Source: an uncultured Flavobacteriaceae bacterium (GTDB lineage: Bacteria > Bacteroidota > Bacteroidia > Flavobacteriales > Flavobacteriaceae). Taken from it: DNA of 64,000 bases. The stretch is taken from positions 124,001 to 188,000 of the forward strand of contig CANLWN010000001.1 in the NCBI GenBank assembly GCA_947494825.1, given 5' to 3'. Shown piece after piece: positions 1-64,000 of this stretch. Below the pieces are notes generated by a model. The model was not told the DNA's origin, searched no databases, and saw only the letters and a list, made by a program, of their open reading frames with translations. Numbering within the stretch: the first letter of the stretch is position 1; every line of letters starts with the position of its first letter. The translations under genes were made by a program, and so were the position numbers.

Positions 1-1566
1 GTTATAGGTTCTTTCTTCTTTACTTTCTAATATTACATTTACGATTTTCACTTCAGTCAATACATTACCATTGTTACTGAGAAAATAGCAGGTATCACCT
101 ATTTCCATTTGTTGAACATCCAATCCATATCTTTGTCTGGTATCAGACGGATTATAAGAAGACCAGCCCTTTCCCTTAACATAATATGGATGATCCATGG
201 TATTGGTGTTTTCTGTACCGTTTTCCCATTTGATGTTTATCAAATCACGATGAATTGGAGAATCTTTCATTAAAACCACGTTATTTTCTACTTTTTTTAA
301 CTCAATATTATATGTTTTAACAACATCTCCTACCTCTATATCCTCAATATTCTTGTTTGAACCATCTCCCATCCTGATTTTCGTTCCTTCGACAAAACAA
401 ACATGTGCAGCGGTTCTGGATATGCGTTGCAAATCTCTATTATAAGCATCTCTATCACCCCCGTATTCGGTTTGAATTGTTCGTTCGGCACTTTCACTTA
501 AATATTTACCTATATCCCAAACGGTTAAGCCCCAGCCAACCCATGGAACCCATCTACCGGCAAATTTCCCTATACCTTTGGTCCAAACCCATCGAGCTCC
601 GGAAGAATTAACCACAGGACTGGGCAGTCTAAACGGAGAAGTTCCGGGTATTTTGTTCAAAAATTTGGAAGCAAGAGAAGTTCCTGGCGAAGAACCTGGT
701 GTAATGAACCTTTTCGGTAACCAAGGTTGTCCTGCTGCAATTAATCCTAAACCCACCGGAGTCTTCCAAGTCAACCCTAAAGGGTCGCTTACCTCATCAG
801 CACTGCTCACCGGACTAACCCTACTTCCTGAATTTGAACTCAACTGATCAATCGACTCCTGCGTCTCATCAGCTTTTTGCGCAAAATAGTTTTCATAGCA
901 CTCCGGGTTATCACAATCACTTTCTTCTTCGGTAGTTGAATCGGTATTATCCGATTCCGTACCTCCATTATCCTGAGTCGCGTCATTAATAGCATCGTAT
1001 ATCGATTGACGCGCTTCATCATCCTCGTTTACTGTGTTTGCATAATCCACTGCTTCATTCGAGGTTTGTCCATACCATCTGGGTGCCATCCCGTCATAAT
1101 CAATAAAGAAAACCGGATTGTCAAACGCATAGTTATACGGTGAATGCCTGCGCATCAATTCCGCCAACGGATCCAAATTCATCCACCTACCTAAGGCAGC
1201 ATCATAATTCCTTGCTCCAAAGTCCAACCAGTTCAAGGAACTACTTCCTACGGCATCATCCTGCTCCTCTTTTCCACCAAAACCATATTTATGGTTACGG
1301 CCTATCTGTCCGCCATTATACCCCTTATGCTTCAATCCAAAAGGGTAGTAGTTGTTCTCTTCCCGGATCTCAGAGCTGGCAATGCTACCGTTACCGTTAT
1401 CATCGGAATAGGACAATCTAATGTTGCCCAAATGGTCTTTATATTGATAGATATAATCATATCCGCCACTACCATCAGGTTCTATATAGCCCTCGGGATG
1501 GTTAAAAAATATCAAAGAACTGTTTTCGTACACAAAATTCCCTGCGTACTCCGTGGTGAATTGATT
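1..1566 (-). pseudogene. Orphan RHS core tail with Hint (intein-like) domain, 5'-truncated and cut by window edge
   Basis: The minus strand is open for 522 codons from 1566 to the window start. It begins just after an in-frame TAG (1569-1567) with no start codon nearby. The protein opens with TTEYAGN, then the RHS core signature (DHLGNIRLSYSDDNGNG, NNYYPFGLKHKGYN) and a DPLAEL core end. A low-complexity acidic/Ser-rich linker follows, then a Hint-type self-splicing/autoproteolysis domain starting at CFVEGTKI (Cys codon 397-399), with the HPYYVKGKGW block. The core is closely similar at DNA level to the intact RHS gene (about 4700-5010), and similarity stops at about 1563. This looks like a displaced 3' end of an older RHS allele kept without a start. 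What follows the Hint domain lies outside the window. It could still be expressed by recombination onto the intact gene (inference). Confidence 0.8.
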
Positions 1567-1697
1567 CTAACGGTCCTATACTTTTCTGGGTATACTTAAA
1601 GTGCATTATAGTATTTGATATTTTATCGTACAGTACCTCAACATTATAAAGTTTGCCGTTCTTCACCATTTGAGCATAATGCATAAGCGCATCTGTT

Positions 1698-1857
1698 CCC
1701 CCCAGCTGCCGCCAGCGTCCACGCTGGTGGTATTTCAAATATACAGTATCTTTGACCCCAAAAGAAAAACCACAACCCCCACTTGGAAGATTGTGGCTTT
1801 AATCAGTTTTGCTTACTCTGCCGGAAACACTAGCGTGGACGCTGGCGGTAGTTATAA
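1698..1857. repeat. Intergenic repeat copy A with near-perfect terminal inverted repeats
   Basis: First of three related copies (others at 2601-2773 and 3159-3312). The left end has CTGCCGCCAGCGTCCACGCT (1706-1725). The right end has its inverted counterpart, TAGCGTGGACGCTGGCGGTAG (starting 1831). Between them lies an AT-rich stretch and the hairpin at 1770-1796. The layout is MITE-like, but no transposase or clear target duplication was seen. The stop codon of the 164-aa membrane protein lies inside its right end. Confidence 0.75.
1770..1796 (-). terminator. Terminator-like hairpin inside repeat copy A
   Basis: Read on the minus strand the stem is CCACAA/TTGTGG, extended by further GC and wobble pairs, and is followed by TTTTTCTTTT. 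The same hairpin recurs in copies B and C. It would stop transcription between cassettes of the RHS array. Confidence 0.55.
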
Positions 1858-2346
1858 AATTACCACGAGTAGAATAATCATAAACCCTATAAATGAAAAC
1901 ATGGAATCCATCGGGCGTAATTCTCGTTCATCAATATCCACATGCCTGCCAGCTATCCGCATCACGGTCACAATAAAATAATCTCCGTATAATTTCCTAT
2001 TAATCAGATTGAACAAATAAAACACTGCTATCGTAGCTGGCATTGCTTTTAACCACCTGAGGCTACTACCTCTCATTGTCTGCAATTCAGGATAATCTCT
2101 ATAATAATAGTAGGCTATTAATTGGATAAGCCCTAGAATTCCCCAAATAATCAACATCCTTTTTTTTCTAAATCTTTTATAAAAAACAGTGAAAATCAAA
2201 AAAAAGAACACTAATCCAACAATGAAAAAGTATTTATTAAAAAAACTTTTCTCAAGTATGTCAAAATAAAAAATTAAGAGTGCCCCTATATTGACTATTA
2301 CATAAATCGTTGTTAAGGTATAATCTCCCTTATCTAATTTTATCAT
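1852..2346 (-). CDS. Small membrane protein in RHS orphan array
   Basis: This 164-aa protein has four or five predicted hydrophobic segments (for example YVIVNIGALLIFYFDIL, YFFIVGLVFFFLIFTVFY, IIWGILGLIQLIAYYYY) and a basic patch between segments 2 and 3. It starts 8 nt downstream of the Hint fragment stop and ends inside repeat copy A, so it belongs to the same cassette. The base composition is much more AT-rich than the intact RHS gene. I do not recognise a family. From its position after an RHS/Hint end, it may be an immunity protein or a cargo remnant, but the sequence itself does not show this. Confidence 0.65.
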   Translation of the reverse strand: MIKLDKGDYTLTTIYVIVNIGALLIFYFDILEKSFFNKYFFIVGLVFFFLIFTVFYKRFRKKRMLIIWGILGLIQLIAYYYYRDYPELQTMRGSSLRWLKAMPATIAVFYLFNLINRKLYGDYFIVTVMRIAGRHVDIDERELRPMDSMFSFIGFMIILLVVIL

Positions 2347-2354
2347 TTACAAGG

Positions 2355-2660
2355 TCAATTTAAATTTCTATTATGGACCAAAATTTTATTTGCAAAAAAA
2401 GTATTGTTCTTACCTACATCATCAAGATTATAAACGTCCAGAAAGGTTTTGGTGTCCAACAACTCCAAAATCTTCACACTTTGCAATTCTCCATTATTAT
2501 ATACTTTAACCAAATCTCCTACATTCATATGTTCTATTGGTAATTGAATATTATTTTCTTTGGCAACTTTAACACTATACACACTCCATCCTTTTCCAAC
2601 AACCCCAGCTACCGCGAGCGTCCACGCTCGTGGTGTATCAAATATATGCCATCTTTCCTC
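2355..2660 (-). pseudogene. Orphan C-terminal half of a Hint domain
   Basis: The open frame runs from 2660 to the stop at 2355, and its only usable ATG is at 2582. It starts inside repeat copy B and joins Hint sequence at KGWSVYSVKVAKENN. This aligns with KGWSSYN in the Hint domain of the 1-1566 fragment. It continues through a typical Hint C-terminal block (TFLDVYNLDD...FFANKILVHN) and ends four residues later, so no toxin cargo follows the cleavage site. It looks like a recombination remnant whose N-terminal Hint half and RHS core are missing. Confidence 0.75.
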
Positions 2661-2773
2661 TCAAAAGAAAAACCACAACCCCCCACTTGGGAGATTGTGG
2701 CTTTATTTATATTTGTTTATTTTAAATCAAACGCCTGACCTCCAAAGCATGGCAAGCGTTAGCGGGGGTTATA
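2601..2773. repeat. Intergenic repeat copy B
   Basis: The left end, AGCTACCGCGAGCGTCCACG, matches copies A and C. The right end (CAAGCGTTAGCGGGGGTTAT) is a degraded inverted counterpart of the left. The internal hairpin at 2673-2700 and its A/T flanks are conserved. The Hint fragment reads directly into this repeat, so the repeat marks the junction of the rearrangement. Confidence 0.7.
2673..2700 (-). terminator. Terminator-like hairpin inside repeat copy B
   Basis: The stem is CCACAA/TTGTGG with GC extension. On the minus strand it is followed by TTTTTCTTTTG. It lies directly downstream of the DUF6984-like gene, where a terminator would be expected. Confidence 0.55.
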
Positions 2774-2777
2774 GGAG

Positions 2778-3119
2778 CTATATATGCTCTTTGTCCGAAT
2801 ATTTAGGAAATCTAATTAGTGGATTAAAGTCAACCCTCCAAATATCTAGCTCAAATAAATTTCCATCTGTATCTATGTTTATACAAACAGAGATAGGCAC
2901 ATCATCTACATCATAAAATTGTTTTTCTATTATTGATTTGTCGATTTTCCTTTCCTTTTTTGTTTTTTGAGAATGGACAATGTAAAGACTTCCCATACCT
3001 CCATCAAGCATATCCTCAACCTTCAAGTTTTCAAGATCAAAATCATAATCTTTTAACTCTTTAAGCAGGTTTTCTAACAACTGATACTCTTCTGTTTTTA
3101 AACTTCTTTCTGTTTCCAT
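2778..3119 (-). CDS. DUF6984-like small cytosolic protein, candidate orphan immunity protein
   Basis: This 113-aa soluble protein has no signal peptide. It starts with a helical, charged N-terminus (LLENLLKELKDYDF), then a DMLDGGMGSLY motif and a C-terminal LFELDIWRVDFNPLIRFP block. The last two resemble the DUF6984 family as I remember it. It sits alone between repeat copies B and C. Single small genes between repeats downstream of an RHS toxin gene are the usual position of orphan immunity genes, so that role is likely but inferred. No toxin partner remains next to it. Confidence 0.65.
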   Translation of the reverse strand: METERSLKTEEYQLLENLLKELKDYDFDLENLKVEDMLDGGMGSLYIVHSQKTKKERKIDKSIIEKQFYDVDDVPISVCINIDTDGNLFELDIWRVDFNPLIRFPKYSDKEHI

Positions 3120-3158
3120 GAATTTACTTAGGTATAACTATTCTACCTACACTTATTT

Positions 3159-3312
3159 CCCCCCAGCTGCCGCGAGCGTCCACGCTCGTGGCATATCAAA
3201 TATACAGCATCCTTTATTCCAACATAAAAAACCACAACCCCCACTTGGGAGACTGTGGCTTTCTTCTTTTAACCGCTAGGAATGCAAACCTGTCTGCCGA
3301 CAGGTAGATCCG
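3159..3312. repeat. Intergenic repeat copy C
   Basis: The left end CAGCTGCCGCGAGCGTCCAC and the ATATCAAATATACAGCATC block match copies A and B. The conserved hairpin is at 3232-3258. The right end differs from copy A: it has AACCGCTAGGAATGC followed by the short palindrome CCTGTCTGCCGACAGG. The copy separates the active RHS/lipoprotein unit from the orphan cassettes. Confidence 0.7.
3232..3258 (-). terminator. Terminator-like hairpin inside repeat copy C
   Basis: The CCACAG/TTGTGG stem is followed on the minus strand by a TTTTTTA tract. It is the first such hairpin after the lipoprotein gene at 3334-3816, so it probably ends the RHS operon transcript. Confidence 0.55.
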
Positions 3313-3333
3313 CTCTATCAGGTTATTGAATTT

Positions 3334-3816
3334 CTATTCACTAGTTCTTGATATTTCCTCAAGAATCTCACCCAAATCTATTCTGATATAGTCCGAAGTG
3401 AAATAATTTGACTCATCTAAAATCAGTTCAGTAGTATAATATAGAAAATTATTATCAAAGATAAAGGGGTCTCCCTTATTTGCCTTTAACTTTAGAACAT
3501 AAGAATCCTCTAGTATGAACATGTGATTAAACCCTTCTCGTGTCAATCCAAATAAGTCTTTGTCCAAGGTAGGTTTATACATTCTTATTTGTAAAGTGTC
3601 CAAGTTATTTATTAATGTATCCCCAAATAACTCTGTTTTTGCAAGTTCTCCATATATCCCTTGCAAATCACCCGGAAGTTCACTGAATGATATTCTATCC
3701 TTTTTTAAGTTATCCAAAGTGAAGACGTGGTCATATTCAGATTTGCACCCAAAGGTGAAAAACATGAAAGTGATAATTGTTATGGCAAGTACTCTAAAAA
3801 CAGTTTTCATATTCAA
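3334..3816 (-). CDS. Lipoprotein, candidate immunity protein for the RHS lipase-like tip
   Basis: The 160-aa product has a lipoprotein signal peptide (MNMKTVFRVLAITIITFMFF then TFGC, lipobox Cys about residue 24) and a hydrophilic mature domain without recognised family. It starts 8 nt after the stop of the 1773-aa RHS gene and is the last gene before repeat C, so it is co-transcribed with it. RHS toxin genes are normally followed at once by their immunity gene. A periplasm-facing lipoprotein fits a toxin that attacks lipids or the envelope. The immunity role is inferred from position only. Confidence 0.65.
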   Translation of the reverse strand: MNMKTVFRVLAITIITFMFFTFGCKSEYDHVFTLDNLKKDRISFSELPGDLQGIYGELAKTELFGDTLINNLDTLQIRMYKPTLDKDLFGLTREGFNHMFILEDSYVLKLKANKGDPFIFDNNFLYYTTELILDESNYFTSDYIRIDLGEILEEISRTSE

Positions 3817-3824
3817 ATTAAATA

Positions 3825-6800
3825 TTAGTTAGTCCCGTAAAATCTCCCAAGCCGTCTTTTCGATTGTTCTTGACCCTCACGTGTCTGCTCGCTTATTTTC
3901 AAACTTCTAAGTTTTCGACCTACTTCTTTGAGCTTATTTCTTATCCCTTCGACTTTTGGAAGCCATTCGGCTGTATTCCTATCGGCTTGTCCACAGTGAC
4001 CAGTAAGACCACATCCACTATCATCAGTTAAAGAAAATTGGTCATCGTATTGAACATTGATTGCAGTTTCGAATTCTCTACCTGCCGGCTGTATTGATTT
4101 TTCAGGGCTATCCGGAATTCCCATAGATTCTTCACCTGTATCCTGTCCACCAAGCACTTGTACTATATCACTATTATTAAACACATTTATATGACTAACA
4201 TCTGTATCTGCATCTAATTGGTATTCACTTCTAACAGGAGTATTTATTGTTAGCAAATTTATTGTCACATCGCCTCCAAGTTTATCTCTAAGAATGTTAG
4301 CTGCCAAAATAGCAACGTTTCCTCCATGACTATGTCCAACCAGTGCAATGCTAGATTCAGAGGGATCCTGTTTTTTCATGACAAATTCCGCAATTTTTGA
4401 AGCGGCTTCTACCCTTGCTTTATGTGTATTACCACCACTCCATGGGGGTGAATAAGATTTTTTGGTTCCGAATACCTTACTTATTTGTTCTCTAGTTGTT
4501 GAAGTCATAAACGTTTCATCGACAAACGTTCCATGTATAGCAAAGGTTTCCAATCCTTCAATTTCCAATCCTTCAATTACCCTATTCTCTGCAAAGTTAT
4601 ATGTACCGTTGTATGCATAATCCTCTGCCAACGGATCAATCTGAATGAACCTGCCAATTGAAGGGTCATGCATGCGGTACTTGAATTCCTGAAGATTCAG
4701 TCCCAAATCTTCTGTATACTCCTGTCCCTGAAACTCAAACTTATGATCCCTACCATTTTGCACCACATTATAGCCCTTATGCTTTAGCCCAAAGGGATAG
4801 TAGTTGTTCTCTTCCCTGATCTCGGAAGTGGCAATACTGCCATTACCGTTGTCGTCGGAATAGGACAATCTAATGTTCCCCAAATGGTCCATATATTGGT
4901 ACACATAATCCCAATTGCTGCCATCCGGTTCTACATACCCTTCGGGATGGTTGAAGAACTGCAGCGTGCTGTTCTCATAGACATGGTTGCCCGCATATTC
5001 GGTTGTCACAGAACTTTGCCCGGTCTCGTTCACCACCTTCTTCTGTTTTACGCCCGTGGCGTCGTAAATATATTGAATATTTCCCGAAGCCAAGGTCACT
5101 TGTGTAGGTAAATTCAGATGGTTGTACGTAATACTTGTAATACCCTTATTGGTATCGGTAAGCATATTCCCGTTGGCATCATAAGTGTAGTCGTTCACGG
5201 TATCGGCAGCGGTGTTCACGGCATCGTCCTTAAACCCAAAGCCATCTATGGCGGCGGCATCGGCCACCTTCATCAATTGGTTCCCGCTGTCATAGGTATA
5301 GGTCAGATCGTCCATGGTGCTAAAGGTGGTGGCCCCGCTGTTGGTATGCCCCTGCCGTTCCAAAGTCAGGATATTGCCCATCTTGTCATAGCTTATCCCG
5401 CTCACATTGTAGTTGCTACTGTTGGCCGTGGCGTCGGTGATCCTATTGAGCACATCATAGCCGTACCGATACCAGCGCAAGACATTGTCATTGGCGGTCT
5501 TCCATTCCGTTTCCGAAACATTGCCATTATAGAGCGCCGTGCCGCCATGATCGGCCGTGTTGTAATTGATATCAAAGGCAAAAAGATCGGTCCCCAAATT
5601 TGCCGGATCGTTGATCTGCTTTAGCCAGCCCCGTACGTTATAGCTATAGTCTACCGTCTGCAAGGGCGTACTTTCCGTATTCCCTACTTTTTTGCGGACC
5701 AGTTGGCCTAGCTCATCGTATTCGTTCTGTACCAGCACCTCGGTATGGGACCCAATGGTCTGGGTCTGTTTGATTAAGCGGGCGGCATGGTCATAGGTAA
5801 AATCATCAATGGTGGTTATGGTGCTCTGCCCGGCCTTGGTATGGTCTGCCTTAGTCTGCAATACCTTGCCAGGGAAATCCAATAGCGTCAGCACGGCATC
5901 TACCGTATTGAGATAATTGTTCTTGTTGGCTACATAAATAGGTCTGGCCTTGTTATCATAACCGGTAATCGTGGTGATCCAGTTGGTCGTACCCAATACC
6001 CGCACCTTGCTTACCGTGGGCAGCCCCTGGGTATTACTGGCCTTAGGCTGCCCCAATACAGTTGCCGGGACGTTCAATCCGTCCGAATCTACATAACTAT
6101 CGTAATAGGTTACGGTATGGATTTCCGTTATCGTGCCTGGAATCGTATTATTGGAATAATATATCTGGGTCCCCGCAATGGTGGAGGAGCTACTTTGTCT
6201 GGTCTCGTACAGATCATAAAGAGAGGTGTTATTTGCCAAATTCTGCATACCGGACCTTCCATTACTGTTCACTATTAAGCCAGTGAAGGCCACCCGCCCA
6301 AAGGCGTCGTATTTGGTAAAGAGCCATTGGTTGTTGGCCCGTAGGTTCGCATCTTGTGTCATTACGGGCTGGTCCAGTGGGTTGTAGATGATATATTCCC
6401 AATCCTTGCCCGGAACCTTCTTTTCCACCAAGCGGTTCCTATGGTCGTATTTGTACTGGTAGCAGAGTTCGCTGAGTTCGGTACTGCTCACGTTGTCCGT
6501 GGTCACCTTGGGCGGTAGCACGTAGGTAAGGTTACCAAAGTCGTCATACACATAATAGGTGTCATGGGCACCGCTCTTATAGGTGCGTTTAAGCACTACC
6601 CGACCCAGTTTATCCGTATACTCCTCCATACTATGGTCCGTGCCCGAGCTGTGGTTCTCGTCATAGGTAACATTTTTATAGAGAGTTTTGGCCGTGTAAT
6701 GGCCGTTGTTGGACAGTTGGGGCACTTCCGGATCGCCACCGCTGAAAGTCACCGTAAAGTGGCGCACCTCGTTGGCCGCGTTGGTCTGGTAGGCAAATTC

Positions 6801-9146
6801 GATCTCGTGCCCGCCGCCCATTTTCCAGTCCTTGCCCGGGGCGGCTTGTTTTAATACCCGATTGAGGGGCGAAGCCTCAAAAGCCTTTTCGGAATAGGCG
6901 TTGATGTCCGCTACATTGGTAACGCCGGGGTAATCGGCCGCATAGTTGTCCTTGTAGTATTGTTTAGTGGCCGTTTCCATATCCCCGCTACGATAACTTC
7001 CCACCGATCCGGTAGGTTCGTAATAGGGCAACCATTCCTTCTTTTGTCGTCCGTACTCGTCATAACCCATATGGGCTATAATGTCCTTCTTGTCAGAGGA
7101 GGCCTTGATCCCTCCCCGCTGCACCGGTCTACCGAGGCCGTCATAGTAGGTGGCCGCCTCGAGGACATCACTATTCCTTTTTAGTGCGCCTGTGGCACCG
7201 GGATCTGTTGTGGCTACCTGGTAGGAACGGGTACTGACATAGTTACCATCGCTCATGCTAGGGGCTATATATTCACAGCCATTGGGATTGGTGCTGTATA
7301 CGTTAGGGCATTCGTCATCGCTGTTGGCCACATAATTAGCGGGTTGGGTACAGCTGGTGGTACTTACTGCCGGGTCCCCAAAACCGTCCCCATCACTATC
7401 TTCATACCAGGTAGACGGGGAAGTCACGGTGACCTTTACACTACCGGTATAGAGCGTTTGGCCGCAGGAACTGTCGGCACGTCGATACCAACGGGAGACC
7501 GTAAGGCCACTTGGCGGGTTGTAGGTGGTGGCAGAGGCTCCGCTGATATTGGTCCACCCACTGCTCCCGTTAGCGGAATATTGCCATTGGTAGGTATAGC
7601 TGCCATTGCCCCCTGTGGGCAAGGTGCTGCTGCCCAGTGTATTGGGATCTCCCCCTGAACAAATACTATGTGCCCCATTGATACCTCCCACCACAAGGGT
7701 GGGGTTCACAGTGACCTTTATATTGCCCGTATATACTGTTTGGCCACAGGAAATGGTCCTTCGGCGGTACCAGCGCGAAGCGGTAAGGCCGCTGGGTGGA
7801 TTATAGGTGGTGGTGGTGGCCCCGCTAATGTTGGTCCACCCACTGCTGCCATTGGCGGAATACTGCCATTGATAGGCATAGCTCCCGTTGCCCCCGGAGG
7901 CCGAGCTGCTTGAGGTCAGCGTACCAGGATCTCCATTGTAACAGATGGTCTGTGTACCACCGATACCGCCCGGTGAGGGCGTGGTGTATACCGTTACCTT
8001 TACCGAACCCGTATATTTGGTCTGGGAGCAGGAGATGGCCCTTCTGCGGTACCAGCGTGAAGCGGTAAGGCCGCTGGGCGGGTTGTAGGTGGTAGAGGTG
8101 GCCCCACTGATGTTGGTCCATCCGCTGCTGCCGTTGGCGGAATACTGCCATTGGTAGGCATAGCTGCCGTTACCCCCTGAGGCCGAGCTACTGGAACTTA
8201 GGGTGCTGGGGTCACCATTGTAGCAGACCGATTGTACCCCGCCAATACTCCCAGCTACCAAGTTTGGCTGAACCGTTATCTTAACCGTGTTCGAATACGC
8301 GTTCTGTCCACTACAGGAAGCGATTCTTCTCCGGTACCAACGCGAAGCGGTTAGTCCGCCCGGTGGATTGTAGGAGGAGGAGGTGGCCCCACCGATATTG
8401 GTCCACCCACTGCTGCCGTTGGCAGAATACTGCCATTGGTAGGTATACCCTCCGCTACCGCCCGTACCGGAATTGGAATTGGCAATGTTGCCCGGGTTGC
8501 CACCGTAACAAATAGTACTTGCTCCAATAATGGTTCCCCCGCCCAGATTTGCAATTAAGACGCTGGCCACTCCCGAACTTACACTCCAAACACCGGAGCT
8601 GTTCCGGGCACGTATGTAATAGCCTCCGTTTCCCTCGTTGGCTATGAAGGTAGAGCCCGAGCCCTTGCTAGTGCTGGTACCGCTAGAACTTTTCCCCTGC
8701 CAGTACCAGGTGACACCGCTTGGGGGGGAGCCCGTGCGTTGCAGCGTAGCTTGGCCGCAGTTATTGCTCGAAATGGTCGGGTTAGCTGGGGCACTGGGCG
8801 CACCAAAGGTCACCGAAACTGTTTTGGATGCACTATAGGCGTTCCAATCTGCTCCCAGGATAGAGGCTGTGATCACGGTATTACCGGTATTGTTGAAACG
8901 TACGGTTACCGAGGAGATGGAGCTCGTGGTAATGGTAGCTCCATTGGTTACGCTCCAACTAGTGTTTGTAATTCCAGGTCCCGAAATGGTATAGGTCTTG
9001 GTGTCGTTCTTGTTTGCATTAGAGGAACCATTTAAGGTGTACTGGCCGTATAGCGCAGGAAAGCAGCAGAGCAGAAGGAAGAGTACCCATAGGGCTTTTC
9101 CGAAAGCCATGGGACTTGCTGTTGTTTTTTGTGTTTTGTAATGCAT
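3825..9146 (-). CDS. Secreted RHS/YD-repeat protein with C-terminal lipase-like toxin domain
   Basis: The 1773-aa protein has a signal peptide (cleavage near ALYGQ, about residue 35; a second start at Met13 is possible). Next come Ig/PKD-like segments and four ~94-aa repeats with QWQYSANGSSGWTNI and RWYRR motifs. A DSDGDGFGDP calcium-type loop, a DUF6443-like segment (YYDGLGRPVQRGG), YD repeats and the RHS core (DHLGNIRLSYSDDNG to DPSIGRFIQIDPLAED) follow. The variable tip starts about residue 1535 as FAIHGTF and has an alpha/beta-hydrolase lipase pattern: GHSHG with Ser1606, Asp1660 in NNSD, His1717 in TGH. These look like a full catalytic triad. It is the third gene of an operon with 9159-9626 and 9643-13107. 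The core-to-tip junction and the orphan tails downstream point to tip exchange. A lipase/phospholipase effector is the best reading; the target is unknown. Confidence 0.88.
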   Translation of the reverse strand: MHYKTQKTTASPMAFGKALWVLFLLLCCFPALYGQYTLNGSSNANKNDTKTYTISGPGITNTSWSVTNGATITTSSISSVTVRFNNTGNTVITASILGADWNAYSASKTVSVTFGAPSAPANPTISSNNCGQATLQRTGSPPSGVTWYWQGKSSSGTSTSKGSGSTFIANEGNGGYYIRARNSSGVWSVSSGVASVLIANLGGGTIIGASTICYGGNPGNIANSNSGTGGSGGYTYQWQYSANGSSGWTNIGGATSSSYNPPGGLTASRWYRRRIASCSGQNAYSNTVKITVQPNLVAGSIGGVQSVCYNGDPSTLSSSSSASGGNGSYAYQWQYSANGSSGWTNISGATSTTYNPPSGLTASRWYRRRAISCSQTKYTGSVKVTVYTTPSPGGIGGTQTICYNGDPGTLTSSSSASGGNGSYAYQWQYSANGSSGWTNISGATTTTYNPPSGLTASRWYRRRTISCGQTVYTGNIKVTVNPTLVVGGINGAHSICSGGDPNTLGSSTLPTGGNGSYTYQWQYSANGSSGWTNISGASATTYNPPSGLTVSRWYRRADSSCGQTLYTGSVKVTVTSPSTWYEDSDGDGFGDPAVSTTSCTQPANYVANSDDECPNVYSTNPNGCEYIAPSMSDGNYVSTRSYQVATTDPGATGALKRNSDVLEAATYYDGLGRPVQRGGIKASSDKKDIIAHMGYDEYGRQKKEWLPYYEPTGSVGSYRSGDMETATKQYYKDNYAADYPGVTNVADINAYSEKAFEASPLNRVLKQAAPGKDWKMGGGHEIEFAYQTNAANEVRHFTVTFSGGDPEVPQLSNNGHYTAKTLYKNVTYDENHSSGTDHSMEEYTDKLGRVVLKRTYKSGAHDTYYVYDDFGNLTYVLPPKVTTDNVSSTELSELCYQYKYDHRNRLVEKKVPGKDWEYIIYNPLDQPVMTQDANLRANNQWLFTKYDAFGRVAFTGLIVNSNGRSGMQNLANNTSLYDLYETRQSSSSTIAGTQIYYSNNTIPGTITEIHTVTYYDSYVDSDGLNVPATVLGQPKASNTQGLPTVSKVRVLGTTNWITTITGYDNKARPIYVANKNNYLNTVDAVLTLLDFPGKVLQTKADHTKAGQSTITTIDDFTYDHAARLIKQTQTIGSHTEVLVQNEYDELGQLVRKKVGNTESTPLQTVDYSYNVRGWLKQINDPANLGTDLFAFDINYNTADHGGTALYNGNVSETEWKTANDNVLRWYRYGYDVLNRITDATANSSNYNVSGISYDKMGNILTLERQGHTNSGATTFSTMDDLTYTYDSGNQLMKVADAAAIDGFGFKDDAVNTAADTVNDYTYDANGNMLTDTNKGITSITYNHLNLPTQVTLASGNIQYIYDATGVKQKKVVNETGQSSVTTEYAGNHVYENSTLQFFNHPEGYVEPDGSNWDYVYQYMDHLGNIRLSYSDDNGNGSIATSEIREENNYYPFGLKHKGYNVVQNGRDHKFEFQGQEYTEDLGLNLQEFKYRMHDPSIGRFIQIDPLAEDYAYNGTYNFAENRVIEGLEIEGLETFAIHGTFVDETFMTSTTREQISKVFGTKKSYSPPWSGGNTHKARVEAASKIAEFVMKKQDPSESSIALVGHSHGGNVAILAANILRDKLGGDVTINLLTINTPVRSEYQLDADTDVSHINVFNNSDIVQVLGGQDTGEESMGIPDSPEKSIQPAGREFETAINVQYDDQFSLTDDSGCGLTGHCGQADRNTAEWLPKVEGIRNKLKEVGRKLRSLKISEQTREGQEQSKRRLGRFYGTN
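7425..8560 (-). repeat. Four tandem ~282-bp repeats inside the RHS gene
   Basis: Equivalent positions (GGTCCA at 7551, 7833, 8115, 8400) recur every 282-285 bp, giving four 94-95 aa Ig-like units. Units 2 and 3 (centre) are the most alike. Such repeats can gain or lose units by recombination and are prone to assembly collapse. Confidence 0.8.
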
Positions 9147-9158
9147 GGTCTTTCGGTT

Positions 9159-9626
9159 TTAGTTTTTAATAAAGTGGGTTTCGGTGATGATGCTCTTGGT
9201 GTCCCCGGAAGCAATGTTGACCATCACCAACCGGTTCGGTACCGGGAAGGAGATCCGCTTGCGGAAGACCGACCCGTCCGGGGTCGTTATCTGTACGATG
9301 TTGTTGTTCTGTGCGGCCCAGTGGCCCACCAGGGTACTACCATCTGCCAGGCTTATCAAATAACTTCCATCGGGGGCAAAGCTTTCCGTTCTGCCTATAT
9401 AAAAGGCCCTGATGGCGTTTTTCTGTGCGGGAAGGGTATCCAAACGCTGTTTGGCACCGGGGTCCATACGGGTCTCAAAGGTGCTGGCGTCAAAGGTCCA
9501 AGTGCCTACGATCGGATGTGGGGTATCTCCCTGGGCAGATAAGTTCTGCGCTGCCAAAAAGAACAGACTTAGCGTAAGGGTCAACAAAAATGGATAGGGA
9601 TTACGGATATTTTTTTGATTTTTCAT
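9159..9626 (-). CDS. Small secreted lipocalin-like protein between the two RHS genes
   Basis: The 155-aa product has a signal peptide (PFLLTLTLSLFFLAAQNLSAQ, cleavage about residue 32). The mature part is about 120 aa and begins PIVGTWTFDASTF, with FAPDGSYLISLADGSTLVGHW later. This is the general pattern of lipocalin-like beta-barrel domains (VGTW at the start, then T.E...DG.Y). It lies 12 nt from the RHS gene and 16 nt from the 1154-aa YD-repeat gene, so all three are one operon. It may help export or folding of the RHS proteins, but nothing in the sequence proves this. Confidence 0.7.
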   Translation of the reverse strand: MKNQKNIRNPYPFLLTLTLSLFFLAAQNLSAQGDTPHPIVGTWTFDASTFETRMDPGAKQRLDTLPAQKNAIRAFYIGRTESFAPDGSYLISLADGSTLVGHWAAQNNNIVQITTPDGSVFRKRISFPVPNRLVMVNIASGDTKSIITETHFIKN

Positions 9627-9642
9627 GGGTATCGGTATTGTG

Positions 9643-12600
9643 TTATTGTCCTTTAAAATGGTAATTGTAGTCCGTTACAACATTATCATCGGTATCCTTT
9701 ACCGTCTTGAGGCGGTTGGAGGTATCGTACTCATAGCTCATGGTATAGCCCCTAGGATCGGTGACACTGCTAATGCCCACTCCGGGCTTGTAGAGGTAGG
9801 TGGTCACGAGGGCGTTGGCCAATCCATTGCGGATTTTGTTGAGTTCAGTGATCTTTGCGGCGTCCGTGCTGGTCTGGCTGTCAAGAACTGTGAGATCGAC
9901 GCCGGTCCCGGTCACCTGGCTATAGGTGGCGTTCTGCACCTTGGCCACCGGGTACATACCGTCATAACCCCAAACATAGGTCACGGAGGTACCGTCGGTC
10001 TGTTTGTACTCCCTTAGGTTGCCATCGGTATCGTAGGAAACAAAGTCCATTCGTTGGGTAAGCGCATCATTGTCCTTGGCCTGGAGCACTTCGGTGCGCC
10101 AGTACTTGCCGGAAAAATTCCCGAACTTAAAGAGCGTTTGGGACAGCAAGGTTGTGTTTTCATACGTCCGTACAAGCACCGGTTCGGTGACCCGGTTTTC
10201 GGTGACCAGATCGCTCATATGGGAATAGGCGCTTACCCCATGGTCACTGTCAAAAGGGTAGAAGCGTTCTTCCTTGCGACTAATCCCGCTTTCCGAAGTG
10301 GTGGTCACCGTGCTCCGGGGCAGGTACCTGCTGGTCTCATAGGTATGGTTTACCGTAGTGGTGGTATAATCGGTCCCAAAATAGTCCTTGGTTTCGTTCG
10401 CATTCGGCAGGTAGTTGTTCCCGATCTGTCCATAGCCGTAGTCCGTGACCAGGCCGCCCGGGGAAAAGTGTGCCCGGTATACCGGAACGGAATCCAGTTC
10501 GTAATCAAAATAAGTATTGGACACGCTCTTTAATGGATAGGCACTGCCGCTATCATCAAAGACATCTTCCTGGACCACGGAGCCGTTCTTATAGCTGTAT
10601 GAAATTGGAGGTACGCCCAAAAGGTAAGCATTGCCGTAGTGCACATCGTAATAGCCGGGAACATTGTGATAATCGTTGTAGTATTGCTGATGGATGACAA
10701 AGGTGGTCCCTATGTATTTGGTGAGGAACTGGTTCTTTTCATTGGCATAGGAGGTAATGACCCTGCCTTTGGCGGTGCCCGTGCTGTTAACGTCCTGTTC
10801 CTCTACGTGGGTATAGCCCATATGGCTGCCCTGGGCCGAAAATTTCAAAGATAATGGACTGCCGGAAGACATAGTGAAGACCTGAAGGAAGTTCTGGGGG
10901 GAATAATCGAACACCCCGTATTTGGAATGATAGACCAGTTCATTCATCAGGATGCCCGAGGAAACGATCTGCCCCAGCTTGCTATGATCGTAGATATATT
11001 GTTTCTTACTGATAAAGCTCCCGTCCTCGTCCCGGTTGGTGACCGATTTGATCCGTGCGCCGCCCACTGTGAATTCCAGAAAGGGTAGTAAACCCTCGTC
11101 AGGGGCAGCGGTATATTGTGCCCCAACAACGCTGGCAGTAAAGCCTGCCCCCCCGGGAGTTTGGATATGGGCCAGCTTTGTCATGCGGTAGGTACCATTG
11201 GGAAGACTGTAGGTCTCCGTAGTGGTGGTGTTACCTGCTCCCCGATGGTTGTATTCATGGAAGTAGTACTTGGTCCCCGTACCTAGGTTCTCTACTTGTA
11301 CGGCATACTGTTGGGTAAAGCCGCCCGTACAGTTGAATCCGCAGGTAACATCCGCAGTAACCTCAAAGTTGTAGTCAAAGGGCAGGCCGTTGGTGGTATT
11401 GATTACAAAGTCCTCATTGAGTGCCAGAGGGCGCTGAAAATCGTCCGATAAGGTCCTTCGGATGTACTGATAATTGTAGCTGTAGTCCGTGGAGTTCTGC
11501 AGGGGATTGGTAGGGTCCAGGGTAGGCTTGTCTATCAATGCCTCGTTTGCCTCGTACTCAAAATCCGTATACCCTTTGGTGGGATAGGTAATCCTGGAGA
11601 GCAGACCGATCTTTGCATAGGCAATATCGGCGCCCTTGTCCGCCCCCTCCATATTGAAGAAATATTCCTTGTTGTTATTGCCGCAGCGCACCAGACGTCC
11701 AAAGGAGGGAATACGGGTGGCGTTTGTCTGTCCGTTGTAAAGGCCCCAGAAATCCACGGCCTTGCTGTCTTTGGCCGGTACATCGTTGGGCTGAATATAG
11801 GTAAAGGAATAGGTCTTATCGTTTACAGTGACCCCATCGAGCTTGAGGCGCATATACTTTTCCTTTTTGTAGCTGCCGGTGTCCGTAGATTGGTCGCTAT
11901 TGAAGTATGATTGATTAAAGTTGATGTTCTTGATCTGCTCGTTCTTTGCATTCTTCACCGTGATACCGGTAAGGCGCTTCACCACGTTGGCGAAGACATT
12001 TCCGCTCAGCGCAACGCTGAAATTGGAGGAGGTCTGGTAGCGCGAGGAAAGGTCTAGTCGATCGGAAAGTGTAAAGTCGACCGTTCCAAAATCCCCGCTG
12101 ATCTGCTTAAGGTGTAGTCCTTCGAAACCTGTTATGGCGCATACCACTTTACGGTAGGTGGCGTCGTAGTCCAGATAGCCCACGCCGTTATGCGTGCTGG
12201 TAACTGTACAGATATTAAAATCATAGCTATCGGCATAGTTGGGGTACCCAAAGTAAAAGGCCTTTTGGTAGGTAAACGTAATTTCCCTACCGCTTGGTGC
12301 TACTACCTTATCTATATGCCAGGCCGAGAGCTTGTGCTTGGTACGACCGTTATCAATCGTCTGGTAGTCCACCCCGTCTGCCAGGGCCCCGGCATCTGTG
12401 GAAACGCTGGCACCGCCTACGCTCCTATACGTAGTGGTGAATTCCTTGGTAATGTCATTGCTACCATTACCAAAGTGGAACTCAAAACCACGGCCATTGA
12501 CCACCTTAAAGGTCTTTGCCGAAGTATCGTAATAGACCTTAAGTATCTTGCTGTTCAACACCGTTGCCTCTACCGTGTTGCCAGCTCCCTTCTTGGGCAG

Positions 12601-13107
12601 CACAAATTGCGCGGACTCCCCAAAAAGGCTAATTGTAAAGAGGTCTGGTTCCGTATCATAGGGGGTGGGACTGCTATAGGCATTAAAGAGTGCGGTCTCT
12701 TCCGTACTTGTAATGGGGTGGCTGTAGCTGGTACTGTATAGGTAGCCTACAGCACCCTCCCCGTTGACCAGATCATCATAATTGTTGATCTCACGGGTAA
12801 TCACAGCATTGGCCGAGAGGTTCCAGCCCAGGCCCACCCAGGAGGCCTCCTGGGAAACCTTGATGCCCCCGGTCTGATAGGAGAGTGCAATGGGGATCTG
12901 CAGGCCATCCAGGCTTATACTGTGCAGGGGCACATTTACATTGGCGGTCCCGGTGTACTTCCCCACCTGGGTAGCCCCATAGGTACCCATCTGGGCAACA
13001 TCTGGGCTAGGGGGTACGAGTTCTGAAAAATAGCTTTTGTCCTGCGCCAGTCCGAATGCCGCGCTTAAGAGGTAAAGAATCGGAATTACTTTTTTGATCA
13101 TGGTCAT
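9643..13107 (-). CDS. Large secreted YD-repeat (RHS-like) protein, first gene of the RHS operon
   Basis: The 1154-aa protein has a signal peptide (MTMIKKVIPILYLLSAAFGLAQ). It has the N-terminal block common to large Bacteroidota RHS proteins (PPSPDVAQMGTYGATQVGKYTGTANVNVPL, LSYQTGGIKVSQEASWVGLGWNLSANAVITR), long beta-rich central sequence and a short C-terminal YD-repeat stretch (TDPRGYTMSYEYDTSNRLKTVKDTDDN). It stops without an RHS core or toxin tip. In relatives this N-terminal shell and the YD/RHS core are often one chain. Here they are two genes, so this protein and the 1773-aa protein may assemble together (inference). It is led by a 388-bp region holding a small reading frame and a hairpin. 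Confidence 0.82.
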   Translation of the reverse strand: MTMIKKVIPILYLLSAAFGLAQDKSYFSELVPPSPDVAQMGTYGATQVGKYTGTANVNVPLHSISLDGLQIPIALSYQTGGIKVSQEASWVGLGWNLSANAVITREINNYDDLVNGEGAVGYLYSTSYSHPITSTEETALFNAYSSPTPYDTEPDLFTISLFGESAQFVLPKKGAGNTVEATVLNSKILKVYYDTSAKTFKVVNGRGFEFHFGNGSNDITKEFTTTYRSVGGASVSTDAGALADGVDYQTIDNGRTKHKLSAWHIDKVVAPSGREITFTYQKAFYFGYPNYADSYDFNICTVTSTHNGVGYLDYDATYRKVVCAITGFEGLHLKQISGDFGTVDFTLSDRLDLSSRYQTSSNFSVALSGNVFANVVKRLTGITVKNAKNEQIKNINFNQSYFNSDQSTDTGSYKKEKYMRLKLDGVTVNDKTYSFTYIQPNDVPAKDSKAVDFWGLYNGQTNATRIPSFGRLVRCGNNNKEYFFNMEGADKGADIAYAKIGLLSRITYPTKGYTDFEYEANEALIDKPTLDPTNPLQNSTDYSYNYQYIRRTLSDDFQRPLALNEDFVINTTNGLPFDYNFEVTADVTCGFNCTGGFTQQYAVQVENLGTGTKYYFHEYNHRGAGNTTTTETYSLPNGTYRMTKLAHIQTPGGAGFTASVVGAQYTAAPDEGLLPFLEFTVGGARIKSVTNRDEDGSFISKKQYIYDHSKLGQIVSSGILMNELVYHSKYGVFDYSPQNFLQVFTMSSGSPLSLKFSAQGSHMGYTHVEEQDVNSTGTAKGRVITSYANEKNQFLTKYIGTTFVIHQQYYNDYHNVPGYYDVHYGNAYLLGVPPISYSYKNGSVVQEDVFDDSGSAYPLKSVSNTYFDYELDSVPVYRAHFSPGGLVTDYGYGQIGNNYLPNANETKDYFGTDYTTTTVNHTYETSRYLPRSTVTTTSESGISRKEERFYPFDSDHGVSAYSHMSDLVTENRVTEPVLVRTYENTTLLSQTLFKFGNFSGKYWRTEVLQAKDNDALTQRMDFVSYDTDGNLREYKQTDGTSVTYVWGYDGMYPVAKVQNATYSQVTGTGVDLTVLDSQTSTDAAKITELNKIRNGLANALVTTYLYKPGVGISSVTDPRGYTMSYEYDTSNRLKTVKDTDDNVVTDYNYHFKGQ

Positions 13108-13495
13108 TACTGTTATTTTATCGGTTTTTGTTCCCTGTGATCAGGGCATACGCCGCCCGGGCAAGGGACAGAAAATGTCCAATGCGGTAGCGGTACACAG
13201 TTTTTGATCGTTACTTCATAGTAACGGCGGTTCGCTGTGCAGAGCTGTTTTCATCACGTGCCCGTTTCCTGTGGGAAAGGGACGCTTGTTATGGGAGGGG
13301 AGGACCTAGGCGGAGGAAAATTCCATGCCGTCGGCCGGTGTGATCAGGTATAGGTTTTTTTTGGGTCCTAATTGCTTCAGTAGGGTCGGGTGCCATGCGT
13401 TGGTAAGGGGTACATTCATGGGGTTCTCGTTTAAAAAGTGTTACATATTTGTTTTGTGTTATAAAACCTTTCCTAATATATAATTTATTTCTTAT
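13108..13495. other. Upstream region of the RHS operon
   Basis: This interval holds a small minus-strand reading frame (13306-13419), a perfect 6-bp stem hairpin GTTACTTCATAGTAAC (13210-13225) and a weaker one, CCCGTTTCCTGTGGGAAAGGG-like, at about 13261. The far end (13430-13500) is very AT-rich and is the likely promoter region, but I could not place a convincing -33/-7 pair. The long, structured leader suggests post-transcriptional control of the RHS operon. Confidence 0.4.
13306..13419 (-). CDS. Possible 37-aa leader peptide upstream of the RHS operon
   Basis: ATG at 13419 to TAG at 13306 encodes a 37-aa peptide beginning MNVPLTNAWHPTLLKQLG and containing GPKKNLYLITPADGMEF. It has normal-looking codons and ends about 200 nt before the first RHS gene. 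No signal peptide or known family is seen. A chance frame of this length is possible, so confidence is low. Confidence 0.3.
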   Translation of the reverse strand: MNVPLTNAWHPTLLKQLGPKKNLYLITPADGMEFSSA

Positions 13496-13680
13496 TTAAT
13501 TGTAAGAAAGATCGGTATTTTTATTAACAAAAAATGTATGGTGTGCGTAAACGACCGAAACCTCTTTCGTTTTACCAAAACTCGGGCTTAAATGTATGCT
13601 AAGGAAACCTGGTGTAACAAGTGGGCAGATTATGGTCATGGACGGGAAAATCCTTGTGCTGGGGAGGGGGATAATTGAAA

Positions 13681-13798
13681 GTAGGCACACCTACGCCATC
13701 CACATGTCGCCATCCGCATGTCGCCATTCGCATGTCGCCGTAGCTTTAGCAGAGGCACAAGCTTTAGCGGAGGCACAGGCTGCGGTGTATGCTGACAG
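13681..13798. repeat. Direct repeat D copy 1 with internal tandem repeats
   Basis: The 118-bp unit begins GTAGGCACACCTACGCC and ends TGCGGTGTATGCTGACAG. It contains three 14-bp tandem CATGTCGCCAT-type units followed by two 18-bp AGCTTTAGCNGAGGCACA units. It is nearly identical to 14322-14439. Non-coding. Confidence 0.8.
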
Positions 13799-13880
13799 CG
13801 GGCGGTGATGAATTGATGAATGATGAATTAAGAGTGTTGGGTTTGGAATTTGGGGTTTGGGATTTGGAGTGATGAGTTGG

Positions 13881-14061
13881 CAGTGGGCACACCTACGCCA
13901 AGGCTGCGGTGTATGCTGACAGTGGGCAGAGATTCCTCGCAGGCTCGGAATGACAAATCAAAGCGTATTGTCATTCAGAGCTGAGCATGGCGAAGCGAAG
14001 AATCTCAACCTTATACCAACAATCAGTAACCAGAAACCAGAAACGTGAAACAGAATGCAGT
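13881..14061. repeat. 181-bp tandem direct repeat E, copy 1
   Basis: It is almost identical to copy 2 at 14065-14245; I see one difference (AAACGTG versus AAATGTG). It starts with the repeat D flanks joined directly (CACACCTACGCCAAGGCTGCGG), lacking D's internal tandem units. It also contains an inverted repeat: GAGATTCCTCGC...GGAATGACAA against TTGTCATTC...GCGAAGAATCTC. Confidence 0.85.
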
Positions 14062-14064
14062 GGG

Positions 14065-14245
14065 CAGTGGGCACACCTACGCCAAGGCTGCGGTGTATGC
14101 TGACAGTGGGCAGAGATTCCTCGCAGGCTCGGAATGACAAATCAAAGCGTATTGTCATTCAGAGCTGAGCATGGCGAAGCGAAGAATCTCAACCTTATAC
14201 CAACAATCAGTAACCAGAAACCAGAAATGTGAAACAGAATGCAGT
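14065..14245. repeat. 181-bp tandem direct repeat E, copy 2
   Basis: Second copy in direct orientation, 3 bp after the first. The pair suggests recent duplication by slippage or unequal recombination. The TCATTC/GAATCTC arms resemble short dispersed palindromic repeats seen in many Bacteroidota genomes (general knowledge). Confidence 0.85.
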
Positions 14246-14321
14246 AGGCAGTCATGAATTGATGAATTATGAATTAAGGGTGTTGGGTTTGGAATTTGGA
14301 ATTTGGAGTGATGAGTTGGCA

Positions 14322-14439
14322 GTAGGCACACCTACGCCATCCACATGTCGCCATCCGCATGTCGCCATTCGCATGTCGCCGTAGCTTTAGCGGAGGCACA
14401 AGCTTTAGCGGAGGCACAGGCTGCGGTGTATGCTGACAG
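14322..14439. repeat. Direct repeat D copy 2
   Basis: Near-identical to 13681-13798, same orientation. The bases before both long units share GTGTTGGGTTTGGAATTTGG and GATGAGTTGGCAGT, so the repeat family includes these flanks (13806-13882 and 14254-14321). The remaining stretch to 14543 holds simple-sequence strings such as GAACCTTGAACCTTGAACC and no gene. Confidence 0.8.
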
Positions 14440-14543
14440 TAAACAGTAAACAATGAACAGTTATCAATTAGCAATGAACAATAAAAATGGGCAATGATGC
14501 ATCTTGCTTCCTCCACTTGAACCTTGAACCTTGAACCAGAAAC

Positions 14544-16106
14544 CTATTTAGCAACCTTGTCCACCACCACGCGCTGCTCGCGGTTGGCCACTTCCCAGGC
14601 AGTATAAAAAATTAATTGTGTACGGTTTCTCAGCAGGTCATAATTGATCTTGTCCGCCGTGTCTGTAGGCCGGTGGTAATCGGCATGGGTACCGTTGAAA
14701 TAGAAAATGATGGGAATATTGTTCTTCGCAAAATTGTAGTGATCGCTCCTAAAATAAAAACGGTTGGGGTCGTTCTCATCGTTATAGGTATAATCCAGTT
14801 CCAATTGGGTGTACTTGGTATTGATGGCCTCGGAAAGTTGATGCAGGTCACTGCTCAGTTTGTCCGAACCGATAAGATAGATATAGTTACGGTCCCCATC
14901 GCGCTTGGGATCTATGCGCCCGATCATATCGATATTCAGATTGGCCACGGTCTGTGAAAGTGGGAAGATGGGCGCTACATCCGTATAGTACTGCGAGCCC
15001 AAAAGCCCCTTTTCTTCTCCCGTAACATGGAGGAAGATAATGGACCTTTTAGGGCCCATACCCGCATCGGCGGCTTGTTTAAAAGCCTCAGCGATCTCCA
15101 GGAGCGCCACGGTTCCGGATCCATCATCATCGGCCCCATTGTTGATCTCCCCCTCATCGGTCACCCCAATATGATCTAGATGCGAGGAGATGATCAGGTA
15201 TTCATTGGGTTTTTCCGAACCGCGGATTATGGCCACCACATTTTCGGTCTGTACGCCATTGCCGGTATTTTCCACCGCAAAGGAAAGTGAAACAGGAAGT
15301 ACCCTGGCTGCGTGTTCGGTAGCGATATCGGACATAAGGCGCCGCGCCATATCACCGTTTACAATAAAGCTTATAAAATCGGGCTCCACATTATCCTGTA
15401 GTCCCAATTTGCTCTTATTGATATTTTTTAAATTGTTGAAACGCCGCTGGATGCGGCCAAAATTGGTATCGTCCCAATAGATGACTCCCTTGGCGCCCTT
15501 GTTCAAAGCAAGCTCAAAGCGCTTGCTAATGGCCTCCGATCGGCTACTCCAAGCCGATTTTTGGTCCGTGCCCGACAGCGTATAACTTCCATTCCCGTTC
15601 ATGGGCTCGCCAGCCTTAAACAGCACAATTTTTCCTGTGACGTCCAAATCTTTGTAATCGGAATAGTCATCCTGCTCAATGCCATAACCCACATAGACTA
15701 GCTCACTGTAACTGCCATTGGCCGGGGTAAAGGTCACTATGCTCTCTCCCAACGGATATTCAGTGCCGTTGATGCTGACATTTCCTTCCGGGGCCTGCCC
15801 CGTTTGTAGTGGCACGTTTTGAAAATAGTCGCCATCGGCCTTGGCGGCAGGGACGCCCATCTTCTCATATTCCGATTTGATGTAGGCCACTGCCTTTTTT
15901 TGTCCTGGTGTACCTGTTTCCCGTCCCTCGAATTCATCGGAAGCATAGGTATAAAGGTGGTCCTTTAGCTCTTGTTCCGTGATGGTCTGGGCATAGGTAA
16001 GCTCGGGCTGGGCGGTTCCGGCATTTCCATCCGCCGGTATTACCGTTTTTTGGGAGGAATTACAGGCCAGGGCAAGGGCGATTGTAAGATAGGCTAGGTG
16101 CTTCAT
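14544..16106 (-). CDS. M28-family zinc aminopeptidase, lipoprotein
   Basis: The 520-aa protein has a lipoprotein signal (MKHLAYLTIALALAC, Cys15), so it should sit in the cell envelope. Residues about 110-280 hold the PA-type insert usual in these enzymes. The M28 metal site is complete: H309/D311 (SHLDH), D326 (NGADDDGSG), E364/E365 (TGEEKG), D393 (NIDMIGR) and H456 (RSDHYNF). It should remove N-terminal residues from peptides outside the cytoplasm. It is divergent from the DapA-like gene with 194 bp between the two starts. Its 3' end meets the repeat patch. The substrate is not evident. Confidence 0.9.
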   Translation of the reverse strand: MKHLAYLTIALALACNSSQKTVIPADGNAGTAQPELTYAQTITEQELKDHLYTYASDEFEGRETGTPGQKKAVAYIKSEYEKMGVPAAKADGDYFQNVPLQTGQAPEGNVSINGTEYPLGESIVTFTPANGSYSELVYVGYGIEQDDYSDYKDLDVTGKIVLFKAGEPMNGNGSYTLSGTDQKSAWSSRSEAISKRFELALNKGAKGVIYWDDTNFGRIQRRFNNLKNINKSKLGLQDNVEPDFISFIVNGDMARRLMSDIATEHAARVLPVSLSFAVENTGNGVQTENVVAIIRGSEKPNEYLIISSHLDHIGVTDEGEINNGADDDGSGTVALLEIAEAFKQAADAGMGPKRSIIFLHVTGEEKGLLGSQYYTDVAPIFPLSQTVANLNIDMIGRIDPKRDGDRNYIYLIGSDKLSSDLHQLSEAINTKYTQLELDYTYNDENDPNRFYFRSDHYNFAKNNIPIIFYFNGTHADYHRPTDTADKINYDLLRNRTQLIFYTAWEVANREQRVVVDKVAK

Positions 16107-16300
16107 TTTCTTATCCTTGGTTCATGTAAAATTTCCCAAAAATAGTGAAAAGAAAACGAATTTTAGCGTGGAAACAGAAAATCCCGACCAAAATCATTGC
16201 TGCCAAAATGTTGAAAAGGAACACTTGGCCGAGAGTAAAAAGAAGCGTATTTTGCATGCGAATTAGACTTATTTTTTGGCGAAATAAAACACATTTGGAT

Positions 16301-17224
16301 ATGGAGATAGCTTGGAAAGGCGTAATGCCTGCGGTTACCACAAAATTCACGAAGCAAGACACTTTGGACCTGGAAATGTTCGGTGTAAATATCCGGGCAC
16401 AATTGGATGCGGGCGTACACGGGATCATCCTGGGGGGCACCTTGGGAGAGGCCAGTACCCTCACCGATGACGAAAAGAATACCCTGATCCAGACCACAGT
16501 AGACCTGGTACAGGGCAAGGTCCCGGTTATTATCAACATTGCCGAACAGACCACCAAAGGGGCCATTGAAGCGGCCCATACTGCCGAAAAATATGGTGCC
16601 AACGGTCTTATGATGTTGCCCCCTATGCGGTATAAGGCCAATGATCATGAAACAGTCACCTATTTTAAAGCTGTAGCCGCGGAAACAGCTATGCCGATTA
16701 TGGTCTACAACAATCCCATCGATTATGGGATCGAGGTGAAGCTCAACATGTTCGAAACCTTATTGGAGCATAAGAACATACAGGCGGTAAAGGAATCTAC
16801 CCGTGATATTTCCAATATCACCCGTATCCGGAACCGCTTTGGAGATCGCTTAAAAATTCTCAGCGGTGTCGATACCTTGGCATTGGAGAGCTTGCTCCTT
16901 GGAGCGGACGGTTGGGTGGCCGGACTGGTATGTGCCTTTCCCGCAGAGACCGTCGCCATCTACGAATTGGCACATGCAGGACGAATCGCCAAGGCATTGG
17001 AGATTTACCGTTGGTTTTTGCCCTTGTTGGAATTGGATATTAGCCCACAATTGGTACAGAACATAAAACTGGCCGAAGTGGCCACGGGGATCGGTACGGA
17101 ACAGGTGCGGGCACCGCGCTTACCCTTGCAGGGAGTGGAACGACAACGCGTATTACAAATTATTGAGGCCGGACTAAAGACAAGACCGGTACTTCCGGAC
17201 TACAAAGCGCTGCAGCCATGCTAG
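16301..17224 (+). CDS. DapA-family deaminase, probably 1-pyrroline-4-hydroxy-2-carboxylate deaminase
   Basis: Starting at ATG 16301 gives a 307-aa DHDPS/NAL-superfamily protein (MEIAWKGVMPAVTTKF). A 52-aa in-frame extension to 16145 is unlike the family and was dropped. Motifs: GGTLGEASTL phosphate-binding-type loop, YNNP with the conserved Tyr, and Schiff-base Lys in AVKEST. Because the next genes are a 2-oxoglutarate-semialdehyde dehydrogenase and a hydroxyproline epimerase, the likely reaction is deamination of pyrroline-4-hydroxy-2-carboxylate to 2-oxoglutarate semialdehyde in 4-hydroxyproline breakdown, rather than lysine synthesis. The stop overlaps the next start by 7 bp. Other DapA-family dehydratases cannot be excluded from sequence alone. 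Confidence 0.85.
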   Translation: MEIAWKGVMPAVTTKFTKQDTLDLEMFGVNIRAQLDAGVHGIILGGTLGEASTLTDDEKNTLIQTTVDLVQGKVPVIINIAEQTTKGAIEAAHTAEKYGANGLMMLPPMRYKANDHETVTYFKAVAAETAMPIMVYNNPIDYGIEVKLNMFETLLEHKNIQAVKESTRDISNITRIRNRFGDRLKILSGVDTLALESLLLGADGWVAGLVCAFPAETVAIYELAHAGRIAKALEIYRWFLPLLELDISPQLVQNIKLAEVATGIGTEQVRAPRLPLQGVERQRVLQIIEAGLKTRPVLPDYKALQPC

Positions 17225-17484
17225 CGATACGGCCTACCTGTGAGCATTGCAATACGTCCTTGCCCTATGATTCGGTGGAGGCCATGATCTGCACCTTTGA
17301 ATGTACCTATTGCCGCGATTGTGTTGAAAATGTGCTGCATGAGGTCTGCCCCAATTGCGGGGGTAATTTTACGCCGCGGCCCGTTAGGCCCAAGGACCTC
17401 TTGGAGAAATATCCGGTGTCCAAAAAAATAGTGCACAAACCGGTGGATGTACAGGCACATCTAAAACGAATAGGAAAAATATGA
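17218..17484 (+). CDS. DUF1272 cysteine-rich small protein
   Basis: The 88-aa protein has the DUF1272 pattern: RPTCEHCNTSLP, MICTFECTYCRDCVE and CPNCGGNF, giving paired CxxC motifs typical of a zinc-ribbon fold, then an RPVRP tail. It overlaps the upstream gene by 7 bp and the aldehyde dehydrogenase by 4 bp (ATGA), so it is translated with the hydroxyproline genes. The biochemical role of DUF1272 is unknown to me. Confidence 0.85.
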   Translation: MLAIRPTCEHCNTSLPYDSVEAMICTFECTYCRDCVENVLHEVCPNCGGNFTPRPVRPKDLLEKYPVSKKIVHKPVDVQAHLKRIGKI

Positions 17485-19055
17485 TATCGGGAAAAAATTA
17501 TATCGGGCAGGAACTGTCCGCCAACGGAAAAACAACCTTTACCACCTTTGACCCGCTTACGGAACGGGCCAATCCAACTACCTTTTACGAGGCCACGGAG
17601 GCAGAGATCGATGAGGCGGTTCGCTTGGCCACGGAGGCCTTTGACAAGTTCGGAAAACTATCGGGTGATCGGAAAGCGGAGTTCTTGCAGGCCATAGCCG
17701 ATGAGATCCTTGCCTTAGACGATATTTTGATCCAGACCTATTGTTCGGAAACCGGACTGCCCCAAGGGCGGGCCCTGGGGGAACGAGGGAGAACGGTAGG
17801 ACAACTGCGTGCCTTTGCCGAATTGGTGGCCGAGGGCTCGTGGGTAGAGGCGAGCATTGATCGGGCACAAGCGGACCGCAAGCCCATCCCAAAACCCGAT
17901 CTTCGGAAAATGTTGGTCCCCTTGGGGCCTGTCGCCGTCTTCGGCGCCAGTAATTTTCCCTTGGCCTATTCCACGGCCGGTGGGGATACGGCCGCCGCGC
18001 TCGCCGCAGGATGTCCCGTAGTGGTCAAAAGCCACCCCATGCATGCCGGAACGGGCGAGCTGGTAGCTTCCGCCATTGTGAAAGCGGCCAAAAAAACAGG
18101 AATGCCCCAAGGGGTCTTCTCCAATCTGAACAGTAGTGGAATTGCCGTGGGCACCCAACTGGTGCAGCATCCCGGAATAAAGGCAGTAGGCTTTACCGGG
18201 AGCATTGGGGGCGGAAGAGCCTTATTTGATCTGGCCTCCCGTCGCAAGGAACCTATTCCCGTATTTGCTGAAATGGGGAGTGTAAATCCGGTGGTCCTTT
18301 TACCAAACGCTGTCCGGGACCGTGGTAACGAGTGGGCCAAGACCTACGCCAGCTCCATCACTTTGGGTAGCGGGCAGTTTTGTACCAATCCGGGCCTGTT
18401 ATTGGGGTTGGCGGACCAAAATCTAAGCACTTTTGCGGAAACCTTGGCGGAAGAAACCCTAAAGATCGATCCTAGTTGTATGTTGCATCCCAATATAAGG
18501 AGGAACTATGAAGGGAACCGGGCGAAGGCCCTGTCCCAGGAGGGCCTAAGCGTTCTGGCGAGATACGACAAGGAAGCCGGAACGAATTTTGCCGGACAGA
18601 CCGTGGCGCTGGTAGATGGGAAACGCTTTCTGGAACATCCGGTGCTGCACCAAGAAGTTTTTGGTCCCTATTCGCTGATTGTACAATGTGCGGATGCGGA
18701 AGAGCTAGAACAGATTATTGCCCAACTCGAAGGGCAACTTACCGGAACGGTACTTGCCGAGGGAGACGAGGCAAAGGACTATGACAAGGTCATTTCGGCC
18801 CTGCGTAACAGGGTAGGGCGCTTGATTTTTAACGGAGTGCCCACGGGTGTGGAGGTCTGTGCTGCCATGCAGCATGGCGGACCGTATCCCGCTTCAACCG
18901 ATAGCCGCTTTACCGCGGTGGGCATCCATTCCATAAAACGCTGGGCAAGACCGGTAAGCTATCAAGATTGGCCCGATGCCCTCTTGCCGGAAGAACTCAA
19001 GGAAGCCAATCCCTTGGGTATCCGTAGGCAAACTGATGGTATTTTCGAATCCTAA
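17481..19055 (+). CDS. Aldehyde dehydrogenase, likely 2-oxoglutarate semialdehyde (2,5-dioxopentanoate) dehydrogenase
   Basis: The 524-aa enzyme has the long-form ALDH layout of the ketoglutarate-semialdehyde dehydrogenase group. Motifs: FGASNFPLAYSTAGGD cofactor-binding region, VKSHPMHAGTGE, GFTGSIGGGRALFDLA, catalytic Glu in FAEMGSVNPV and catalytic Cys in GSGQFCTNPGL. It would oxidise 2-oxoglutarate semialdehyde to 2-oxoglutarate, the last step of 4-hydroxyproline (or some sugar-acid) catabolism. It sits third in a tight four-gene operon; the next gene starts 9 nt downstream. Confidence 0.9.
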   Translation: MISGKNYIGQELSANGKTTFTTFDPLTERANPTTFYEATEAEIDEAVRLATEAFDKFGKLSGDRKAEFLQAIADEILALDDILIQTYCSETGLPQGRALGERGRTVGQLRAFAELVAEGSWVEASIDRAQADRKPIPKPDLRKMLVPLGPVAVFGASNFPLAYSTAGGDTAAALAAGCPVVVKSHPMHAGTGELVASAIVKAAKKTGMPQGVFSNLNSSGIAVGTQLVQHPGIKAVGFTGSIGGGRALFDLASRRKEPIPVFAEMGSVNPVVLLPNAVRDRGNEWAKTYASSITLGSGQFCTNPGLLLGLADQNLSTFAETLAEETLKIDPSCMLHPNIRRNYEGNRAKALSQEGLSVLARYDKEAGTNFAGQTVALVDGKRFLEHPVLHQEVFGPYSLIVQCADAEELEQIIAQLEGQLTGTVLAEGDEAKDYDKVISALRNRVGRLIFNGVPTGVEVCAAMQHGGPYPASTDSRFTAVGIHSIKRWARPVSYQDWPDALLPEELKEANPLGIRRQTDGIFES

Positions 19056-19064
19056 ACAGAACGT

Positions 19065-20072
19065 ATGGCCAGAACCACCTTTAGCTGCATCGATGCACAT
19101 ACTTGTGGCAATCCCGTACGCCTGGTGGTCTCCGGCAAGCCCAAACTGAAGGGTAAGACCATAAAGGAAAAGCGACTGCATTTTATGGAGGAATACGATT
19201 GGATCCGTCGGGGACTCATGTTCGAACCAAGGGGCCATGATATGATGAGCGGCAGTATGCTGTACCCCGCAGCCGATTCGGAAAATGACTTTGCCGTACT
19301 GTTCATTGAGACCAGTGGATGTCTGCCCATGTGCGGACATGGTACGATCGGCACGGTGACCATTGCGCTGGAAGAAGGCCTTGTTACCCCAAAAACCCCA
19401 GGAAAACTACGGATGGAGACGCCCGCGGGCGTGGTGGAGATCCGTTACGAACAGACCGATGATAAGGTACAGTGGGTACAGATTACCAATGTAAAATCCT
19501 ACCTAGCGGCCCGTGGGCTTGCCGTGACGAGCACAACATTGGGGAAACTTCATTTTGATGTGGCCTATGGAGGGAATTTCTACGCCATTGTGGATCCACA
19601 GACCAATTTTAGCGGCATACAGGATTTTTCGGCCAGTGAACTTATTGGACTGAGCCAAGAGCTTCGAAAAAAGATCAACCTCAAGTATTCGGACCGTTTT
19701 ATACATCCTGAAGATCCGAACATCAGGGACGTGAGCCATATGTTGTGGACAGGAACGCCCATTTCGCCAGAGGCAACAGCAAGGAATGCAGTGTTCTATG
19801 GCGACAAGGCCATTGATCGCTCCCCTTGTGGCACCGGCACCTCGGCACGGATGGCGCAGTGGTATGCCCAGGGAAAACTTAAGCCGGGAGAACCCTTTGT
19901 ACACGAAAGCTACATTGGGTCCCAGTTTATTGGAAGGATAGAGGCCGTGACCACCCTAGCCGGACATACCGCCATTGTACCCAGCATACAGGGTTGGGCC
20001 AAGATCTACGGACGTAACACCATTGTCATTGACGATGACGATCCCTATGCCCATGGGTTTCAGGTGCTCTAA
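19065..20072 (+). CDS. 4-hydroxyproline 2-epimerase (proline racemase family)
   Basis: The 335-aa protein has the family start SCIDAHTCGNPVRLV. Both catalytic cysteines are present: one in CLPMCGHGTIG, the other in DRSPCGTGTSA. Trans-3-hydroxyproline dehydratases of this family have Thr in place of the second Cys, so an epimerase converting trans-4-hydroxy-L-proline to cis-4-hydroxy-D-proline is favoured. It ends the operon. The FAD-dependent D-hydroxyproline oxidase needed between this enzyme and the DapA-family deaminase is not in the window. Confidence 0.88.
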   Translation: MARTTFSCIDAHTCGNPVRLVVSGKPKLKGKTIKEKRLHFMEEYDWIRRGLMFEPRGHDMMSGSMLYPAADSENDFAVLFIETSGCLPMCGHGTIGTVTIALEEGLVTPKTPGKLRMETPAGVVEIRYEQTDDKVQWVQITNVKSYLAARGLAVTSTTLGKLHFDVAYGGNFYAIVDPQTNFSGIQDFSASELIGLSQELRKKINLKYSDRFIHPEDPNIRDVSHMLWTGTPISPEATARNAVFYGDKAIDRSPCGTGTSARMAQWYAQGKLKPGEPFVHESYIGSQFIGRIEAVTTLAGHTAIVPSIQGWAKIYGRNTIVIDDDDPYAHGFQVL

Positions 20073-20089
20073 AGAAAGCATGACCCAAA

Positions 20090-20107
20090 AGGTAACCTGG
20101 GTTACCT
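20090..20107. repeat. Short palindrome after the hydroxyproline operon
   Basis: AGGTAACC TG GGTTACCT is an 8-bp perfect inverted repeat between the epimerase stop and the small membrane-protein start. No T-tract follows, so it is more like a protein-binding or processing site than an intrinsic terminator. Confidence 0.4.
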
Positions 20108-20110
20108 AAA

Positions 20111-20248
20111 ATGAACCAAAACACGCTAGTTTTGAATACGCACAGGAAATATAGGCGAACCGCGCGGCGACTGTACCGGATCTTGATCGTTATCCTGGCC
20201 CTGACCACCGTTTTGGCCATCATTGCCATCTATTTCTTGGGAGATTGA
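20111..20248 (+). CDS. 45-aa single-span membrane protein
   Basis: ATG 20111 to TGA 20248. The N-terminal half is basic and hydrophilic (MNQNTLVLNTHRKYRRTARR) and the C-terminal half is one membrane helix (ILIVILALTTVLAIIAIYFL) ending in GD. By the positive-inside rule the N-terminus faces the cytoplasm. It lies between the epimerase and the sterol-desaturase-family gene, same strand, 25 nt from the latter. Function unknown. Confidence 0.55.
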   Translation: MNQNTLVLNTHRKYRRTARRLYRILIVILALTTVLAIIAIYFLGD

Positions 20249-20273
20249 CCTATTTTAGCGTGTATAAAGCGAT

Positions 20274-21158
20274 ATGGAACACTATATAAACGCCTTCACG
20301 GATTCTTTTTGGGGCAGCGTCGATTGGACCTGGAAATCGATTCTTTTCCAGGTGCCCTGGTACATCAATTATTTTTGGGGCCTTATCCTTATCTCCTTGC
20401 TCATTTGGGGCTTGGAAATTTACTTCCCCTGGCGAAAGCAACAGTCCATTTTTAGGAAGGATTTTTGGCTCGATGGCTTCTATATGTTCTTCAACTTTTT
20501 TATTTTCTCCATTGTCATCAGCGGGTTCTACAAAGTGCTGGAATTGGGCTTCGCCGACCTGGGGCTTTCCTCAAAAAGTTTGGTTATGGTAGATATGTCG
20601 GGCCTTCCACTTTGGATACAGTTGATCGTTTTTTTTGTGGTGCTCGATTTTGTGCAGTGGTTTACCCATATTTTACTACACCGCTATCCCTTTCTCTGGA
20701 AGTTCCACAAAATCCATCATTCAGTAAAGGAAATGGGTTTTGCCGCCCACTTGCGCTACCATTGGATGGAAAATATTCTGTACAAGCCCCTAAAAACCCT
20801 TGGGGTTATGGTTTTGGGTGGCTTTGAGCCCGAACAGGCCTATATTGTACACTTTTTGGCCATTGCCATCGGTCATCTAAACCATGCCAACATTAAGCTG
20901 AGTTGGGGTCCGTTAAAATATCTCATCAACAATCCGGTAATGCATTTGTACCACCACGCCTATGAACTGCCCGAAGGGAAGTATGGGGTTAATTTCGGCA
21001 TCAGTCTAAGTGTGTGGGACTACCTCTTTGGAACCAACTACATTCCCGAGGACAGTGGCACCATTGGGCTTGGATTTCCGGGCGATGAAGAGGTCCCGAA
21101 GGGTTTTTTCCGGCAGATTATCTATGGTTTGGGGAAGTGGGGCAAGGCACGATCCTAA
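20274..21158 (+). CDS. Sterol desaturase / fatty acid hydroxylase superfamily membrane protein
   Basis: The 294-aa protein has several membrane segments and the histidine clusters of the di-iron superfamily: HILLHR, HKIHHS, HLNH and HLYHH. These bind two irons for O2-dependent hydroxylation or desaturation of a lipid. A TATTTTAG box at 20251 may belong to its promoter. The substrate cannot be read from the sequence. The product may be a hydroxylated lipid or carotenoid. It converges on the HEAT-like gene, with 13 bp between them. Confidence 0.85.
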   Translation: MEHYINAFTDSFWGSVDWTWKSILFQVPWYINYFWGLILISLLIWGLEIYFPWRKQQSIFRKDFWLDGFYMFFNFFIFSIVISGFYKVLELGFADLGLSSKSLVMVDMSGLPLWIQLIVFFVVLDFVQWFTHILLHRYPFLWKFHKIHHSVKEMGFAAHLRYHWMENILYKPLKTLGVMVLGGFEPEQAYIVHFLAIAIGHLNHANIKLSWGPLKYLINNPVMHLYHHAYELPEGKYGVNFGISLSVWDYLFGTNYIPEDSGTIGLGFPGDEEVPKGFFRQIIYGLGKWGKARS

Positions 21159-21171
21159 AAGTGGCCCTAGG

Positions 21172-21798
21172 CTATTTCATCACCTTTTTCAAGACCTTTT
21201 CAATGCGCTTACGGCGACTTTCCTTTTCTACCTCCTTTAAGCGCAGTTGAAGCGTATCCACGAAGCGGGTTTTGTTATGATCGGTGATGATGGGCAGGCT
21301 TCTTTCGGCATACATGGGAAGTTGGTTCACCGGACTTTTCAACAATTGTTCATTGAGCAGCGCAAAGGCATTTTTGGCATATTTAGGAAATGCGGCCAGC
21401 TGTATCAGAATGTTCACGGCATGGTCTCGTGTAATGACCGAACCTTTGTCCGCCGCATCCATAATGAGCGGGAGTTTTGCGTGGATCTCTTTGGGCCTTT
21501 CCCTGGCAATCGTGCCCAGGGCGGTCATGGCGCCCCACTGCAAGCGATTGTCCTTATGTTCCAAAAGCGTTAAAAACCGTTTCCAGTGTTTAGCGATCAG
21601 CTGAGGCCTTTGCTCCCCGATTTCGTAGAGCACTTTGATACAATCGTGAAGTACGGCCTTGTCCTTATGGTTCAAAAGGCCCATTAGTTCCGTTACGGCC
21701 TCCTCGTCTCCCGTGGTAACGATTTCCCGTGCCAGTTCCTGGTTGGGAATTTCGTCCCTCCGGTCCAGGGAAGAAGCCAGTTTGTCCAAAACAGTCAT
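21172..21798 (-). CDS. HEAT-repeat-like helical protein
   Basis: The 208-aa soluble protein is nearly all alpha-helical, with successive paired helices of HEAT type (EEAVTELMGLLNHKDKAVLHDCIKVLYEIG; KRFLTLLEHKDNRLQWGAMTALGTIA; ITRDHAVNILIQLA). It ends in a basic helix (ESRRKRIEKVLKKVMK). Such proteins serve as binding scaffolds; no catalytic motif is seen. It is 9 nt downstream of a small membrane-protein gene and probably in the same transcript. Confidence 0.75.
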   Translation of the reverse strand: MTVLDKLASSLDRRDEIPNQELAREIVTTGDEEAVTELMGLLNHKDKAVLHDCIKVLYEIGEQRPQLIAKHWKRFLTLLEHKDNRLQWGAMTALGTIARERPKEIHAKLPLIMDAADKGSVITRDHAVNILIQLAAFPKYAKNAFALLNEQLLKSPVNQLPMYAERSLPIITDHNKTRFVDTLQLRLKEVEKESRRKRIEKVLKKVMK

Positions 21799-21807
21799 GA
21801 CACGCTA

Positions 21808-22221
21808 TCAGGTTTTGTCCATTAAAGTACTGCTTTTTTGCGTTTTCATATACCTGCGGATGCCCAGGGTCTGCAGCGTGGCAAAAATCAACACGGCCAA
21901 ATTGGTGAGTACGATCAGCGCAATACCTATCAAGCTGAGTTCGTTTTGCATCCCCAGATGGACAAATCCCATGAGCACATAGAGAAAATCGAGCACAATA
22001 ATGACCCAGACCAATATTTTAGGTATTTTTTTCCGGTAGGCCGCATACAATACAATGCTTCCGAAAACAACAAGTTGTACGGCAAAAGCCACTGGCTGTC
22101 CGTTGACCATCTCGTTGACGGCCCTTAGGCTATTGCCCAATACGATCGCTACCAGGGCCGAACCCAAGGAGAAAAATCCGTTGGCCCTTAGGGCCTTTCT
22201 GAGCAGTGATGCCTTTTCCAT
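21808..22221 (-). CDS. Small four-span membrane protein
   Basis: The 137-aa protein has four hydrophobic segments (FFSLGSALVAIVLGN, PVAFAVQLVVFGSIVLYAAY, ILVWVIIVLDFLYVLMGFV, LIGIALIVLTNLAVLIFATL) and short charged loops. It is the first gene of a two-gene unit with the HEAT-like gene and is divergent from the AraC-type regulator 173 bp away. I do not recognise a named family. Confidence 0.75.
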   Translation of the reverse strand: MEKASLLRKALRANGFFSLGSALVAIVLGNSLRAVNEMVNGQPVAFAVQLVVFGSIVLYAAYRKKIPKILVWVIIVLDFLYVLMGFVHLGMQNELSLIGIALIVLTNLAVLIFATLQTLGIRRYMKTQKSSTLMDKT

Positions 22222-22394
22222 AGCTGTGCTGTTTATGCGAAAGGGCCATTTGGCCTACCGCTGTTTTTGGTGCAATACTATTGCAAATGCCATGGTTTTG
22301 CGTACCGCTAAATTGAGGGTGACCTATTTGTAGCGTGTTGGGAAGCACTTCATACGGCATCACCTATTAAATTTGTAGTTTTAGGGAGCAACGT

Positions 22395-23543
22395 ATGGAT
22401 GATATTTTTAACATCAGCTTTGATTTGTGGTCGGCCATCCTGCTGTTTGGGCTGTTCCAAGGTCTTTTCTTTATGGGCATACTGCTTTTGGTATATCCCA
22501 GGAACCTGTCCAACATGTTTCTTTCGCTCTTGTTGTTCACCGTAGTGTTCAATCTGTTCAACTACCTTATCCTACATTCGCATCTCTATCGGTTTTCCCC
22601 CCACTTGACGCACCTGGCCACTCCCTTTCTTCTGTTGTTGGGCCCTTGTTATTATTTCTATATCCGATCCCTATGGGCAGCGCATTTCCGTGTTAGGGCC
22701 TCCGACCTGTTGCACGTAATTCCATTCTTGCTGACCCTGGTATTTTTTATGCCTTTTTATACGCTGGACGGAACGGCAAAGATTGCGTTCCTGGATGCCC
22801 AGATGGCCTCGGAAAAACAAGTACTGACCCCCGATGTATACGGCTTTTTGATCTTTCAGATTTTGCATAGCTTCGGTTACATTTATTTTAGCATCAAAAT
22901 GCTGAAGCGGGGAGGAATTGGGAACCACCCACGTGTTTTGGAGAACAAATATCGCTGGTTGCAAAAATTCGGCTTTGCCTTCCTTATTTTTTGGGCGATG
23001 GATTTTATAGGGGTATTGTGGTTTGTGGGCCAGGGCGAAATACATAGGGAAGCGTACTATATTACCATGCTCGGTTGTGCGGTGGTCATCAATGTTTTAT
23101 TAGTCTTTGCACTGAAGAACAACAAAGTATTCACCGAGATCTTCCTGAACCAAAGTAGGGAAAAGTACGAAGCGTCCAAGGCACCCCCTTCCGAACTGCG
23201 GAAACTTTCACGACAAATTGTTAGCTATATGGAACAGGATAGGGCCTATCTTGATGCGGAACTTTCCCTATCTAAACTAGCGGACCATTTGGAGACGCCC
23301 AAATACCTCATTTCCCAGGCCCTGAATATGGAGCTGGGCACCAGCTTTTACGAATTGCTCAATACCTATAGGTATCGGGAGGTAAAACGCAGATTGAAAG
23401 ATCCGCAATACCGGCATTTGACCATCTTGGCCATCGCTCTTGACGCAGGCTTCAACAATAAGAACACCTTCAACAAAGTCTTTAAAAAGCATGCCGGAGT
23501 TACCCCATCCCGCTTTCTTCAAAGCAGTACGGACTTAAAGTAA
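22395..23543 (+). CDS. Membrane-bound AraC-family transcriptional regulator
   Basis: The 382-aa protein has about seven transmembrane helices in residues 1-250, then a linker (NQSREKYEASKAPPSELRKLSRQIVSYMEQD) and a C-terminal AraC DNA-binding domain with two helix-turn-helix motifs (LSKLADHLETPKYLISQALN; ILAIALDAGFNNKNTFNKVFKKHAGVTPSRF). A TAAATTTG box at 22368-22375 lies 20 nt before the start. A weak hairpin with a T-run (23532-23552) overlaps the stop codon. The ligand is unknown. Possible targets are the divergent small membrane-protein pair or the SRPBCC gene downstream. Confidence 0.88.
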   Translation: MDDIFNISFDLWSAILLFGLFQGLFFMGILLLVYPRNLSNMFLSLLLFTVVFNLFNYLILHSHLYRFSPHLTHLATPFLLLLGPCYYFYIRSLWAAHFRVRASDLLHVIPFLLTLVFFMPFYTLDGTAKIAFLDAQMASEKQVLTPDVYGFLIFQILHSFGYIYFSIKMLKRGGIGNHPRVLENKYRWLQKFGFAFLIFWAMDFIGVLWFVGQGEIHREAYYITMLGCAVVINVLLVFALKNNKVFTEIFLNQSREKYEASKAPPSELRKLSRQIVSYMEQDRAYLDAELSLSKLADHLETPKYLISQALNMELGTSFYELLNTYRYREVKRRLKDPQYRHLTILAIALDAGFNNKNTFNKVFKKHAGVTPSRFLQSSTDLK

Positions 23544-23626
23544 GTCTTTTTTGTCACGCTCAATTTAGAGGTACGCTTGCCATCTGGGCATTTCCTAGTA
23601 TTGGGAAACGTTAAAAATCCGCACCT

Positions 23627-24175
23627 ATGAAAAAATCAAAAGCAGTGTTGCTTGGTTTCTCCGGAACCCTGCTCCTGACGCTGCTGGTGGCTTTTACTGC
23701 CCCCGCTTGGGAGACCCATGAAAATCAAAAGCTGATCCGGGCACCCAAGAACATCGCCTGGGAGGTTATGGCCGATGTGGCTAATTACCATCATTATGCC
23801 ACGGGTATTTCCGCAGTAGAGATCGTTTCTGGACAAGGCCTTGGGATGGTTAGGTCCTGCAGTCAGGGCGAAGCCAGTTGGACAGAGACCTGCATCCTGT
23901 GGGACGAAGGGAGTGCTTATGCCTTTGATGTGAACACGGAGGAAGGCTTTCCCTTTCCCTTTAATCATTTTAAGGGTACTTGGTCGTTGAAAGAGGTACA
24001 AGCGGGCGAGACCTTGTTGATCGTGCGCTTCGATTACCAGTTTTCCCAACGGTGGATGAAGTGGTTCTATAGTGGAAAAACCCACTTGGCCATGGACGAT
24101 GGCAGTGGCACACTATTGGGCAATTGGGAAGACAAAATTTTAGAGGTTCACGCCAAGGGGGAGAAGTCTCCATAG
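23627..24175 (+). CDS. SRPBCC-family protein with N-terminal membrane anchor or signal
   Basis: The 182-aa protein starts with a hydrophobic segment (AVLLGFSGTLLLTLLVAFTA). A START/polyketide-cyclase-like SRPBCC domain follows (RAPKNIAWEVMADVANYHHYATGISAVEIV; MVRSCSQGEASWTETCILWDEG; SLKEVQAGETLLIVRFDYQF). These domains bind hydrophobic ligands in a deep cavity. It follows the AraC-type regulator by 83 nt on the same strand. Ligand unknown. Confidence 0.8.
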   Translation: MKKSKAVLLGFSGTLLLTLLVAFTAPAWETHENQKLIRAPKNIAWEVMADVANYHHYATGISAVEIVSGQGLGMVRSCSQGEASWTETCILWDEGSAYAFDVNTEEGFPFPFNHFKGTWSLKEVQAGETLLIVRFDYQFSQRWMKWFYSGKTHLAMDDGSGTLLGNWEDKILEVHAKGEKSP

Positions 24176-24213
24176 CACTTTCTTGGACCTTCAGACACAG
24201 GACTTCCCCGTAG

Positions 24214-26073
24214 TTAGTTTACTTCAATAATCATGGCCGTTCTAGCAGGAATTCGGAGACTATCGACTTGCTCAAATGTGGTCCCCGATAGGATATCCTT
24301 GCCCGAGAGGGTAGTGCCCAGGATTTCCTGGTATTGATCCAAGGTATGTTGCACCTCGGTCGCTTCCTTGTTGAAAATTACCATGATTTTACGGTCATCA
24401 TCATATCGGAAAAAGGTGTAGATTTCGGTATTGTTTTTAGGGGAAAACTGCATCAACTTGCCCGTATGTAGGGTAGGGGTGTCCTTTCTCCAATTCAACA
24501 GTTTTTTGAAAAAGCTTTGCATATCCTTTTCCGCGGGAGTCAGTCCCTCTCCTGAAAAGCCATTGGTGGTATCACCTTCCCAACCTCCGGGAAAATCGGA
24601 ACGGATAAGACCGTGATCATCGGATTCCCGATTCTTCATCAATACCTCGGTACCATAGTAAAATTGGGGAATGCCCCGCATGGTTGCCGTATAGACCAGG
24701 GCCATTTTTAAAAGGTCCACATCCTCGTTAAGCTGGGTGAAGATCCGGCTCATATCGTGATTGTCAGGAAAAATGACCAGGTTTTTCGGGTCTGGATACA
24801 GGTAGTCCTGTCCCAGAACCTCATACACATGTACCCAGGAAGAGCTCCATGTTTTTTCCGAGACCAGGGAGGTCACTAGGGCATGCTGTAGGGGAAAGTC
24901 CATTAGACTTTTTAAATGTGAGGTATAACCATTGGAGTTTTCCTTGCCTTTTTGCCAGTAGGAAACGATTGTGGGCCGTGTGACCCATTCTTCGCCCACA
25001 ATGTTGAAATTGGGATATTCGTCCATGATGGCTTTGGTCCAATCGGCCATAAAGTACATATCGGGATAGGGATAGGTATCCATACGGATACCATCGATAC
25101 CCGCGTATTCGATCCACCAAATACTGTTCTGTATCAAATAGCTGGCCATGGAGGCATTACGCTGATTAAGATCGGGCATACTGGGCACAAACCACCCATC
25201 AAAAAATTCCTTGGTATCCAGCTGGGAGGCATAGGGGTCCAGGATTACCGTTTTTCTATGGTTCGTTTGGGTGTATTCTGGCCATTGATTGATCCAATCT
25301 TCCGAGGGGAGGTCTTTCATCCACCAATGTTCCAGGCCGCAATGGTTAACGATCATGTCCATAATCACCTTCATGCCCCTGTCCGTGGCTTCGTTACAGA
25401 GTTCCTTGAACATGGCATTGGATCCATATCTCGGATCCACCTTGTAGTAATCCGTGGTGGCGTAGCCATGGTAACTGTTTTTGGGCATTGCGTTTTCCAA
25501 GACCGGATTCATCCAGATTGCGGTAAAACCCATGTCATCTATATAATCCAGGTTTTTAATAATGCCTTCCAGATCCCCTCCGTGCCTGCCCCCTTTGTCG
25601 GAACGGTCGGCCTTATCCGTCAGCCCCTCTACGTTATCGTTGCCCGGATTGCCATTGGCAAAGCGATCGGGCGTAATCAGGTATATGGCATCGGAACTGT
25701 TGAAGCCGATACTATTTTTTCTTCCATCTTCGCGGGCCAATAAAGGGTAGGTATAAGGAATTCGCTGTCCATTTTCTCCGCCAAAAACAAATTTGAGATT
25801 GCCCGGGGTCGTTTCGGGAGCGATATGGAGTGTTAGGAACAGATAATTGTTGTTGGGTACGGTCTTCACCTTTGTCAACTGCACCCCGGGATAGGATTCC
25901 AGACTAGGGACCAGGGCACCGATCTCCCTGCCATAGACCAGGATTTCGATTGTATTGAGCTCCATGCCCACCCACCAATTGGGAGGTTCTACCCGGCTTA
26001 TGGTCTGCTGGGCAAGGGAAAGGGTTTGGGCAAGAAAGAACAGGATGGCAAGAGAAACAAAAATTGGACGCAT
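24214..26073 (-). CDS. GH13 alpha-amylase family enzyme (neopullulanase/cyclomaltodextrinase-like), exported
   Basis: I start at the internal ATG 26073, since the signal peptide MRPIFVSLAILFFLAQTLSLAQ begins there; an in-frame ATG at 26106 adds 11 residues. In the longer numbering, residues about 35-120 form an N-terminal Ig-like domain and the GH13 barrel begins at IYLITPDRFANG. Catalytic residues: Asp343 (DGIRMDTY), Glu372 (IVGEEW) and Asp451 (PDNHD); region I is DMIVNH. It would cleave alpha-1,4 (and perhaps alpha-1,6) glucans in the periplasm, as SusA does. It is the last gene of the PUL, 137 nt after the AraC sensor gene. Confidence 0.9.
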   Translation of the reverse strand: MRPIFVSLAILFFLAQTLSLAQQTISRVEPPNWWVGMELNTIEILVYGREIGALVPSLESYPGVQLTKVKTVPNNNYLFLTLHIAPETTPGNLKFVFGGENGQRIPYTYPLLAREDGRKNSIGFNSSDAIYLITPDRFANGNPGNDNVEGLTDKADRSDKGGRHGGDLEGIIKNLDYIDDMGFTAIWMNPVLENAMPKNSYHGYATTDYYKVDPRYGSNAMFKELCNEATDRGMKVIMDMIVNHCGLEHWWMKDLPSEDWINQWPEYTQTNHRKTVILDPYASQLDTKEFFDGWFVPSMPDLNQRNASMASYLIQNSIWWIEYAGIDGIRMDTYPYPDMYFMADWTKAIMDEYPNFNIVGEEWVTRPTIVSYWQKGKENSNGYTSHLKSLMDFPLQHALVTSLVSEKTWSSSWVHVYEVLGQDYLYPDPKNLVIFPDNHDMSRIFTQLNEDVDLLKMALVYTATMRGIPQFYYGTEVLMKNRESDDHGLIRSDFPGGWEGDTTNGFSGEGLTPAEKDMQSFFKKLLNWRKDTPTLHTGKLMQFSPKNNTEIYTFFRYDDDRKIMVIFNKEATEVQHTLDQYQEILGTTLSGKDILSGTTFEQVDSLRIPARTAMIIEVN

Positions 26074-26210
26074 GGTACTTGGTTTTATCGATTGGTTGTG
26101 GAACATTGGGCGCTTCCTTAGAATTTATTGGCTCAAAGTAGCGCATGGGAGCGGTTATTTCGCTTCAAATTATAAAGTGACCTATACTTGTAGCCCGGGA
26201 GAAAGTGTAG

Positions 26211-28076
26211 CTATTCGATGGTATTGAAATAATCACGTGGCGACTTCCCCGTAATCTTTTTGAACGACCGGTTAAAGGATGATTTTGAGTTGAAACCCAC
26301 ATCCAGGGCAATGCCCAGAAAGGTCTGGTTCTTATAATCGCCCTGTTTGGCACGATCAATAAAATCCATGACCCGATAGTAGTTCACAAAATCCCTGAAA
26401 TTTTTATCGAAGCCCTCGTTGATGGCACGCGATAGCATATGCACGTTGGAATTGATCTGCTGGGCCAGTTCGGGCAAGTTCAATGAAGGATTTAGATACG
26501 CCTTGTCTGCTTCCATAGCATTTTTAAGCTCTTCCTTTAAGTGTACGATTTCCACATCGTTCAGCGTGAGCTTAGCCGTTTCATGCTCTGCCTTCTCATG
26601 GATCTTGAATATTTCCGGTTGTTTTATGGCAAAATAGCCCAGAAGATAAACCGTCAGTGAAAACACCACCCAAGTGGTGTCTACCAAGGCCGAGGTCAGC
26701 CCTTTAAAATCATGGCCTATGGCATAGCCCACCGCACCAATGATGTACGTAATTAACCAAAGCCCCAAACATATGGCCTTCAAAGCCATAATGTTGTTGA
26801 GGTACACAATATTTTGATCGGTGGAATAGGTATCCTCCACATTTTTAAGGTAGCGCGCTATAATGAATCGCAGATTGAACCAATACCACATATTGAAGAG
26901 CAGGGCCACTCCACCAATGGTAATATATAGGGTGGAGGGGTACAACTGGGACAGGCCACGGTCTATGAAGAGGTGCACAGGTTCAAAAAGCAGTGGGATA
27001 TAGACCAAAACCTGCAAGGCAAAGGGAATAAAATGCAGCCATAATCGTCTGCGTTTTTCGCCTGGGGTCTTTAAGAGGCGCTTTATATAAACCATAAACA
27101 GCGGAGCGTAAAGAAAGTACACCAAATCTGGAAGAAGGGAGAGCCGTGGGAATAGTTTGTACACGTCCCGATCGTAAATGGAGACCCGTGACAGCAGAAC
27201 AAAGGAAATTAGAAACAGCAGGATGCTCAAGATCCTATTGGCATTCCTGTTATTGTTCTCATAGGAATTGATGATAAGGATAAGAAGGATACCCTGTATA
27301 GCGGTCAGGATCAAGATCAACGTATAGGGATTGAAGAGGCCCGAAGATTGATCTTCCCAGTGCATAATTCTGGCGACCACGGGCTCCCTATAGGGATCGG
27401 CATCAATTTGGCTAACGCGATCCAAGCGTGGACGGCCATAGGCCTTTCCTTCCACGGTATGCCAATTGCCCCTGGTGAACTTATAGGCCAATTGGGTCCA
27501 ATACACTGGTACCTGGACGCTAAACGTGCCATCCTCCGCTTTGTCTAGCCTATAGCGTTTATCGCCGGGGACCCAGCCGTTAAAGTTTCCGGCGATATAG
27601 ATTGGGGCATCGGGCGGGGTATTTTCCGGGATTTCCACCAGTTTTATGGTGACCCTTTGCACCGGATTTTCGATAAACCCTGTATCGGACCAGTCTTCTA
27701 CCTGCATCACAACAGTGTCCCGGGCATTGGTAAACGATAATTTTCTTGTTACTATGGGAACGCCCTTGCTTCCGGTCTCTACCGTTTCCCAGCTCCCTCT
27801 TGTGATCAGGAAGGAGATTGTGGCATCCTTAAAGGTCTTGGGTTTTGTGTAGTATTTGCCATCAGCACCCTGTTCGAACCGATAGTTCGTATCAGCGGCA
27901 TCCCATTCATTAAAAATACCGGCAAGAAAAAAGGAATCCCCTTGGGGCGTGTGCTCCGGAAGTTGATCGATTACAAAGACAGTCTGGGCATAAAGGCCTT
28001 GAATTGCAAACATTAGGAGCACTAGGACTTTTCGAAAGCCCTCTTTTTCCAAACAATATTTTCTTCCCCTAGGCAT
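26211..28076 (-). CDS. AraC-family membrane regulator with two starch-binding-like input domains
   Basis: The 621-aa protein has an N-terminal signal/anchor (VLVLLMFAIQGLYAQ). Two ~110-aa domains follow with the pattern of CBM48/CBM20-like beta-sandwiches: SFFLAGIFNEWDAADTNYRF...SFLITRGSWETVE and IYIAGNFNGWVPGDKRYRL...YKFTRGNWHTVE. Then come about seven membrane helices (about residues 245-480) and an AraC DNA-binding domain (LPELAQQINSNVHMLSRAIN; GIALDVGFNSKSSFNRSFKKITGKSPRDYF). The two input domains would face the periplasm and the HTH the cytoplasm. Placed between the two GH13 genes of a Sus locus, it is probably the maltodextrin sensor that activates the PUL, doing the job of SusR with different parts (inference). 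Confidence 0.88.
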   Translation of the reverse strand: MPRGRKYCLEKEGFRKVLVLLMFAIQGLYAQTVFVIDQLPEHTPQGDSFFLAGIFNEWDAADTNYRFEQGADGKYYTKPKTFKDATISFLITRGSWETVETGSKGVPIVTRKLSFTNARDTVVMQVEDWSDTGFIENPVQRVTIKLVEIPENTPPDAPIYIAGNFNGWVPGDKRYRLDKAEDGTFSVQVPVYWTQLAYKFTRGNWHTVEGKAYGRPRLDRVSQIDADPYREPVVARIMHWEDQSSGLFNPYTLILILTAIQGILLILIINSYENNNRNANRILSILLFLISFVLLSRVSIYDRDVYKLFPRLSLLPDLVYFLYAPLFMVYIKRLLKTPGEKRRRLWLHFIPFALQVLVYIPLLFEPVHLFIDRGLSQLYPSTLYITIGGVALLFNMWYWFNLRFIIARYLKNVEDTYSTDQNIVYLNNIMALKAICLGLWLITYIIGAVGYAIGHDFKGLTSALVDTTWVVFSLTVYLLGYFAIKQPEIFKIHEKAEHETAKLTLNDVEIVHLKEELKNAMEADKAYLNPSLNLPELAQQINSNVHMLSRAINEGFDKNFRDFVNYYRVMDFIDRAKQGDYKNQTFLGIALDVGFNSKSSFNRSFKKITGKSPRDYFNTIE

Positions 28077-28384
28077 GGCCGTAATTGGGATGCAAATTAA
28101 GGATTAATCAATAATAATCCCCCTTTTTTTCGAATCATTATTTATGGCCTTTTGATTTGCGGTTAGGGCAATTTTTTTTTGATTGGGTAACCTAAAAAAG
28201 AACAGTTAAACGCAGTCCAAACTACTGCCGCACTTCCTGTAAAACAAGATTCAATATGAAAAACCCCGGCCATACTGGACCGGGGTTTCAATTAAAACTA
28301 ACTACTAACCCAAAACTAATTTGATGCTAGATTTTTTCTGAAGTCAGGGATATTATCAGCGTGGTTGCACTTCCAGGCACTTCA
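28077..28384. other. Spacer between GH13 gene and AraC sensor gene
   Basis: This spacer holds the intrinsic terminator at 28261-28288 and an AT-rich stretch (28090-28200) that should carry the sensor's own promoter. A TTAATTTG stretch near 28097 resembles a -7 box. No additional gene is seen. Confidence 0.4.
28261..28288 (-). terminator. Intrinsic terminator of the susCDE-GH13 operon
   Basis: AAACCCCGG and CCGGGGTTT form a 9-bp perfect stem, extended by CCA/TGG with one bulged base. On the minus strand it is followed by TTTTTC. It separates the SusC-to-GH13 transcript from the AraC-sensor transcript. Confidence 0.8.
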
Positions 28385-29824
28385 TTATTTTACAGACCAT
28401 ACCGCATAGCCGTTGGCAGGGGCCTTTAGGCTTACCGTACCGCTTTCATCGGTGAGTAGGGAGGAGGTGATACCCCCTGTATAATCATGCAATTCTTGTT
28501 CTGTCCACTGCGTGGCTACACTGCGTGAAAGCTCCAAACCGTTCCGGTTGATATACACTGCCAGTCCCGGATTATCGCCTTCCCCTCTTCGCAGGGCGAT
28601 ATACTCGTCGTTGTCTGCATAGAGGACTTCCAATTCCCCACTGGCAATGGTGCGATTGATCAGGATCAAGTCGTTCAGTTTTGCCTGGAATTCGGCATTC
28701 TCGTAGTCCAGATAAAAAACAGTGGGATAGCCGGGATGCGTTAAAATATAGGCATAGGCAAATAGTTTGTACTCTTCCTCAATTACGGGCTCGCGGTCCG
28801 TATCGTGGTTGGCGACAAAGGTGACCGCTTCCGCGGGATTGGTCTTCCAGAGCATGTCTCCCGTTTGAAGGATACTCAGGTCATTGCGTTCAAAGGCATC
28901 CCTCATTTGGAAGAGACAGGGAAAATCAAAGGCGTTCACCCCTGCATCGGCTACCCATGCGCGTACCAGGTCGGCATTGCCATCAAAGAATTCACCAACG
29001 GTCCATCCACCCACTTCATCGACCCAGGCCTTGACAAATTCCGGGCTGAAACTTTTTACAAAGTCGAATCGCCAGCCATCAAAACCCACCGTGTTCTTGT
29101 AATATTTGGCAACAGAGTTGTCGAATTTCCAGAACCAGTTCTGTACGTTATCCTGAAGGTGGCAGAGATCCTGTTCCTCAAAAAACAAGGCAGATTCGTC
29201 CATTTCGTGAATACTGTTGGGGTGGTAATCCTCAAAACCCCTGTTGAACATGCCCGAAGCATTGCCATTGAGTTCGTTGAATAGGGTAAAGGTCTCCTTC
29301 ATCCGATAGGGATTAAATTCGGAACCTCCTCCGCTGTTATGTCCCATGACAATATCGGCCACGACCTCTATGTTGTTCCCGTGGGCCTTGGCAATAAGAT
29401 TGTCCAGTTCCTCGCGGGACCCAAAACGCGTTTCGGTGGTACCGTGCTGAAAGTATTCCCCTAGGTCGTAGTAGTCCGATGGGTCGTACCCCATGGAAAA
29501 TCCCCCAGACTGCCCTTTGGAGGCCGGTGGCAACCAAATTCTATCGATACCTGCCGCCGCCCAGGCGTCGGTTTTTTCCGCAATAATATCCCACCAATCA
29601 AATCGGGGTTCCACATCCCAGTAAAATGCTTGCATCATAACACCCCTATCGTTCAAGAAAGCGGTGAGGTCCTGGCCCTGGGATATTTCATCTCCGGTAT
29701 CCGTATCAAGGGATTCAATGAGTCCGGTAGGCTGATCAAAAGCATCCGAGCAGGAATGGCTGCCCATGCATATGGAAGCCGAAATAGCTAGGAAAGCAAC
29801 TTTTTTTATCGTGTTGATTATCAT
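28385..29824 (-). CDS. GH13 alpha-amylase, surface lipoprotein (SusG-like role)
   Basis: The 479-aa protein has a lipoprotein signal (AFLAISASICMGSHSC, Cys25) followed by an acidic stretch (SLDTDTGDEIS), which in Bacteroidota is compatible with surface export. The GH13 barrel starts at GVMMQAFYWDV. Catalytic residues: Asp254 (DGWRFDF), Glu278 (TVGEFF), Asp341 (ANHDTD); region I is DIVMGHN. It should cut starch outside the cell to oligosaccharides for SusC. It is the last gene of susCDE-GH13, 58 nt after susE, and is followed by an intrinsic terminator. Confidence 0.92.
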   Translation of the reverse strand: MIINTIKKVAFLAISASICMGSHSCSDAFDQPTGLIESLDTDTGDEISQGQDLTAFLNDRGVMMQAFYWDVEPRFDWWDIIAEKTDAWAAAGIDRIWLPPASKGQSGGFSMGYDPSDYYDLGEYFQHGTTETRFGSREELDNLIAKAHGNNIEVVADIVMGHNSGGGSEFNPYRMKETFTLFNELNGNASGMFNRGFEDYHPNSIHEMDESALFFEEQDLCHLQDNVQNWFWKFDNSVAKYYKNTVGFDGWRFDFVKSFSPEFVKAWVDEVGGWTVGEFFDGNADLVRAWVADAGVNAFDFPCLFQMRDAFERNDLSILQTGDMLWKTNPAEAVTFVANHDTDREPVIEEEYKLFAYAYILTHPGYPTVFYLDYENAEFQAKLNDLILINRTIASGELEVLYADNDEYIALRRGEGDNPGLAVYINRNGLELSRSVATQWTEQELHDYTGGITSSLLTDESGTVSLKAPANGYAVWSVK

Positions 29825-29882
29825 GTTATAACATTAGATTAATAGTGATTTAATTGGTTCCCGCCCTAGGGCGAGGTCCGTA

Positions 29883-31010
29883 TTATTCCTTAAGAATAAA
29901 AAGATACCTTCCGTCCAGGTCGTTGAACCAAATGTCATAGACTCCTGCCGTGACGGGAATATTGGGACCATCTTGGGTAGCGGCACCGGAAAAGAAGGTG
30001 TCCGATCCCCAGTTGACCGCCCAATCGTCGTCGGCACGGAACTTCATTTCACCATCAAACAAGGTCACGTCCGTAGCAAACCAAATATGCTGATCAAAGG
30101 TAGATTGCGTAAAATCGATATCGGAATTCCATCCGGTATCGTCCCCGGTCCTGGCCGATCCTATATATCCCACGGTGGTATAAGTAGGCGCTGCAGTCGC
30201 ATCAAAGGGATCTATGCTAAAGGTTGCTTCGGCCAAATTGATCTGGAAGGTATAGTAGCCTTCGGTTGCAATGGAAAAGACTCCGGGGTCACTACCCGTA
30301 CCGTCATTGACCTCTACGGAAGTTCCGTCATTGGTACCCCATTGTGGCTGCCATTGTCCCAAAATCTCCAAAATCTTAAAGGCATCTGCTGCAAAAAATC
30401 CGGTATAATGGTGTAGGTCACTATTTTCGGGATCACGGAACAGCGCTTGATTGCCGTTGTTGTTTTCCCATCCCGCAATAGTAGCGGGACCTACAAAGAA
30501 CAGGTCCTTCACCGGAATAGGGCCGGTGAGTTCAAAGGGCACCACACTAAAGTTAATAGGGTCCGATTCCATGGATAGGGAACTACCCAAGGAAGCGATT
30601 ACCTTGGCCTCCATTTGAACAGGAATCGTATTGTCATCCGCATCCTTTTCCACGGTCTGCTCAAAGGTATCCTGTATCAAAGTATTGAGTTCCCCGGCGG
30701 TGAGCGAAACAAAGGTGCTCGTGGTATTCCCAAAACTATGGGGAGTGGCAAAGTCGTTGCCTGCTATGCCCATAAGCAGTTCATAACTCTCTACCGTAGT
30801 AACATCAAAATCGGCCGGAGACCAGGTGAAGGTCACCGCAATATTGCTGGCCGTTTCCTCTGTAAGTATCACGGTAGCACCGTTTAACTGAGGTGCCAGT
30901 ACCGGTGGAGAAACTGCCGATGCCACGATGACGGTATCATCCTCCTCGCATCCGATAAACGAGAACATTAAAATCAATGCTAAAAATTTTCCTAGATATT
31001 TCATCTTCAA
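29883..31010 (-). CDS. susE: SusE-like outer-membrane starch-binding lipoprotein
   Basis: The 375-aa protein has a lipoprotein signal (FLALILMFSFIGC, Cys21) followed by acidic residues (EEDD). It has an N-terminal SusE Ig-like domain (PQLNGATVILTEETASNIAVTFTWSPADF) and two C-terminal carbohydrate-binding-like domains (VKDLFFVGPATIAGWENNNGNQALF; VGYIGSARTGDDTGWNSDIDF...YDIWFNDLDGRYLFI). It binds starch at the surface next to SusD. It lies 15 nt after susD and 58 nt before the GH13 lipoprotein gene. Confidence 0.88.
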   Translation of the reverse strand: MKMKYLGKFLALILMFSFIGCEEDDTVIVASAVSPPVLAPQLNGATVILTEETASNIAVTFTWSPADFDVTTVESYELLMGIAGNDFATPHSFGNTTSTFVSLTAGELNTLIQDTFEQTVEKDADDNTIPVQMEAKVIASLGSSLSMESDPINFSVVPFELTGPIPVKDLFFVGPATIAGWENNNGNQALFRDPENSDLHHYTGFFAADAFKILEILGQWQPQWGTNDGTSVEVNDGTGSDPGVFSIATEGYYTFQINLAEATFSIDPFDATAAPTYTTVGYIGSARTGDDTGWNSDIDFTQSTFDQHIWFATDVTLFDGEMKFRADDDWAVNWGSDTFFSGAATQDGPNIPVTAGVYDIWFNDLDGRYLFILKE

Positions 31011-31025
31011 TTGGTTTTTTAATTA

Positions 31026-32639
31026 TTAGTAACCTGGGTTTTGTATTAGATTGGGATTGGCATTCAAGTCTCCTGAGGGTATTGGGAATAGTTTTAGGTG
31101 CTCGGGTATGGCGGTGCCATTTTCCACGCCTCCTTTCCAATCCCATAGATAGGTACTTCCGGTATATTGCCCGAAACGTATCAGGTCTGTTCTTCTATAG
31201 CCTTCCCATCCAAGTTCCCTGCCACGTTCATCGAGGATAAAGGGGAGGTCAATGGCGGCCACATTCCCGGAGGTATCCCCATAGGCCCGTTCCCTTATGG
31301 CATTTACAAAGCTCAAGGCCGTTGCCAGATCGCCACCGCCGCCCCTAAGGAAGGCTTCGGCATACATAAGGTAAATATCGGCCAAACGGAAGAGCGGTAG
31401 ATCAATATCCGGAAACGTATTGTCCTGTCCGGGAACCCCTGCAGAGCTTAGGTTGCGGTATTTGGTATACCCAAAACCTTCCTCAAAGTCGCTTCCCGTA
31501 GGAGGGGAGGTCAGTTCCAGGGAATGCCCGTCCTTAAAGAAAAAGGAAGCGCGTTGATCTGGGCTGTCCTGGAAAGGGTCGTCTCCGGGAAATTCAAAAA
31601 GACGTACAAAACTCTCTTTACAGGTAAGCGCGGCAAAACCACCGGTATTGGCGCCAAAATCGTCCGAGGCGTTTATGTTGGCATCCAAGGTACCGTTGAC
31701 CATGATGAACATAAACCCAAAGGATTGGGTCTGTATACCATCGTGTGTTACGGGGAAAATGATTCCTTCCGCGGTATTGTTGTCAGCGAGGAACAGCTCG
31801 TTGTAATTGGGTTCCAAGGCATAACCTGCTCCAATAACCCTGTTACAAAACGTTAAACAGTCTGCATAGCGGTTTTCTCCAATAAAACTTTCCGCATTGA
31901 GGTACAATCTGGCCAACAGGGTCCATGCCGCTGCCTGATCAGCCCTTCCATACCCATTTTGTCTGGCCGGAACCAAAAGATCGGCGATTTCGAGTAATTC
32001 GGATTCAATATAACTAAAAAGCGCCGCAGCGTTGGTCTGCTCCGGAAGGAATGCTCCGGGCAGATCGTCCTCGGTCACAAAGGGGACATTTCCCCCAAAG
32101 AGTTCTAGACCATGGTAGTAGCTCAACGCTCTTAGGAACCGCGCTTCGGCACGATAGAAAGCCACTTCTGACTGAATATCGGTAGAAACGTTCCTACCAT
32201 CGAGCACTTCCTGAGTGGTCTGCCGCAAAAATTCGTTGGTCTGGGTCACCTGGAAGATAATCCTGTTGTAGACTACCGAAATAACGTCGTTGTCGGGAGT
32301 CCAGGTATTGATCAACAATCCAGGCACACCGGCATCGTTATAACGCCATTTTACGGCATCGGCGGTTAGCTCGTTAAGGTAGAAATAGGTCCTGGTATAT
32401 TGGGAGTTTCCTTCGTCGAAACCAATAAGATCCCCTTGTCCTGCCGGACCTTGCTGTCCGGTTACCGATAGCCCCGCATAGATCTTTCCCAAAAACTGAA
32501 GGTAGCTTGCGGGATCGTCGAAGGCATTTTCCGAGTTGATATTGTTCGTCTCTATATTGTCCAGATCGTCCGTGCATCCTATGGACACAAGGAGAAACAG
32601 AAGGACAGAAATGAATTGATGTATATTACTGATTTTCAT
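31026..32639 (-). CDS. susD: SusD/RagB-family nutrient-binding lipoprotein
   Basis: The 537-aa protein has a lipobox (FLLVSIGC, Cys22). It shows the SusD pattern: N-terminal TPR-like helices (ASYLQFLGKIYAGL; AEARFLRALSYYHGLELFG; AWTLLARLYLNAESF) and the C-terminal block LPLFRLADIYLMYAEAFLRGGG...FILDERGRELGWEGYRRTDLIRFGQY. It forms the lid of the SusC pore and binds the glycan. It is 12 nt after susC. The specificity for starch is taken from the linked GH13 enzymes. Confidence 0.94.
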   Translation of the reverse strand: MKISNIHQFISVLLFLLVSIGCTDDLDNIETNNINSENAFDDPASYLQFLGKIYAGLSVTGQQGPAGQGDLIGFDEGNSQYTRTYFYLNELTADAVKWRYNDAGVPGLLINTWTPDNDVISVVYNRIIFQVTQTNEFLRQTTQEVLDGRNVSTDIQSEVAFYRAEARFLRALSYYHGLELFGGNVPFVTEDDLPGAFLPEQTNAAALFSYIESELLEIADLLVPARQNGYGRADQAAAWTLLARLYLNAESFIGENRYADCLTFCNRVIGAGYALEPNYNELFLADNNTAEGIIFPVTHDGIQTQSFGFMFIMVNGTLDANINASDDFGANTGGFAALTCKESFVRLFEFPGDDPFQDSPDQRASFFFKDGHSLELTSPPTGSDFEEGFGYTKYRNLSSAGVPGQDNTFPDIDLPLFRLADIYLMYAEAFLRGGGGDLATALSFVNAIRERAYGDTSGNVAAIDLPFILDERGRELGWEGYRRTDLIRFGQYTGSTYLWDWKGGVENGTAIPEHLKLFPIPSGDLNANPNLIQNPGY

Positions 32640-32651
32640 GCTATTGTTTTT

Positions 32652-35630
32652 TTAAAAGTCCAACGATAATCCCGCCTGTACCGTAAAAGGCCTAGGGTAG
32701 ATGTTATTGTCTATTCCATTGGTTATCTCCGGATCCAGTCCGTCATAGTCCGTAATGACAAAGACATTCTGTAAGGTGGTGAAGACCCGCATTCTCGATT
32801 CCTCGTTCCACAACTTTTCAAAGGTATAACCAAGGGACATATTGTCCATACGGATAAAAGAGGCGTCCCGCACATAGTAGTCGGAGAAGGTAACCTCGTT
32901 GCTGGTGCCCTCAAAGTTAGATTGCAGTACGGAGGTACCCACGTTTCTAAGATCTTGTCCTATATTAAGGTTCCTAAAGTTCCCGCGGTTCAGGTCAATA
33001 CCATTGTAGTTGTAATTCCCGTAGTTGGCACGTGCAGAGAAGCTGAAGTCCCATTGTTTGTAGGTAAACCGACTGTTGAGGCCAAAATTGGCCAGCGGCG
33101 CGGCCTGCTTATAGGCCCTTCTGTCCAGGTCATTGATGATGCCATCGTTGTTGAGATCGCGTACAACGCCCTCTATAGGATTACCGGCTTGGTCGAACAC
33201 TTGTTGGAAAACAAAATAGCTTCGGGTAGGCTCGCCCACCAAATGCCATTGTGCCCCGTCGTCCCCTCCAATACCTATAAGCGAGGTACCGCTTACGGGG
33301 ATACCGCTTCCAGGGGTATTACCGGTGAGGAACAAACGATCTATTTCGTTTTCATTATAAGCAAAGTTGAACCCGAGATCCCAAGTAAACTCTTCCTGGT
33401 CAAAAACGGCCGCATCCAGGAAGAACTCCACACCTTTGTTGGTGAGGCTTCCGATGTTGGTCGGCAGTCTGTTCGTCAGGTTACTTCCAGCGGCCACATT
33501 AACAGTACTCAACAAATCTTCCGTTTCCCTGTAGTAAAGCTCTATGGCTCCGGTTAGGTGGTTGTCGAAGAAACCATAATCCAAACCAACGTTATATGTG
33601 GTAGTCTCTTCCCATTTAATGTTGGCATCAAAAGGTTGTGCCCGTAAGGTGGTCACAAATATTGGATTGCCGTTGGCATCTTGCCCTATCTGGGTAGACG
33701 CTCCGTTCTGACTGGGCGAGAATTGGGGCAAGAAAGGTTGTGTGTCCGTACCTTGCAGTACATCCTGCTGTCCTGTGATACCCCATCCCATCCGAAGTTT
33801 TAGATTGGAAAGTATGTTGGAATCCTTTAGGAAGTTCTCGTCGCTTATGTTCCAGGCCAGGGCAGCCGCGGGGAAATTACCCCAGCGATTGTCGCCCCCA
33901 AAACGGGAGGAACCATCCCTTCTGTACGTAACTGTTAAAAGATACTTGTCATTCAAAGTATAGTTCAACCGACCAAAAAAGGACTGTAGATTACTTTCCA
34001 AAATGGTATTGATGATCAAAGCGCCTCCAACACCATCGCCCCTGAGATCTTCGCTCATGCGGTCCTCATAAAAGTTCTGATAAGAATAACCGGCCGTAAA
34101 ATCCAATCTGGATTTGATTTTTTCGAATTCCTTGGCGTATTTGAAATAGACATCCATGAGCTTGTTTTCCTCATCCTGTTCAAAATTACGTATACGCCCC
34201 TGCACTATGGCCTGGGCGGCTAGGGTTGCAGGTTGGATGTCGCTACCGTCTCCGACCGATTTGTCGATTCCCAAATTAAGGGTGGCGGTGATATCAGGGA
34301 AGAAGTGCAACTGGTAATCGAACTTTACATTCCCCACAAACCTTCTGGCGATGGTACTGTTATCCCGAAGCTCCAAAAGCGCCAAGGGGTTGTTCACCGT
34401 ATTGGAGGTAGCCGAACCATCAGGTTCGTAATAGTCAAAGAACCCTCCAGGCAAGGAAGCGTCAAAAACGGGTTGGGTGGGATCAAATTCCAGTGCGCTA
34501 CCAATGGCACCCGTATCCGCAAAGTTGTTTTCCGTATACGATCCCCTACCGTTGATCTCTATTCTCAATTTATCGTCAAACAGGCGAGGAGTAACGCTTA
34601 AGGATGCCGTGGTCCTTTCCAGTGCCTCCGTTTTTAGAATACCGTCCTGTTGCGTATATCCGATGGATGCTCTAAAGGGAATACCCTTTATGCCCCCACG
34701 AACACTGAAATTGGTATCGGTACCCAGGGCTGTGGAAAAAATCTGTTCCTGCCAGTTGGTATTGGCCGATCCCAGATCATCTACTCTGTCGGGTAGTCGC
34801 TGCGTTACCAGCTCACGGAAATCTGCTGCGCTGAACACACCAACCACCTCTTTAAGCGTACTTACTGAGGCCGATGAATTAAAGGAAAATTTTAGGTCGC
34901 CCGCAATACCCTTCTTGGTGGTGATAATAATCACCCCATTGGAGGCCCGGGACCCGTAGATAGCAGTTGCCGAGGCATCCTTTAAAATAGAGAAGGAGGC
35001 AATATCACTGGGGTTTACAAAATCGAAGACGTTTCGCGAGCCCGAATTCCGTTGCTCGTCCGATCCGGGATTGTCCAGCGGCACCCCATCAATGATAATC
35101 AGGGGATCGTTGCTGGCATCGAGGGAAGAGCCTCCACGGATACGGATCTGGCTTCCACTGCCGGGAGCACCCCCGTTGGTAGTAATGTTGACCCCGGCGG
35201 CCTTACCTACAAGTAAATCTTGAGGCGAAGCGATAAAACCCTGGTTGAGTTCTTCTTCCGTGACCCCGATCACCGAACCGGTGGCGTCCTTTCTCGTGGT
35301 AGTACCATAACCGATGACCACAACCTCCTGTAGCTTGGCAACGTCCTGCTCTAGCGAAACGTTGATGGTGCCGGAGGCAACGGTGACCTCTACCGTTTTA
35401 AAGCCAATGTAAGAGAAGACCAGTACATCGCCGGTATTGGCGTTAATTTGATAGTTTCCATCAAAATCGGTGGTCGTACCAGTTGAAGTTCCTTTGATGA
35501 GGACGGTTACCCCGGGCAGTGCCAGGTTGCTACCATCTTCCGTGACAGTTCCCGTCACCAGATTTTGGGCCATGGCCCACAGCGGTACAAGGAGCATCAC
35601 AAGAAATGTCCTTGAAATCTTTTCATTCAT
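32652..35630 (-). CDS. susC: SusC/RagA-family TonB-dependent glycan transporter
   Basis: The 992-aa protein has a signal peptide (TFLVMLLVPLWAMAQ), the carboxypeptidase-regulatory-like N-terminal extension (VTGTVTEDGSNLALPGVTVLIKG...GNYQINANTGDVLVFSYIGF), a plug domain (KDATGSVIGVTEEELNQGF; IRIRGGSSLDASNDPLIIIDGVPLD) and a 22-strand-type barrel ending in an aromatic residue (AGLSLDF). With SusD it imports starch oligosaccharides. It is the first gene of the susCDE-GH13 operon, and its upstream region holds two inverted repeats. Confidence 0.95.
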   Translation of the reverse strand: MNEKISRTFLVMLLVPLWAMAQNLVTGTVTEDGSNLALPGVTVLIKGTSTGTTTDFDGNYQINANTGDVLVFSYIGFKTVEVTVASGTINVSLEQDVAKLQEVVVIGYGTTTRKDATGSVIGVTEEELNQGFIASPQDLLVGKAAGVNITTNGGAPGSGSQIRIRGGSSLDASNDPLIIIDGVPLDNPGSDEQRNSGSRNVFDFVNPSDIASFSILKDASATAIYGSRASNGVIIITTKKGIAGDLKFSFNSSASVSTLKEVVGVFSAADFRELVTQRLPDRVDDLGSANTNWQEQIFSTALGTDTNFSVRGGIKGIPFRASIGYTQQDGILKTEALERTTASLSVTPRLFDDKLRIEINGRGSYTENNFADTGAIGSALEFDPTQPVFDASLPGGFFDYYEPDGSATSNTVNNPLALLELRDNSTIARRFVGNVKFDYQLHFFPDITATLNLGIDKSVGDGSDIQPATLAAQAIVQGRIRNFEQDEENKLMDVYFKYAKEFEKIKSRLDFTAGYSYQNFYEDRMSEDLRGDGVGGALIINTILESNLQSFFGRLNYTLNDKYLLTVTYRRDGSSRFGGDNRWGNFPAAALAWNISDENFLKDSNILSNLKLRMGWGITGQQDVLQGTDTQPFLPQFSPSQNGASTQIGQDANGNPIFVTTLRAQPFDANIKWEETTTYNVGLDYGFFDNHLTGAIELYYRETEDLLSTVNVAAGSNLTNRLPTNIGSLTNKGVEFFLDAAVFDQEEFTWDLGFNFAYNENEIDRLFLTGNTPGSGIPVSGTSLIGIGGDDGAQWHLVGEPTRSYFVFQQVFDQAGNPIEGVVRDLNNDGIINDLDRRAYKQAAPLANFGLNSRFTYKQWDFSFSARANYGNYNYNGIDLNRGNFRNLNIGQDLRNVGTSVLQSNFEGTSNEVTFSDYYVRDASFIRMDNMSLGYTFEKLWNEESRMRVFTTLQNVFVITDYDGLDPEITNGIDNNIYPRPFTVQAGLSLDF

Positions 35631-35674
35631 ACGAGTTGGTTTAGATGTCTTAATATTTCGTTAAAAGTAGGCAG

Positions 35675-35709
35675 CCCTATAGTAGGGTTCGACTCATTTT
35701 ATAAAATGA
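35675..35709. promoter_or_regulatory. Two inverted repeats upstream of susC, candidate operators
   Basis: CCCTA TAG TAGGG (35675-35687) and the perfect 16-bp palindrome TCATTTTATAAAATGA (35694-35709) lie 45-79 bp before the susC start. A TACTTTTA box (minus strand, about 35663-35670) may be the susC -7 element. Either repeat could be the binding site of the PUL activator. Confidence 0.4.
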
Positions 35710-35719
35710 CCTAAGTTTG
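35688..35719 (+). promoter_or_regulatory. Candidate Bacteroidota-type promoter for the 35878 gene
   Basis: TTCG (35688-35691), 20 bp, then TAAGTTTG (35712-35719), which fits TAnnTTTG exactly. It points towards the secreted GATase1-like gene and would give a leader of about 150 nt. It overlaps the palindrome also used by the divergent susC side, so the two may be co-regulated. Confidence 0.4.
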
Positions 35720-35877
35720 GGGCGGATTGGGCAGTGGCACATGGCGATTCTCAAAAAAAAGACGATTCAGGGTTTACGAAAATTTTATTATTTGGATTTG
35801 TAACATATCTTACGGATACCTTACTAATAAGATCTAAGGCTTTCCGGCAGGGTAGCCAGGTTATAATTCAAACACCA

Positions 35878-36849
35878 ATGCGGTATCCTAGAAGTTTTCT
35901 TTTGTGCGCTGTTTCGCTCCTTACCTATGCTATGTATGCCCAAGGCACGGTAGAGGCAGAATTTGATACCATCTATAGGTACGATTTTAACACCTTAAAA
36001 GGCAAGCACACCAAAAGGGTAGTGATCGACGCTTCGCACAATACCATTTATTCACTCTCCTATGGCAAACAATCGGCAAGGGAAATGCTCCGTATTCTGA
36101 AAGCTGATGGTTTTCAGTTGGCTTTTACCGAACAGCAACTGGACTCCACAACCGTACATGCCAGCACCGTCGATTTACTGATTATCCATGGTATGCCCAA
36201 TGACAAAAAGGTGTTGGAGGCCGATGGTAAAAAAGAAACCCTGTACACCTCCCCGCTTAGCAAGGAAGAGGTAATCAATATTGGCACCTACGTCCATGAA
36301 GGTGGAAGCCTCTTGCTCTTTCTGTCCCATTTTCCGGGAGGGAGTGGAGCCCTACCACTTTTGGAGGCCTTTAGTGTAAAGTTTCGTGACGGTTACGCCT
36401 ATCAATCGGAACACCATATCAGCGAGGGGGGGAGGTGCGGACATTTTTTAATGCACACAGGGAACGAAATGCTGAACAAGGACCACCCGGTCTTTAAAAG
36501 TACGCTGGATACCGCCACTTTGCCAGAAAATATAAAATTCTATTGCGGGGCGGCCGTGTTCCGCAGCCCCGAGGATGCCATCCTGCCCTTTCCCAAGAAT
36601 ACCATCAATTATACCCCTTCACGCACTTCTAATGAGGACCTGGAGGAGAGCTCCAATGACTATGCGGGCATGATCGGGTTCCAGTACGGCAAGGGAAGGG
36701 TGGTTATCTGCACGGATCAGGGTATTTTTAGAAGTTTGGACCTGCTTATCGATGACAAAAGGATTCCGGTAACCATTCACGACCCTGAGAGCGACAATGC
36801 AGGGCTACTTGTGAATTGTGTACGATGGCTTACCGGACTACAAGAATAG
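35878..36849 (+). CDS. Secreted GATase1/DUF4350-like protein
   Basis: I choose ATG 35878 because a signal peptide starts there (MRYPRSFLLCAVSLLTYAMYAQG); an in-frame ATG at 35734 adds 48 residues unlike an export signal. The mature ~300-aa domain has a Rossmann-like class I glutamine-amidotransferase-type pattern (VVIDASHNTIYSLSYG; VDLLIIHGMPN; INIGTYVHEGGSLLLFLSHFPGG; GRVVICTDQGIF; LLVNCVRWLTG). No catalytic Cys is evident in the usual place. Proteins of this kind often sit beside carbohydrate loci. It is divergent from susC. Function unknown. Confidence 0.7.
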   Translation: MRYPRSFLLCAVSLLTYAMYAQGTVEAEFDTIYRYDFNTLKGKHTKRVVIDASHNTIYSLSYGKQSAREMLRILKADGFQLAFTEQQLDSTTVHASTVDLLIIHGMPNDKKVLEADGKKETLYTSPLSKEEVINIGTYVHEGGSLLLFLSHFPGGSGALPLLEAFSVKFRDGYAYQSEHHISEGGRCGHFLMHTGNEMLNKDHPVFKSTLDTATLPENIKFYCGAAVFRSPEDAILPFPKNTINYTPSRTSNEDLEESSNDYAGMIGFQYGKGRVVICTDQGIFRSLDLLIDDKRIPVTIHDPESDNAGLLVNCVRWLTGLQE

Positions 36850-36903
36850 TTTTATAGCGTAAATCATGGTATGAATCCAGATTAACCCCGCGGGACAATT
36901 TGT

Positions 36904-37446
36904 TTAATAGGTAATCTCCACATTTTTGATTTCTGCGTTGACATCCAGGTCGGTGAAATAATCGGAAACCTGTTGTACGTCTAGATCGATCAGCATACCC
37001 AGTGGAACAGTTTGCGGCCAATTTTTATCAAAACTATCCCAAAGTGCCCTTAAATGAGGTGAGGTGGGACCCTCTACCAACAGGCCAACCACTAATCTGT
37101 AAATACCCAAAAGGTCCTCTAAAGCGCCCTTTAATAGGATTTTGTTACTCGAAATCGCATGATCTAAGGTGATGGTCCCTGCAACCACCTCTCTTAAATA
37201 GTCCCCTTTACTTATAAAGCTTGCATGGGCCAAGGCGTCTACAGAATTTATGTGCAAGGTATATTGGTCATTATGGCTGGCCGATAATTCTAGCCTGGCA
37301 CCATCAATATCCACAATCACTTTTTTGGATAGGGTCACCTCTTTGAGCAGTCCAAAAATAAAATTGTTACTGTAACGGATATCATTGACCAAGGCTTGGA
37401 ACAACACAATTAACAATTGTTCTTGTTCAGTGTACGAATTCGGCAT
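36904..37446 (-). CDS. Possible SCP2-like lipid-binding protein, last gene of the nine-gene operon
   Basis: The 180-aa soluble protein has no signal peptide. The middle (LSASHNDQYTLHINSVDALAHASFISKGDYLREVVAGTITLDHAISSNKILLKGALEDLLGIYRLV) follows the pattern of sterol-carrier-protein-2 domains: beta-sheet, then a helix, a LDxA-type turn and 'KILLKGALEDLL' close to the SCP2 'g.lkv.Gd...l' strand-helix. I call this tentatively. Its start overlaps the CrtC-like gene by 20 nt, so the two are translationally coupled. In context it could carry the isoprenoid lipid made by the upstream enzymes (inference). Confidence 0.5.
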   Translation of the reverse strand: MPNSYTEQEQLLIVLFQALVNDIRYSNNFIFGLLKEVTLSKKVIVDIDGARLELSASHNDQYTLHINSVDALAHASFISKGDYLREVVAGTITLDHAISSNKILLKGALEDLLGIYRLVVGLLVEGPTSPHLRALWDSFDKNWPQTVPLGMLIDLDVQQVSDYFTDLDVNAEIKNVEITY

Positions 37447-38485
37447 AGAACATTCCTTTTTTTAAATAATTTTTTTTGCCCTCCAATGTTAGTGCAGCCT
37501 TGGCCTTTCCGTTAAGTTCCTTTAAAAAGGTATACTGCTTGTCCTCGTAGTCTGGCAGTACAATTTCCATTTTGGTATCGATGATCATGTCTATTTCAAC
37601 ACTATGGATATCGTCATTGGCATGCACCTTGATATGTTCCGGGGTCAATACTTTTCGATGACTAAAAACAGAGGCCAGTGCCCCAGGCAGTATGGGGATT
37701 CGTTCCGGGGTGCGCGTCCACTGAAATGTTATGTTCACGGACCTGCCCACAAAGGTCTTTTTAAGGGCATTGTTTTTATAGATAAACAGGAACGGCTTTG
37801 CGATTTTGGCAAAATCCTTGCTATTGCCCCGGTGAAAAACAAAGGTATAGATATCGTTTGTTTCGCTCCACATCGTAACCACCCACCAAACCCAACCTAC
37901 CTCTTTATCGCCCCATCGAAAGCGTCCAAAATTATGGTCGTGATAACAAAACCATCTACTCGTGATGGGAAGGTTTAGGTTCTCGTTTGTTACATATCCG
38001 TTAGGGGTCACCCCCGGGATGAATCCCCAGCCGATAAACCCACTCCCATAGGGGAAAAGTTCCGGCACCAACAAAGGTGTTGCTTCCGGTTTTCCTTCTA
38101 ATTCGAAGGAAAATTTGGGTGTTTGATGCTTTACCGATATCCTAAAATGGTCTTTGGCGATGGAAACCTCCAAAAAATCTGGAACCTTAAACTCCAATGG
38201 CATCCTAGAGGCAGGTTTTTCGGTCCATTTATCCACCTTTAGAAACCCATAATTGGCCAGTTTTGTCAAAGACCCGTTCGAAGGCATCGTAAGCTGAAAG
38301 GTTGTCGTAATCTCTCCTTGCTCCGGTCTTCCGGAGAAACTTATGTTAAACAAGATCCTTATGTTATTGTCCGGATCTAACAAAATATAGTGATACCAAT
38401 CTTTCCAGTCTTCCGGACTCAAAGGGGAAGAGGTGGGAATCTTTAATTCTTCCAAATGGTACAATATGGTATCAAACTGTTTCAT
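37427..38485 (-). CDS. CrtC/AttH-like lipocalin-fold protein, candidate isoprenoid hydratase or cyclase
   Basis: The 352-aa soluble protein has the hallmark of the CrtC/AttH superfamily near residues 178-201: WFCYHDHNFGRFRWGD followed by GWVWWVV, plus a second beta-rich half (DIYTFVFHRG; EHIKVHANDDIHSVEIDMIID). His182, Asp183 and His184 are the probable active-site residues. Known members add water to, or cyclise, isoprenoid chains (carotenoid 1,2-hydratase and related terpene-modifying enzymes). Together with the polyprenyl synthase and methyltransferase of this operon it suggests a modified terpenoid. It overlaps both neighbours (4 nt upstream, 20 nt downstream). The exact reaction is unknown. 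Confidence 0.6.
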   Translation of the reverse strand: MKQFDTILYHLEELKIPTSSPLSPEDWKDWYHYILLDPDNNIRILFNISFSGRPEQGEITTTFQLTMPSNGSLTKLANYGFLKVDKWTEKPASRMPLEFKVPDFLEVSIAKDHFRISVKHQTPKFSFELEGKPEATPLLVPELFPYGSGFIGWGFIPGVTPNGYVTNENLNLPITSRWFCYHDHNFGRFRWGDKEVGWVWWVVTMWSETNDIYTFVFHRGNSKDFAKIAKPFLFIYKNNALKKTFVGRSVNITFQWTRTPERIPILPGALASVFSHRKVLTPEHIKVHANDDIHSVEIDMIIDTKMEIVLPDYEDKQYTFLKELNGKAKAALTLEGKKNYLKKGMFYAEFVH

Positions 38486-39483
38486 CGCATTATAGAGCCT
38501 TTTTCCTTCAACACGCGCCTCGATTTTGTCTTAGGTTTTGGTTTTGTGGGCGGGGGAAGCTCCACTTTTTCTATGAGCTGCTTTAATACGGTCTCTATTC
38601 TGGGCGATAATTTCCCCAACCCCAAAATGAAGTAAGAGAACCATTTTTCCGTGTCATTGGCCATAACATCCAATACCTTTTTGTAATCTTTTGGTGTTGG
38701 AAATGCTACTTCCCGGTATTTAAATTCTGGCGATTCCACGTCTTGGTCCACGAGGTTAAAGAGCCATTCTTCCCAATGTTGCAGTATCATGGCCTCCTTG
38801 GGTTTTCCTTCGGCAAAGGCATTGATGCCCGAAGAAATGGAAAGCGCCAATTTAATCCACTGCACAAATTGGGTTCCCTGGAAGATCAAGACCCCGTTTT
38901 TGAAAAATCGCGTTCTGGAAAGGCTTTCCAAGGCCTCACTACCGTTTTTGGTAATGGCATATTTATAACCCAGGTTACAGCATGAAAGCACAAGCTCCGA
39001 GACGATCCATTTGGAGGGGATAACCTCTAGGGATGCCAAACCCGCTAGCAATTTGATGGTACTCTTGGATACCAAAACGCTGTTGGAAGGGGGTTGGTCT
39101 TCTTCAAGGGAGATAGGGGGAATGGTGATACGGGTGGTATGGTGATACGCTTTTTTGGTCTTTGGGGTCCTGGACACGACCTCGATTTCAATAGGAAATA
39201 CATAGGTTTCCGAACTTGGGACATTAAGTGCCCCATAGAGGACGTTTCCTTTTTTAAGATTTTTGGGCAATTGGATACTAAAGGTCAGTTTGGCCTCCCC
39301 TCCGGTTTGAAGAAAGGAATACACCGGTTCCAAGCCATAGTCGGCCTCATATATGGTACCGTCATTGCGCACCCAGTGGTCCAAATTTGGTTGTATGACC
39401 GCCGGTGCGATAATATTACTTATTAGATTTACCCTTAAAATGAGTAGGCTGTTTGAAGCGGCTTGTATACTAATGGGTTGCAT
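38482..39483 (-). CDS. Unrecognised protein with N-terminal Ig-like beta-sandwich and helical C-terminus
   Basis: The 333-aa protein has no signal peptide. Residues about 1-105 look like a beta-sandwich (LLILRVNLISNIIAPAVI; GGEAKLTFSIQLPKNLKKGNVLYGALNV; TYVFPIEIEVVS). The G-Y-A-L strand followed by a V.P.E.EVV edge strand recurs in the 41462, 42195 and 42969 proteins. Residues 135-300 are helical with hydrophobic stretches (VSELVLSCCNLGYKYAI; FVQWIKLALSISSGINAFA) and the tail is basic and proline-rich (PPPTKPKPKTKSRR). It is 14 nt after the polyprenyl synthase gene. It may be a scaffold or membrane-associated subunit (inference). Confidence 0.6.
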   Translation of the reverse strand: MQPISIQAASNSLLILRVNLISNIIAPAVIQPNLDHWVRNDGTIYEADYGLEPVYSFLQTGGEAKLTFSIQLPKNLKKGNVLYGALNVPSSETYVFPIEIEVVSRTPKTKKAYHHTTRITIPPISLEEDQPPSNSVLVSKSTIKLLAGLASLEVIPSKWIVSELVLSCCNLGYKYAITKNGSEALESLSRTRFFKNGVLIFQGTQFVQWIKLALSISSGINAFAEGKPKEAMILQHWEEWLFNLVDQDVESPEFKYREVAFPTPKDYKKVLDVMANDTEKWFSYFILGLGKLSPRIETVLKQLIEKVELPPPTKPKPKTKSRRVLKEKGSIMR

Positions 39484-39497
39484 AATTTTGATGGGGT

Positions 39498-40592
39498 TTA
39501 TAGGTCTCGTTCAATAACGTAGTTTACAATTTCTCTTATAAAGCGATAATCCACTACATCGCTTTCCCAGTTCTCATCGATTTGAACGGGCGATTTTTTC
39601 ATAAAAAAGGACATTTCTTCAAGAAGCTTGCTAGCTTTTTTTGCCATTTTAAGTGCCAATTCCTGTCCGTACACAATACTCCCACAACGATGCATCTCCG
39701 ACAGGACAAAATCTACGTCCTCTTGTTTTTTATCGGTTCGGGCAAGTTTTATGATGTTTTTGATCTTGGCTTCGTTCTTGCCCGCATTCCTAATAAGATG
39801 ATTGAGCATAATGGTCCGCTTGCCCTCGTAAATATCCCCGGCTATTTCCTTCCCATACTTTTGTTCCGAGCCTATTAGATTAAGCAGGTCATCCTGGATC
39901 TGAAAGGCGATACCGAGATACATACCAAATCTTGTAAGTTGTTCCAGGTGTTGGGGCATGTTCATATCCTTCCAAAATTCGGCGCCTACGATATACCCTA
40001 TACGGCAGGGCGAAATAAAGGTGTACCAACAGGTTTTTTTGGTGCACATCACAAAATAGTCTTCATCGTTCAGATCAAATTGATGGTTTGCCACCCAATC
40101 GAGCTCCATGGATTGCCCTTCTACGGACTGCCTTGCCATCTGTTCAATTTCATGAATGATATGCAAGGCCTTGGCGACCCCTATTTCATTCAGATTTTCC
40201 AGCAACAAACTTACGGCCAGTACATTTGTGGCATCGCCTATATTGACCGCACGGGGAATACCCACGAGCTGATGCAAGGTTTCCTTGCCCCGCCTGTTTT
40301 CTGACCCGTCCTCCACATCATCATGGATTAAAAAGGCATTGTGATACAGTTCCAATGCCGTACTGGAAACCAAGGCCGCATGTCCCATACCATGTACACC
40401 CCTTGCCACGCTGATGCAAAGGGTAGGGCGCAGGCCCTTTCCTTTTCGAAAAGGGTAGTCCGAAAGCATGGTATACAAGGGTTCATAAGCGCCCTCAACA
40501 TTTTTTTTCTGCTCGATCAGCTCCGCTATTTTTTTACCCACAGCCAATCGGGTATAGTCCAAAGCATCATTTATGATCGTTTTGTTGTGCAT
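39498..40592 (-). CDS. Polyprenyl diphosphate synthase (trans-isoprenyl transferase family)
   Basis: The 364-aa enzyme has the family motifs: KGLRPTL, the first aspartate-rich motif DDVED at residues 91-95 in FLIHDDVEDGSENRRG, and the second motif DDLLN at 234-238 in FQIQDDLLNLIG. Phe87 four residues before the first motif is the type of bulky residue that shortens the product chain, so C15-C20 is plausible. It joins IPP to an allylic diphosphate. It follows the methyltransferase gene by 3 nt. Because it lies in a nine-gene operon with no quinone genes, a specialised product is more likely than housekeeping prenyl chains. Confidence 0.9.
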   Translation of the reverse strand: MHNKTIINDALDYTRLAVGKKIAELIEQKKNVEGAYEPLYTMLSDYPFRKGKGLRPTLCISVARGVHGMGHAALVSSTALELYHNAFLIHDDVEDGSENRRGKETLHQLVGIPRAVNIGDATNVLAVSLLLENLNEIGVAKALHIIHEIEQMARQSVEGQSMELDWVANHQFDLNDEDYFVMCTKKTCWYTFISPCRIGYIVGAEFWKDMNMPQHLEQLTRFGMYLGIAFQIQDDLLNLIGSEQKYGKEIAGDIYEGKRTIMLNHLIRNAGKNEAKIKNIIKLARTDKKQEDVDFVLSEMHRCGSIVYGQELALKMAKKASKLLEEMSFFMKKSPVQIDENWESDVVDYRFIREIVNYVIERDL

Positions 40593-40595
40593 GGA

Positions 40596-41438
40596 TCACG
40601 TACTGGCAATGGTTAAACCTATATCTTTCTGTATTTCTTCCCAATACTGGAAGGTAAACCCAGCGGTTTCCAAGAGCTGTTTTTGCTCCTCCCAACGGTA
40701 AAACCTTTTGAAATGGGGGATTGCGCCCTTTAAAACGTTCTCGGAAAGCTTTTGGGTAGCGGAGCCCAGCGGTTCTATGATAAGAAGTTTTCCCTTTTTG
40801 CGGAGTAGTCGGTGAAATTTGTGAAAAACATTCTCGACGGTCTCAAAATAATGAAGCGAGATATTGCAAAAAACAAGGTCGAAATGGCCGGTAAGTTCTG
40901 GTGGAGGGTCGTTGATATCCGCTTGGTAGAAACCAACATGGGATTGTCTTTGTAACTTGGCATTGCGATAGGCCCGTTTGATCATGCCTTCGGACAGATC
41001 CAGCCCAATCACTTCCCCTTGTGGGACCAATTGTCTTAATTTCAGCATTTCGTGCCCCGATCCGCAGGCGGCATCCAAAATATAGGATGAATTTTCCACC
41101 TGGGTCTCCAGGATCTCAAAAGCACGGTCTAGAAAGCGCGATTTAAATTTGTGGGTGGCTAGTTCATATTCATCCGCACACAGGTCAAAATACCTTACTT
41201 TTTTTTTATCCCCCGGGGTAGTATGGAGTCGTCTTAGGAAGATTCCACCCTCGGTAAGTCTGGGTCTGTTTTCCGTCCTGGGGTCTATGCCTGGCAGAGT
41301 CCCAAGTGTGTTATTTAGGTGTATGTCCAATTCCTGCAACCGATTTATGGACTTAAAGACACTTTCTGCCCATAGGTTGGTGATCATCGTCATATAGGGC
41401 CCCCAAATATCTCTATGAATATCAAAGTTTTGTTTCAT
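40596..41438 (-). CDS. Class I SAM-dependent methyltransferase
   Basis: The 280-aa protein has an N-terminal helical extension of about 85 residues, then a Rossmann methyltransferase: motif I ILDAACGSGHE (residues 120-130), acidic loop VIGLDLSEGMIKRA, post-motif FDLVFCNISLHYFE and GKLLIIEPLG. The fold is of the Methyltransf_11/25 type used on small molecules, including lipids and quinones. It is 3 nt upstream of the polyprenyl synthase, so the substrate may be the isoprenoid product or its precursor (inference). Confidence 0.88.
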   Translation of the reverse strand: MKQNFDIHRDIWGPYMTMITNLWAESVFKSINRLQELDIHLNNTLGTLPGIDPRTENRPRLTEGGIFLRRLHTTPGDKKKVRYFDLCADEYELATHKFKSRFLDRAFEILETQVENSSYILDAACGSGHEMLKLRQLVPQGEVIGLDLSEGMIKRAYRNAKLQRQSHVGFYQADINDPPPELTGHFDLVFCNISLHYFETVENVFHKFHRLLRKKGKLLIIEPLGSATQKLSENVLKGAIPHFKRFYRWEEQKQLLETAGFTFQYWEEIQKDIGLTIAST

Positions 41439-41461
41439 AGTGCATTCGGTTTATAGGGTTT

Positions 41462-42133
41462 CTATGATTGTTGGGGGGGTAAAAATGTCAGTGACGCCTT
41501 CTCCTTTTTGTTTTTGGCCGATAAGACCTCTAAGATGACCTGAAACACCCGATGCTCGTTCCCCTTGAGTATCAGCGTGGCAAAATATTGGTTTTGGACT
41601 CTTAGTCCGCTTTTGAGGTCAATGCTTATTTTTAATTGATCCTTTTTCTTGGGGGGAAGTACGATCAGGGTCTTGTCTGCGGAAATTTTGTTTTTGACCA
41701 CCTCGCCGGTACGCATATTTTTTAGCTCCCCAAGATCTACAACCACTTCTTGGGAAACCTCATGGACGTTATTGATATTTAAGGGAATCTGCACTTTTTT
41801 CTGGCTCAAAAATGATCGGACCATAAAGGTGCCGGAATCAATAATGGCAGGTTCGGAAGGAACATCCGTACCAGGGGTTTGGGCAGTGTTACTATCGGTA
41901 TTTTTTTCCGCTTCCTTTTTAATTTTTCTCAATACACTGCGTTCCAGGTCATGCCGGTTTTCAAGCATGGAATTGAGAAAGTTCATACCACCATTTACCA
42001 AGGGTTTCATCGTGGCAGTGCTAGATCTTTCCAATTGGGATTGCACAATATCTATCAGACGTTGATCGCTTTTGTATCTCAGGTCCGTTATTTTTTCAAG
42101 TGTTTTAAAGGTATGCTCTAATGAATCGTCCAT
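41462..42133 (-). CDS. Unrecognised protein: helical N-terminus plus Ig-like beta-sandwich
   Basis: I start at ATG 42133 (MDDSLEHTFKTLEK), giving 223 aa. The longer frame to 42316 would overlap the cysteine-rich gene by 122 nt and reads as a shadow of it. Residues 1-85 are amphipathic helices (LRYKSDQRLIDIVQSQLE; SVLRKIKKEAEKN), then a Ser/Thr/Pro linker. Residues about 110-215 form a beta-sandwich (KVQIPLNINNVHEVSQEVVVDLG; LIVLPPKKKDQLKISIDL; NQYFATLILKGNEHRVFQVILEVLS). The last pattern is shared with neighbours at 38482, 42195 and 42969. No signal peptide. Probably a structural partner; function unknown. Confidence 0.65.
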   Translation of the reverse strand: MDDSLEHTFKTLEKITDLRYKSDQRLIDIVQSQLERSSTATMKPLVNGGMNFLNSMLENRHDLERSVLRKIKKEAEKNTDSNTAQTPGTDVPSEPAIIDSGTFMVRSFLSQKKVQIPLNINNVHEVSQEVVVDLGELKNMRTGEVVKNKISADKTLIVLPPKKKDQLKISIDLKSGLRVQNQYFATLILKGNEHRVFQVILEVLSAKNKKEKASLTFLPPQQS

Positions 42134-42194
42134 GACTTGGCGGTTATAGGTTCTACAATGAGGTACACAAAATGCAAAGCAGTTTTCCGGATGC

Positions 42195-42935
42195 CTATTG
42201 GGGAATCCTCTCGAAAGCTGTGCCGGTTGGATCACATAGGTAATACGATTTGGTGTTAACGCAGCATTCACAAGAACAATCGCCACATTCGCAATCACAT
42301 GGTCCACAGCTGGCAAATTCCACGAATTCGCCTTTTTTGGGCCTACAGCTATCGGTGAGTGTAAAGTGATCTACGTAGTTGTCGGGTTGCACGTAAATAC
42401 CAAGGCATATTTTCTCATCCATACAATGTCCCGTCATGCGAATTTCGGCATAGTAAGCGGTACATTCCTTGAATGGAGGTATAAGATCGATCGCCAATTT
42501 TACGCGCTGGCAGTGACAGGGCGGGATAACAAATTTTGGTGGATCAAAGCGAAAATTCTGCCCAGGCTGTAGTCGCTCGCCACAACCATCGATTAAAATG
42601 GGCACTTGCAATTCCACCTCCTGGGGGGAAGACCTATTGTTTTCTATTAAAAAGGAAACCATTCTCCTTTCGCCCAAGCGGGCCTGCACATCGATATCCA
42701 CGCTGGCACTGAGCTTGCCGCAGGTACAGCAGTCCATGAGCGAGCCTTGGCATTCGCACCCACAATTGCAATTGCTTATCTTGCTCCCCGATTTTAAACC
42801 GGAGGCTACCAGGTCGTTGACCATATTGAGGGTGTCGCTTAAACCTCTAAAACCAATGTCCAGGAGGTCTGTCGTAATAGTTGTTGCCGATTTTTTTCTG
42901 GCCTTTCGATGATCAATTTCCCATGCTGTGTTCAT
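42195..42935 (-). CDS. Cysteine-rich protein with central beta-sandwich
   Basis: The 246-aa cytosolic protein has two cysteine clusters around a central beta domain. Cluster 1 is CNCGCECQGSLMDCCTCGK (about residues 56-74). Cluster 2 is CGPCDCECGDCSCECC (about residues 210-226). The central domain (RRMVSFLIENNRSSPQEVELQVPI; DPPKFVIPPCHCQRVKLAIDL; YYAEIRMTGHCMDEKICLGIYVQ) has the same edge-strand pattern as three neighbours. The clusters look suited to binding several metal ions or an iron-sulfur centre. No signal peptide. It sits between the HhH-fusion gene and the 223-aa gene in the operon. I know no family with this layout. Confidence 0.7.
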   Translation of the reverse strand: MNTAWEIDHRKARKKSATTITTDLLDIGFRGLSDTLNMVNDLVASGLKSGSKISNCNCGCECQGSLMDCCTCGKLSASVDIDVQARLGERRMVSFLIENNRSSPQEVELQVPILIDGCGERLQPGQNFRFDPPKFVIPPCHCQRVKLAIDLIPPFKECTAYYAEIRMTGHCMDEKICLGIYVQPDNYVDHFTLTDSCRPKKGEFVEFASCGPCDCECGDCSCECCVNTKSYYLCDPTGTAFERIPQ

Positions 42936-42968
42936 GATGCTAATTTTTATAACATGTTTTTCTGTCTA

Positions 42969-43937
42969 TTAATTTTTTGTTGGCATAACGGTGAACGAAA
43001 TTGCCGAGTTGTAAAAGCGGTACATACCGTCGTATCGGTTGGGGCGTTTAAGCGTGCCCGGGATTGAAATGCTTAAGCTGAATTTTTCGGTCTTGCCCGG
43101 TGCTATGAGCTTGGGTGCACCGTTTAAACGTATCTTCATAGTGCTTCCCTCGTCATAGATCTCCTCCAATTTTTCGGCCGTCAGGCAAATGACCTGATCT
43201 AAGCTGGCCCTGTCCTTGTCCAAGGCCCTTGCCACATGTCGTATGGCCCTGCATTCAATGAAATCGGTTTCCAAGATCACCGCGCCGGGATCGGCAAACA
43301 AAACAGGAAAATTGCCCATATTTTTAACAAAAAGATCCTTGTTGACCTTGGAACCGGGCTTGGCCTCAATATAAAAGCGGGCCGGGTTTAGGTTTACGAA
43401 TACTTTTTCCTCTACATCGATCTCCACGGAATGACTCGTGCCGTCTACCAGTACATCCAGGGCATGAGTGCCCGGTGGGGTAAATCGCGATAGGGGTATC
43501 TTCACATCTACAAAGTTGGTAGTGTCCGAATGTACCGTAGGGAGTCTTTTAAATGTCATGGAAGACAGGGGAACGTTTTTCTTTCCCAGCAGTTTGGTAT
43601 TGGCGAAAGCTATGTTTGCAGGTTCCCTTGAATTGGAAACGAATCTGATTTTTCGTCTTGCGCCGCCCAGGGTTCCATGGAACTTGACCTTTGGTCCCGT
43701 TTTTTTATCAGCGGATGCCTTTTTTGTGCCCGTATTGGATGGGGCGACAGTAACCAACTTGGCAATGTTTTGTAGGAGCTCCCTGCTAATTCCCTTAACG
43801 GAACCGAGATCGCTCAATTTTTTAAATTTGCCGTACTTCTTTATATGCTCCTGTATATTTTTAGCCAGACCTGGACCTATTCCTGGGAGTGATTTTAGCT
43901 GATCAATAGTGGCGGTGTTGATATTTATTTTAGCCAT
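42969..43937 (-). CDS. ComEA-type HhH module fused to beta-sandwich domains
   Basis: The 322-aa protein starts with a clear ComEA-like helix-hairpin-helix unit (ININTATIDQLKSLPGIGPGLAKNIQEHI...GKFKKLSDLGSVKGISRELLQNI, residues 3-60). A Lys-rich linker and two beta-rich segments follow (VDVKIPLSRFTPPGTHALDVLVDG; LNPARFYIEAKPGSKVNKDLFVKN; EKFSLSISIPGTLKRPNRYDGMYRF). HhH units of this kind bind DNA without sequence specificity, but ComEA is exported and this protein has no signal peptide. The unit might instead mediate protein contacts. It is the second gene of the operon, 17 nt after the repeat protein. Confidence 0.75.
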   Translation of the reverse strand: MAKININTATIDQLKSLPGIGPGLAKNIQEHIKKYGKFKKLSDLGSVKGISRELLQNIAKLVTVAPSNTGTKKASADKKTGPKVKFHGTLGGARRKIRFVSNSREPANIAFANTKLLGKKNVPLSSMTFKRLPTVHSDTTNFVDVKIPLSRFTPPGTHALDVLVDGTSHSVEIDVEEKVFVNLNPARFYIEAKPGSKVNKDLFVKNMGNFPVLFADPGAVILETDFIECRAIRHVARALDKDRASLDQVICLTAEKLEEIYDEGSTMKIRLNGAPKLIAPGKTEKFSLSISIPGTLKRPNRYDGMYRFYNSAISFTVMPTKN

Positions 43938-43954
43938 TGGGGTGCAATTCTTGG

Positions 43955-44428
43955 TTATTTGTTATCTGCTATCGTAACCCTTAGGCTATCCTTGCCCTTT
44001 GGTGTAGAAGCTGTAAATCTTGGCGGCTTGGGTACCTGGAATAGGCGTTTGGAATTTTCTTCCGTCAGCACCATGGCCTTACCGCATATCCCAAAATTCA
44101 AAAGCGGTAGTCCCAAAAAACGTATCCCAAAATCAAAATTTACAGGGAACTGCATCTTCATGGACGGGAGTTCCTTAATGGCAAATGACATGCACATATT
44201 TACATTATCCAATCCCATATCCACATTAACATTATCCAGTCCCATGTCCACATTAACATTGTCCAGCCCCATATCGACCGTGGAGTTCATCTCCATGTCC
44301 ATTTTTATGTCGTCTAATCCCATATCTACCGTAATTGGCGCCATGGACAAGAAGCTGTTGGTGGTCATGTTGGCATCCACATCAAGCTCAAACGGCTGCG
44401 GTATTTCTATGTTTACATCCTTACCCAT
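43955..44428 (-). CDS. Nonapeptide-repeat protein, first gene of the nine-gene operon
   Basis: The 157-aa protein has no signal peptide and no recognised family. Residues about 30-75 hold repeats of the type VDMGLDNVN (three near-identical, with degenerate VDMGLDDIK and MEMNSTVDMGLDNVN before them), which alternate hydrophobic and acidic positions and suggest a regular beta structure. Residues 85-120 are hydrophobic (FPVNFDFGIRFLGLPLLNFGICGKAM). The tail is basic and Pro-rich. It leads the operon, and 550 bp of non-coding DNA lie upstream. Confidence 0.65.
   Translation of the reverse strand: MGKDVNIEIPQPFELDVDANMTTNSFLSMAPITVDMGLDDIKMDMEMNSTVDMGLDNVNVDMGLDNVNVDMGLDNVNMCMSFAIKELPSMKMQFPVNFDFGIRFLGLPLLNFGICGKAMVLTEENSKRLFQVPKPPRFTASTPKGKDSLRVTIADNK
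44204..44284. repeat. Three 27-bp tandem repeats
   Basis: Units at 44204-44230, 44231-44257 and 44258-44284 differ at only a few positions. They encode the VDMGLDNVN nonapeptides. The high DNA identity suggests recent expansion by slippage. Confidence 0.85.
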
Positions 44429-45012
44429 AATTGTTTTATTAATTGATAATCAATAGTTTATTTTAGCAATGTTGTCCTTGTAGTGTTGAAAATGGGGAAT
44501 GGACCCCAAGCATGAAAAAGTTATTCATAGAGGAAGGTTCTCTTATAAAATCCTTTGGAGTTTTCCATAACAAATAAGTGATCAAAGCACATCTGATATC
44601 AAGTCAACTTCTCCATGTAAAAACACTTTGCTGTACTAAGGGGGAAAGCAAGGGGGCAACGTACTACGCAATTTTATCTGTACTTAAAACCAAGAAATAA
44701 TCAAGATTTCTTGGATTCAAATACGCACTGCCAGAAGGTTTCTGACATAAAAGCTCTGGTTTCCCTTAAATTTAGGGAATTTTCGGGTTAAAATAAAGCA
44801 TCCCTTGAATTTTAACTTTTTTAATGTGCCAATGGAAGTAAATTGTGTATAAATGGTTTTTGAAGTACTAGAATCAATGGGTTTGGGCCAGAAAATAATT
44901 AAACTGGACAGGAGGCTATAAATTATGTAACTTTAATTGATACATACTTGGCACGGCGTGCAGGGCCATTTGATTAATATTGGACGTCGGTTATTTTCAG
45001 TTCTTAACTCCT
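44429..45012. other. AT-rich spacer between the nine-gene operon and the TPR hybrid regulator
   Basis: This is a divergent promoter region of about 580 bp. It is strikingly AT-rich with T/A runs (for example around 44760-44960) and must hold the promoters of both the nine-gene operon (minus) and the regulator (plus). I could not place a convincing -33/-7 pair and see no gene or strong hairpin. Confidence 0.4.
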
Positions 45013-47964
45013 ATGAAACACGCTTTCCTTTTCCTAGCATCCTGGGTCTGCTTTTTCGCAACGGCCCAAAACAGATATAACGTCGATTCCTTGAATCGAG
45101 TTTTGCGTACCACCCCCAATGATACTGTGAAGATAACGACCTTGCAATGGATCTTTGACAATTATATGTACACCAAGCCGGATTCGGCTAAATGGGCCTA
45201 TCAGAAAATGTTTTCTATTTCGGAGAAGACCAACTTTGACCACGGGTACTACGAGGCCTATTTATACAAGGCGGTTTATTATTGGACCTCTTCCAAATTC
45301 GATAGCGTAATCGCATCGATGAACGGTGCGCTAAAACACGCGCTCCTACTGGAAGACGATGGTAAAATAAGCAATTGTTATGTACGTCTGGCCATGGCCC
45401 AGTCCAGTTTGGGCAATCAGGTAGCTTCTCGGGATCTTACCTTTAAGGCCCTGGAGATTGCCGAAAAGAACAATGATTGGGAGGGACTGTACTTTTGCTA
45501 TCATAGGTTGGGCAACCTTTACCAGTTGGAAAGTAACTTTGATCAGGCCTTGATCTACCATCTTAAAGTGGATTCCATTTTTCAAAACCGTGCGCGAAAA
45601 GAACCGGCCCTGGCCGGTTCCCTACACGAGATCGGTTCCATTTTCATGGAGTTCAAGGACTATGAGAAGGCCGAGCAGTACTACATGAAGAGCAAGGAAG
45701 TGTACAGGGAAATGTCCCGAAAGGAGGGCGAGGTATTGATCGATGTAAAAATGGCGGGACTAAAAATAAGCCAGGAGGAGTATGAACAGGCAACCGAAAT
45801 ACTAGTTCCTGCCTTTGATTACTACGAGGCGGTAGGAAACAAAATGGAAATGTCCACGCTGGCCGGAATGCTTGCAGAGGCCCAATTGAAACTGAATGAT
45901 CTGGACCGGGCGGAAGGCTACTATTCCCAGGGGGCGGCTCTGGCCTTGGAAGCAGCAAATAAGTTCCTGGAAGCCCAGTCCTATATGGGCCTGGCGGAGG
46001 TGGCGAAGGGCAGGAAGAATTTTAGGTCCACCATCGATTACCTTTCAAGGGCATTGGTACTTTATGAAGAAATGGGGGTTTCCTATAACAAAGCACCTAT
46101 ACTGGAAAGTTTGGCCGAGGCCCATAGTGGTCTCAACAACGATAGGGAGGCCTTGCGGTTTTTTAGACAGTATCAAGGGTTGACCGACAGCTTGCGAGAG
46201 GTAGAAAACGTACGCAACGTCCAGGAAATAGAGACCAAATACCAAACGGAAAAAAAACAGCAGGAAATAGAACTGCTCACGGCCCAGAATGAATTGGCCG
46301 AACAGGAAAAGAGCAATCAGCGCAACTTGTTCTTTGCAGGAGGTTCCGTATTGACACTTTCGCTCATAGGTCTCTTTTTTCTGTATAGAAACAAACAGCG
46401 GACCAACACCAAGCTCCGAGAGCTCGATGAGATGAAGTCGAGTTTCTTTGCCAACATTTCCCATGAGTTTAGGACCCCACTTACTTTAATATCCAGTCCG
46501 ATCCAGGAAAAATTGGAAAATGAAAAGCTGACGGTCGAGGACCGCGAGACCTTTGGGATGATCCAACGGAACAATGACCGCTTACTGAATTTGGTGGACC
46601 AGTTGTTGGATCTTTCCAAGATCGATACCGGAAATATGCGGTTGAAGGTGCAGAAAGGCGATCTGTTCAATTTATTGGGCGCACTTTCCGAATCCTTTCA
46701 ATACATCGGCAAACAAAAGAACATTACCTACAGCATACAACTACAAAAGGGGGGCATATCCAGTTGGTACGATCGGGATATGATGGAAAAAATTGTACTT
46801 AACCTTTTGTCCAATGCCTTTAAACATACAGGAGAAGGCGGTTCGGTTGTTTTTGAAGGCAAGCATAAAGAAGGGGAAAATTTGGTGTTGACGGTCAGGA
46901 ACAGCGCACCTTCCCTTAGCCAAGAGGAGTTGATCAACGTTTTTGATCGTTTTTATCAAGCGAGTCCGCAATCGGAGGGCAGCGGAATTGGTCTGGCACT
47001 GGTCAAGGAGTTGGTAAGTCTTCACAAAGGTCATATACGGGCTTGGAAAGAGGCAGAAGAAGTAACCTTTGAAGTGAGCTTACCAGTTGATGAAGGTCGT
47101 TTTAGCAAGGAAGAACGGTTAATGGATCCTATAACGGGCCAGACCAAACGGCAGATTCCTATTGCGGATTCCCCAGTCCATAACGAAGATCCGGTTCCCC
47201 AAGAGGACCATCCCATCCTTCTTGTCGTGGAGGATCATGCCGAGGTTCGGGAGCTTTTGCGAAAGACTTTCACGAAGGACTACAATGTCATAACCGCATC
47301 ACAAGGTGAGGAAGGCTTGGAAAAAGCCCTGGAATACATACCAGATCTGATCATTTCGGATATCATGATGCCCGTTAAGGACGGTATCGCGCTTAGCAAA
47401 GAACTGAAGTCCGATGAGCGTACCAGTCACATTCCCGTCATTCTTTTGACAGCCAAAGCGGGCGAGGAGAATGAATTAAAGGGCATAGAGACCGGAGCGG
47501 ACGATTATATGGTAAAACCGTTTAAGCGTAACCTCCTTCGATCCAAGGTGGAAAAACTCATCGCGCTACGGAAACAACTTCAGAACAGGTATAGCCAGGA
47601 GGTGGTACTCAAACCCAAAGATATTGCCATTACTTCGATAGACGAACGCTTTTTGGAAAGGGTACAGCAGGTACTGGACCAAAACTTGGTGGAATCTGCT
47701 TTCACTGTTGAGGAATTTAGCCGAGCCGTAGGCATGAGCCGGATGCAACTGCATAGGAAGCTTAAGGCGCTCACGGGACTTTCCGCCACGGAGTTTATCC
47801 GCTCCCAACGTTTAAAATTGGCCGCACAATTGTTGCAGCAATCAGACAGCAATGTCTCCCAAGTAGGGTACGCGGTCGGTTTTAACGACCATTCCTATTT
47901 TACCAAATGCTTCCGCGAACTGTACCATATGACCCCTTCCGAGTACGCCAAAAAGGACAGCTGA
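45013..47964 (+). CDS. TPR hybrid two-component regulator (histidine kinase, receiver and AraC DNA-binding domain in one protein)
   Basis: Starting at ATG 45013 gives 983 aa with signal peptide MKHAFLFLASWVCFFATAQ; an ATG at 44980 adds 11 residues. Order: about ten TPR-like helices in the periplasm, a membrane helix (NLFFAGGSVLTLSLIGLFFLY), HisKA with phospho-acceptor His in FFANISHEFRTPLTLI, HATPase_c (NLLSNAFKHT; GSGIGLALVKELVSLH), a receiver domain (LLVVEDHAEV, acceptor Asp in DLIISDIMMPVKDG, KAGEENELKGIETGADDYMVKPF) and an AraC HTH (EFSRAVGMSRMQLHRKLKAL; SQVGYAVGFNDHSYFTKCFRELY). It senses an envelope signal and controls transcription directly. It is divergent from the nine-gene operon and upstream of the OmpA/peptidase genes; either may be its target. 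Confidence 0.9.
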   Translation: MKHAFLFLASWVCFFATAQNRYNVDSLNRVLRTTPNDTVKITTLQWIFDNYMYTKPDSAKWAYQKMFSISEKTNFDHGYYEAYLYKAVYYWTSSKFDSVIASMNGALKHALLLEDDGKISNCYVRLAMAQSSLGNQVASRDLTFKALEIAEKNNDWEGLYFCYHRLGNLYQLESNFDQALIYHLKVDSIFQNRARKEPALAGSLHEIGSIFMEFKDYEKAEQYYMKSKEVYREMSRKEGEVLIDVKMAGLKISQEEYEQATEILVPAFDYYEAVGNKMEMSTLAGMLAEAQLKLNDLDRAEGYYSQGAALALEAANKFLEAQSYMGLAEVAKGRKNFRSTIDYLSRALVLYEEMGVSYNKAPILESLAEAHSGLNNDREALRFFRQYQGLTDSLREVENVRNVQEIETKYQTEKKQQEIELLTAQNELAEQEKSNQRNLFFAGGSVLTLSLIGLFFLYRNKQRTNTKLRELDEMKSSFFANISHEFRTPLTLISSPIQEKLENEKLTVEDRETFGMIQRNNDRLLNLVDQLLDLSKIDTGNMRLKVQKGDLFNLLGALSESFQYIGKQKNITYSIQLQKGGISSWYDRDMMEKIVLNLLSNAFKHTGEGGSVVFEGKHKEGENLVLTVRNSAPSLSQEELINVFDRFYQASPQSEGSGIGLALVKELVSLHKGHIRAWKEAEEVTFEVSLPVDEGRFSKEERLMDPITGQTKRQIPIADSPVHNEDPVPQEDHPILLVVEDHAEVRELLRKTFTKDYNVITASQGEEGLEKALEYIPDLIISDIMMPVKDGIALSKELKSDERTSHIPVILLTAKAGEENELKGIETGADDYMVKPFKRNLLRSKVEKLIALRKQLQNRYSQEVVLKPKDIAITSIDERFLERVQQVLDQNLVESAFTVEEFSRAVGMSRMQLHRKLKALTGLSATEFIRSQRLKLAAQLLQQSDSNVSQVGYAVGFNDHSYFTKCFRELYHMTPSEYAKKDS

Positions 47965-48098
47965 ACCCTAACAACCCCATTATTTGCTGGTAACCCCAGC
48001 CATGTTACAATGCTTATAGCTATTGTTACATAGCTCATAGACTGCTCATTTTTCTCTGCGTATTTTCGAAAAACAATCCCCCACTCTTAGTATCACCG

Positions 48099-48260
48099 AT
48101 GTCTAAAAAAAACAAAGGACCTGTATATGAAGGATCGTTGAAACCTATGCCCAAGTTTCAAATTTACCTGAATGTCAACCATTTGAAAATAGGAAAATAT
48201 ACGCTAAAGGTGATCTACAAGAACAAGGTCATAAAAAAAACCACATTTGATAAAAAGTAG
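48099..48260 (+). CDS. 53-aa basic protein
   Basis: ATG 48099 to TAG 48260. The sequence has normal composition with a beta-like C-terminal part (FQIYLNVNHLKIGKYTLKVIYKNKVIKKTTFDK) and is strongly basic, with no signal peptide. It lies between the hybrid regulator and the OmpA-family gene, same strand, 59 nt from the latter. The YEGSLKPMP and alternating hydrophobic pattern argue for a real gene; function unknown. Confidence 0.5.
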   Translation: MSKKNKGPVYEGSLKPMPKFQIYLNVNHLKIGKYTLKVIYKNKVIKKTTFDKK

Positions 48261-48319
48261 TACAACAGATTGAGTAATAGCACTAAAGTAGAGCATAGAA
48301 CCTTAAAAAATAGCCCATT

Positions 48320-49618
48320 ATGAAAACGTTTAGAATCCTAGTATTGATTTTGGCACTCTGTTTCGCAGGTAGCGTGCAGGCCCAGTTTTTCAAAAAACTG
48401 AAGAAACGGGTCGAACAGGCCGCCGAGGAGACCGTTTACCGAAAGTCCGAGGAAAAAGCAGCGGAAAAAACAGAGCGGGCCATGGACAGTATCCTGGCAG
48501 CCAAAAAGAAGAAGAATAAGAAACTTAAAAAGGATAAGAAAAATGGAAGCGGCGATCAAAACACTTCGGATGGTGTGGAAGACGGGGCCGAGGGATACGA
48601 AGGGGATACCGCGAGCGGAACCGATCTAGCGGTTTTTAGAAAGTTCGATTTTGTTCCGGGCGAGGAGATTATCCTGTACGATGATTTTTCGGCCGATGCC
48701 ACAGGCGATTTTCCCAGTAATTGGGATAGCAATGGGGGCGGGGAAATCGTGGAAGTCGATGGAAACAAATGGCTACGGCTGCAGAGTGGAGCGACGGTAC
48801 TCCCCATTTGGGATGGTCCTTTGCCCAAGGAGTTCACGGCAGAGTTTGATGTATTGCTCCCGGGATACCCAGCCTATGATGGCGGTCCCGTATCGCGTCT
48901 TTGGGTGTGGATAGATCAAAGTACGGGATATGATTTAGATAACGAAAATAGAGCCGAGGTAGCGCTGACTTTCTGGACTGCCCTTGAAAATTCGGTCTAT
49001 ATAAACAATAGGGTCGATAGAAAACACGTCATACGCAATTCTTTAAAGTATAGGTATCACGAAGAGTTTTACGACAAGGCACACATATCCGTTGCGGTCA
49101 ACAATAGAAGGTTTCGAATGTGGATCAATGCCCTGAAGGTGGTAGACGTACCCCGTTTAGTGCCCGAGGTGACCATGGCCAATTTCAAAATGAAAATGAA
49201 GGACTACAAGGAGGATTTTTTGATTTCCAATTTTAAACTGGCTGCGGGCGGGCAGGACCTCAGGGCGCAATTGATGAACGAGGGGAAATTCTCCACGACC
49301 GGCATTTTGTTCGACTCGGGCTCCGCTACTATCAAGGCCGAATCCTATGGCGTGCTAAAAAGCATCGCAACAGTCCTGTTGGACGGATCGCTCTCGGTCT
49401 TTATCCTGGGGCATACGGATGCCGATGGAAATGAGGACACCAATTTATCCCTGTCCGGACAGCGTGCTGAGGCGGTAAAGAATATCCTGATCTCGGAATT
49501 TGGTGTAGACGCCTCACGGCTTCTGTCCGAGGGTCGGGGCGAATCGGAACCCGTGGCGGACAATAGCACGCCAGAGGGCAAAGCCAAAAACCGAAGGGTC
49601 GAATTCATCAAACTATAG
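48320..49618 (+). CDS. OmpA-family protein with N-terminal Lys-rich segment and central glucanase-like domain
   Basis: The 432-aa protein has a signal peptide (ILVLILALCFAGSVQAQ), then a charged Lys/Glu coiled segment (KKLKKRVEQAAEETVYRKSEEKAAEKTERAMDSILAAKKKKNKK) and an acidic linker. A ~190-aa beta-sandwich follows (ILYDDFSADATGDFPSNWDSNGGGEIVEVDGNKWLRL...PKEFTAEFDVLLP), resembling LamG/concanavalin-type folds. It ends in an OmpA peptidoglycan-binding domain (GILFDSGSATIK; GHTDADGNEDTNLSLSGQRAEAV; GRGESEPVADNSTPEGKAKNRRVEF). It should tether to peptidoglycan from the outer membrane or periplasm. It leads the group of three secreted-protein genes. Confidence 0.85.
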   Translation: MKTFRILVLILALCFAGSVQAQFFKKLKKRVEQAAEETVYRKSEEKAAEKTERAMDSILAAKKKKNKKLKKDKKNGSGDQNTSDGVEDGAEGYEGDTASGTDLAVFRKFDFVPGEEIILYDDFSADATGDFPSNWDSNGGGEIVEVDGNKWLRLQSGATVLPIWDGPLPKEFTAEFDVLLPGYPAYDGGPVSRLWVWIDQSTGYDLDNENRAEVALTFWTALENSVYINNRVDRKHVIRNSLKYRYHEEFYDKAHISVAVNNRRFRMWINALKVVDVPRLVPEVTMANFKMKMKDYKEDFLISNFKLAAGGQDLRAQLMNEGKFSTTGILFDSGSATIKAESYGVLKSIATVLLDGSLSVFILGHTDADGNEDTNLSLSGQRAEAVKNILISEFGVDASRLLSEGRGESEPVADNSTPEGKAKNRRVEFIKL

Positions 49619-49659
49619 TTCCCACTAAACATAAAGTATAACCAAGAAATTCAAAAGTC

Positions 49660-50394
49660 ATGAAAACATCACTAAAAAATAGCTCTATACTTAGCAACGA
49701 GCTCTCCAAACTTTTAAGGGATTTAAGTCTGTTACTGCTATTCACCTTCTTTATGAGCGCTACCTATGGGCAGCAAAGAGCCATAAATACCAAGGTATCG
49801 ACCAAGAAAGTGGTAAAAACCCCCAAGGCCAACCTTGCCAAGGTGCCACTGTTCCAAGTAACCAATAAGGATGTAGTGCGTAAGGTAAACTACAGTTCCA
49901 AGTCGGTCGTACCCAGAAACCTCCCAAAGAACACCAAGACCACGATCCTGCCTTCGGTAGTGTCCTCTTCCAAAAGCAAGCTGAACCTACAGCTTACCCC
50001 TCGAAAGGTATACTCCTCCAAGGGATATCTTACCACCAACGGCCATTTTAATGCCAAGGACAATGAAATATGGCTCGACCTTCAGGCCTCGGATAATCTT
50101 CGGGCGGCCTTTAGCGCCAAATCCGGAAAGAGCTATCTGGTGCATTTGGAACTCAATAATGCCCACAACGATTTCATCCAAGGAGCGTCTAAGTGTGACA
50201 ATCCCAAACTGATCATTCAGCTCAGCGGAGTTCAGAATGCCTTTGATATCACTACCGGTGTAAATAAGTTGGAGTTCATAGTACAGGCCAGGTCCTCAGG
50301 TTTTATGGGCATTCCGATACGTGCCGGATCTTGCTCCAGAACGTCCATCAAACCCAAGTTACGGTTTAAGAAAATAACAATCACTGAACTATAA
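49660..50394 (+). CDS. Secreted protein of unknown function
   Basis: The 244-aa product has a delayed signal peptide (LLRDLSLLLLFTFFMSATYGQQ, cleavage about residue 38). A basic, low-complexity stretch of repeated KV/KTP/SSKS residues follows to about residue 115, then a ~125-aa beta-rich domain (LTPRKVYSSKGYLTTNGHFNAKDNEIWLDL; KSYLVHLELNNAHNDFIQGASKCDNPKLIIQLSG; NKLEFIVQARSSGFMGIPIRAGSCSRTSI). It is 41 nt after the OmpA-family gene and 35 nt before the metallopeptidase gene, so probably co-transcribed. Confidence 0.65.
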   Translation: MKTSLKNSSILSNELSKLLRDLSLLLLFTFFMSATYGQQRAINTKVSTKKVVKTPKANLAKVPLFQVTNKDVVRKVNYSSKSVVPRNLPKNTKTTILPSVVSSSKSKLNLQLTPRKVYSSKGYLTTNGHFNAKDNEIWLDLQASDNLRAAFSAKSGKSYLVHLELNNAHNDFIQGASKCDNPKLIIQLSGVQNAFDITTGVNKLEFIVQARSSGFMGIPIRAGSCSRTSIKPKLRFKKITITEL

Positions 50395-50429
50395 TAGTTG
50401 ACTAAAATTAATACATAAAGAAAGTCAAA

Positions 50430-52865
50430 ATGAAAAATCCAGCACCCTCCATTTTTCACAACATCGCCCTATCGCTAGGTTTGTTGTTCCTTATGGCTTC
50501 TTTGAGTGCCCAAACGGTATCTTCCTGTTCTTCTCTGGGCCTAAGGCCGGTAACGCCCTTTGGGGATGACCTGTTGGCCATCTATTACGATGGGAACGGC
50601 GCCGGATTAGGAGGTCACGGTTGTTGGGTGCACCACCATCCCAACGGAAAGGATTACGTGATTACTCCACATAGTTGGGGAAGAACTCCCCCTACAGGCA
50701 AGAAAAGCTTTATTGATGCCGCGATGGAGGCACTGACCGATTCACGAAGAACTTATAAGGATTACGGCAGTTTGAACAACGGACTGTATTATATCCTTGA
50801 TGATGTGAACCGCAGTTTTCCCGGGGAGGCTTTTTGGTTGATCCGTAAAAGCGATCAGTGCTGGATGCAATCTGGAGCGCCAAGCCTACGTTGGGATAAC
50901 ATGGCTGAAAAAAAACAGTTGATGGCGCATGAGATAGGGCACTGCTTCAACATGGAGAACGTACCCAATTTTACACCGGACAGCTATGATATGGATTGGT
51001 TGGACGAGAGTGTGGCCGAATACCTTTCGGCCGTGGTCTATCCACGTACCAATAGGGAACACAGCTCTGCCCAGAACTTTGACCTGGATGGCGGATCTTT
51101 CCGCCAACCTTACAACGCCTATCCGTTGATACAGGCCTATCTGCAAAGGTACAGAAGGCCAACCAATCTGGTACAACTTATGCGCGGCGTGGCGGGTACG
51201 AATACGGACGATGCACGGCGTGGGTATTTGCGCAGCAAAAGTATGGACGAGGTACTGCACCATATGTATTTTGAACATTACCAATCGCTCATGAAAGACC
51301 TGGGCGGGGGCACCATCCCCAGGGAGGAAAATGTATTTCCGGCCACGGACCTCTTCTATTTTGATCCGGATAGTACCGTTCCCTTTAAGCCCGGGGATAT
51401 TCCTACGGAACAGCTCTCCATGTATGAACTTGTTCTTCCGTCGGGATACGATGTAATTTTGGACTATGGAGCTTCAACCGGCAAACTGCCCTTTCTTTCA
51501 ATTATTTCCGAAAGCCGCAAAGTACGCGATTGGGTTGGGAAGGTGACGGTACCAGGAAAATGCGATGGCGAGACCACCTTCAAGATCCTGGCGAGCCATT
51601 TGGAAAATGCACCTTTAAGCGGTCTTGTGGTGAACTATACCTTGCAAAAGCGGGCAGATTGTTGTACTGCAGTAGCGGCCAACCCCTCCGTGGAGAAATT
51701 TAACGGGGACTTCCTGTTTGATTATTACATGGAATCGGAGATCGTGACCGTTACAGAAGAAGGAAGGCTTGTACAGCCCTTGAAATACTATGTGAATTCC
51801 ATTGATGGGTCCATGCTTTTTAGTCAGGGTTCTTTTTTGGCCAGTTTTGGCGACGATACGGGGATGGGCTTTATTTTGGATGCGGCCCTTATGTTCCCCA
51901 ACGGGCAGTTAATGGCCTATGTTCGGGAAAAGGAAACGGGTATCAAACGGGCCATTACCCTGGCACTAAATCAAACTCGAGCAGATGTCAATGGGGTACG
52001 GGCCTTTAAAACCAGGGAATTTTTGGACCAGGCTATTGGCAGCGGAATACGACCGGCCGCCTTGCCCACTGGGAGCATCTGGGCAAACAGGGCTCAGGGC
52101 CATGCCTACAGACAGCCCGATCCCCAGCGGCCTGGTACGAAAACCAAGATTTCAGGCTATATCTCCCAGCAGGGTTCCGTAGCCAGTAGCCCCTTACCCT
52201 CCTTTGGTTTTATGGTAGGGTTTATGAAAGACCAGCATGGCAGGAACAAGAATTTGGTATATTCCAAGTTCGAAAGGGAAGATGGCACCTATATTGAGGC
52301 CAATCTGTTATTGCTCGAAAGACAGTGCTTCACTTTTAGCGGGGGGAAATACAAGAAAATGACCTTGGTAGGTTATACAGGAGGATTTGAGACGATGACG
52401 GAATCGCAGACCGATGCGTTTACCGAGACCCATGAGGAATACAATGAGGACTTCCAGGAATTGATGGTACGTCTAGCGGCCTGTGGCGACAATGCCGCCT
52501 GTGCCAGGGATGTGGAAAAGGAAATGATACTGCTGCAAAGAAAGCGGGAAAAAAGCATTTATGACCTGCCCAAAAACCCATCGTATTCCGGTGCTGCAGG
52601 ATCCGACTTCAATGCGAAACAGCAGACCCTCAGGAATGATATGCTGGCCCTCGCCGACAAGATGGCCGATAAGCAATACAAGTGCACCCGCCTAAGACAG
52701 AGTCTCAGTGCCTGTTCCGCTTCCGGCGGCGCCTGCGGGCCCCTTATAAACTTTAGTGAAAGGTGCGAAGCGGAATACAAATCCATGGAAGCTACCATGA
52801 AAAAGTATGACTGTGAAATGGCCAAGCTTATGGGTTATGAGGATGCCATGGATGATTGCCCTTGA
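50430..52865 (+). CDS. Large secreted zinc metallopeptidase (HExxH, peptidase-MA-like)
   Basis: The 811-aa protein has a signal peptide (NIALSLGLLFLMASLSAQ). The zinc site is MAHEIGHCFN (residues 165-174: His167, Glu168, His171) with a downstream WLDESVAEYLS segment whose Glu193 or Glu197 should be the third ligand, as in gluzincin peptidases. Residues 200-400 are helical. The C-terminal 400 residues are beta-rich, then helical with many Cys (CTRLRQSLSACSASGGACGPLINFSERCEAEYKSM), probably disulfide-bonded. A strong intrinsic terminator follows at 52886. Substrate unknown; the OmpA-family and 244-aa partners suggest an envelope or surface complex. Confidence 0.75.
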   Translation: MKNPAPSIFHNIALSLGLLFLMASLSAQTVSSCSSLGLRPVTPFGDDLLAIYYDGNGAGLGGHGCWVHHHPNGKDYVITPHSWGRTPPTGKKSFIDAAMEALTDSRRTYKDYGSLNNGLYYILDDVNRSFPGEAFWLIRKSDQCWMQSGAPSLRWDNMAEKKQLMAHEIGHCFNMENVPNFTPDSYDMDWLDESVAEYLSAVVYPRTNREHSSAQNFDLDGGSFRQPYNAYPLIQAYLQRYRRPTNLVQLMRGVAGTNTDDARRGYLRSKSMDEVLHHMYFEHYQSLMKDLGGGTIPREENVFPATDLFYFDPDSTVPFKPGDIPTEQLSMYELVLPSGYDVILDYGASTGKLPFLSIISESRKVRDWVGKVTVPGKCDGETTFKILASHLENAPLSGLVVNYTLQKRADCCTAVAANPSVEKFNGDFLFDYYMESEIVTVTEEGRLVQPLKYYVNSIDGSMLFSQGSFLASFGDDTGMGFILDAALMFPNGQLMAYVREKETGIKRAITLALNQTRADVNGVRAFKTREFLDQAIGSGIRPAALPTGSIWANRAQGHAYRQPDPQRPGTKTKISGYISQQGSVASSPLPSFGFMVGFMKDQHGRNKNLVYSKFEREDGTYIEANLLLLERQCFTFSGGKYKKMTLVGYTGGFETMTESQTDAFTETHEEYNEDFQELMVRLAACGDNAACARDVEKEMILLQRKREKSIYDLPKNPSYSGAAGSDFNAKQQTLRNDMLALADKMADKQYKCTRLRQSLSACSASGGACGPLINFSERCEAEYKSMEATMKKYDCEMAKLMGYEDAMDDCP

Positions 52866-52885
52866 TTGCTGATACCAAAGCCCAA

Positions 52886-52915
52886 AAATCTCGCCAAGCA
52901 TATTTGGTGGGATTT
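52886..52915 (+). terminator. Intrinsic terminator after the metallopeptidase gene
   Basis: A 12-bp stem (AAATCTCGCCAA with TTGGTGGGATTT, including two G-U pairs), a 6-nt loop GCATAT, then CTTTTTTTG. It ends the OmpA/secreted/peptidase transcript. Confidence 0.8.
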
Positions 52916-53041
52916 CTTTTTTTGAGGCACTTTATTCACCATGGTTTTCCTTGATTATAGGATAAACATTATCAATGGAATATGTTGGTTATAATTCATT
53001 TGTTTGCTTACTTTTAATCTGTAACAAAAGAAACAAAGACA

Positions 53042-53266
53042 ATGGACATTTTACACGAAGTAGCAGCTTTTGAAAGCGCTAAAATGAGTCATATGTCTAC
53101 CAGTGATAGAGTAGCAGCCTCTAGAGAGGCAAAACGACTTATTTTAGCAATCAACGAAATCTATAAAAAGACCAAGGATTCCAATCTCATGGATATCATG
53201 AAACGGTTGACGGTCAAAAAGAAAAAAATAGAAAAGCGCTTAAAGGGACAGCCGGAAAGGGTATAG
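53042..53266 (+). CDS. 74-aa helical protein of unknown function
   Basis: This small soluble protein is predicted to be helical throughout (DRVAASREAKRLILAINEIYKKT; IMKRLTVKKKKIEKRLKG), with a basic C-terminal half. It follows a terminator, so it has its own promoter in the AT-rich 52930-53041 region. No known family. Length, start context and codon use support a real gene. Confidence 0.55.
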   Translation: MDILHEVAAFESAKMSHMSTSDRVAASREAKRLILAINEIYKKTKDSNLMDIMKRLTVKKKKIEKRLKGQPERV

Positions 53267-53491
53267 GAGTTGGTAATCGTTTTGAGGGGAAAGCTTAAAC
53301 AGCCCAAATAGGGGTATACGGAGCCATAATCTACGGTGCCTTTTTTAGGATCAGGGTTTGAAATAGTCGTTTATAAAGATTACACGACCGTTTATGACCC
53401 AAAAGCGGGTATTCACACAATTTTTAAGAAAAAATAGCCTCACCCATCGTACTTTTATGCTTGGCTTTCTTCATGTTTTTTTGGTGGATAT

Positions 53492-55396
53492 ATGCGCGTG
53501 GTCTTTTTTTTTCTCCTATGCTTTGCACTGCTATTTCCCTCAGCGACAAGGTCCCAGGACCTTAGACCTGTGGATAGTTTAAGGAACGAACTTGCCCTGG
53601 CCGAAAACGACGATCAGCTGGTGGCACTGCAGCTTGCCCTTTTCAAAAAACTTAGTCGAATACATCCTGATTCCTCCCAACTTCATCTTAAACAGGCCGT
53701 ATTGCTTTCAAAAAGGACCGAGAACGATTCCCTGGTCGGCAAGGTCATCGTGGCCCAGATCCAGGATCATATGCTCAACAACCGGTACGATAGCGTACTC
53801 CATTACGTGGAACTGGCCTTACAAAAGCGAGGAAGTCTTGGTCCCCAACAGTTGATCGATACCTATACCATGCAGGGCACGGCCCATTTTTATAAAAGCG
53901 AATACGCCAAGGCCATCGCCTCGCATTTACAGTCGGAAAAAATTAGTAGTGCCCACGAAATGGAGCAGGGCAAAGCCCAGGTGTTCAACAACATTGGTAT
54001 TGCCTATATCAAATTGGAAGATTGGTACAATGCGGAGGAATATATGAACAAATCCCTCGAAATCTGCAAAAAGTATGACATTAAGAGGGGCATATCCTAT
54101 ACCTTGGGCAACCTGGGAATTATTTACAAACATCTGGACCGCTATCAGGATGCCATAGCTGCGTACCTAGAATCCAATGTCATCTGTGAGGAACTGGGCG
54201 ATCAACGGGCCATAGCCAGAAACTACAACAACATTGGCGCCCTGTATGAAAAGGAAGGGAACTACGACCTGGCACTGGAATATTACACCAGGTGTTTTAA
54301 CACATCCGAAGCCGAACAGTATGAATCTACCCTTACCAGTGTCTTGCACAATTTGGGCAACCTTTATTCGAAACAGAAAAGGTATACCCTGTCCATCGAC
54401 AACTTTGAAAAAAGTCTGGAAATAGCAAAGGCGCTGGACTATAGGGACGTGGTGCTGAACAATTATTTGGGTCTGGCCGAGACTTATGAAAAGATCGGTG
54501 CCCTGTCCAAAGCCATAGCCCACCGCAAGTTGTACGAAAAATGGAAGGACAGCATTGTCAACGAGGAGCACTTAAAGAACGTGAGCGAACTGGAAATAAA
54601 GTACGCCACGGAGAAAAAGGAAAAGGACATTTTAGCACTTTCCCAACAGAAATTAAAGGACGAGGCTGCCATGGCCAAGCAAAATTTAAAGATACGCCGG
54701 CTCTCCCTGGGCCTACTGGGAGCCATACTGTTGTTCGGTTCCATATTCGTCATCTTTAGACAGTATAGTAAAAATAGAAAGCAAAAGGAGCTTATTGGTG
54801 CCATTGCGGACACCCAGATCGCCGAACGCAAACGCATATCACAGGACCTGCACGACAGCGTTGGTGGATCCTTGGCCCTGACAAAGAACAAATTACTGAG
54901 TCTCTATGAAAAAGACCAGGGGAAGTCCAAGGAGTTGGAAGATTCCTTACAAACCTTGACCAGAACATCGGAACAGGTACGGCAAATATCCCATAACCTT
55001 ATGCCCGGTGAACTGGTGAAGTTTGGCTTGGTTTCGGCCATCCAAACTACCTTGGATCAATTGCAGGATACGGAACTTAAAGCCCAGTTGTACGTGCACG
55101 ACATGGAGGGCCGAATTGACCCTACCAAAGAAATTCATTTGTTCAGGACCCTTCAGGAAATCATCCAAAATGTAATCAAACACGCCAAGGCGAGCCAGTT
55201 GAATATTTACCTCAATAGGCACAGGAAACATTTGAACCTGATGGTCGAAGACGATGGCCTTGGCATGGAGACCGACACCCCATCAGGGATGGGACTGTCC
55301 AACATTAAATCAAGAGTGGCCTTTCTAAAGGGTACGGTAGACATCGATTCAGTGTTGGGAAAAGGTACCACCATGAACATCCTAATACCGCTGTAA
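53492..55396 (+). CDS. TPR sensor histidine kinase (HisKA_3/NarL type)
   Basis: The 634-aa protein has a signal peptide (VVFFFLLCFALLFPSATRSQ), about eight TPR repeats in the periplasm (for example AYIKLEDWYNAEEYMNKSLEICKKY; YNNIGALYEKEGNYDLALEYYTRCF), a coiled segment and a membrane helix (LSLGLLGAILLFGSIFVIF). A HisKA_3 dimerisation domain follows with phospho-acceptor His in ERKRISQDLHDSVGG, then a HATPase_c domain (IIQNVIKHAKASQLN; GMGLSNIKSRV). Its partner is the LuxR-type response regulator one nucleotide downstream. The signal sensed by the TPR domain is unknown. Confidence 0.92.
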   Translation: MRVVFFFLLCFALLFPSATRSQDLRPVDSLRNELALAENDDQLVALQLALFKKLSRIHPDSSQLHLKQAVLLSKRTENDSLVGKVIVAQIQDHMLNNRYDSVLHYVELALQKRGSLGPQQLIDTYTMQGTAHFYKSEYAKAIASHLQSEKISSAHEMEQGKAQVFNNIGIAYIKLEDWYNAEEYMNKSLEICKKYDIKRGISYTLGNLGIIYKHLDRYQDAIAAYLESNVICEELGDQRAIARNYNNIGALYEKEGNYDLALEYYTRCFNTSEAEQYESTLTSVLHNLGNLYSKQKRYTLSIDNFEKSLEIAKALDYRDVVLNNYLGLAETYEKIGALSKAIAHRKLYEKWKDSIVNEEHLKNVSELEIKYATEKKEKDILALSQQKLKDEAAMAKQNLKIRRLSLGLLGAILLFGSIFVIFRQYSKNRKQKELIGAIADTQIAERKRISQDLHDSVGGSLALTKNKLLSLYEKDQGKSKELEDSLQTLTRTSEQVRQISHNLMPGELVKFGLVSAIQTTLDQLQDTELKAQLYVHDMEGRIDPTKEIHLFRTLQEIIQNVIKHAKASQLNIYLNRHRKHLNLMVEDDGLGMETDTPSGMGLSNIKSRVAFLKGTVDIDSVLGKGTTMNILIPL

Positions 55397-55397
55397 T

Positions 55398-56018
55398 ATG
55401 ATACGCGTTGCCCTAGCAGATGACCATACCATGTTCCGGGAAGGATTGGCTTCCCTTTTGGAGGAACAGGACACTATGACCGTGATAGGGGAGGCAAGCA
55501 ACGGCGTGGAAGTGCTGGCTCTTTTAAAGGAAGCGCCAATAGACGTACTGCTATTGGATATCGAAATGCCCGGCATGGATGGCTTTGACACCATGCGCGC
55601 GGTAAGGAAAATGCCAAATGTTCCCAAAATCCTGGTGCTTACCATGCACAAATCCCCACAATTCATTAAAAACATCATCAAGGCGGGGGCCAATGGCTAT
55701 GTCCCCAAGGATTCTGGAAAGAAGCTACTCGTCCAAGCCATAAGTACCGTGCATAGCACCGGCACCTTCCATACGCCCGAGACCGTGAGCATTGTCATGG
55801 ACAGTTTAAAGGACGATAAGCATTCCACGGAAATCTCCCCCAGGGAGAAAGAGATCATACAGCTTATAGCAGACCAGTATACCACCAACGAAATCGCCGA
55901 AAAGCTCTTCCTGAGCGTCCATACGGTAGAATCCCACCGTAAAAACATTCTTCTGAAGCTCGGGCTAAAAAACGCTGCCGGACTGGTAAAATACGCTATC
56001 CACAAGGGCCTTATTTAA
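55398..56018 (+). CDS. LuxR/NarL-family response regulator
   Basis: The 206-aa protein has a receiver domain (IRVALADDHTMFREGLASLLEEQ; acceptor Asp in DVLLLDIEMPGMDGF; LVLTMHKS; KAGANGYVPKDS) and a LuxR HTH (ISPREKEIIQLIADQYTTNEIAEKLFLSVHTVESHRKNILLKLGLKNAAGLVKYAI). It starts 1 nt after the kinase stop, so the pair is translationally coupled. Target genes are not evident. Confidence 0.94.
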   Translation: MIRVALADDHTMFREGLASLLEEQDTMTVIGEASNGVEVLALLKEAPIDVLLLDIEMPGMDGFDTMRAVRKMPNVPKILVLTMHKSPQFIKNIIKAGANGYVPKDSGKKLLVQAISTVHSTGTFHTPETVSIVMDSLKDDKHSTEISPREKEIIQLIADQYTTNEIAEKLFLSVHTVESHRKNILLKLGLKNAAGLVKYAIHKGLI

Positions 56019-56129
56019 CTGCCATAAGGTATTCCCTACCTGTTTTCCGCCATTTTGGTTTTTGCTGCTTTTCGGTTAAAAATAGCCGGCCCATTGCCCG
56101 TACATTTGGCTAAAACTAATACATACATT

Positions 56130-56258
56130 ATGAAAACTGTCAAGATTATTTTAATGCTCGCTTGTACTGCCCTGATGTTCGTCTCTTGTAAGGGAGATGA
56201 TGAGAATTGTTATGATATAGGTTCCGTAGAACATGCGCCAACAGAGGTTGGCGCTTAA
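56130..56258 (+). CDS. 42-aa small lipoprotein
   Basis: From ATG 56130 the peptide MKTVKIILMLACTALMFVSC has a lipobox with Cys20, then a short acidic tail (KGDDENCYDIGSVEHAPTEVGA). It sits between the response regulator and the peroxiredoxin. The tail is too short for a domain, so it may be a lipid-anchored tag or a degenerate gene. Confidence 0.5.
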   Translation: MKTVKIILMLACTALMFVSCKGDDENCYDIGSVEHAPTEVGA

Positions 56259-56333
56259 ACCATGGGCGGTATATCCGGGCAAAACAAGATTACCCATAAA
56301 AATATACAACAATCTAATTTTTAAATCCAATAT

Positions 56334-56969
56334 ATGAATGCAATTAAATTAGGGGATAAGGCCCCGAACTTCAATGCGAAAACAACAGTAGGAGAAATCA
56401 ATTTTTATGAATGGCTGGGCGATAGCTGGGGCATGCTGGTCTCCCATCCGGCCGACTTTACCCCCGTCTGTACCACCGAACTTGGTGCCATGGCCAACTA
56501 TAGGGAAGAGTTCCAAAAACGAAATGTAAAGGTAGCTGCCATCAGTGTGGATGACCTGGAGTCCCATGTGCGATGGATAAAGGATATCGAAGAAACGCAA
56601 AACGCGAAGGTGGATTTTCCCCTTATCGCTGATGATGATCGGAGCGTGTCAGAATTATACGGGATGATCCACCCCAATGCAGATTCTACGATGACGGTAC
56701 GGTCCGTTTTTATGATATCACCGGAGAAAGAGGTGAAACTAACGCTTACCTATCCGGCTTCCACCGGTAGAAATTTCGAGGAGTTGCTGCGGGTCATTGA
56801 TTCCTTACAGCTAACGGCCTACCGCAAACTGGCCACACCTGTTAATTGGAAAAAGGGTGATAGGGCGGTCATTGTTCCTTCGGTATCCGACAAACAGGCC
56901 TCTGAATTGTTTCCCAACGGATTTGAGACCGTAAAACCCTATTTGAGGTTAACGGAGGTCCCGGTGTAA
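56334..56969 (+). CDS. 1-Cys peroxiredoxin (Prx6 type)
   Basis: The 211-aa protein matches the Prx6 pattern: LGDKAPNFNAKTTVGEINFYEW, catalytic Cys in HPADFTPVCTTELG, then SVDDLESHVRWIKDI, DDDRSVSELYGMI, SVFMISPEKEVKLTLTYPASTGRNFEELLRVIDSLQLT and the long C-terminal arm (KKGDRAVIVPSVSDKQASELFPNGFETVKPYLRLTEVP). It reduces H2O2 and organic peroxides in the cytosol. It stands alone with a strong AT-rich upstream region. Confidence 0.93.
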   Translation: MNAIKLGDKAPNFNAKTTVGEINFYEWLGDSWGMLVSHPADFTPVCTTELGAMANYREEFQKRNVKVAAISVDDLESHVRWIKDIEETQNAKVDFPLIADDDRSVSELYGMIHPNADSTMTVRSVFMISPEKEVKLTLTYPASTGRNFEELLRVIDSLQLTAYRKLATPVNWKKGDRAVIVPSVSDKQASELFPNGFETVKPYLRLTEVPV

Positions 56970-57003
56970 GGAACCTTGGGTCTTAAAACCTAATTGAATT
57001 CGT

Positions 57004-58515
57004 ATGATGAAAAGCATCAATCCTATCCCTATCTTTTTATTAGGCCTTCTAATTGTCGGTTTGTACGGTTGCCATCCCAACAAAGAGAAAGTATCTTCCT
57101 TATCCATTAAATCTATGGATGCTGGCTATGTCAGTATTGCAAGCGATACCTTGGAAAAACTGAAAGCATCGATTGCAGGTCAACTACTTACGGAAGAGGA
57201 TTCGGAATATACAACCGCTATTGAGATTTGGAACAGCAAACGACAAAAGCGACGTCCTGCAGTGGTCATAAAGTGCCAGAATGAGCAAGATGTGGTCAAG
57301 ACTATCAATTTTGTAAGGACCCATGGTCTTCTGTTGTCCGTTAAGGGAGGGGGACATAACAGCAGCGGTTTCGCCCTCAACGATGGGGGTTTGGTACTGG
57401 ATCTATCGCAAATGGATGCTATTGCCGTTGATCCCGAAAAAAAGACCGTTAGGGTAGGACCTGGTGTCAGATGGGGTCAGTTGGACGAGGCCACACAGGC
57501 CTATGGACTGGCAACAACAGGGGCCATCATATCCCAAGTGGGTATTGGTGGCTATACCCTGGGGGGTGGTCTCGGGTGGCTCCATAGGTCGCTGGGTGCC
57601 GCTAGTGATAATCTGATAAGCGCAAGAATGGTTACGGCAGACGGAGCGCTGCTTCAACTAAGCGAAAATGAAAACAGCGATTTTTTCTGGGCGATTCGAG
57701 GGGGTGGCGGCAATTTTGGTGTCGTCACTTCCTTTGAGTTCAAATTGCACGAAGTAGGGCCGGAAATCCTGGCCGGTTTGGTGTTCTACAGGATGTCGGA
57801 TGCCAAAAAAGTGGTTAGGTTTTATCGAGAGTATATAAAAGAGGTGCCCGATGCCTTGGGAACCTGGTTATTGTTTCGTAAGGCCCCTATATCGGCCCAG
57901 TTGCCCGAGGAAATACATGGAGAACCCATTGTAGCTATTGCCATAACCTATAACGGTCCAATATCGGAAGGGGAAGACTACAGCGCTCCCTTACGAAATA
58001 TCGTCCCGCCAGTGGCAGATCTGGTAAAGACCAGGACGTATACCGCATGGCAGTCCAGTTTGGATGGGGCTTGGGGCAACGGGTTCCATAACATCTGGAA
58101 GGGCCATTATTTTATGGAGGTAACGGATGAAATTGTCGAGGTACTCCAGCGGAATGTCCCCCAGGGCTCGCCGTATTCGGACGTTAAAATCCAACATCTA
58201 GAGGGCGCGTTCGGGCGGATGCCCGAGCATGCCACTGCATTCGGCAACCGGAAATCAAGATTTGGCATGGTCATTCAGACCCGCTGGCTCGATTCCCTAA
58301 GGACTACGGAGCAAGAACTATGGACAAACCGACTGTTTAACGAACTAAAACAAAAAGGAACAGGCAAAGTGTACGTAAACTTCATGGATAATGAAGGGGA
58401 GAATAGGGTAAAGGATGCCTATTCGGACAGTACATTTATCAAACTAAAAAAAATCAAAAAGAAATATGATCCAGAAAACCTATTTAGAAAAAATCAGAAC
58501 ATTAAACCGGATTAA
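57004..58515 (+). CDS. FAD-linked oxidase (berberine-bridge/VAO family), lipoprotein
   Basis: The 503-aa protein has a lipoprotein signal (IPIFLLGLLIVGLYGC, Cys23). The VAO/PCMH FAD-binding domain is complete: RPAVVIKCQNEQDVVKTINFVRTHGLLLSVKGGGHNSSGFALNDGGLVLDLSQM (His in GGGHN can bind FAD covalently), VGIGGYTLGGGLGWLHRSLG and IRGGGGNFGVVTSFEF. The C-terminal berberine-like end is KKIKKKYDPENLFRKNQN. The Cys that gives a second covalent FAD link in some family members is absent from the TTGAIISQVGIGG segment. An envelope-anchored flavin oxidase is less common than a cytosolic one. Substrate unknown. It overlaps the next gene by 50 nt. Confidence 0.85.
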   Translation: MMKSINPIPIFLLGLLIVGLYGCHPNKEKVSSLSIKSMDAGYVSIASDTLEKLKASIAGQLLTEEDSEYTTAIEIWNSKRQKRRPAVVIKCQNEQDVVKTINFVRTHGLLLSVKGGGHNSSGFALNDGGLVLDLSQMDAIAVDPEKKTVRVGPGVRWGQLDEATQAYGLATTGAIISQVGIGGYTLGGGLGWLHRSLGAASDNLISARMVTADGALLQLSENENSDFFWAIRGGGGNFGVVTSFEFKLHEVGPEILAGLVFYRMSDAKKVVRFYREYIKEVPDALGTWLLFRKAPISAQLPEEIHGEPIVAIAITYNGPISEGEDYSAPLRNIVPPVADLVKTRTYTAWQSSLDGAWGNGFHNIWKGHYFMEVTDEIVEVLQRNVPQGSPYSDVKIQHLEGAFGRMPEHATAFGNRKSRFGMVIQTRWLDSLRTTEQELWTNRLFNELKQKGTGKVYVNFMDNEGENRVKDAYSDSTFIKLKKIKKKYDPENLFRKNQNIKPD

Positions 58516-59023
58516 GAGGGGAACCCACAGCAGATTCCTTATAATTTTAATAACTTTTTTGGGGCTATCGTCCTGTAAAAGCCCGAGCACGGAACATGCA
58601 ACACCACAAGAGGTGGTGACCAAGGTAAAAAAGGCGGCCCAGCTGTTGAAAGATCAGGGTATGAGGGGATTGGAGGTCTTACGGGACGGCAGTTCGGAAT
58701 TTAGCTGGAAGGATACCTATGTGTTTTCCTTCAATTGTGCCGAGGACAAGGTGTTGGCCAATCCGGCATTTCCCGATCGGGTAGGGGGCGATATCAAGCA
58801 GCACACGGACTTCAATGGCTTTCGCTATGGCGTAAAAATGTGTGAGGAAAGTGGCCGACCCAAAGGTGTGTGGGTGGAATACATTTGGCCGAGACCCCAG
58901 GGGGGAGACCCCATGCGTAAGATCAGTTACGTTATGACCGTAAAAAGCTTAGGAATTCAAGTAGGATCGGGAATCTACAATGAAACCATCACCTTGGAGG
59001 AATTGAATAAACTCATCGAATAA
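58466..59023 (+). CDS. Cache-domain lipoprotein
   Basis: The 185-aa product has an N-terminal extension, then a lipoprotein signal (FLIILITFLGLSSC, Cys38). The mature part is a single cache-type sensor domain (QLLKDQGMRGLEVLRDGSSEFSWKDTYVFSFNCAEDKVLANPAFPDRVGGD; GVWVEYIWPRPQGGDPMRKISYVM), as in the ligand-binding part of chemoreceptors, but without any signalling domain. It overlaps the FAD-oxidase gene by 50 nt, so the two are coupled. It may bind a small molecule for the flavin enzyme (inference). Confidence 0.78.
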   Translation: MIQKTYLEKIRTLNRIKRGTHSRFLIILITFLGLSSCKSPSTEHATPQEVVTKVKKAAQLLKDQGMRGLEVLRDGSSEFSWKDTYVFSFNCAEDKVLANPAFPDRVGGDIKQHTDFNGFRYGVKMCEESGRPKGVWVEYIWPRPQGGDPMRKISYVMTVKSLGIQVGSGIYNETITLEELNKLIE

Positions 59024-59037
59024 TTAAAATCAGAACC

Positions 59038-59502
59038 ATGCGAAATCGAATATTTTTTTTAACGGCGATCCTGATGGCCATAAGCCCAAAAATGAACGCT
59101 CAGGACGAGATACAAAAATTAAAGGAGTACATAGCCGGGAGCCAATTGGTCATCTATTCGGAATCTTCCTATGTCACGGACAATTCGGCCAGTGCGATTA
59201 CCTATGTCAATTTTTGTCCCGATGGGAGGTACCACTACGACTACGAGGGATCGTACACGGTCAAAGGCACCCAGAACACTACCAATAGAGACAACAGAGC
59301 CTATGGTGCGGGCAAAGCGGCCAATTCTGGCGATTGGGACGTTTTGGAATACGAGAAAGCCTATTATTTGGAAATCACGGATCCGTCCAACGCAAAGACC
59401 TACTATCCCATAGATATCCAAAAAATGATTGCAGGAAAATGGAAACAGGGCAATGTAACCTATGTGTTTGCGCCAAACCATGGGGTGTGCGATGGAAACT
59501 GA
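59038..59502 (+). CDS. Small secreted beta-rich protein
   Basis: The 154-aa product has a signal peptide (IFFLTAILMAISPKMNAQ). Its mature domain has YSESSYVTDNSASAITYVNFCPDGRYHYDYEGSYTVKG and a W-rich end (KMIAGKWKQGNVTYVFAPNH), similar in style to small lipocalin-like domains. It is 14 nt after the cache lipoprotein and likely in the same transcript. Function unknown. Confidence 0.7.
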   Translation: MRNRIFFLTAILMAISPKMNAQDEIQKLKEYIAGSQLVIYSESSYVTDNSASAITYVNFCPDGRYHYDYEGSYTVKGTQNTTNRDNRAYGAGKAANSGDWDVLEYEKAYYLEITDPSNAKTYYPIDIQKMIAGKWKQGNVTYVFAPNHGVCDGN

Positions 59503-59517
59503 TCAATAGGGCGCCCC

Positions 59518-60732
59518 TTAGGCATCCTGGGAAACATCATAAATAGTGATATGATTAGTGATGCCTTTGATCTTCACCCGGATTTTCCCGATGTATTCCA
59601 CCCAGTCCTTGACGATGTCATAGGTGGTTTCGGAGATTAAAATCTGTCCGGCAATGGTGTGCGCCTCTATTCTTGCGGCGATATTTACCGTTTCCCCTAC
59701 AACGCCATATTTCATTCGCTTTTTGGAGCCAATATTTCCGGCCACCAAGAAGCCACTGTTAATGCCGATACCCATTTCTAGGGAGGGAAGTTTTTTGGTC
59801 TCCAATTCCTTATTGACCTCCTGGAGTCCGGCCTGCATTTCCCTTGCGCATTCAATGGCTCGCTGCGCACAGTTCTCCAGAGCGTTTGGTGCTCCAAAGA
59901 TGACCAGTATGCCATCCCCCAGGATTTCATTGATAAAGCCTTCGTGTTTATGGATGATGGTAATCATTTTTTCGAGATAGATGTTTAGGATGTTCACGAT
60001 GGTATCGGCGCTGTAGGCTTCGGACATGGAGGTGAACCTCCTCAAATCGCTTATCAATACCGTGGCATAGCGTTCTTCTCCTCCCAACTTGGTGTTTTTC
60101 TTGTCCTCCACGATGGTTCTCAACAAGGCCTCACTCATATACTGACCAAACAATTGCTGATAAAATTGATTGCTTTGGTTAAGTTGATTATTGACTTTTT
60201 CCAACTTTTCTTGGGAAATATTTATTTGTTTCTGAAGATCCCCCAGCTTATACATCCGAATGCGCTCTACGAGGAGGTTGCCGATGGTTTCGAATATTAA
60301 GCGTTCAGTTTCATTCAGTTTTCTAGGAATGCTATCAGCTATACAAAGCGCACCTATGCCGTTGCCCAGCAAACTGGTTAAGGGAAAGCCCGCATAGAAT
60401 CGAATCTTAGGGTCGTTGATGACCATAGGGTTGTCAAAAAACCTGGAATCCTGCAAGGTATCCTCCACGATAAGGGTTTCGGGTTGCAAGATGGTATGCC
60501 CGCAAAAGGAGGTGGAGCGATCAGAGGATTGGAAACTTAGACCACAGGAGGCATGGATGTTCTGTTGTGTAGATCCTATGGACGAAATATAGGCAATGGG
60601 CACATCGAGGCATTTGGACACGATCATCACAATGCGGTCAAACTGTGCTTTTTTATCCGACGCGGATAGGTTTATGGAAAGCAAATCCGCAATTCTTGCA
60701 TTTTCATTCTTAGGTATTGTCGCAAGTTTCAT
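59518..60732 (-). CDS. GAF-domain class III nucleotide cyclase
   Basis: The 404-aa cytosolic protein has an N-terminal GAF domain (FDRIVMIVSKCLDVPIAYISSI; FCGHTILQPETLIVEDTLQDSRFFDNPMV; YAGFPLTS), a coiled-coil (INISQEKLEKVNNQLNQSNQF) and a class III adenylate/guanylate cyclase domain (ATVLISDLRRFTSMSE with the metal Asp; LGDGILVIFGAP with the second; GIGINSGFLVAGNIGSKKRMKYGVVGETVNIAARIE). It should form cAMP or cGMP in response to a GAF ligand. Substrate choice needs the purine-binding residues compared. It converges with the secreted-protein gene. Confidence 0.9.
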   Translation of the reverse strand: MKLATIPKNENARIADLLSINLSASDKKAQFDRIVMIVSKCLDVPIAYISSIGSTQQNIHASCGLSFQSSDRSTSFCGHTILQPETLIVEDTLQDSRFFDNPMVINDPKIRFYAGFPLTSLLGNGIGALCIADSIPRKLNETERLIFETIGNLLVERIRMYKLGDLQKQINISQEKLEKVNNQLNQSNQFYQQLFGQYMSEALLRTIVEDKKNTKLGGEERYATVLISDLRRFTSMSEAYSADTIVNILNIYLEKMITIIHKHEGFINEILGDGILVIFGAPNALENCAQRAIECAREMQAGLQEVNKELETKKLPSLEMGIGINSGFLVAGNIGSKKRMKYGVVGETVNIAARIEAHTIAGQILISETTYDIVKDWVEYIGKIRVKIKGITNHITIYDVSQDA

Positions 60733-61290
60733 GGAGGGTTGAGCCGATGGGTTGGGTGTTTGTTACTGGTTGACTCGGTTTGTTAGAGCCAGCACGCTAT
60801 TTCATTGGGAAGGTAGAAAAAAATACCTGTGTATTACAGCTTAAAACAGGCCATACTTACTTTGGCGGACAGTTGGGGGATAATTGAGCGGATTTGATGG
60901 GTCTGTAGCCCTTAAAAGGACGCTCGTGCATCCCAATAGGGGGGAGCCTGCAAAGAAAAGCTCCTTGACGGAGCTATTTTTTTGTTTCCAGGAGGCCGAA
61001 ACAAGTTGGTTTTTGAGGGAAATGATTTGGGACGGACATTCTGGATTGATAATGTAAAACTTCAGTGTCTCAAAAAACGTTCGTTTAATAGGACCATGGT
61101 AGTATTTCGGTCTGTTCCATAAACTTCATTATTTCAATCAGGCAATTCCAAAACTTGCACTATTTTTCAAATATTTGGGACTATAGTTAAAATCTCGAGG
61201 TAGTATTTCCCCGACCTTTTCGCCATGGTCAAAAGAAGGGATTAGTTTGAAAATAGGTAACTTATTCGTGCTTTACTGAAATCTCACAAA
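60733..61290. other. 558-bp spacer before the large hybrid sensor
   Basis: This spacer holds the hairpin at 60959-60975. Otherwise it is AT-rich without open frames of convincing composition. The promoters of the cyclase (minus) and hybrid sensor (plus) must be here. A short RNA between 60733 and 60960, ending at the hairpin, is possible but not shown. Confidence 0.4.
60959..60975 (+). terminator. Isolated intrinsic-terminator-like hairpin
   Basis: AGCTCC TTGAC GGAGCT, then ATTTTTTTG on the plus strand; upstream A-rich bases make it partly bidirectional. No plus-strand gene ends near it. Confidence 0.55.
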
Positions 61291-64000
61291 GTGAAATGGA
61301 AAAATACCATATCCGTAATCTTTATAGGCTGTCTATTATGCCCCGCTCTATTTGCACAGTCATTTTCAGCCTCGCCGAAACAAATATCATATGCGGAAAG
61401 CGGCCTACCTATTATTGAAAATTACACTCCAGATCAATACAAAGCTCTTAATCAAAATTGGGATATAGCTCAAGATAGCCTTGGCCGCATGTATTTTGCT
61501 AATGGGAGTGGAGTCTTGGTCTATGACGGAGTTAACTGGGAACTTTTTGAATTACCCAATCGGAGTCATACCAAATCTATTGCCATTGATAAGGACAATA
61601 CAATATACGTAGGTGCTACAAACGAGTTTGGTTACCTAAACACCCAAGGATTGGATAGTCCAACCTATGTATCCTTATCAGATTCATTGAGCAGGGAAGA
61701 TTCCGAATTTATGGTCGTTTGGCAGACTCATGCAACGCCTAAAGGAGTTTATTTTCAAAGCACCGAGGCCATATTTCGATGGAAGGAGGGGAAGCTTCAA
61801 ACTTGGAAGGCTCCTGGAGGGAATAAAATTTTTAAGTCTTTTTGGGCTAACGACACCTACTACATGTGGGTTCAGAATGAAGGATTAATGTATCTGAAGA
61901 ATGATACACTTCAAATGGCTAAAACCGGTGCTTTTTTCGCAGATAAACGAATACTGGCCATCTTGCCTATGGAGCAGGACGAATTGCTGGTTGCCACTTT
62001 TGATGAACTATATGTCTACGACGGGAATAAAGTTGCGCCCTTTCAAACAGATTTGAAGGAATTTATCAATGAAAATAACCTTTACGCCGGACTTAAATTG
62101 CGGAATGGTATGTTCGCATTTGCTGGATATAAAGAAGGACTGGCCGTAATGAATGAACAGGGCCAGAAGGTCCTCCTCCTCAAAGGCCAGGAAATTTTAC
62201 CGGCACCTGTGCTCAATCTGTTTCAAGATAAGTCCGGAATTTTATGGGCAGGTTTGGAGTATGGAGTGTCAAAAATAGACTTTCCTTCATCTTTCTCACA
62301 TTTTAAGCAGTTGGGATTGAAAGATCGGGTGGTGTCTATGATCCGATTCAAGGGAGCATTCTATGCGGGCGGAGTCAAAGGCCTCTATGTATTAAAAAAT
62401 GACAAAGGGGAACAGGCACATTTTACTAAGATACAGGGGACGGATTACAGAATTTGGGATCTCGCTCTGTTCGGGGATGAGCTCCTGATTTCTCATGAAG
62501 ATCAAAACGGAGACGTCTTGGTGTGGGATAACGAATCGCTAGAACATATAGGTGATATAAAGGCTAGTGGCTTTTTGAGATCTTCACTGGACACAAATAG
62601 AGTTTTTATAACAACTCCGGGAGGACTCACCTCTTTGTACCGAAAAAATGGTGCGTGGCTGGATGAAGGATTTTTTGAGAGGATTAACGCAGGTATCTAT
62701 TCCATTGCAGAGGAAGCAAATGGCAATCTTTGGTTGAGTACCTCTAGCAGTGAAGTGTGGCAGGTGTCATTCGCTAACCGGGAACATGCTCAAAGCATCC
62801 GGGACCCCAAGATCAAGAAATACGGTACTAAGGACGGATTGCCTGATGATGTCGGATATTTTCGCATCCTAAATGATAAGGTTTTCTATTCTGCGTTAAC
62901 AATGCAAAACACCTACGAATTTGACCATAATAAGAATCGATTTGAACTTTCTGAAACTATCAGAAAGTTGGTTGGCCCAACAGAACAACGTACACGTTTT
63001 TACGGTGCAAATGAACGGGAAGATATCCTTTTAAGGATCGATGATCCGGATAATACATCGAGATTTATGATAGGATGGAAACAGAAAAACGGAGAATACA
63101 GGACCGAGGACTTGTTCTTTGAGAGAATAGCTTCTTTGACCGGACCCACTGCCGTGCCCTTTCTGGAAAAGGACAGTGTGGTGTGGTATGCCGGTAAAGA
63201 CGGAATTATTAGACAGGATATAAAGGCAAGGGAAGTGCACCTAACCCGTCAAAAATTGTATGCCTTGGTGAAAAAGGTAATCTATCGGGCAGACTCCGTG
63301 CTCTTTGGAGGCTATGGAGGGCCGCATGTTGCGCAGGTTCCCTTCAAACAAAATCAATTTCGGTTTCAATATACGCTTCCCAGTTTTTATCAGGAAAAAA
63401 TGAATCAATACCAATATCAGTTAGAGGGGTTTGATGAGAATTGGTCTGAATGGACTTTGGAAACTCAAAAAGATTATACCAATATCCCCGAAGGTGATTA
63501 TTCCTTTCAGGTGCGGGGTAAAAACATTTTTGGCCAGATCAGCGAACCGGCTAGCTATATCTTTACAATACTTCCCCCTTGGTATCGCTCCTGGTGGGCA
63601 TATATAGGGTATGCGCTTATGGGAGGTCTTGCCCTTTGGGGGTTTGCCCGTTGGCGTTCCAACCAATTGCACCGCAAAAACCTGATTTTAGAGGGCATCA
63701 TCAAACGACGAACCGAGGAGGTCAGGCAAAAGAACAAACAGCTCAGCCATCAAACCGAACGTCTCAAAGAGTTGGATACTATGAAGACCCGTCTCTTTGC
63801 CAATATCTCCCATGAGTTCCGAACACCTCTGACCTTGATCAAGGGCCCGATTGAAAAATTGGAATCGGCTAAAGAGAATAATATCAGCACGCCCAATATC
63901 AAAATGATACGCCGCAATGCCAATAGGCTGCTCAACCTCGTCAACCAATTGCTCGACCTTTCGAAACTCGATAGTGGCAAGTTGCGGTTGAACAAGGCCG
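61291..64000 (+). CDS. Hybrid two-component sensor with propeller and Y_Y_Y domains, cut by window end
   Basis: The frame is open from GTG 61291 (no in-frame ATG nearby; stop at 61258-61260) for 903 codons to the window end. A signal peptide (TISVIFIGCLLCPALFAQ) leads into two-component-regulator propeller repeats (WDIAQDSLGRMYFANGSGVLVYDGVNWELF; LFQDKSGILWAGLEYGVSKID). A Y_Y_Y domain (YQLEGFDENWSEWTLETQKDYTNIPEGDYSFQVRGKN), a membrane helix (WWAYIGYALMGGLALWGFA) and the start of HisKA with acceptor His in LFANISHEFRTPLTLIKGPIEKLE follow. The rest is outside. Such sensors control polysaccharide or other nutrient genes; the target is not visible here. Confidence 0.88.
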   Translation, partial: MKWKNTISVIFIGCLLCPALFAQSFSASPKQISYAESGLPIIENYTPDQYKALNQNWDIAQDSLGRMYFANGSGVLVYDGVNWELFELPNRSHTKSIAIDKDNTIYVGATNEFGYLNTQGLDSPTYVSLSDSLSREDSEFMVVWQTHATPKGVYFQSTEAIFRWKEGKLQTWKAPGGNKIFKSFWANDTYYMWVQNEGLMYLKNDTLQMAKTGAFFADKRILAILPMEQDELLVATFDELYVYDGNKVAPFQTDLKEFINENNLYAGLKLRNGMFAFAGYKEGLAVMNEQGQKVLLLKGQEILPAPVLNLFQDKSGILWAGLEYGVSKIDFPSSFSHFKQLGLKDRVVSMIRFKGAFYAGGVKGLYVLKNDKGEQAHFTKIQGTDYRIWDLALFGDELLISHEDQNGDVLVWDNESLEHIGDIKASGFLRSSLDTNRVFITTPGGLTSLYRKNGAWLDEGFFERINAGIYSIAEEANGNLWLSTSSSEVWQVSFANREHAQSIRDPKIKKYGTKDGLPDDVGYFRILNDKVFYSALTMQNTYEFDHNKNRFELSETIRKLVGPTEQRTRFYGANEREDILLRIDDPDNTSRFMIGWKQKNGEYRTEDLFFERIASLTGPTAVPFLEKDSVVWYAGKDGIIRQDIKAREVHLTRQKLYALVKKVIYRADSVLFGGYGGPHVAQVPFKQNQFRFQYTLPSFYQEKMNQYQYQLEGFDENWSEWTLETQKDYTNIPEGDYSFQVRGKNIFGQISEPASYIFTILPPWYRSWWAYIGYALMGGLALWGFARWRSNQLHRKNLILEGIIKRRTEEVRQKNKQLSHQTERLKELDTMKTRLFANISHEFRTPLTLIKGPIEKLESAKENNISTPNIKMIRRNANRLLNLVNQLLDLSKLDSGKLRLNKA

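Follow-up and report, generated by a model that had tools for sequence, protein, structure and literature searches.

A cluster of nine genes in an uncultured Flavobacteriaceae bacterium is real, conserved and probably acquired by transfer; it very likely serves an isoprenoid and brings its own probable scaffold. It lies in the window, the 64,000-nucleotide stretch of DNA that we analysed. Our reading, to which we give a probability of roughly 0.55, is that the operon specifies a dedicated soluble assembly for making and tailoring an isoprenoid, with a prenyl diphosphate synthase (g6), a hydratase or cyclase (g8), a methyltransferase (g5), a carrier (g9) and a PapD/Fn3-like scaffold. Isoprenoids are insoluble in water and are usually handled at membranes. 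The enzymes of the operon are of known kinds, and this combination of genes is not described in the open-licence literature that we searched.

Organization of the operon

Direct reading of the open reading frames gives nine collinear genes on the minus strand, g1 to g9, running from 44428 down to 36904. The intergenic gaps are 17 nt (g1-g2), 33 nt (g2-g3), 61 nt (g3-g4), 23 nt (g4-g5), 3 nt (g5-g6) and 14 nt (g6-g7), followed by overlaps of 4 nt (g7/g8) and 20 nt (g8/g9). This is the arrangement of the original prediction, which described a nine-gene minus-strand set with spacings of 61 nt or less or overlaps of 4 and 20 nt. We alter its gene positions at one point, the start of g4, which we place at the ATG at 42133. 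A longer, TTG-started version of g4 from 42316 is taken to be an artefact. Both flanking genes, an uncharacterised gene (35734-36849) and a TPR/histidine-kinase/response-regulator/AraC hybrid (44980-47964), are on the strand opposite to the operon. A promoter of the Bacteroides type (TTG, TAnnTTTG) was sought upstream of g1 and was not found. The nine proteins had been described as lacking signal peptides, and none is obvious in a simple Kyte-Doolittle scan; the N-terminus of g7 is the only hydrophobic one among them and is modelled by AlphaFold2 as a beta strand. Searches of Pfam and NCBIfam gave nothing convincing for g1, g3, g4, g7, g8 or g9.

Conservation of the gene neighbourhood

To judge from the sampled genomes, the operon is rare in its own family: g8 occurs in one of 299, the genome of the window itself, and g2-type proteins occur in four of them. 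A phylum sample contained one strong g8 relative, in another family (genome G454), where the order synthase, beta protein, helical protein, CrtC-like protein, SCP2-like protein is kept and the identities to the window are 45% for the synthase and 21% for the CrtC-like protein. Two weak g8 matches were set aside, one a CrtC-like protein but in a different setting (L006) and the other overlying a dehydrogenase reading frame and probably due to chance (L007). Searching plasmids with g8 returned nothing.

Public genomes scanned with a two-sequence synthase alignment yielded 80 loci in about 15 phyla, and their gene maps were drawn with iterated HMMs built on the nine proteins. Counts refer to the 49 loci in which the synthase is flanked by 4 kb or more on each side, one duplicate having been removed. 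A beta-domain protein (g2/g3/g4/g7 type) lies within 8 kb of the synthase in 46 of the 49, g8 is present in 31, g9 in 27, g1 and g2 in 11 each and g5 in five; the loci share descent, and these counts are not independent events. Beta-domain matches reach a density of 48.9 per 100 kb up to 1 kb from the synthase and drop to 0 past 8 kb, and matches to g8 decay with distance in the same manner. The association between synthase and beta protein is thus far above background and, since the loci were found through the synthase alone, it was not selected for.

Whether the nine genes stay together in other genomes had been proposed as a check, and clustering is indeed seen there. Relatives of all nine families lie on one strand in a Piscinibacter MAG (L032), with IspH between g9 and g1. 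A second locus (L012) has all nine families on two opposing strands together with a geranylgeranyl-reductase-family gene, and L037 and L038 hold nearly the same set with g7 split. Around the synthase and beta protein, other loci carry different enzymes: g8 and a macrolide-family glycosyltransferase in 14 loci from cyanobacteria, a geranylgeranyl-reductase family enzyme in 10 loci mostly from Bacteroidota, and g8 with an FAD amine-oxidase-like enzyme in eight loci mostly from Myxococcota and Pseudomonadota. In addition, IspH is found in or beside the cluster at L032, L041, L047 and L050 and is matched once more in L049; an isopentenyl-diphosphate isomerase (Idi) is directly upstream of the synthase at L043. 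Because genes for IPP supply sit in these sister clusters, the product of the synthase clade is, by this sequence context, very likely an isoprenoid, in keeping with the chemistry first suggested for the operon.

Relation to encapsulin operons

In one further subtype, on a Ruegeria plasmid and in the MAGs L086 and L088, a synthase of this clade and a beta protein are accompanied by a family 1 encapsulin. This subtype differs from the window's operon in adding the encapsulin, a DUF3237 protein and an FAD oxidase, and its maps show neither g8 nor g9. The synthase clade has therefore been paired with a shell gene, and the retention of a beta protein in this branch argues that the beta proteins are not merely a replacement shell. 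No family-1 encapsulin (Linocin_M18) was found in the genome of the window or among the nine genes. Family 2B encapsulin terpenoid systems carry a polyprenyl transferase or a terpene cyclase as cargo (PMC8346489). They resemble the operon in placing a prenyl synthase beside structural proteins dedicated to it, in some cases together with a methyltransferase; in contrast, there is no encapsulin among the window's nine genes, and its beta proteins are Ig-like.

A broader proposal, which we advance tentatively and think somewhat less probable than not, is that these loci represent an undescribed kind of lipid-making assembly. It would pair a prenyl synthase with an Ig-like coat or scaffold, extend from cyanobacteria to Bathyarchaeota MAGs, take up interchangeable tailoring modules (hydratase and carrier, reductase, oxidase, glycosyltransferase) and have an encapsulin shell in one branch.

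The beta proteins as a probable scaffold

Among the candidate scaffold proteins, g7 (333 aa, 38482..39483, minus strand) is modelled with a PapD/ASH/Fn3-type beta sandwich at its N-terminus and a helical C-terminal part that the model resolves less well. The best structural match to residues 1-109 is the N-terminal domain of GH123 (Z 10.1). The 223-aa g4 (41462..42133, minus) has an N-terminal helical stretch and an Fn3-like beta domain (fn3_5, 0.015), and belongs with g3 (246 aa, 42195..42935, minus) to a family in which 29 of 57 members have Fn3-like matches (best 7.5e-5). As first noted, g3 is rich in cysteine. The 322-aa g2 (42969..43937, minus) joins an Ig-like beta region to an N-terminal ComEA-like HhH domain (HHH_3, 9.7e-18). 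The HhH fusion had been seen in the original prediction and is genuine, but it is particular to the window copy among the 15 g2 proteins compared; its absence from the 14 others places DNA binding outside the common core. Finally, g1 (157 aa, 43955..44428, minus) is the nonapeptide-repeat protein that was expected, with VDMGLDNVN repeats and a conserved C-terminal region; it has no Pfam or NCBIfam match and has relatives in 14 loci.

The claim that these structural proteins are related to one another holds in part. Profile comparison with hhalign links g7 to the g3/g4 family (96.8%, E 3e-10) and g2 to the same family (93.3%, E 2.6e-7); the direct comparison of g2 with g7 gave no support (4.8%), and kinship of g1 to the beta proteins is not supported. 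The iterated HMMs merge every beta family, and iteration by itself was not counted as proof of kinship.

Ig-like domains are common, and the operon might be a natural-product cluster of the ordinary soluble sort that yields a small terpenoid or a modified prenyl alcohol, with the beta proteins acting as chaperones, carriers or adaptors and with no particle or compartment. Every enzyme does come from a known family, and the tailoring genes vary by locus as they do in such clusters. However, the beta proteins recur more regularly than any tailoring enzyme (46 of 49 loci) and number up to four per locus. This constancy is our strongest argument that they are integral to the system, and it leads us to regard the natural-product explanation as rather unlikely. 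Less probable again is a lipid granule, in which g1-g4 and g7 would coat an isoprenoid inclusion as phasins coat polyhydroxyalkanoate granules and g9 would bring the lipid. The N-terminal helices of g4-type proteins, and matches to Phasin_2 in three of 57 g3/g4 relatives, would fit a coat of this kind; the matches are few and weak (best 0.0024), the window's g4 has none, and granules are not known from these organisms. We do not claim that the N-terminal helices are related to phasins, since just these three matches point that way.

The prenyl synthase and the origin of the operon

The 364-aa g6 (39498..40592, minus) falls among the trans-prenyl diphosphate synthases in both Pfam and NCBIfam (polyprenyl_synt, 6e-56) and contains the two Asp-rich motifs, DDVED and DDLLN, that had been noted in this polyprenyl diphosphate synthase. 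Its nearest solved structure is the GGPP synthase of T. thermophilus (1wmw, 6e-49), and its scores stay under the NCBIfam equivalog cut-offs. A product of about C20 is perhaps indicated, by similarity to this one GGPP synthase. The genome holds two more prenyl synthases and one phytoene-synthase-family gene, the latter on a different contig from the operon; it has no geranylgeranyl-reductase-family gene above the cut-off.

In the synthase tree, the branch that contains g6 also holds 22 cyanobacterial sequences, two from Burkholderiales, one from a Deltaproteobacterium and one from a Bacteroidetes MAG (support 100/100), and it is set apart from the Bacteroidota branch with the reductase subtype. 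A synthase on a Kitasatospora plasmid is 44% identical. The tree by itself is no proof of transfer; its placement of g6, together with the rarity of the operon among relatives of its host, suggests that the operon was probably acquired horizontally.

A CrtC-like candidate hydratase or cyclase

The protein encoded by g8 (352 aa, 37427..38485, minus) had been called a CrtC/AttH-like protein with the motif HDHNFGRFRWG, which is present. Its AlphaFold2 model, built from 42 sequences (pLDDT 91.1, pTM 0.92), agrees with that assignment: the two-barrel lipocalin-like fold that defines the superfamily is predicted across the whole chain, and the best 14 structural matches all belong to the CrtC/AttH group (Z 22.0 to 26.4 over 278-297 residues), with the best chain outside the group at Z 8.8. 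These top matches include the pericyclases CghA, Fsa2 and Phm7, the AttH protein NE1406, a 25-phosphosteroid lyase and kievitone hydratase (Z 24.4 over 289 residues).

Rubrivivax CrtC is inactive when H239, W241, Y266 or D268 is replaced by alanine, and D268 has been proposed to donate the proton (PMC4717167); activity is also abolished or drastically lowered by substitutions at W110, W283 and W285 (PMC12402844). By motif and spacing, we equate the Tyr-x-Asp and Trp-x-Trp of CrtC with Y181-x-D183 and W198-x-W200 of g8. These four residues and W30 are invariant in all 42 g8 homologues, and the Trp pair of g8 follows the Asp at +15/+17, which is the CrtC spacing; most relatives have +14/+16. In contrast, the same comparison gives no clear counterpart of H239/W241, the upstream region showing W153 and a variable F155. 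The window's g8 also has no match to Pfam CrtC, and one of 42 relatives matches it, at 0.13. With no Pfam match and with neither phytoene synthase nor other carotenoid genes among the nine, we rejected an ordinary carotenoid CrtC. Given its sequence and predicted fold, g8 most likely acts as CrtC does, by protonating a terminal double bond. It may be a hydratase or a proton-initiated cyclase, and the sequence fits both, since enzymes of this fold also catalyse cyclisations and pericyclic reactions, and six of 42 relatives weakly match Tocopherol_cycl (best 7.6e-5).

The methyltransferase and the SCP2-like protein

A SAM methyltransferase had been expected in the operon, and g5 (280 aa, 40596..41438, minus) has a class I SAM methyltransferase domain (Methyltransf_31, 1.9e-21; 76.7 bits against a cut-off of 27). 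Its relatives occur in just eight loci, which suggests that methylation is not part of the core. In spheroidene-type tailoring of carotenoid end groups, CrtC hydrates and CrtF methylates, and by analogy the operon may likewise apply hydratase-like and methyltransferase steps to an isoprenoid; g5 differs in having no clear match to Methyltransf_2 (2.8e-4, under the cut-off), and the substrate in the window is probably not a carotenoid. The g5 protein resembles BioC and UbiE profiles, yet lies far under the UbiE cut-off. Although these profiles and the Tocopherol_cycl matches might recall a variant pathway for a prenylated quinone or membrane lipid, with g8 tocopherol-cyclase-like and g5 UbiE-like, that UbiE score and the lack of a head-group prenyltransferase among the nine genes make it very improbable.

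The 180-aa g9 (36904..37446, minus) was put forward as possibly SCP2-like. Its relatives support this: 26 of 35 match Pfam SCP2, the domain of a sterol and lipid carrier, with a best value of only 1.7e-5, and the window copy itself has no match. We treat g9 as a candidate lipid carrier.

Proposed mechanism and implications

In the soluble assembly that we favour, g6 would condense IPP with an allylic diphosphate to give a prenyl diphosphate, perhaps around C20. The chain would be bound by g8, where Asp183 would protonate the terminal double bond; water would then quench the resulting cation and leave a tertiary alcohol, the outcome with CrtC and kievitone hydratase, or else the chain would cyclise. 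The product would be methylated by g5, and g9 would carry the hydrophobic chain. PapD/Fn3-like domains, with N-terminal helices in some of the proteins, would allow g7 and g1-g4 to form a cytosolic scaffold or coat for the enzymes and the lipid. Here we infer the chain length, the order of reactions, the target of methylation and the physical assembly, and the idea of a compartment is a plausible conjecture.

About 40 hydratase relatives carry key residues of CrtC and have a possible use in terpene hydration. If our reading is true, it points to overlooked lipids in cultured Planktothrix, Arthrospira, Chitinophaga, Chryseobacterium and Aequorivita, and a widespread soluble system of this kind, scaffold included, would reveal how bacteria carry out isoprenoid chemistry in the cytosol.

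Unusual features of two operon proteins

Two of the Ig-like beta proteins encoded in the operon have features of their own. The g2 protein (window 42969-43937) begins with a ComEA-like HhH domain at its N-terminus, the sole carrier among the 15 copies compared, and the g3 protein (window 42195-42935) contains densely clustered cysteines, in CNCGCECQ and CGPCDCECGDCSCECC, that perhaps bind metal.

Gene neighbourhoods of related synthases

In one subtype of the clade of the prenyl synthase g6, the synthase is co-encoded with a family-1 encapsulin shell gene, a DUF3237 protein, an FAD oxidase and a beta protein; this subtype occurs on the Ruegeria sp. AD91A plasmid NZ_CP031947.1 (L094/L096, 429112-434487) and at loci L086 (2350-10927) and L088. 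Genes for isoprenoid supply lie inside or adjoining sister clusters with a g6-clade synthase, namely IspH at L032 (13448-15046), L041, L047, L049 and L050, and isopentenyl-diphosphate isomerase at L043 (227-781). Adjoining the related G454 cluster, on the opposite strand (L008, 10729-16319), are a radical SAM gene and a gene whose 1080-aa fusion product combines a ferritin-like, an FAD amine oxidase and a Rieske domain.

Other loci in the window

On inspection of the sequence alone, two very large repeat proteins of 1773 and 1154 aa (window 3825-13107), encoded where GC content rises to as much as 53%, read like RHS/YD-repeat proteins. Judged in the same way, window 16145-20072 resembles a hydroxyproline catabolism locus, with dihydrodipicolinate-synthase-like, semialdehyde-dehydrogenase-like and proline-racemase-like genes, and window 24214-35630 a starch-utilisation locus, with SusC/SusD-like and alpha-amylase-like genes.
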